DNA from: a virus
Length of the DNA stretch: 20,874 nucleotides
Virus record (IMG/VR): IMGVR_UViG_3300050821_007115
Coordinates: 1-20,874 of that record
Direction: 5' to 3' (one strand)
In this document: piece by piece, positions 1 to 20,874 of the stretch
Layout of the letters: each line of letters begins with the position of its first letter
How positions within the stretch are numbered: the stretch's first letter is position 1
Program-made: the position numbers and the translations under genes
Notes under the pieces: model-generated
Told to the model about the DNA's origin: nothing
Database searches by the model: none
What the model saw: the letters and a program-made list of their open reading frames with translations, nothing else

Positions 1-219
1 CGCCTGGAAGGCTGACAGATTCGGCGTGCCGGGGGTGATGCCGGAAACCTCGACGACATTGATGTCAAATGAGCTTTGCGTCGAGGTTAGCTGCGAGTTG
101 GCGTCCGAGTACACTTCATTGATGAGCGGCACGATGAAGTCATCCGTCAGATACGATCCCTGCGGATCATCGAGCAGGTTCCGTACGCGCGCCTTTACCT
201 GTCCCATGGTCCAGCTCAT
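1..219 (-). CDS. Head-tail adaptor/connector, N-terminal part (cut by window edge)
   Basis: This is the first 73 codons of a gene that continues beyond the left edge. The ATG at 219-217 overlaps the TGA of the upstream zinc-ribbon gene by one base (TGATG), which fixes the start and suggests translational coupling. The visible protein begins MSWTMGQVKARVRNLLDD and continues with YLTDDFIVPLINEVYSDAN. An amphipathic helix, a short acidic turn, then 'DDFIVPLINEVYSDA' is the usual opening of phage gp6/SU10-type adaptor proteins, which sit under the portal and connect head to tail. Position downstream of portal, scaffold and capsid agrees with that role. The family match is from recalled pattern only and the C-terminal part is not visible, so another head-completion protein is possible. 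Confidence 0.55.
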   Translation of the reverse strand, partial: MSWTMGQVKARVRNLLDDPQGSYLTDDFIVPLINEVYSDANSQLTSTQSSFDINVVEVSGITPGTPNLSAFQA

Positions 220-1172
220 CAGGCGCCCGCTCTGCCCTTCGCTTTATCGCGTTCGGTCTTGATCTGGTTGACTATCTTCCACTCCTCAGCGGTTAAGCGA
301 TCCATCTCCACTGCTCCATATGAAATGCGGGCATTTTTATATGCCGCGACTACATCGAAGACATGACCGCAGTTAGCACATAGAGTGGCTCCATTCTTTG
401 GCTGAGAAGCGCAGCTCGGGCACGGATCCGGTTGCTTAGCGTGAAGCTGATGCGCTTGTAAAACCCAACGTGGTAGCTCGGGGATTAGGCCCTCGGCCAG
501 AGCTAAACGCGCCATATCGCGGTGCGTGTCGTTGACGTTCATCCGCTGCGAGTCATTTTCGTACCACGAGTTCGCCGATTGCAGCCGACGAAGGATCGAA
601 GCATTGCGCTTTTCTTTCACGGATGCGAGCGTCTCGTGAAAGTCGCGCTCATATACCTCTACGTAGAATTCGCCCAGCTCGTTGTATGCAACTTCTGGAA
701 CGCGGATGGATGCGCCCCTTTTAAAGGACGCTGGATTCTGGTCCCCTATATAGCAGAGAACGCCCCCGAATCCACCTTCCTGCTGGACAAACTCGCGAAT
801 ATATTCTGCAGCCAGGACCACGGGAATCGCAGGAACGGGCTCCATCTGCATCATGTTCTGTGCGTCGCAACCCAGATCCTTGTGTCCCCAACGTGTTGCT
901 TTGATAACGTGAACAGAGTAGGGCTTTCCAGGCGGACAAGCCGGAACCTCATCAGGAAAGTAGACGCCGCCATTGATCTTTAACGGAAAGGGATTCAGAT
1001 TGAGGATGGTGACTGGCCTGTCCGCTTCCGTTTGCTTCAGCAGCCGCTGCATTTCCCCGAACCGTTTGGCCGTCCAACGCTGGCCAGGATCACGAAATTT
1101 GCCTGGATCCTGGCCAAGCAGCGCTTCTGCGTTTGCGCGCTGCATTTCTGGGGTAATAATGACTGTGGCCAT
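219..1172 (-). CDS. Phage structural-module protein with C-terminal Cys4 zinc ribbon, function unknown
   Basis: A 317 aa protein. I place the start at ATG 1172, giving MATVIITPEM, because AAGGAG lies seven bases upstream; an in-frame TTG at 1190 would sit on top of that ribosome site. The N-terminal 60 residues are helical and charged, the middle (about 60-175) has beta-like segments such as PFPLKINGGVYFPDE, and about 180-245 is helical and basic. Residues 251-268 hold CPSC...CANC, a CxxC-x10-CxxC zinc ribbon, followed by a helical, charged tail. It lies between the capsid gene and the adaptor, so it is probably a head or connector component or an assembly factor. I do not recognise a named family. 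The zinc ribbon could bind nucleic acid or simply stabilise a fold. Confidence 0.7.
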   Translation of the reverse strand: MATVIITPEMQRANAEALLGQDPGKFRDPGQRWTAKRFGEMQRLLKQTEADRPVTILNLNPFPLKINGGVYFPDEVPACPPGKPYSVHVIKATRWGHKDLGCDAQNMMQMEPVPAIPVVLAAEYIREFVQQEGGFGGVLCYIGDQNPASFKRGASIRVPEVAYNELGEFYVEVYERDFHETLASVKEKRNASILRRLQSANSWYENDSQRMNVNDTHRDMARLALAEGLIPELPRWVLQAHQLHAKQPDPCPSCASQPKNGATLCANCGHVFDVVAAYKNARISYGAVEMDRLTAEEWKIVNQIKTERDKAKGRAGA

Positions 1173-1179
1173 GTTGTGG

Positions 1180-1185
1180 CTCCTT
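1180..1185 (-). promoter_or_regulatory. Ribosome binding site deciding the start of the zinc-ribbon gene
   Basis: AAGGAG on the minus strand, seven bases before the ATG at 1172. It favours this ATG over the upstream in-frame TTG at 1190. Confidence 0.7.
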
Positions 1186-1243
1186 TTCAAAGGTGGAGAT
1201 CAAAGATTGTGAATTGGTTCCAGCCTGGGCACTGGCCCTCAGC

Positions 1244-1951
1244 TTACAAAGTTCCTATATGTTCATTGCCGTTGCCGGTCCTTGCTGCCAGACCTTGTCT
1301 CCAACGGCTCGCTGCAAGGGAACCACTCTTCATTGGGCTGAGATGGTCATCCATCATGGCGGCATACTCTTCCTTACGCTTCCGCTCCGCTAGTTCCTCT
1401 TCATACTGGTAGAGCAGAAGGTACTCTTGCGCGCGCGACTCCGGAGTGCCTCTCCGGTTATTGATCCCGCTCGAATAGCTGGAGATTAACTTCTGCAGTA
1501 CATCCGTTGAGGGAATCTTTGCCCACGGTCCATAGATCATCTCGTAGTCTCCGCGCTCTGGGTACGGTCCCAGCATCGACGTGAAGCCATCGATGGCCTT
1601 GTACGAATACCATTCCTCTTGCGTACCGTATGAGGATGCGGGAAACCACTTCTCCAGAATCCAACCGTCGGCGTGCGGGTACTTTCGCACCTCGCGCATC
1701 TCGGTCACGACTCGGATCGGCCTGTTGTCGTAGCGCTCAAAGTTACAGCCAGGCATATTAGGTGTTGGCTCAAAACGCATGCCTCCCTTTTCCGCCGTGG
1801 TCAGACCGTCGGCCCAGTCGCGATAGACGCCGGCTTCCTTCACCAGACGGTCTGACCCAACCAGCAGCCGCCACTGCGGTTGTTCAAACGGGCTTTTGCC
1901 GCCGTACCTTGTAAGAAACTCTTGAATACCCCTCGGTACTATGTGGCTCAT
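1244..1951 (-). CDS. Unknown phage protein downstream of major capsid gene
   Basis: A 235 aa protein. The start ATG at 1951 has GGAGG at 1955-1959 with a short three-base spacing. It begins MSHIVPRGIQEFLTRYGGKS. The middle is rich in Trp, Tyr and charged residues (for example GWILEKWFPASSYGTQEEWY), as in a soluble globular protein. About residues 150-205 are helical and strongly charged (QYEEELAERKRKEEYAAMMDD), a likely coiled coil. No signal peptide, membrane segment or cysteine motif is visible. It follows the capsid gene after an unusually long gap and is 71 bases ahead of the zinc-ribbon gene, so it probably belongs to head completion or assembly. I do not recognise the family. Confidence 0.65.
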   Translation of the reverse strand: MSHIVPRGIQEFLTRYGGKSPFEQPQWRLLVGSDRLVKEAGVYRDWADGLTTAEKGGMRFEPTPNMPGCNFERYDNRPIRVVTEMREVRKYPHADGWILEKWFPASSYGTQEEWYSYKAIDGFTSMLGPYPERGDYEMIYGPWAKIPSTDVLQKLISSYSSGINNRRGTPESRAQEYLLLYQYEEELAERKRKEEYAAMMDDHLSPMKSGSLAASRWRQGLAARTGNGNEHIGTL

Positions 1952-2036
1952 GATCCTCCGTGTGTGAAGGGCTCCATCGCTCCCGCGTATTCGTTTAGCT
2001 GATGGACTTTGAGGAAACTGAACTCAGGTCAACCAT

Positions 2037-2132
2037 TTATCGCGGCACGCGTTCTAAAGCCATTGCACTAATGCGCTGAAGTTGATCAAAAGTTAGGGCC
2101 CCAAAATGGTTATCTTGAGGCCTTAACTCCAT
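2037..2132 (-). CDS. Possible 31-residue microprotein in the post-capsid gap
   Basis: An ATG at 2132 opens 31 codons that read MELRPQDNHFGALTFDQLQ and end ERVPR before a TAA at 2037-2039. The composition, with a helix-like LTFDQLQRISAMALERV, is protein-like. The stop is directly followed by another ATG at 2036 that opens only 13 codons, the same TAAATG arrangement seen at other junctions here. There is no good ribosome binding site, and an imperfect inverted repeat lies inside it, so it could equally be noncoding leader sequence. It fills part of the longest gap in the window (1952-2187). Confidence 0.25.
   Translation of the reverse strand: MELRPQDNHFGALTFDQLQRISAMALERVPR
2091..2128 (-). 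repeat. Imperfect inverted repeat in the gap after the capsid gene
   Basis: AGTTAGGGCC at 2091-2100 faces GGCCTTAACT at 2119-2128, ten bases with one mismatch and an 18-base loop. On the transcribed minus strand it is followed by only TTT, so it is at best a weak or partial terminator, or an RNA-stability hairpin that could set capsid mRNA levels against downstream genes. The rest of the gap shows no clear promoter. Confidence 0.3.
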
Positions 2133-2187
2133 CACCGAGTGTTTCTGAATACATACAACCAGCCGGATAGCTTCGTTCCAGGTTGGT

Positions 2188-3474
2188 CTAGTTGTAGACA
2201 GGGACCTTCAGGCCAGTCACAGACGAGATTGCCTGTGGGTTGTCGACAGCATACTGACGGCAATCTACGTAGTAGCAGCCTTCGTTCGCCGTGGGGTTGC
2301 CGGAGGACGGATCATAGATCTGAAAGACCCACTGGCCACTTCGGTTCTTGAACCAGAAAGGCGCCTTACCCCAGACGACTTTCAGCCAAGAACCAAACTC
2401 CATGAAGTCGATGCGGCTGTTGTCGGCATGAATATTGCGTACGACTTCACGACCGGCGATCTTGAAGCTGTCGACGTTGCCGATAAGCATGTCTGGAGCC
2501 TTCGTGAAATCGCCGTTCGGGCTGGCATATTCCTGTTTCGCGAAGCCCATCTCCTCGTAAGCCTGGATTTGTGACGGATGTGCATGCCATACCTGTGTCT
2601 TGAGGGCGCTGGAACCCAGTGACTGCTCGACGCGGGAAAGAGCGGCGCGCAGCATCGGAAGAGATAGAGGAGCTCCCCCCGCGGCCACTCCGTTCGCCAC
2701 GACATAGTTCTGCGTCCGAGCGATACCAAGGTACGTGCCGGTCGTCGAGGTGTTGTGGAAGTACGGGATGCCGTAGAGGAAGACCGGAGTCGTAGCAGCC
2801 ACGCCAGCCACCATGATGAAGTCGCTTGCGACGGTGCCCGAAGGAACCGTATCAACGGTAATCGACTGGATTCCACCGAGCTTATTGTTGACGTTCGTTA
2901 CATAGCAGGTACCCCGGAGAGTGTATGTATTCGACATCACCTGTACCTGCTGACCCTGCGAGATAAGCCGAGCGCCCCATGGGCTAGAGGCCAGTACGAT
3001 AGGGTTGGCTCCGCCTCCAGCGTAAGATGCATCCACTTGGGCGATCTGGCCGTCGCCCGCTTGCTGCAAAAACTGGTCTCGATTCTTCGCCATCTGAACC
3101 GCGACATCGGCCAGTGTTTTGGTCACAGGATTTTCCGAGACAACCTTCGGTCCACCCTCGCCGACGATGTCTACCAGGCGCGAATACTCGACTGGGATGA
3201 CATAGGCCAGCGGGGTAACGGTCCCTTGAACCCACTGCGAGAAGTTGCCGGCCGGCAGAATACCGCCATCCAGATTGAACATGGCGACGTTGCCGGGAAA
3301 TGCGGTCTGAAAACGCAGGCGGAAGCTGCGCAGGGAGACCGGAGTGATGGAGCCACGCTCGGAGATACGCGAATCGAGCTTGGCCTCCTTTTCAATGAGC
3401 AGCTTGATGACTTCGTTTAATGCCTCAAGTTGCAATTCTTGTGTAGTGCTTGCTGCACCTGGAAAATTAGCCAT
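2188..3474 (-). CDS. Major capsid protein (HK97-fold-like)
   Basis: A 428 aa protein, the right length for an unprocessed HK97-fold shell protein. The start ATG at 3474 gives MANFPGAASTTQELQLEALN. An N-terminal helical arm (about 10-45) is followed by an extended beta-rich region with NLDGGILPAGN. Long helix-like segments follow (TKTLADVAVQMAKNRDQFLQ), as in the capsid spine helix. Residues from about 280 (LPMLRAALSRVEQSLGSSA, then VWHAHPSQIQAYEEMGFAK) resemble the A-domain of HK97-type proteins, and 'MEFGSWLKVVWGKAP' is a typical late strand. The gene directly follows the scaffold gene, the classic order. It has 80 and 236 bases of free space on its two sides, in a block where genes otherwise touch, which fits a highly expressed product with its own initiation. 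The call rests on position, length and fold-like pattern; no homology search was possible. Confidence 0.8.
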   Translation of the reverse strand: MANFPGAASTTQELQLEALNEVIKLLIEKEAKLDSRISERGSITPVSLRSFRLRFQTAFPGNVAMFNLDGGILPAGNFSQWVQGTVTPLAYVIPVEYSRLVDIVGEGGPKVVSENPVTKTLADVAVQMAKNRDQFLQQAGDGQIAQVDASYAGGGANPIVLASSPWGARLISQGQQVQVMSNTYTLRGTCYVTNVNNKLGGIQSITVDTVPSGTVASDFIMVAGVAATTPVFLYGIPYFHNTSTTGTYLGIARTQNYVVANGVAAGGAPLSLPMLRAALSRVEQSLGSSALKTQVWHAHPSQIQAYEEMGFAKQEYASPNGDFTKAPDMLIGNVDSFKIAGREVVRNIHADNSRIDFMEFGSWLKVVWGKAPFWFKNRSGQWVFQIYDPSSGNPTANEGCYYVDCRQYAVDNPQAISSVTGLKVPVYN

Positions 3475-3554
3475 GGAAAACTCAATCCTCTTCTAGTAGT
3501 TAGCCCAAGTGAAGCGCGCTGAAGGCACGCATTAAGGGCGTCTGCTTTACTGTT

Positions 3555-5102
3555 TCACCTGGATTGCATCAATTGAAGAACTCTGGGAATGATTTCGTCC
3601 TTTGCGACTCTATCGAATGGCCTGCCGGGGTTGGCCTTTTGCCATTCCGCCTGAGCGTGTTCAAAGGCGCCGTGCGCGCTCAGCGCAGTCCCTGTTCCGG
3701 CAGGCCCTGTTGAGCCCTTCGGTTCGGTCTTCTTCGTTGTGTCAATCTGGGCGTCTACTTTAGCGCGCCTCGCTGCGGCCGAGGTGGTGATTTGTACACC
3801 GGCCTCGCGCAACTCCTCTCGCGCTACGTCTGGGAGATACTGCTGAACGGCGCGGTCGATCGCCACCAACCGTCGCTGGCGTGAACCGTCGCCGAGGGGA
3901 AGCCTCTGGAGTTCCTGCATCTGTCCCTGCAGTGAGGGATTCGCTTGGATCTTGCGAAGCAATTTCACGCCAATAGCCTTGGGGAGAATGTTCTTGAGGT
4001 AAGGACTCACTACCGCGCCTTGCTTCTCAACGTTGGCAATAATCCTGGCGATGCCATCGTTAATCCGCTTTTGCGCTTCCTGCTGTAGTCCAGCTTCAAA
4101 ACTTCTTCGCCCCTCCACCTGCTCGTTATGCTTACGCTGGTTCAGTTCGTGCTCCCTTCGGTCCAATTCCTCCTGTTTGCGTTGCAGCGACTCTGGCAGT
4201 GCCCCTTTCGCCGGGGAAGTTGCGGCGGTTTCTTCCCTGAGGACATCCAGCGCTGCTTTGACAGATTGGTCCCGATCTCGCTCTTCCTCTGAGCGGTAAT
4301 TATTAGACTTGAGGCGTGCTTCAACTTCGGCGTTTCTGTGCTCAAGATCCAAACCAACGACGTTGTCGACAAATCCATAGAAGTCATCGCCGATGCGTGG
4401 ATCTCCGTTCTCGAGGAGCACATCGCCGTTAGCGTCTCGCTCATAAGAAAGCTCTGCAATCTTTGCCAGAGTCTTCACAGTTCCTTCACGAGTTGCTGAC
4501 CCCATAAACGTGTTCTGCACGTCAAACCATGTTGCGGAATGAGTCTGTGCAGCTCGCGCCGAATCAAGATCTGGGAAGAGCTCGCGGTACGGCTTCAGCT
4601 CTGCCGCTTCACGGGCAGTTTTGTAGAGTTGGCCTTTCAGTGCTGGATCGCCTTCGAGTAGCTTGCCGAACTCGGCGTTGTCCTTGACCATCTGGCTTAG
4701 AACTTCGGGCGTGACAATCGCCTCGGGTTCTAGCTGGAAATCCTGCTCCTGCTCTGCTTCCGCCGGTATCTCCGGCTTCGCAGTTTCCTCTACTACTGGT
4801 GCCACTTCCGTTGCCGGTTCAGCATCCGCCGCGGGAGCAGCCGGAGTGTCGGCTACCACTGGCGTATCGGTGTCTTCGGCTGGAATGGCGCCCAGCTTTT
4901 CTTTCAGCAGCTCACGCGCATAATCCTCGCGAATGGGATACCTCGACGGATCAACGCTCGATTGTGGGGTTGGCGACTCAAAGCTTGCCGATGCGGGCGC
5001 TGATGGTGCGCTCGAACTTGCCGGAGTAGACGCTGGAGCGCTCGCGGGCGCGGATAAGGCTGCAGCCGCCGGAGCGGAGGGGACAATTGCTTCAGTTGCC
5101 AT
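3555..5102 (-). CDS. Capsid scaffolding protein
   Basis: A 515 aa protein starting at ATG 5102, with AAAGAG eight bases upstream. Residues 1-120 are low-complexity Ala/Pro/Ser, then Ala/Pro/Glu rich (for example SAPASAPASTPASS), probably disordered. Residues about 125-260 are acidic and helical. About 265-345 is a long charged coiled coil (QRKQEELDRREHELNQRKHN). The C-terminal 150 residues are more basic, as expected for a scaffold that contacts capsid subunits at its C-terminus. It lies just before the major capsid gene. Acidic, coiled-coil, low-complexity proteins in this position act as internal scaffolds during procapsid assembly and leave or are cleaved before DNA packaging. I see no protease catalytic motif, so fusion to a prohead protease is unlikely. 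Confidence 0.75.
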   Translation of the reverse strand: MATEAIVPSAPAAAALSAPASAPASTPASSSAPSAPASASFESPTPQSSVDPSRYPIREDYARELLKEKLGAIPAEDTDTPVVADTPAAPAADAEPATEVAPVVEETAKPEIPAEAEQEQDFQLEPEAIVTPEVLSQMVKDNAEFGKLLEGDPALKGQLYKTAREAAELKPYRELFPDLDSARAAQTHSATWFDVQNTFMGSATREGTVKTLAKIAELSYERDANGDVLLENGDPRIGDDFYGFVDNVVGLDLEHRNAEVEARLKSNNYRSEEERDRDQSVKAALDVLREETAATSPAKGALPESLQRKQEELDRREHELNQRKHNEQVEGRRSFEAGLQQEAQKRINDGIARIIANVEKQGAVVSPYLKNILPKAIGVKLLRKIQANPSLQGQMQELQRLPLGDGSRQRRLVAIDRAVQQYLPDVAREELREAGVQITTSAAARRAKVDAQIDTTKKTEPKGSTGPAGTGTALSAHGAFEHAQAEWQKANPGRPFDRVAKDEIIPRVLQLMQSR

Positions 5103-5161
5103 GCTGGGAACTCTTTCTGGATCTCAGGCGCTCCGGGCGCTCAGGAAACTCGGAAGTTGTG

Positions 5162-5356
5162 TTACACCATTGCGACAAACGGTAAGACTTCGCTCCCCGT
5201 CAACGGATGAGGGAAGGTTATGTCCACCTTAGGTGGTTGCCCGTTGCTGCCCTTTGGACATCTCGGGCATACTGTCTCGATCACAAGCCGATCTCGCATC
5301 GCCTCGTATGTCAGCGACATCAACTTCCGGTTGCACTTCGGACAACGGATGTCCAT
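5162..5356 (-). CDS. Com-like small zinc-finger protein
   Basis: A 64 aa protein starting MDIRCPKCNRKLMSL. I choose the ATG at 5356, which overlaps the portal stop by one base (TGATG); a GTG one codon earlier is also possible. Cys5, Cys8, Cys30 and Cys33 form CPKC...CPRC, and the strand before the second pair (LVIETVCPRC) matches the layout of phage Mu Com, a zinc-binding protein that activates translation of the mom DNA-modification gene by binding its mRNA. Com-like proteins are widespread in prophages, often without mom. Here no mom candidate is present; the gene sits between portal and scaffold, so it may act on a neighbouring transcript, or be a structural zinc protein. The C-terminal half (PKVDITFPHPLTGSE) is not zinc-finger-like. 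Confidence 0.65.
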   Translation of the reverse strand: MDIRCPKCNRKLMSLTYEAMRDRLVIETVCPRCPKGSNGQPPKVDITFPHPLTGSEVLPFVAMV

Positions 5357-7941
5357 CACTTGCCTGCGTCGATCCTCTCGATCTGCGCGGCAAGGTTCAT
5401 AATTTCTGAATTGGCTGCAACTTGCGCCTGTAGGCTGACACCTGGCGGCAACGCGGGCTGGCTACCGATCATGAGTTGGTTCTGGACTGCTCTTCCGGCA
5501 TCCTTTAGGAGAGAAAGTCTCAAATCTTGTGCTACTGGATCCGGCGTGGCCGGCCGCGATGGCATAGGCATACCCGCCTGGGCGATGGTGAGCTTTTGTG
5601 CGGACTGCTCGGACTGCTGTTGCGTTTCCATCGCGACGGATGCAGTCAAATAAGCCAGCACGTTCGCGAAGCCGGCCGGGTTGTCATCTGCGATATCACA
5701 ATTCTCTTGGCAGTACTGTCTGACGACCTGTTTTAGCACGGTAAAGTCGTCGATATCCTTGTCCGGCATGATCGAGGGCTGCATCTGGCCCGTCGGCTGG
5801 CCGGTTTGCGGGTCGGTTGTAGGAATCGGTTGCGACTGAATCAACTTGTCGATATTCTGCAGGACCTTCGAGCGCATCGCGGCGCCGGGAACCACCATTC
5901 CAGGCACGCCGAGTGCCGTTGCCGCCTGCTCCTGGTTCGATGGATCGTCAAAGATAGCTTGCGCGACCGGATTCCGTCCGGCTGCTTCCATCAAGTCCAT
6001 CCAACGTTGCCGCAACTCCGCCGCCGTGATCGGGAACCCCTGATCTGTATCCGGGTAGGCGTGCACATTACCCGCAAGGTCATCGAGGCGAACATAATGA
6101 TTGCGGAACTCTGAACCACGCTCTGCGAGGACCTCTTTTATATCTCCTGTCAGATTGTCCTTGGCACATCGCACCGCCAGTTCATCTGCCGCGGCGTGTT
6201 CCTCGCGCAAGTTGTCCCAATAAATGTTGAGCTTGCCCATGGCAGAAGTTAGCTGTTGCTGCTGGCCCCCAAAGGTTTCTACATGTGGATCGCCTGATCC
6301 GCCATACACCTGCGGAGGAACACCGGCAAACATCTGTGCGTTGAATGCCAACTTATCGAGGTAGTTAAAGGCCTCTTCGTGCATCGCAAATTGAAACTGA
6401 AACAGTGCATCTTGCATGCGCATCGACCCAGCCGCGCCGGTTCGCTTGAGCTTAATCAGATTCAGTACGCCGGGCAGTAGCGGTTTGCCCTGCATGGCCT
6501 TGCTGTCAATCAGGTCCGCATTGGCCAGAGTCACTCCCGAAGAGCACCGGTCCATGAACTCATGCAAGATGTTGGCCATGTCGTTATACCGCTTCTGAAA
6601 CGGAACAACGATATCCCCAATCGACGGCGGATAGAGTCCAAAGCCCTCATGGGTGCCGGCCGCGGTCCACTCGTCGACCAGTTTGGCCTCACGTGCCGAG
6701 AGGAACGTATCGCCAACGTTGACGAGTAACAGGCCGCTCGGATAGGCTCGCCGCATCTTGTCGCCGAATTCTTGATCGTCCTCAAGGTCGAAGGCCCACG
6801 GCTGAATCCACGTCCGCGACAAGGTTGGCCGCTGATCCTGCAAGATGCTCGAGTACGTGTTGCTCTGTGAGTAGACCTGCTGGCGCGCGATGCGATCGAT
6901 GCTGCCATTTGACGATAAGGTGCTCGTCGAGCTTGCCGCAATCTCGCTGTACATCTCTGGGTACGCGGCACGGAGCGCTCCGAGATGGACCTCGACTTCG
7001 AGGTTCAAAATGGGCGTCTGACGCAGGTTATCCGCGGCGGGGTCAACGTCCACCTCCAGGGGGGAATAGACGTTTTGTGCCACCATCCCATTCGGGAGTT
7101 CCTCCTCGCCTACTTTCCGGACTGTGAGCCCGAACTCCGCAGGGAAAAATGACTCATCTCCAAGTCTGCTTCCGCAGTTCTGGCACTCCTTGTTTCCCAT
7201 CACGCTCGGATCATTGTCAGCGCCACAGCTGAAGCAGTGCATCCTTTCGGGCGTAATTTGCGTCTGCGTCTCTTTAAGAATGGGCTCGTGGGATGTGCCG
7301 GCCCGATCCGCGTCGACTACATAACGCGTGTGCCGGAAGACGGCGCCCGTGGTGTAAAGATAAAGAAGCTGCTGCTTCAGCAGCGACTGCTCTTTGTTCT
7401 GCCTCTCAACAATATCGATAAGAGTCTGTGCGGCCTTCGCGGTTGTGACGTCCGTCAGGTGTTCGGCGTTCTCCGGTAACCAGCGCGATTTCGGCACCTG
7501 CGGAGCGAGCGCGGCGACAAAGCCCGTCGCTAACATCTGATAGAAGTTATTGCAATACTGGTAGAGGTCTTTATCGTCTGTGCTCGCCTCGTTCTGGTTC
7601 GTCCCTACTGAATTCATCCATCCGGCCGCATCGAAGAATTGCGCTTGGCCAGGGCCGAACGAAATGAACTGGTTCCCCTTGAAGAACTCCAGGTTCAACA
7701 GGCACCGCTGCATCAGAATCATGCGGTCCTGCGACCACTGATCCTTGTATCTGCGCACGAGGGCGATCAGGCGCATCTGATTTTCTTCGGTCAGCCCCGC
7801 GCTATTCTGCGGCTCATCCGCGGCCCCTTGCATGGGCGAGCTGGGATTGTTCTCCTGGCTCGCCTGGGCCTGCGGTATCTCCGTCGCGGAGGTCTGCGAG
7901 ATGTCAATGCCTGGGATGGGAATACTGGGATTAGTTGCCAT
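5356..7941 (-). CDS. Portal protein with an inserted zinc ribbon
   Basis: An 861 aa protein, long for a portal (P22 type is about 725). The ATG at 7941 lies inside the end of the preceding gene, with AAGAGG four bases upstream. Residues 1-50 are low-complexity. Helical segments follow with CLLNLEFFKGNQFISF (80-95), the usual opening of podovirus-type portals, which bind to a short helical stretch near DQWSQDRMILMQ. Cys236, 239, 253 and 256 (CFSCG...CQNCG) make a CxxC-x13-CxxC zinc ribbon in the middle of the wing region. Segments such as YNDMANILHEFMDRCSSG and FAGVPPQVYGGSGDPH are typical of the clip and stem of this class; the C-terminal third is helical and Gln-rich, as in portal barrels. 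The portal forms the dodecameric ring through which DNA is packaged and ejected. It is followed by Com-like, scaffold and capsid genes, the standard head order. Confidence 0.85.
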   Translation of the reverse strand: MATNPSIPIPGIDISQTSATEIPQAQASQENNPSSPMQGAADEPQNSAGLTEENQMRLIALVRRYKDQWSQDRMILMQRCLLNLEFFKGNQFISFGPGQAQFFDAAGWMNSVGTNQNEASTDDKDLYQYCNNFYQMLATGFVAALAPQVPKSRWLPENAEHLTDVTTAKAAQTLIDIVERQNKEQSLLKQQLLYLYTTGAVFRHTRYVVDADRAGTSHEPILKETQTQITPERMHCFSCGADNDPSVMGNKECQNCGSRLGDESFFPAEFGLTVRKVGEEELPNGMVAQNVYSPLEVDVDPAADNLRQTPILNLEVEVHLGALRAAYPEMYSEIAASSTSTLSSNGSIDRIARQQVYSQSNTYSSILQDQRPTLSRTWIQPWAFDLEDDQEFGDKMRRAYPSGLLLVNVGDTFLSAREAKLVDEWTAAGTHEGFGLYPPSIGDIVVPFQKRYNDMANILHEFMDRCSSGVTLANADLIDSKAMQGKPLLPGVLNLIKLKRTGAAGSMRMQDALFQFQFAMHEEAFNYLDKLAFNAQMFAGVPPQVYGGSGDPHVETFGGQQQQLTSAMGKLNIYWDNLREEHAAADELAVRCAKDNLTGDIKEVLAERGSEFRNHYVRLDDLAGNVHAYPDTDQGFPITAAELRQRWMDLMEAAGRNPVAQAIFDDPSNQEQAATALGVPGMVVPGAAMRSKVLQNIDKLIQSQPIPTTDPQTGQPTGQMQPSIMPDKDIDDFTVLKQVVRQYCQENCDIADDNPAGFANVLAYLTASVAMETQQQSEQSAQKLTIAQAGMPMPSRPATPDPVAQDLRLSLLKDAGRAVQNQLMIGSQPALPPGVSLQAQVAANSEIMNLAAQIERIDAGK

Positions 7942-8329
7942 TCATCCTCTTGCCTTGCGCTTCCGCTTCATCGAGAGCCGCATTGACTTTTTCCTGAGAC
8001 GCAGGCACCCATGCCACCCTCGGCCCAACGTCTCGCTTGCTGTAATCGCGGTATGCCTTGCGGGTTAGTTCATCAGCTAGCTTTGCCGGACGGCGACGAA
8101 AGCGCATCAGCTCCGCGATGGCCTCGCCCTCGGGGTCGGCAAGTTCGGGCGTCTCCTCGGCTTCTGCCTCTTCTTTGGGCGGCGGTACCCGGAAGATGGG
8201 CCCGCCTAGCCCGAGCGTAGCCAGCCGGTCAAGCAGGAGTTTGCGCTCGTCCTTCAACTCGCCGAGCTGAGTCGACAATAGAACGACAATCGCGTTGTGC
8301 GATCTTAGGGAGATCCAGGGTAGCTTCAT
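7931..8329 (-). CDS. Unknown small phage protein upstream of portal
   Basis: A 132 aa protein. The ATG at 8329 overlaps the stop of the LamG gene by one base (TAATG) and the 3' end overlaps the portal start by 11 bases. An N-terminal segment (IAVVLLSTQLGELKDERKLL) is hydrophobic then helical, followed by a Pro/Glu-rich linker (VPPPKEEAEAEETPE) and a basic helical C-terminus (RRRPAKLADELTRKAYRD). There is no enzyme motif. The slot just ahead of the portal is where terminase usually lies, but this protein is too small for the large subunit, lacks Walker motifs, and has no clear DNA-binding fold; a small-terminase role is only a guess. Confidence 0.6.
   Translation of the reverse strand: MKLPWISLRSHNAIVVLLSTQLGELKDERKLLLDRLATLGLGGPIFRVPPPKEEAEAEETPELADPEGEAIAELMRFRRRPAKLADELTRKAYRDYSKRDVGPRVAWVPASQEKVNAALDEAEAQGKRMNGN
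7946..7951 (-). promoter_or_regulatory. Portal ribosome binding site inside the preceding gene
   Basis: AAGAGG on the minus strand, four bases before the portal ATG at 7941 and embedded in the last codons of the preceding gene. It supports the ATG start and shows the overlap is deliberate. Confidence 0.55.
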
Positions 8330-9138
8330 TATGGCCCCGCCGTCTGAATTGCCGCGATCTGGCCGGTGGAGAGCACCCCGGAGAATATTTGTAGGTTACT
8401 CATCGAACCGGTGTAAGGCGTAGACCCGTCCACCCTATTACCGACGGTAATCGGGGCTCCACTAGCTGACGATCCGGTGAAAGTGTCATTTGTGGTCCCA
8501 AAAGGCTGTGCGATGCCGCTGATGTAAATAGTCACTCCACTAACATGTTGAGAACCGTCATAGGTAAGAATTACATTCTGGGGAGTCCCGAACGTTACTG
8601 AAGTTAAGGTCTGAACAATTATGTAATTGCCTGGATAGCTATTGATAAGGAAAAACGTGATCTGACCTACGCTGTCCTGAAGGCCAAGTTCCCACCCCGT
8701 AAAATTTGAGGATGATGGCAAAAGATTACCGACAAACGTCGATCCGTTGGCTGCTGGATTAACCCATATCGAGACAGAGAACGGTTTCGTTCCGTCGAAA
8801 TCAGTGATCGCCGTCTGCGCTGCAACTGCACTGGAGTTCGTACCGTTAAATATGGGCGATGGTACTCCCATGCCCGTGCCCCAGGTGATGTTCGAGGCCG
8901 TGATCGTGTTGGCGTTCGCGGTCGCATCGGCAAAGGTTGAGCCGGAGCCGTCGTGCATCAGCCATTGCTCGGGCAGGCCGAGAACTGGGCCGCCGCCGGT
9001 TCCGGGCACACCGCCACAACCGTTCTTGGGTTTCTGCGCAACCGGGCCGGGAATCCCCCCACATCCAACCTGCTGCGCGAGAACCGCGAGAGGGCAACAG
9101 AGCGCGGTAGCCAGGACAAAGAGAGAGAGCCTAGTCAA
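8329..9138 (-). CDS. Secreted LamG/concanavalin A-like lectin-domain protein
   Basis: A 269 aa protein. No ATG fits; the TTG at 9138, which overlaps the upstream stop by eight bases, gives a well-formed Sec signal peptide, MTRLSLFVLATALCCPLAVLA, with probable cleavage after residue 21. Residues 24-47 carry two copies of a GCGG[IV]PG motif (25-31 and 40-46). Residues about 58-265 show the LamG/concanavalin-like pattern: WLMHDGSGSTFADATAN, FSVSIWVNP, GWELGLQ, NVILTYDGS, GVTIYISG and ITVGNR followed by YTGSMSNLQIFSGVLS. Such domains bind carbohydrates or surface ligands and occur in phage decoration and tail proteins. The export signal is odd for a cytoplasmically assembled virion part; it may be an exported host-modifying or adhesion protein. 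It sits in the phage operon, upstream of the portal. Confidence 0.7.
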   Translation of the reverse strand: MTRLSLFVLATALCCPLAVLAQQVGCGGIPGPVAQKPKNGCGGVPGTGGGPVLGLPEQWLMHDGSGSTFADATANANTITASNITWGTGMGVPSPIFNGTNSSAVAAQTAITDFDGTKPFSVSIWVNPAANGSTFVGNLLPSSSNFTGWELGLQDSVGQITFFLINSYPGNYIIVQTLTSVTFGTPQNVILTYDGSQHVSGVTIYISGIAQPFGTTNDTFTGSSASGAPITVGNRVDGSTPYTGSMSNLQIFSGVLSTGQIAAIQTAGP

Positions 9139-9493
9139 ACTCTGTCACCCGCACGACCGTTGACGTCGCGCTCGCCGAACGCAAATTCGCAAGAAGCGTT
9201 GCTGCGAGGCTATACCCCCCGGAAGCATCTGCACCTCGGCCGATAATCAGGCCGTAGCCGTGGTTCTGCGGAATGGGGTCGCCCAGGACGATTGGCTCGG
9301 TTTGTGGCGCCACTTGATAGACCGTCGTGAATTTGGGCGTCTCGCCGTCGTCGAATTGATATGCGAGACCCTGTCCGACGCCAGCATTGGCGGAATAGTC
9401 CTCGAGGATTTCGACGCGCCGGGTTGGTTGCGTAGCGTAAACCGCCGTCCATGCCCCGCCGCTGCCGTTGATGTCAATGAGTCGTGTACGCAT
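9131..9493 (-). CDS. Unknown 120-residue beta-rich phage protein
   Basis: The ATG at 9493 directly follows the stop of the 58 aa gene (TAAATG). The protein begins MRTRLIDINGSGGAWTAVYA and contains RRVEILEDYSANAGVGQGL and VLGDPIPQNHGYGLIIGRG. It is small, beta-like and soluble, with no signal peptide or cysteines. Features such as 'RRVEI.ED' and a mid-protein loop suggest a small decoration, stabilising or tail protein, but I do not recognise a family. It overlaps the following LamG gene by eight bases and so is probably co-translated with it. Confidence 0.6.
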   Translation of the reverse strand: MRTRLIDINGSGGAWTAVYATQPTRRVEILEDYSANAGVGQGLAYQFDDGETPKFTTVYQVAPQTEPIVLGDPIPQNHGYGLIIGRGADASGGYSLAATLLANLRSASATSTVVRVTEFD

Positions 9494-9670
9494 TTACTTT
9501 TTCCTCAATTTCATCAAGGTCTCCGCTAGACGCGCCTTCTTGCCGAGCACGCCTGGGGCGTCGTCCTTCTCTTCGGCGTACTCGGCAGTCGTCTTGCCCT
9601 CATGTTTTGCCGCAGCGCTAGAGCTCCCGGGCTTCTTGATTGCTTTCTTGATCCAGTTTTTTGCTGCCAT
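9494..9670 (-). CDS. Short basic phage protein (KNWI..AIKKPG type)
   Basis: A 58 aa protein beginning MAAKNWIKKAIKKPGSSSAA and ending RLAETLMKLRKK. The ATG at 9670 overlaps the stop of the lipoprotein gene by one base (TGATG), and its TAA touches the next ATG. The opening, a NWI/NFI-type segment then AIKxPG, recurs in small proteins of many tailed phages, whose role is not established. It is strongly basic (many Lys), suggesting nucleic-acid contact or binding within the virion. The reading frame fits its neighbours exactly, so I regard it as real despite its size. Confidence 0.7.
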   Translation of the reverse strand: MAAKNWIKKAIKKPGSSSAAAKHEGKTTAEYAEEKDDAPGVLGKKARLAETLMKLRKK

Positions 9671-9996
9671 CAGATCACGCTTTCCTGTTGCAAGGTGTTG
9701 TCGAGGGCAACCAGGATGCCCCAGTCTTTTCTTAAAAGGTCTACGTCTTCCACGAAGATCGCCTCATTCGTCTCGTCCTGGATCGCCAAGAGATCGCGCC
9801 CAACCGCAAGCAATTCGGGCTGCTCATATCGCGAGATCGGGTCCACCGCGTAGTTCGGAAACGCCTGCGTGATCGTGTGAGCCCACGACTTCGCGCTTTC
9901 GATTACGTCGGGAGCCACGGGAGCCTTGACAGCAACACGCATGGAGCAGCCGGTAAGCACTAACAGGTAGGCGAGAAGGAACACGCGGTGAGTCAT
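9670..9996 (-). CDS. Small lipoprotein in the lysis/envelope cluster
   Basis: A 108 aa protein. The start is ATG 9996, which overlaps the stop of the YiiX-like gene by four bases (ATGA). It begins MTHRVFLLAYLLVLTGCSM: a short basic n-region, a hydrophobic core and a lipobox LTGC with the lipidated Cys at position 17. The mature part is acidic and helical (LAVGRDLLAIQDETNEA). Phage outer-membrane lipoproteins near endolysins are often Rz1-type spanins, but those are usually short and Pro-rich, which this is not, so spanin is only one option; a superinfection-exclusion lipoprotein is another. No partner inner-membrane spanin is obvious except the TM/coiled-coil protein at 12020-12292. Confidence 0.65.
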   Translation of the reverse strand: MTHRVFLLAYLLVLTGCSMRVAVKAPVAPDVIESAKSWAHTITQAFPNYAVDPISRYEQPELLAVGRDLLAIQDETNEAIFVEDVDLLRKDWGILVALDNTLQQESVI

Positions 9997-10577
9997 AGAC
10001 TCGCCTTTGCCAAAGAGCATTTTGCCGCCACGGATGGATCGCACCATACCTGCTCCGGAGTCGCCATGATCGGGCCCGATGTGACAATGGGGTAGGGCGT
10101 AGCGCGGGTCATCAATTGCTGCAGCCCAGAACAGTACAGCTCTTTCTTCGGGTTATCGATCGGGAAGAACTTTAAAAGCTTGTGCGCGGCGAAGGTGACT
10201 TCGCTCTGCCAGTCATAGGTGTCATCCAAGACGGCAAATCCGGATTCGAGTTCGGCTTCTATTTGATCCGCCGTAAGCCTTGGCCGGGACGCCAGCGCAA
10301 GGCCTCCCTTGTATCCAGGCACATAATCGCTCAACAGCCCAACGTGGACGCCCTTATCGATGGTCGCTTCGAGGGTGAGCCAGGGAGAAAAAACCCAGGG
10401 CCTCCACGCCATCAAGACGTGCGAGAATGGCGAGTTCGTCTCCTTCTCGATGGGTTCCGAAATTCCATCGGCTCCCGAGCAAAAGACAAGATCGCCTTGT
10501 TGCACCGCGGCGAGAAACGCGGTTGCGTCAACCTTCGGAATCGAGGATGAGGCTATGCTTGCGATGTGTTCGGCCAT
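9993..10577 (-). CDS. YiiX-like permuted papain-fold (NlpC/P60 superfamily) hydrolase
   Basis: A 194 aa protein. I choose ATG 10577 (MAEHIASIAS), with GGGGGA just upstream; a TTG twelve codons earlier is weaker. The gene overlaps the preceding one by 25 bases. Motifs match the YiiX/YebB family: GDLVFCSG at 28-35, SPFSHVLMAW with His53, LEATIDKGVHVGLLSDY at 69-85, and LYCSGL with Cys149. In this circularly permuted papain fold the His comes first and the Cys last, and Cys149/His53 would be the catalytic pair. Known relatives act on peptidoglycan or on lipid/amide bonds. In a cluster with a muramidase and a lipoprotein, peptidoglycan cleavage during lysis or entry is the likely job, but the substrate is unproven. 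No signal peptide is visible. Confidence 0.7.
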   Translation of the reverse strand: MAEHIASIASSSIPKVDATAFLAAVQQGDLVFCSGADGISEPIEKETNSPFSHVLMAWRPWVFSPWLTLEATIDKGVHVGLLSDYVPGYKGGLALASRPRLTADQIEAELESGFAVLDDTYDWQSEVTFAAHKLLKFFPIDNPKKELYCSGLQQLMTRATPYPIVTSGPIMATPEQVWCDPSVAAKCSLAKASL

Positions 10578-10852
10578 TGGTCCCCCACTTTGGTCGTACT
10601 CCAAACTTCCCAATTCACGTAGATTTCCTTTTTGACCCTGGTGCCGCGCTTGTCGAGGCCCTTAACTGTCACAGACCAAGCCTCGAAATCCTGCGCCTGA
10701 CCCACCTGGACCAAGCGTTCATTCCTTCCGCTTCCGATCGCGGCAAGGTGGGAACCTTGGGGCTGCGGCAGATAGTGGTTGGTCGCGATAACGACTCCGC
10801 TCACAACCTCATCGGCCCTGAAAAAAGAGAGAACCCTTGACCAGAGAGACAT
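10553..10852 (-). CDS. Unknown 99-residue phage protein
   Basis: The ATG at 10852 overlaps the stop of the preceding gene by one base (TAATG). The protein begins MSLWSRVLSFFRADEVV, an amphipathic or short membrane-associated helix. The rest looks like a small beta-rich soluble domain (WSVTVKGLDKRGTRVKKEIY). No catalytic motif or cysteine is visible. It lies between the lysis genes and the YiiX-like hydrolase and overlaps the latter by 25 bases. I do not recognise it. Confidence 0.55.
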   Translation of the reverse strand: MSLWSRVLSFFRADEVVSGVVIATNHYLPQPQGSHLAAIGSGRNERLVQVGQAQDFEAWSVTVKGLDKRGTRVKKEIYVNWEVWSTTKVGDQWPNTSQA

Positions 10853-11265
10853 TAGCTTGCTGGCGGTACCGGAGCTGCGGTGATTTTGTTGATATTCCCG
10901 AGAGCAGTAGCTCCGAGGACGACGGTCTCGACATCGGCCTGGGCATTGCTCAAGCTAGCCTGCGCCAAAAAGAGGGCGATTTCAGGCCCCCACAGGGCTA
11001 CGATCTTGGCAACCTTCTCCGCGTAGGGAACAGTAGACTCCCCGATTGCTGGCTCTTGGCTTTCAATCGCCGCAAGACCCTTCTGGGCAAGTGATACGGC
11101 TGCCATGTATGGCGTGTAGATTTGCGCCGGCAGCACCTTCTGTAGAAACGGCTGTTCTGCCACGCTCAGGTTCACGGCCGCGTTGAGCGTGCCCTGGAAA
11201 ATCTTGGCAATATCCGTGAAGACGGTCTCAAGCTTGTCCTTTTTGACTACGGGCGCGGTGCTCAT
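10852..11265 (-). CDS. Unknown Ala-rich helical phage protein
   Basis: A 137 aa protein, starting MSTAPVVKKDKLETVFTDIA at ATG 11265, with a strong AGGAGG seven bases upstream. It is almost entirely helical and Ala/Val rich, with a hydrophobic stretch (KIVALWGPEIALFLAQASL) that is moderately hydrophobic but broken by charged and polar residues, and a Pro-rich tail. It may be a membrane-associated or packing protein of the lysis group or a virion component. I do not recognise the family. Confidence 0.6.
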   Translation of the reverse strand: MSTAPVVKKDKLETVFTDIAKIFQGTLNAAVNLSVAEQPFLQKVLPAQIYTPYMAAVSLAQKGLAAIESQEPAIGESTVPYAEKVAKIVALWGPEIALFLAQASLSNAQADVETVVLGATALGNINKITAAPVPPAS

Positions 11266-11272
11266 AATCTTG

Positions 11273-11278
11273 CCTCCT
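11273..11278 (-). promoter_or_regulatory. Strong ribosome binding site for the Ala-rich gene
   Basis: AGGAGG, the full anti-16S consensus core, seven bases before the ATG at 11265. It is one of the strongest in the block and lies in one of its few intergenic spaces (11266-11279). Confidence 0.7.
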
Positions 11279-11279
11279 G

Positions 11280-11504
11280 TTACGATTTTGGGGAGTCGAC
11301 AACCGTCGCGCTCGGCGCGTTGGCGATCGTGCTCTCGTGTGATTGCTTGACGCCGTTGGTAAATGCCATCGTGCCGGCTCCGATAATGCCGGAGCCTATG
11401 TCATCCACAATGCCGAAGTGCTTGCACAGCAGCACCATTCCACATCCCGCGAGAATCAGCAGGAAGGCCCATGTCTGATCTGTTATGTCAACCGGCTTGT
11501 TCAT
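11280..11504 (-). CDS. Small membrane protein, candidate holin
   Basis: A 74 aa protein. The ATG at 11504 directly follows the endolysin TAG, and GGAGG lies at 11510-11514 inside the endolysin's last codons. Residues 11-30 (TWAFLLILAGCGMVLLCKHF) form a membrane helix; residues about 35-50 (DIGSGIIGAGTMAF) could form a second, weaker one. The C-terminal tail is hydrophilic. Size, one to two membrane segments and position beside a muramidase fit a holin, which times lysis by opening the inner membrane. No holin family was recognised, so this is by context. Confidence 0.6.
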   Translation of the reverse strand: MNKPVDITDQTWAFLLILAGCGMVLLCKHFGIVDDIGSGIIGAGTMAFTNGVKQSHESTIANAPSATVVDSPKS

Positions 11505-12020
11505 CTATGCCTCCGCCCTGGCCAACCATCCGGCGCGATACTCTTCAAGGCTTGGGTTGGCCGCGATCAAATTGTTGTAGTGCTGCACTGCTTCATTCTT
11601 CAGGAGCCCCAGCACGGCTTCCGGGTCGCTCACGTCCAATGCATGGAGCGTCAGGGGGCCAATGCGTCCATCGCCGCTGACATGCAACGCATCCTGCAGC
11701 ATCTTGGCTACAGTAACCACGCCACAGTTGACGCCAATCGAAAGCAGCTTATCCGCGATGTCTTGATTCGTGATATCCGCGATGCAGAGCGGATCCGCAT
11801 ACTCTTTCGTGTAGATCGATTCCGCGATCTTCAGTGCGGCCACCGAGCCCATCGAGCCGTAAAACAGGCAGTTACTCAAATCCTGGTGATACTGCTGATC
11901 GATGCCGAATCGCGTCAGCCACGTATTTCCGTCAGCGTCCCTGCGACTCGTGATGACTCCCGCTAGGGTTGAGTCTTCAAACCGGAGAACGTAGTCGATG
12001 GCCTGCTTTACGTTTGCCAT
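11505..12020 (-). CDS. Endolysin, GH108-type muramidase with C-terminal peptidoglycan-binding domain
   Basis: A 171 aa protein starting MANVKQAIDYVLRFEDSTL at ATG 12020, which overlaps the upstream stop by one base (TGATG); a longer reading from 12077 would overlap the upstream gene and lacks support. Glu15 in RFEDSTLAG, then DADGNTWLTRFGID (28-41), corresponds to the GH108 signature (catalytic Glu, loop, TxxGI). From about 95 to 168, a PG_binding_3-like domain is visible: GDGRIGPLTL, then the NPSLEEYRAGWLARA ending typical of this family. GH108 enzymes cleave the N-acetylmuramic acid to N-acetylglucosamine glycan bond of peptidoglycan. There is no signal peptide, so release would need the holin. 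Confidence 0.85.
   Translation of the reverse strand: MANVKQAIDYVLRFEDSTLAGVITSRRDADGNTWLTRFGIDQQYHQDLSNCLFYGSMGSVAALKIAESIYTKEYADPLCIADITNQDIADKLLSIGVNCGVVTVAKMLQDALHVSGDGRIGPLTLHALDVSDPEAVLGLLKNEAVQHYNNLIAANPSLEEYRAGWLARAEA
11510..11514 (-). promoter_or_regulatory. Ribosome binding site for the holin candidate, inside the endolysin gene
   Basis: GGAGG five bases before the ATG at 11504, formed by the endolysin's final codons. It ties the translation of the two lysis genes together. Confidence 0.6.
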
Positions 12021-12292
12021 CAATGAACCTGTGGCTGCCCCGTTACGCGCGCCGCAGCATTGTAGCCATCCTTCCATTCGTTGAACCGGCCGAGGTGCAC
12101 TTCATGATCCGTCAGTGTCTCGCCGTGCGCCCTCAGCGTCTCATCATGCCCATCAATGCGCTTGCTGGCTTCGCCAAGTTTCTCTGTGAGGCGTCCAGAC
12201 GTGAATGCCACGCCAATAAGCGTGGCGAAGACGCCAAGCAGAGAGCAGACTGCAGCCACCGCGGCCCAATTGAACGTGATCTCTGTCCCCAT
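12020..12292 (-). CDS. Membrane-anchored coiled-coil protein, candidate lysis accessory
   Basis: A 90 aa protein with ATG at 12292 in a TGATG overlap with the fibre gene stop. Residues 9-31 (WAAVAAVCSLLGVFATLIG) form one membrane helix near the N-terminus. Residues 33-75 are a hydrophilic helix with repeated RIDGHDETLRAHGETL and LTDHEVHLGRF segments, a likely coiled coil. One N-terminal helix plus a long helical tail is the layout of an inner-membrane spanin or of some small holin/antiholin proteins. It directly precedes the endolysin and shares its junction, which supports a lysis role. The exact class cannot be decided from sequence alone. Confidence 0.6.
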   Translation of the reverse strand: MGTEITFNWAAVAAVCSLLGVFATLIGVAFTSGRLTEKLGEASKRIDGHDETLRAHGETLTDHEVHLGRFNEWKDGYNAAARVTGQPQVH

Positions 12293-15200
12293 CAGTAGGC
12301 GCTCAACGCCGCTCGCTTTACCGTGCCCGAGGCCGTACAGATGTAGAGATAGCTGCTATCCGAACCCAGGAAAGCGCCCGGCATGCAAGGCGCGTTATCG
12401 GCCGGCGTGTTGACCGGCAAGGTGATGTTGTTCGCAATCGGCGTGAAAACCAGATATGCCATCTCCACCGTGGTATCTAGAGCTGAGTTGTGAAGAACCA
12501 GCTGCAAATCGCACGTCGAGGCATTGGTGAAATCTACCAAGGCGGACCCTTGCGCCCAGGACGTCGTAAGCGAGGGATTCAAGATAAGAACCGAGCCACC
12601 ACCCGAGCAAGCTCCAGAGCCGCCGTTGACGGCATCCAACTCGAAATAGAAGCTGGTTGCGACAGTGCCCTTGAACGCATAGTGGACAATGTACTTGCCC
12701 GGTGCGATCTTCTGGTCGGGTCCTATCGCCAGGCGGCTGTTCTGGTTGAAGCCGATGGACGAGCACCCTTGCCCGGGAGAAAGATCACACGATGCATAAC
12801 TGTGACTTACCGGCGCGGTATCGTCAAAGGTCCAATTACCCATTGGGAATTGATCCGGGAAGAGAATGGCCGAGTTCCCGCTGACGTATTCCGGCCCTGC
12901 CAGATCATTTCCAGTGGCGAACATCTCGGCTGTTTGGCCGGTGACGGGGGCGAGGTTATTACCTGCGACAAGGGCACCGAATGGACCGACCGGCCCGTCC
13001 GTATGACCAGACATTGACCCATTTGGGCCATAGTTGAGTAGCGCCCCGTCTCCGTAGATATTGCTGACGCCCCCCAAGCCCGCATTCTGCACGAACTGCA
13101 TCGTCGTGGCTGTGCCATAGTTGATGATCGGCGTTGCGCCGAGCCCAACTATTTCGCTGGCAGCAAAGGTATTGTCGCCGCCCTCAATGAATGTCGTACC
13201 GCCGCCAAACGAAAACCCGGCACCGTAAGAACATTTGCCGCAGTTCAGCTCAAAATCGGGCTGCGATCCGGACTGCGAGCCCTCTTCAGCCTCGATGTAC
13301 CAGTTATCGAAGTGGCTGACTGTGTTGTCGCTGCCGCCACCGCCGGATTTGTCGTCGTAGGTTCCGCCCCATGTCCAACCAGCCCCACAGCCCACAACCC
13401 CTAGTGGTTGAGTTGGATTAGAGGTTCCAGTCTCTCCGCCGTTCTGGCAGAAGGTAAGGAAATTGGTTTTTATGTCGTTCTGCGCTTCGATAAACTCAGT
13501 ATCGTATCCCGCTGATTGTATCGCTATGTTGTCCCAGTTCGATCCGTTGGCTGTGGGATATCCAGATCCGAACATGCCATAGACGTTGATTGAGGGTGTT
13601 CCTTCAAAGATGCCGAATTGCGGGTTCAGTATGCGGATATTTGAAAACTTAGATTTAAATGTCGAGGTGGCGATATACATTCCAGCGGTCGCGTTGCCAG
13701 CCTGAAATGCATTCGGGCCGCCCTCCACCCCTCCGCCGTTACCCGCCGTGAAATCTGGAAGCGTCATAACAATATCGTGCATGTCCCCAAACGACAGAGC
13801 CCCGTTGCTGGGCCAGTCGACGCCGTTAAAGACAGGCTGCGCCCACGCCGCATTGCCGATATTCCATGCCGGGAAATAAACCGCGTTGGCTGGAGTCACG
13901 CCCGCGTTGATCGAGGGGGTAACAGGCCAGGGCCATGTCGGCTGGAACGGATTGAGGGGCACAATAGCAGCGCCAACCGAATGTGCCGCAGCCGTAGTGC
14001 CGTTTTGCGCTCTTCCTGTAAGGCTGATGGTAGGCGCGGCTCCGGCTGTCGCGGGGTAGTTACTCGTTCCAAAATAAGAAAACTGCTCTCCGTCGATCTG
14101 CACCAGTCCATACGGAGCGACATTCGAGCCGGTGCCTGCCGGGTTGGGCGTTGACGGCGGCGTGATTGGATTAGCTAGGGTGATTACAAGAGGGAGAGCT
14201 GGAGCGGTTGCGCTTCCGCTCTCCTCCTGGGGTGCGATTGTGCCGCTCGCAAATCCGTCAATGGTGAATGTACCCGAAGTTGTACCCGAAACGGTCGCAA
14301 TCGAAGCTGATCCGTTAAAGACCCCGCCACCATTCGTCGTGTTGGAAATCGTTACAACCTGCCCCACCACTGGTGGATTGCCAGAGGTCAGCGTAAAGGT
14401 GTAAGCGCCTACCGTGCCAGACTGCGATGTCGCAGTAATCGCCATGACTGTCGGCGCAAAAGAACGTGTCGACGAGATCGCCGTCTCTATCTCTTGCACC
14501 GCTGTTCCAGAGGCTGTAGAGCTTGGGGCTGCACCCGCCATCCATTCTTGCTGCGTTTGCGATCCGCTCACCGGATAGGCATTCGCAAGAACTACGGTCG
14601 AGCCCGACACACTGCTAACAGTCGTAACAAACACGCCGGTCGAGGCGTAAGGGAAGACGATTTGCTGTCCGACGACTGGGACCGTGGCCGAGGTAATTGT
14701 GATGCTTGTGGTGCCATTGGTCGAGGCTACGCCGTTGATTGCGCCGGTATTGTTCGGGCCGCTACCGATGATCCATCCGGGACCAAGGGGATAATTCGCC
14801 CAAACCGTGAAGATGCCTTCGGGGCGATACGTCGCGGCATGCTGCGTGACGGTTCCCGAAGGATTGACATCCTGCCAAGGCTTCGATGCATTGATGCGCG
14901 GGTCGATCTCCCACTTCATGTCGTGAATCTGCATGCCGGGAGACATGCCCTGATAGCCGCTCTGCGACGGGTCCATACCGGCAAACACGTCATCGCCAGC
15001 TAGGCCGGTGACTAGGGATCTGGTGGCGCTTTGACCGTGGAAGCTCTGCCCCCAAACCGCAATCGTATCCGACCAGCAATTTCCGACTGGAAATGCTATG
15101 GGGCGCTGATAACTGAAATGACCGAAAGCCGAAGCGATGGCTGCATCGTCGCGGTGGCCGATATTAACCGAGTATTGCGACACCGTGAACGGCGCATTGG

Positions 15201-16467
15201 TCGAGAGGGTTGCCGTGTTAGTCTCTACGTCGACAGCGGTGACGGTGGCATCGAAGCGGGTGGGTTCGCCCGACACCTGATAGACCATCTCAATATCCTT
15301 GCCAATGTCCGGTGCCGATACGGTGTAGCCAGAGGTGAAGGTGAGCGTGGGACTACCGCTTGTGACCGATCCAAAGCCACCTTGGAGATCGCACTGCGCG
15401 CCGCTTTCTTTTACGTTCCAGTCCGAAACCGGGTAAGTCTCACGCAGATCCTGGACAGCGTCGAAATTGGAGTTCGTGAACGGTGTTGCGTTGTCGCCGT
15501 TCTGGATGGCGACGGTGCTATTGGTATTAGCCGTGAACCAAGTATTGAGTTGCGATGTGCTGAGGCCGCCTGGGAAAGTGAACCTATTCGTTGCCGGCCC
15601 TACGGTTGTATTTGAACCTGAATTAGGGTAGGTCGTGTCCTGATACTGGGTACCAGATCCAACTGCACCAGTTCCCGCACCGCCAGCCGCCGAGACTGTA
15701 ATCGTGTTACTGGCCGTATTAACAGTGATATTGCTGCCCGCCACAATCGTGGTCGCATCCTTGACGCCATTAACTGACGGGACGCCACTTACAGCGCCGA
15801 TCTGTATAGTCTGCCCCGACGGCGTGATGGTTATATTTGAACCTGGAGTCAACGCCAACCCACCAGAGATATTATTTAACTCGGTTACACATCCGCTCGA
15901 GCAACCTGCTCCTGGCTCAGTGATTGCGTAGTTAGACCCGTTCCATGCATACCAAGTGAAGGGTGTTGTCGTGACATCCACAAGCCCGAGCGAAGTTGTG
16001 CCCGTTACCGATGCGATTATCGATGGAGAGCCACCCAATGCATACCAATCTGCCGATAAAATGATTGTATTTGGAATGCCCTTGCTATTCGCATTGATGG
16101 CCTCTTGCAATCCGGCCGTGCCAGAGGTCAGATAGAACGGTGGCAGGTGATCGTTGTGAATCGCAAGCTGCACCGAGCAGGCGTTGATATTCACCAGGCC
16201 GGCAACAACGACCTCATTCAGTGATGGATTCCCAGGGTCGATTACCCGCACAGGTACGCCTTGTGTAAATGCGTTGAAATTTTTGCCTCCACCCGAGACC
16301 TGGCAATTGGACGGCGAAAAGAAAAACGAGTTTTCCGCCGTTCCTGTCAGGCTAAACTGGCCGTATTGGCTCGCGATAATCTGCCCCTCGACATTCTGCG
16401 CTGGACATAGCTCAGGCATACAACCAGAGAGAATCAGCAATCCGGCAAGCCAAAGAAGCATTTTCAT
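12292..16467 (-). CDS. Giant lipobox-bearing fibre / beta-helix protein (possible depolymerase)
   Basis: A 1391 aa protein. The ATG at 16467 (MKMLLWLAGLLILSGC) overlaps the upstream stop by one base (TAATG); the longer open frame to 16608 overlaps the upstream gene and is rejected. Lipobox LSGC puts a lipidated Cys at 16. Residues 24-183 are homologous to the N-terminal domain of the next protein upstream, including Cys55 and Cys97. About 350-475 has a pectate-lyase-3-like opening (VKESGAQCDL, then HRDDAAIASAFGHF and PVGNCWSDT). Residues 786-838 hold a common fibre module (VQIDGEQFSYFG...RAQNGTTAAAHSVGAAIV). About 890-1115 looks like right-handed beta-helix rungs. Residues 1255-1345 form a jelly-roll-like domain, and the C-terminus (YLYICTASGTVKRAALS) is the classic tail-fibre ending. 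It probably recognises or degrades a surface polysaccharide. The lipobox is odd for a virion protein. Confidence 0.75.
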   Translation of the reverse strand: MKMLLWLAGLLILSGCMPELCPAQNVEGQIIASQYGQFSLTGTAENSFFFSPSNCQVSGGGKNFNAFTQGVPVRVIDPGNPSLNEVVVAGLVNINACSVQLAIHNDHLPPFYLTSGTAGLQEAINANSKGIPNTIILSADWYALGGSPSIIASVTGTTSLGLVDVTTTPFTWYAWNGSNYAITEPGAGCSSGCVTELNNISGGLALTPGSNITITPSGQTIQIGAVSGVPSVNGVKDATTIVAGSNITVNTASNTITVSAAGGAGTGAVGSGTQYQDTTYPNSGSNTTVGPATNRFTFPGGLSTSQLNTWFTANTNSTVAIQNGDNATPFTNSNFDAVQDLRETYPVSDWNVKESGAQCDLQGGFGSVTSGSPTLTFTSGYTVSAPDIGKDIEMVYQVSGEPTRFDATVTAVDVETNTATLSTNAPFTVSQYSVNIGHRDDAAIASAFGHFSYQRPIAFPVGNCWSDTIAVWGQSFHGQSATRSLVTGLAGDDVFAGMDPSQSGYQGMSPGMQIHDMKWEIDPRINASKPWQDVNPSGTVTQHAATYRPEGIFTVWANYPLGPGWIIGSGPNNTGAINGVASTNGTTSITITSATVPVVGQQIVFPYASTGVFVTTVSSVSGSTVVLANAYPVSGSQTQQEWMAGAAPSSTASGTAVQEIETAISSTRSFAPTVMAITATSQSGTVGAYTFTLTSGNPPVVGQVVTISNTTNGGGVFNGSASIATVSGTTSGTFTIDGFASGTIAPQEESGSATAPALPLVITLANPITPPSTPNPAGTGSNVAPYGLVQIDGEQFSYFGTSNYPATAGAAPTISLTGRAQNGTTAAAHSVGAAIVPLNPFQPTWPWPVTPSINAGVTPANAVYFPAWNIGNAAWAQPVFNGVDWPSNGALSFGDMHDIVMTLPDFTAGNGGGVEGGPNAFQAGNATAGMYIATSTFKSKFSNIRILNPQFGIFEGTPSINVYGMFGSGYPTANGSNWDNIAIQSAGYDTEFIEAQNDIKTNFLTFCQNGGETGTSNPTQPLGVVGCGAGWTWGGTYDDKSGGGGSDNTVSHFDNWYIEAEEGSQSGSQPDFELNCGKCSYGAGFSFGGGTTFIEGGDNTFAASEIVGLGATPIINYGTATTMQFVQNAGLGGVSNIYGDGALLNYGPNGSMSGHTDGPVGPFGALVAGNNLAPVTGQTAEMFATGNDLAGPEYVSGNSAILFPDQFPMGNWTFDDTAPVSHSYASCDLSPGQGCSSIGFNQNSRLAIGPDQKIAPGKYIVHYAFKGTVATSFYFELDAVNGGSGACSGGGSVLILNPSLTTSWAQGSALVDFTNASTCDLQLVLHNSALDTTVEMAYLVFTPIANNITLPVNTPADNAPCMPGAFLGSDSSYLYICTASGTVKRAALSAY
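15919..16398 (-). repeat. Duplicated fibre domain, copy in the 1391 aa protein
   Basis: Encodes residues 24-183. It aligns with the segment at 17670-18149 along its length: VEGQIIASQYG / IEGQPIASQYG, FYLTS..GLQEAIN, NTIIL, W[YF].LGGSPSII, LGLVDV and a final Y.WNGS. The copies are diverged at DNA level, so this is an old tandem duplication or recombination between fibre genes. Confidence 0.75.
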
Positions 16468-18254
16468 TAGTAAGCCACCACCCAGGCGCTTGCATTGCAG
16501 ACATAGACAAACGGACTTGCAGTTGCCGAAATGTTGTGGAATGTCCAACCCTTCGTCGTGCTGGAACAGGCAATTGTTGGCGTCGGAGTGGTGCCGCTCA
16601 TCTCGCAAAATTGCTCACCCGCGATGCATATTTTTGGGATCGTGCTATTGCTCGATGGCGGAGTTCCCGGAGTAGCGGCACCGCCAGAATCGGAGGCCGT
16701 TGCCGGCTGTGTTTCCGTTAAGAGGGATCCTTGGTTTGGTCCACCAGCCGTCCGCCATACCGTCTCGGACATTGCTCCGGCGGAGAACGGGCAACTAACG
16801 ATGATTTCTCCGGACGTTATTGTGGCGGGCCCGTCAGTGATCGACGCGATGGTTCCGGGATAAGTATTTCCATCTACATCTGTTCCAGTACATTCGTAAC
16901 TCCACGTCGTCGTGCCGGTGCCAGAAAAGTTAACAAGGCTCGGCGCGGCAATGGTGAGAGGCTGATTCGATATAACCGGACCGGCGATGCCCGCGCCAAA
17001 GCCTTGCGGCACAGTCGATTGGTTTTGCCGCGTACTGTCGAATAGGTAGCCGCTGTTTGTGATTGGTGCGAAACCGCCCCCGGGACCGACCCCGAGTTCT
17101 GAGTCGAATCTATTGATCCCGCCACCGGTTCCCTGTTGAATTGTCCCGTTTATCGCCGAGATGAAAGTTTCGTTGTTGTTCTGACAATTGACTTGCAGTG
17201 TCACGTTGTTGGTGTTGTCTAGGGAGGCGCATCCAAATACCACGGTCGTCGGAAAGGTGCCATTGCTCGAAACTACATAGTTCTGCGGCGCCTGCGTGCG
17301 GCTCCCGAAGTCATTGAGCACCGTAAGGACATTGGCGGCAGATGCATGATTCGCTGCTGTAGTCTGGTGGTAACCGCGGACCGCATTGAGGAGATCGTCG
17401 CCCGAAACCCCAGCGTATTCGATCCATTCGCTATCGACGACGACAACACCCTGTGGCGCCAAGGCCGCCGTCGAAGTCGTCAGCGGAATCGTTGTATCTG
17501 TCGCTTCAATTGCCGAAGCAAGCCGGAAGGCAGCTGCCGTCTGTGTGGTACCCAGCCCGCTATTTGGCTGGCATCCGGTAACTTCGAGGCACGTGTAATC
17601 GCCGGACTCGGCCGCGACCGCGCCGGTGCGCCCAAAAACGGACGACACGGCGCCAGAAAAGGTGATCTCGACATATTCCGATCCGTTCCACGTATAGAAC
17701 GTGGTCGGCACTGTGGATACATCGACCAGACCGAGCTGGGCACTCCCCTTGACGCTGGAGATGATTGAAGGCGATCCCCCCAACTGGTACCACCGATTGT
17801 CGAGAATAATTGTATTTGTGCCTGGGTTTGTCAGGTTCGAATTGATGGCTTCCTGAAGTCCGCCGGTTGCCGACGTCAAGTAAAACGGAAGATTGTGATG
17901 ATTAGATGGCGAGATTGCAATCGAGCACGTGTTGTTGTTGGCTACGACATTGCTTGGTGTGACAACCTCACTCAGGCTGGGATTGCCGTCCACGATTTTG
18001 ATCGGTGTGCCTATCGTGAAGGCTGCGAAGAACGATGCGCCGCCCTGGACGCGACACGAAGTGGGCGCGAAGTTATACGTGTCAGGCGCGTAACCCGACA
18101 CCTGCCACGTACCGTACTGCGACGCTATTGGCTGGCCTTCGATGTTCTGACCCTCCGCGGCCGCGATCAGTGTCACCGCTGCGATCAAAGCAAAAAGCAC
18201 GACCGCTATGACACCCCAATAGGCCTCGATCAACTCATCCGGAAGGCGACTCAT
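16467..18254 (-). CDS. Tail-fibre-like protein with N-terminal membrane anchor or signal
   Basis: A 595 aa protein. The ATG at 18254 overlaps the upstream stop by four bases (ATGA). Residues 13-33 (WGVIAVVLFALIAAVTLIAA) are a membrane helix or uncleaved signal, with possible cleavage near AAA-EG. Residues 36-195 are the domain shared with the 1391 aa protein, with Cys67 and Cys110. At 201-220 comes GAVSSVFGRTGAVAAESGDY, a hallmark of phage fibres. Residues 269-311 carry the VVDSEWIEYAGVSGDDLL, RGYHQTTAANHAS module, and 448-515 a beta-sandwich-like region resembling modules in other phage fibres. The C-terminus (FVYVCNASAWVVAY) resembles the ending of the 1391 aa protein. It is probably a receptor-binding fibre; its membrane segment is unusual. 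Confidence 0.75.
   Translation of the reverse strand: MSRLPDELIEAYWGVIAVVLFALIAAVTLIAAAEGQNIEGQPIASQYGTWQVSGYAPDTYNFAPTSCRVQGGASFFAAFTIGTPIKIVDGNPSLSEVVTPSNVVANNNTCSIAISPSNHHNLPFYLTSATGGLQEAINSNLTNPGTNTIILDNRWYQLGGSPSIISSVKGSAQLGLVDVSTVPTTFYTWNGSEYVEITFSGAVSSVFGRTGAVAAESGDYTCLEVTGCQPNSGLGTTQTAAAFRLASAIEATDTTIPLTTSTAALAPQGVVVVDSEWIEYAGVSGDDLLNAVRGYHQTTAANHASAANVLTVLNDFGSRTQAPQNYVVSSNGTFPTTVVFGCASLDNTNNVTLQVNCQNNNETFISAINGTIQQGTGGGINRFDSELGVGPGGGFAPITNSGYLFDSTRQNQSTVPQGFGAGIAGPVISNQPLTIAAPSLVNFSGTGTTTWSYECTGTDVDGNTYPGTIASITDGPATITSGEIIVSCPFSAGAMSETVWRTAGGPNQGSLLTETQPATASDSGGAATPGTPPSSNSTIPKICIAGEQFCEMSGTTPTPTIACSSTTKGWTFHNISATASPFVYVCNASAWVVAY
17670..18149 (-). repeat. Duplicated fibre domain, copy in the 595 aa protein
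   Basis: Encodes residues 36-195, paired with 15919-16398. Both copies keep two cysteines about 42 to 43 residues apart, plus the FYLTS, GLQEAIN, LGGSPSII and LGLVDV motifs. Confidence 0.75.
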
Positions 18255-19762
18255 GGATGCACTCCAACACAGTCAATTTCGGCCACGGTCGTGCCATCTG
18301 CCGAAGTCGTGTCGCCGTTTTGCAGTGTGAGAGCAAACCCGGTCGTCGTCTTTGTCGAGACATAGAGCGTGAGCGTTGAGGTTGTGCCGCCGGATGTCGG
18401 TACCGTAGGCGTGCAAGTCACCGCATAGGACGTGTCCGCGAAGGCGGTTTCCCATGCCGGGCTGAACGTGCAGGATCCATAGGCGCTACCAGCCGTAGTG
18501 CAGATCCCGGTCGTGATGATGAGGCTTTTCACGATAGGGAACGAGCTGCCATTGCTCGCTGCGATTACCTGCCCTTGCGCATTGACCGTGAGGCTCGGAT
18601 TTGTGTAATTTCCTGCGGTGACGCCGGTATTTGCGAGGTTGACTGCAGTCCAATTGCCGGGGCTGTCGCCGAGCGTGAAGGCACTCCCGAAATCGATGCC
18701 GGGCTCTTGCGGTTGTCCAGTGCCAGCCGCATATAGCGTTTGGTAATGGATTGATGGCAGTGCACTACCTGGAATCGTAGCGCTGTCCACATACGCTGTG
18801 CCGTCGCCCACCAGGATGTGAGCTACTGGCGCCACACCGTTGTAAAGATAGCCGCCACTCGCGTTGATCGCGCCATTCTCGACATCCACCGGCCAGCCGG
18901 GCGTTGAGGTGCCGAAACCAATCGCGCCCACGTTGAAGAGGTTGTATCCGCTAAGGCCAAGCGAGCCGCTGATGCTTTGCGGGCCGTGATTAAGCGGCTG
19001 CGCGACAATCGGCTGCGGATAAACGATGACACCATTCCACAGTGGAGCGCCGTCCGAAATGTTCACCGTACCATTCAAGCCGCCATTCAACTGCCACGCT
19101 TGCGGCCAGCCCGGATAGGCGTTGCCGGCTGAGGAAATCAGTGAGACGTCGTATCCCGAATAAGGGATGATTGTGTCATTGAATGCGATAGAGCACACGG
19201 ATGTGTTGCTAGATGGGGTCATAACGCCTGATGTAAGAGCTGCACGCTGATTAAACTGCGCTGTGCTATTCGAGGTTTGACCTTGCAACATCTCGCTGCC
19301 TGATGCCGTCCCGATGTAGACGCGCATCCCGGTGGCATTCTGCGGAAAGCTGACTTGCGGAGAGATCGTCAATGTGCCGCTCGCAGTTAGCTGCAGGCGT
19401 AGTTCTGGAGAGGGTAACGTTTCTTGACTGCCGCTGTAGAACGTTGTCTCCACGTAATAGACGCCAGCAGGCAGTGCGCCAGAGCCATAGTTGACGCTGG
19501 TAATCACGTTGCCGGCTGGGTTTGGAATGCCGATGACCGTGCCGTCGGTCGAAGTGTAGCAAGAGGTCGTCAAGGGCACCACGGACCCGGAGCCGACAAT
19601 CAAGCCCGCTTGCTGGAGAGTGAAATTCAGCGTGGCATTGCTAATAGTTATCCCACTGGGCCCCTGAAGCATACCGTTGACAGTGCCGGCGTGCGCTGAT
19701 GGCATCGCGAGGATAGACAAAAGAACCAAATAAGATTTCAAATGGAGGCCCATGGTTGTCAT
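18251..19762 (-). CDS. Secreted tail-fibre-like protein
   Basis: A 503 aa protein starting MTTMGLHLKSYLVLLSILAM, with a Sec signal peptide (Lys9, hydrophobic 11-20, cleavage likely after SAHA at 25). Residues 84-165 resemble fibre Fn3/BACON-like modules (ALPAGVYYVETTFYSGSQET, then MRVYIGTASGSEMLQ). Residues 270-310 look like a fibre shaft (GYNLFNVGAIGFGTSTPGW), and 381-405 (VTAGNYTNPSLTVNAQGQVI, AASNG) is a very common fibre motif. The C-terminus has several cysteines (421, 431, 450, 498). It is likely a receptor-binding fibre or adhesin. The ATG at 19762 lacks a strong ribosome site; ATG 19753 is an alternative. It is the first of three exported fibre-like genes. Confidence 0.75.
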   Translation of the reverse strand: MTTMGLHLKSYLVLLSILAMPSAHAGTVNGMLQGPSGITISNATLNFTLQQAGLIVGSGSVVPLTTSCYTSTDGTVIGIPNPAGNVITSVNYGSGALPAGVYYVETTFYSGSQETLPSPELRLQLTASGTLTISPQVSFPQNATGMRVYIGTASGSEMLQGQTSNSTAQFNQRAALTSGVMTPSSNTSVCSIAFNDTIIPYSGYDVSLISSAGNAYPGWPQAWQLNGGLNGTVNISDGAPLWNGVIVYPQPIVAQPLNHGPQSISGSLGLSGYNLFNVGAIGFGTSTPGWPVDVENGAINASGGYLYNGVAPVAHILVGDGTAYVDSATIPGSALPSIHYQTLYAAGTGQPQEPGIDFGSAFTLGDSPGNWTAVNLANTGVTAGNYTNPSLTVNAQGQVIAASNGSSFPIVKSLIITTGICTTAGSAYGSCTFSPAWETAFADTSYAVTCTPTVPTSGGTTSTLTLYVSTKTTTGFALTLQNGDTTSADGTTVAEIDCVGVHP

Positions 19763-19874
19763 GAGGAAAATTCCGCGATGGGTTGAGTTTGATCAAAGAA
19801 GGGTTAGGAAAGCTGAGCTGTTGGGAGATCAATGAACTGTTTTGTGGCCGCCTGGCTTGCTCAGACTAAAACGC
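19763..19874 (-). other. Gap ahead of the fibre cluster
   Basis: 112 bases between the 120 aa gene and the first fibre gene. It holds the 10-base palindrome TTTGATCAAA at 19788-19797 and two TTGATC stretches, but I see no convincing -35/-10 pair and no hairpin with a T-run. Confidence 0.4.
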
Positions 19875-20237
19875 TCAGAATCGGCCCCCGCCATGCACCA
19901 ACTGCATTCCGCAGGACAGCACCTCGCCGACTTGGTTTCTGCTGTATACCTTTACCCATGATTGCGGGTTGCGGTACGTTGCAAGCTTACGATGTTTTCC
20001 GAGCCAGATCATCTCTCCTGTCTTAACGAGAGCCTCCACCTTGCTCTTCGCATAGTGATGGTGCCGTCGGCTGCTGCATTTGTGTTCTATGCCGGCGTGG
20101 AGCAGCAATCGTGCGTCGTTTTCATTTAAAATACAGACCTTCCAACGACGGCCAGCAGCGGTGTCGTTGGTCATTCGGCTGGGATGATCGTGATTCAAAG
20201 ACAAAGGAGAGATGACGCTCTTGCCGTGGTTGCTCAT
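19875..20237 (-). CDS. Unknown 120-residue phage protein
   Basis: The ATG at 20237 immediately follows the preceding stop (TAAATG), which fixes this start over an internal ATG at codon 22. The N-terminal 28 residues are polar. The core reads RRWKVCILNENDARLLLHAG, then HHHYAKSKVEALVKTGEMIW and NPQSWVKVYSRN; this is soluble and mixed alpha/beta, rich in basic and aromatic residues with Cys at several points. No domain is recognised. The gene lies between the sigma factor pair and the fibre cluster and is probably co-transcribed with them. Confidence 0.55.
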   Translation of the reverse strand: MSNHGKSVISPLSLNHDHPSRMTNDTAAGRRWKVCILNENDARLLLHAGIEHKCSSRRHHHYAKSKVEALVKTGEMIWLGKHRKLATYRNPQSWVKVYSRNQVGEVLSCGMQLVHGGGRF

Positions 20238-20462
20238 TTATGGAAGCCCTGTCTGCCGTCGAGGTGAAAGAAGATGTCTACAGTGGGTTATTGAAAGGCA
20301 ACGCAACGCCCTGGTCACAAATAGGTGCGCCTTGGCTGCCTCGTAGATTAGTCCCAAGGTCACGTGCGCTGGGAGCGCAATCGACGGTAAGTCTACGAGA
20401 ACTTTGCCATCGATCCGGGTTTCATTTGTAAAGGACTGTATGGTTATAGATTCGGATTTCAA
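20238..20462 (-). CDS. Small unknown protein after the sigma factor
   Basis: A 74 aa frame. Its only plausible start is TTG 20462, nine bases after the sigma factor stop, with AAGAAGAG at the sigma gene's end serving as a ribosome site. Its N-terminal half (DGKVLVDLPSIALPAHVTLG) is protein-like; the second half (RCLSITHCRHLLSPRRQTG) is less so, and a frameshift or wrong frame is possible. Its stop is directly followed by the next gene's ATG, in the style of this block. No function can be proposed. Confidence 0.4.
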   Translation of the reverse strand: MKSESITIQSFTNETRIDGKVLVDLPSIALPAHVTLGLIYEAAKAHLFVTRALRCLSITHCRHLLSPRRQTGLP

Positions 20463-20471
20463 TTGAAAAGT

Positions 20472-20874
20472 TCATCTCTTCTTGTGAACTTCGCGCACAC
20501 GCTTCTTTGCATGATGGATAGTGCTCTTGACCGACGCCAGGGTCATTCCCAGTCGGTCAGCGATCTCCTGGTCGGCAACATCGTCGAGATACGCCATTTC
20601 TAAGATTGTTCGCTGTATGGGTTTCAACACCCTCAGCAATTTGGAAAGATCAATCCGCGCCGGAATCCCCGAGAGGTTACTGTCTTCGACTGTAAAAATA
20701 CATTGCCCAAGCATATCGTCGGTGGCCAGATCGTTATCGATCTGCAGCAGTTGTGAGTCGCCGTTCGTGATCTGACGACCACGGCGAAGAACCATTAGGC
20801 ACTGGTTCCTTGCAATTTGCGTTATCCAGGTACGGAAGTGTGAGTTTTGCTTAAAGGTATTGAGCCGCGTAAAA
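20472..20874 (-). CDS. ECF-type RNA polymerase sigma factor, cut by the window edge
   Basis: Reading back from the stop at 20472, the frame stays open to the right edge; the visible 133 residues begin FTRLNTFKQNSHFRTWITQI. That segment, then ARNQCLMVLRRGRQ, matches sigma-70 region 2.3/2.4 of ECF factors (promoter melting and -10 recognition). A variable linker follows, then region 4: LKPIQRTILEMAYLDDVADQ, then EIADRLGMTLASVKSTIHHA, a helix-turn-helix for the -35 element. ECF sigmas are about 170-200 residues, so about 50 are missing upstream. An ATG at 20795 is internal, not the start. No anti-sigma gene follows. It would redirect host RNA polymerase, perhaps to phage late promoters; if this is a prophage edge, it could instead be a host gene. 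Confidence 0.8.
   Translation of the reverse strand, partial: FTRLNTFKQNSHFRTWITQIARNQCLMVLRRGRQITNGDSQLLQIDNDLATDDMLGQCIFTVEDSNLSGIPARIDLSKLLRVLKPIQRTILEMAYLDDVADQEIADRLGMTLASVKSTIHHAKKRVREVHKKR

Follow-up and report, generated by a model that had tools for sequence, protein, structure and literature searches.

A phage-encoded ECF sigma factor precedes a promoter-like site, a probable structured RNA, and a late gene block in phages that appear to infect soil Acidobacteria

The DNA analysed here (hereafter the window) is an entire IMG/VR record of 20,874 bases, and the sequence ends at its right edge. Near this edge lies the end of a sigma factor gene, followed by a gap and then by a long run of genes on the same strand. 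The features considered in this report are as follows.

20472-20873 (running to 20874), minus strand: ECF sigma factor, C-terminal 133 amino acids, assigned by Pfam, PHROG, TIGR02937, and orthologues
20443..20474, minus strand: promoter-like footprint TGAACTTTTC-N14-TCTATAAC, directed toward the late genes and sharing bases with the sigma stop codon
20338..20401, minus strand: conserved 64-nt element, a probable structured RNA with gapless conservation and a paired outer stem
20238-20462: open reading frame of 74 amino acids in the gap after the sigma gene, overlapping the conserved RNA element
19875..20237, minus strand: small basic protein of 120 amino acids, the first gene past the gap, with relatives in other contigs
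1..19762, minus strand: late block with fibre-like, endolysin, major head protein, and other genes, on the same strand as the sigma gene

The sigma fragment covers the end of region 2, the linker, and region 4; it stops at a TGA codon (20472-20474), and its 5′ end is lost at the contig end. Pfam searches match Sigma70_r4_2 (2.6e-12) and Sigma70_r4 (1.3e-8), together with Sigma70_ECF exactly at the cut-off (3.1e-4) and the end of Sigma70_r2, a domain cut by the contig end, under the cut-off (4.3e-4). Matches to PHROG 1740 (RNA polymerase sigma factor; 1.3e-13) and to TIGR02937 sigma70-ECF (8.3e-16) likewise bear out the ECF-like assignment made in the sequence-only reading. Three full-length orthologues carry both Pfam regions 2 and 4 and match TIGR02937 at 2e-24 to 4e-31, with no Pfam match to region 3 at E<=0.01. 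Counted from the first in-frame start, the orthologues in contigs G007, G016, and G002 are 195, 195, and 197 amino acids long. No named NCBIfam ECF subgroup reached its cut-off among the 25 listed per protein. A PDB profile search and fold comparison both lead from the phage sigma to SigW and sigma-E. The predicted model is modest (mean pLDDT 64), its best fold matches are again sigma-E and SigW, and region 2 of this model alone fits 4lup with a target TM of 0.90. These results confirm that the gene encodes a true ECF (group 4) sigma factor composed of regions 2 and 4 with the sigma2/sigma4 fold. Among the fold matches, an RNA-guided transcription complex (9n9q) stands at rank 32; among the genes scanned around the sigma, Pfam gave nothing Cas-like.

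A co-encoded anti-sigma factor is a common, though not a defining, companion of ECF (group 4) sigma factors. No Pfam match to such a gene was found in the neighbours scanned, and the sigma of the PLZN genome and its five neighbours are without a membrane-like stretch (highest 19-residue Kyte–Doolittle mean 1.11). The earlier remark that no anti-sigma gene follows the sigma therefore holds for the neighbours scanned. Bacterial SigW and sigma-E share regions 2 and 4 with the phage protein and match it in profile and fold, but the phage sigma differs from them in having no recognised anti-sigma partner.

Relatives of the capsid protein are present in 16 viral contigs, many of them short and ending before the sigma locus. 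The sigma gene is also found in three of the 16, at 68-69% identity, and a region-4 match above the Pfam cut-off is likewise present in 3 of the 16. A weak region-4 match in contig G012 (14.8 bits, under the cut-off) was not counted as a sigma. As a query, the window fragment alone retrieved no relatives among the viral contigs, and an 861-amino acid protein found none in the phage collection. Of the 50,697 records in that collection, fifteen give matches to the window fragment (E<=0.01), each of low identity; this figure comes from a 133-amino acid query and is not a census, but it fits the expectation that ECF factors are rare in phages.

The locus is covered by eight contigs (the window, G007, G016, G002, PLZN, G017C151, G019C168, and G013), seven of which have the sigma gene at the same place. 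These represent five lineages when G016 is merged with G007 (99.8% identical) and G017C151 with G002. The eighth contig, G013 (69,310 bases), carries an exact direct repeat of at least 100 bases at its termini and is therefore probably complete. It lacks the sigma gene, even with HMMER filters off and E values up to 10, as well as the mismatch-free promoter-like site and the RNA element. Thus, the sigma is not indispensable in the wider phage group. Among the sigma genes, dN/dS is 0.12-0.21 in the six computable pairs, and four pairs involving G002 are saturated. As far as sequence comparison can indicate, these values fit an old viral gene under purifying selection.

Gene order around the sigma is also retained. 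In G007, a DUF1376/primosomal protein and small genes are followed by the sigma, the gap, the small basic protein, and fibre-like genes. PLZN has the same order, which continues to a terminase (PHROG 979, 2.9e-38) that ends about 38 kb past the sigma; the main genes there share a strand. In the relatives, the sigma is the last gene of a primosomal/replication cluster and lies directly before the co-directional late block. The sequence-only reading, in which the sigma was the first visible gene of a tightly packed late block, was thus right about its place directly before that block; it is first only because the contig stops, and a 234-bp gap separates it from the next gene. That reading had also asked whether phage or host genes lie beyond the sigma. 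Phage genes go on past it in the relatives, and no host gene was seen between the sigma and the fibre-like genes, so the arrangement named there as a refutation does not occur.

Relatives of the small basic protein occur in G007, G016, PLZN, G002, G017C151, and G019C168. The protein has no Pfam or PHROG match, and its weak structural model (pLDDT 60) gave no fold match at E<=0.001. In G013, its gene is moved upstream of two other small genes. Farther into the late block of the window are an endolysin (PHROG 315, 5.6e-20) and a major head protein (PHROG 14242, 5.4e-5); the label “fibre-like” for the large late genes is taken from the sequence-only reading. These large genes (12292-18254 in the window, with counterparts in G007, G010, G013, and PLZN) share an N-terminal module that repeats in several genes per genome, forming a modular fibre set. 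For the open reading frame at 20238-20462, the contigs searched yielded no relative, and it probably does not represent a gene.

In a scan of bacterial genomes, the capsid turned up in three MAGs assigned to Acidobacteriaceae or Acidobacteria. All three carry the sigma (E values of 2e-112, 5e-111, and 5e-76), on contigs that also hold other genes of the same phage; the next sigma matches in these MAGs stand at 8e-23, 1e-21, and 2e-21. A capsid search of 396 genomes of the phylum gave one match, in the PLZN genome. These phages appear to infect soil Acidobacteria. The phylum is common in soil, and late-gene activation in its phages appears to be little described in the literature searched.

The footprint at the sigma stop codon consists of two boxes that are also carried by G007 and PLZN, with a different spacer. 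The boxes are kept even though 69-70% of synonymous sites in the sigma gene differ between the window and G007/PLZN. In the form GAACTT-N17-TCTA, the site is common to the window and to G007/G016/PLZN, and we presume that it resembles sigma-E promoters. Without mismatches, it occurs on the late strand of the window, G007, and PLZN only at this one place, and one-mismatch hits (2, 2, and 3, compared to 1.25, 2.0, and 3.1 expected) are not above chance. A footprint extended to G002 and G019 was rejected: the consensus had been partly chosen post hoc, and the likeness was mostly gone with a consensus fixed beforehand. With the latter, the G002 site was equalled by 18 of 500 shuffles and the G019 site by 82 of 500, and the footprint there is degenerate or absent; G013 scores 13 of 17 at an unrelated place, compared to 12 for the G002 site. 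A sigma-70 match at chance level overlaps the gap after the sigma gene.

The sequence-only reading had proposed looking for a shared promoter motif ahead of the gaps at 19763-19874, 5103-5161, and 1952-2187. Such a motif was sought there and not found. Bipartite scans of the late gaps gave no promoter-like site beyond the one described, and when seven window gaps were compared two at a time (21 pairs, 40 shuffles each) no shared motif emerged; the lowest pair was matched by 1 of 40 shuffles, as chance alone would give in 21 pairs. Upstream alignments of late genes had no clear conserved block in the part of the alignment examined. We infer that the footprint at 20443-20474 is a promoter read by the phage sigma.

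Between this site and the next gene lies the 64-nt element, which is common to the window, G007/G016, PLZN, and G019C168 and is present in one copy per genome where it occurs. An RNA model built on it finds no element in the G002, G017C151, or G013 sequence searched, and of 398 Acidobacteriaceae genomes searched with it under stricter filters, two contain the element, each on a phage contig. The exact core pattern occurs in two viral contigs, G007 and G016. Three distinct sequences of the element are known, those of G007 and PLZN being identical. Three pairs of the outer stem are changed on both sides in a compensatory manner, and 97.9% of the cells in a 16-pair structure are paired, compared to 19-54% when it is slid along the alignment. 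With only three distinct sequences, the covariation score was reached by 29 of 500 shuffles and the number of pair types by 182 of 500. Folding energies of the single sequences are unremarkable, with z scores of -1.9, -1.7, and -0.4, from a prediction that omits pseudoknots. In the near-invariant core, a UCCCA hairpin loop is complementary to a downstream UGGGA, making the core pseudoknot-capable; the five pairs involved are invariant and so are uninformative for or against this fold. Rfam gave no match at gathering scores and none at E<=5 on this strand of the window’s end; the sole candidate for a known family, a sub-threshold microRNA match on the other strand, was rejected.

Support for RNA structure in this element is fair, not overwhelming, and on comparative grounds we consider it probably a conserved structured RNA. 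It is new, with no Rfam match, and is the more novel part of the locus. If the late-switch reading proposed below is right, the element may represent a new type of leader RNA in phages. Short structured RNAs near the start of phage transcripts include the HK022 put antiterminator RNA and the T4 gene 32 leader pseudoknot, and a put-like RNA at such a place lets polymerase pass terminators. The location of the 64-nt element near the probable transcript start fits that of put, a likeness of position. By this analogy, our guess is that the element could act in antitermination or translational control.

It is possible, though rather unlikely, that the element is a DNA site for replication origin, recombination, or packaging function, rather than an RNA. 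A single copy per genome would suit such a site, and inverted repeats covary in DNA just as they do in RNA. However, the near-invariant core can fold into a hairpin and pseudoknot on the sense strand of what is probably a leader, and the provirus edges described below fall elsewhere.

To our knowledge, T4 gp55 and SPO1 gp28/gp34 are not ECF-type factors. They are named among phage sigma factors for middle or late genes in the available part of one account (PMC9429907), and the available part of another mentions phage sigmas in general terms only (PMC10667309). According to the accessible text of two further papers, the podophages 7-11 and phiEco32 use a phage sigma with host core polymerase on late genes: gp47 of 7-11 directs late transcription from GTAAtg-(16)-aCTA promoters (PMC8948821), and gp36 of phiEco32 directs late transcription as well (PMC4331800). 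The 7-11 promoters, as given in that accessible text, are bipartite, and it is by layout that we liken them to the site reported here (PMC8948821). As in those phages, the sigma examined here is encoded in the phage genome near late genes. In contrast, eight late promoters of 7-11 share a motif in that account (PMC8948821), whereas here there is one site only and no motif shared by several late genes. In addition, the same text describes phiEco32 gp36 as lacking region 4 (PMC8948821), which the present sigma has.

The crAss-like phages cr10_1 and cr50_1 (Crassvirales) also carry an annotated RNA polymerase sigma factor, with 25-28% identity over 96-99% of the window fragment. These proteins differ from the present sigma in forming a separate clade, in the host group of their phages, and in their neighbouring genes. 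No title or abstract in the literature searched, with most subscription journals outside it, describes this locus. We see here a known domain in an unusual place, with a phage-owned ECF sigma that probably serves as a late switch. If so, an ECF factor would serve as a viral late switch in phages other than the crAss-like ones.

We propose that an ECF sigma of the phage itself, encoded where the replication gene cluster ends, would join host core RNA polymerase. The resulting holoenzyme would start transcription at the promoter overlapping the sigma’s own stop codon. Its transcript would begin with the structured RNA leader and extend over the genes for the small basic protein, fibre-like proteins, lysis, head, and terminase, a distance of about 38 kb from the sigma to the terminase in PLZN. 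One promoter would then serve the whole late block, presumably late in infection. Taken as a whole, this model seems to us somewhat likely to be correct. Observations in its favour are the ECF domains, the fixed gene order, a gene confined to the phage among the genomes searched, selection of the purifying type, and the two non-coding elements conserved between the sigma and the late genes. The joint absence of the sigma, the mismatch-free site, and the RNA element from G013 also speaks for the model, and the late sigma of phage 7-11 offers a precedent. The sequence-only reading had offered a late-gene switch as one of two roles; this is the best-supported one because of the position, the conservation, and the adjacent promoter-like footprint, although the shared motif expected at the three gaps was not found. 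The locus is a small testable unit, with one sigma, one candidate promoter, and one new candidate RNA.

A doubtful extension of this proposal is a two-part switch, in which the sigma would start a very long late transcript and a new pseudoknotted leader, produced immediately, would act either on polymerase, as in put-like antitermination, or on translation of the first late protein. Such an arrangement, if true, would commit the phage to late expression.

The sigma could instead be a host-directed regulator that redirects host genes for the benefit of the phage or lysogen. ECF sigmas are numerous in Acidobacteria (the three MAGs have 20, 8, and 9 matches at E<=1e-6), the phage promoter motif does not recur, and the sigma is missing from the probably complete relative G013. 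In Bacillota, sporulation-type sigmas of phages are known to act on host dormancy, as noted in the available part of PMC9429907. We nevertheless consider this role unlikely, given that five lineages have the sigma at the same position, after the replication genes and before the late ones, and that a conserved promoter-like site and RNA element lie directly downstream of it.

A switch for middle genes or lysogeny, wherein the sigma serves the replication genes or provirus induction and the late genes use another promoter, is quite unlikely. Sigma and replication genes do run in the same direction, some contigs resemble proviruses, and a GGAACTT box lies upstream of the sigma in G007 and PLZN, a pair too alike to be informative. 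However, the box that is kept across the more distant pair (the window versus G007/PLZN) is the one downstream of the sigma, toward the late genes.

Searches of bacterial genomes, in which the best eight candidates per genome were scored, bear on the origin of the gene. A sigma match at E<=1e-35 was found in 3 of 398 Acidobacteriaceae genomes, always on contigs with genes of this phage. At E<=1e-30, nine of 399 genomes of the class match, comprising the PLZN copy and eight at 7e-32 to 7e-31. A tree of six phage, 35 host, and two crAss-like sequences groups the phage sigmas in a single clade (support 100/100) whose stem measures 1.5 changes per site; the program warns that long branches meet. 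When the phage label was shuffled, 56 of 500 shuffles were as low, an unremarkable outcome because rows outside the groups are uncounted there. The captured host regulator suggested by the sequence-only reading, if recent, is not supported by the phage-restricted orthologues and the single clade; recent capture is unlikely on this comparative evidence, and an ancient bacterial origin may apply. It is very improbable that the sigma is a recently captured host gene or an assembly error, which the contact of the window copy with the contig end might suggest, given that the same gene and order recur in independent contigs and MAGs and that no non-phage orthologue is closer than about 7e-32 in the 399 genomes of the class.

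In the 87-kb contig PLZN01000357.1 of an Acidobacteriaceae MAG, chromosomal-looking genes flank a run of phage genes at about 26.9-74.8 kb, and in JANWJB010000182.1 chromosome-like genes meet a phage terminase-like gene around 17337-17453; functions of the flanking genes were assigned by reading translations. Both regions look like proviruses. Their borders fall at different places in the phage map and may be assembly chimeras. A 17-bp exact direct repeat in PLZN01000357.1 (27085 and 75506) is a candidate attachment site, but G007 continues beyond the left copy. No tyrosine integrase (PF00589) was found on the PLZN contig or in G013. The PLZN DnaB helicase seems split over two frames (L085:11015-12414), the first part matching PF00772 (7e-22) and the second assigned by eye. 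The PLZN provirus region also carries a Fic/DOC family gene (PF02661, 2e-15; L085:9492-10685).
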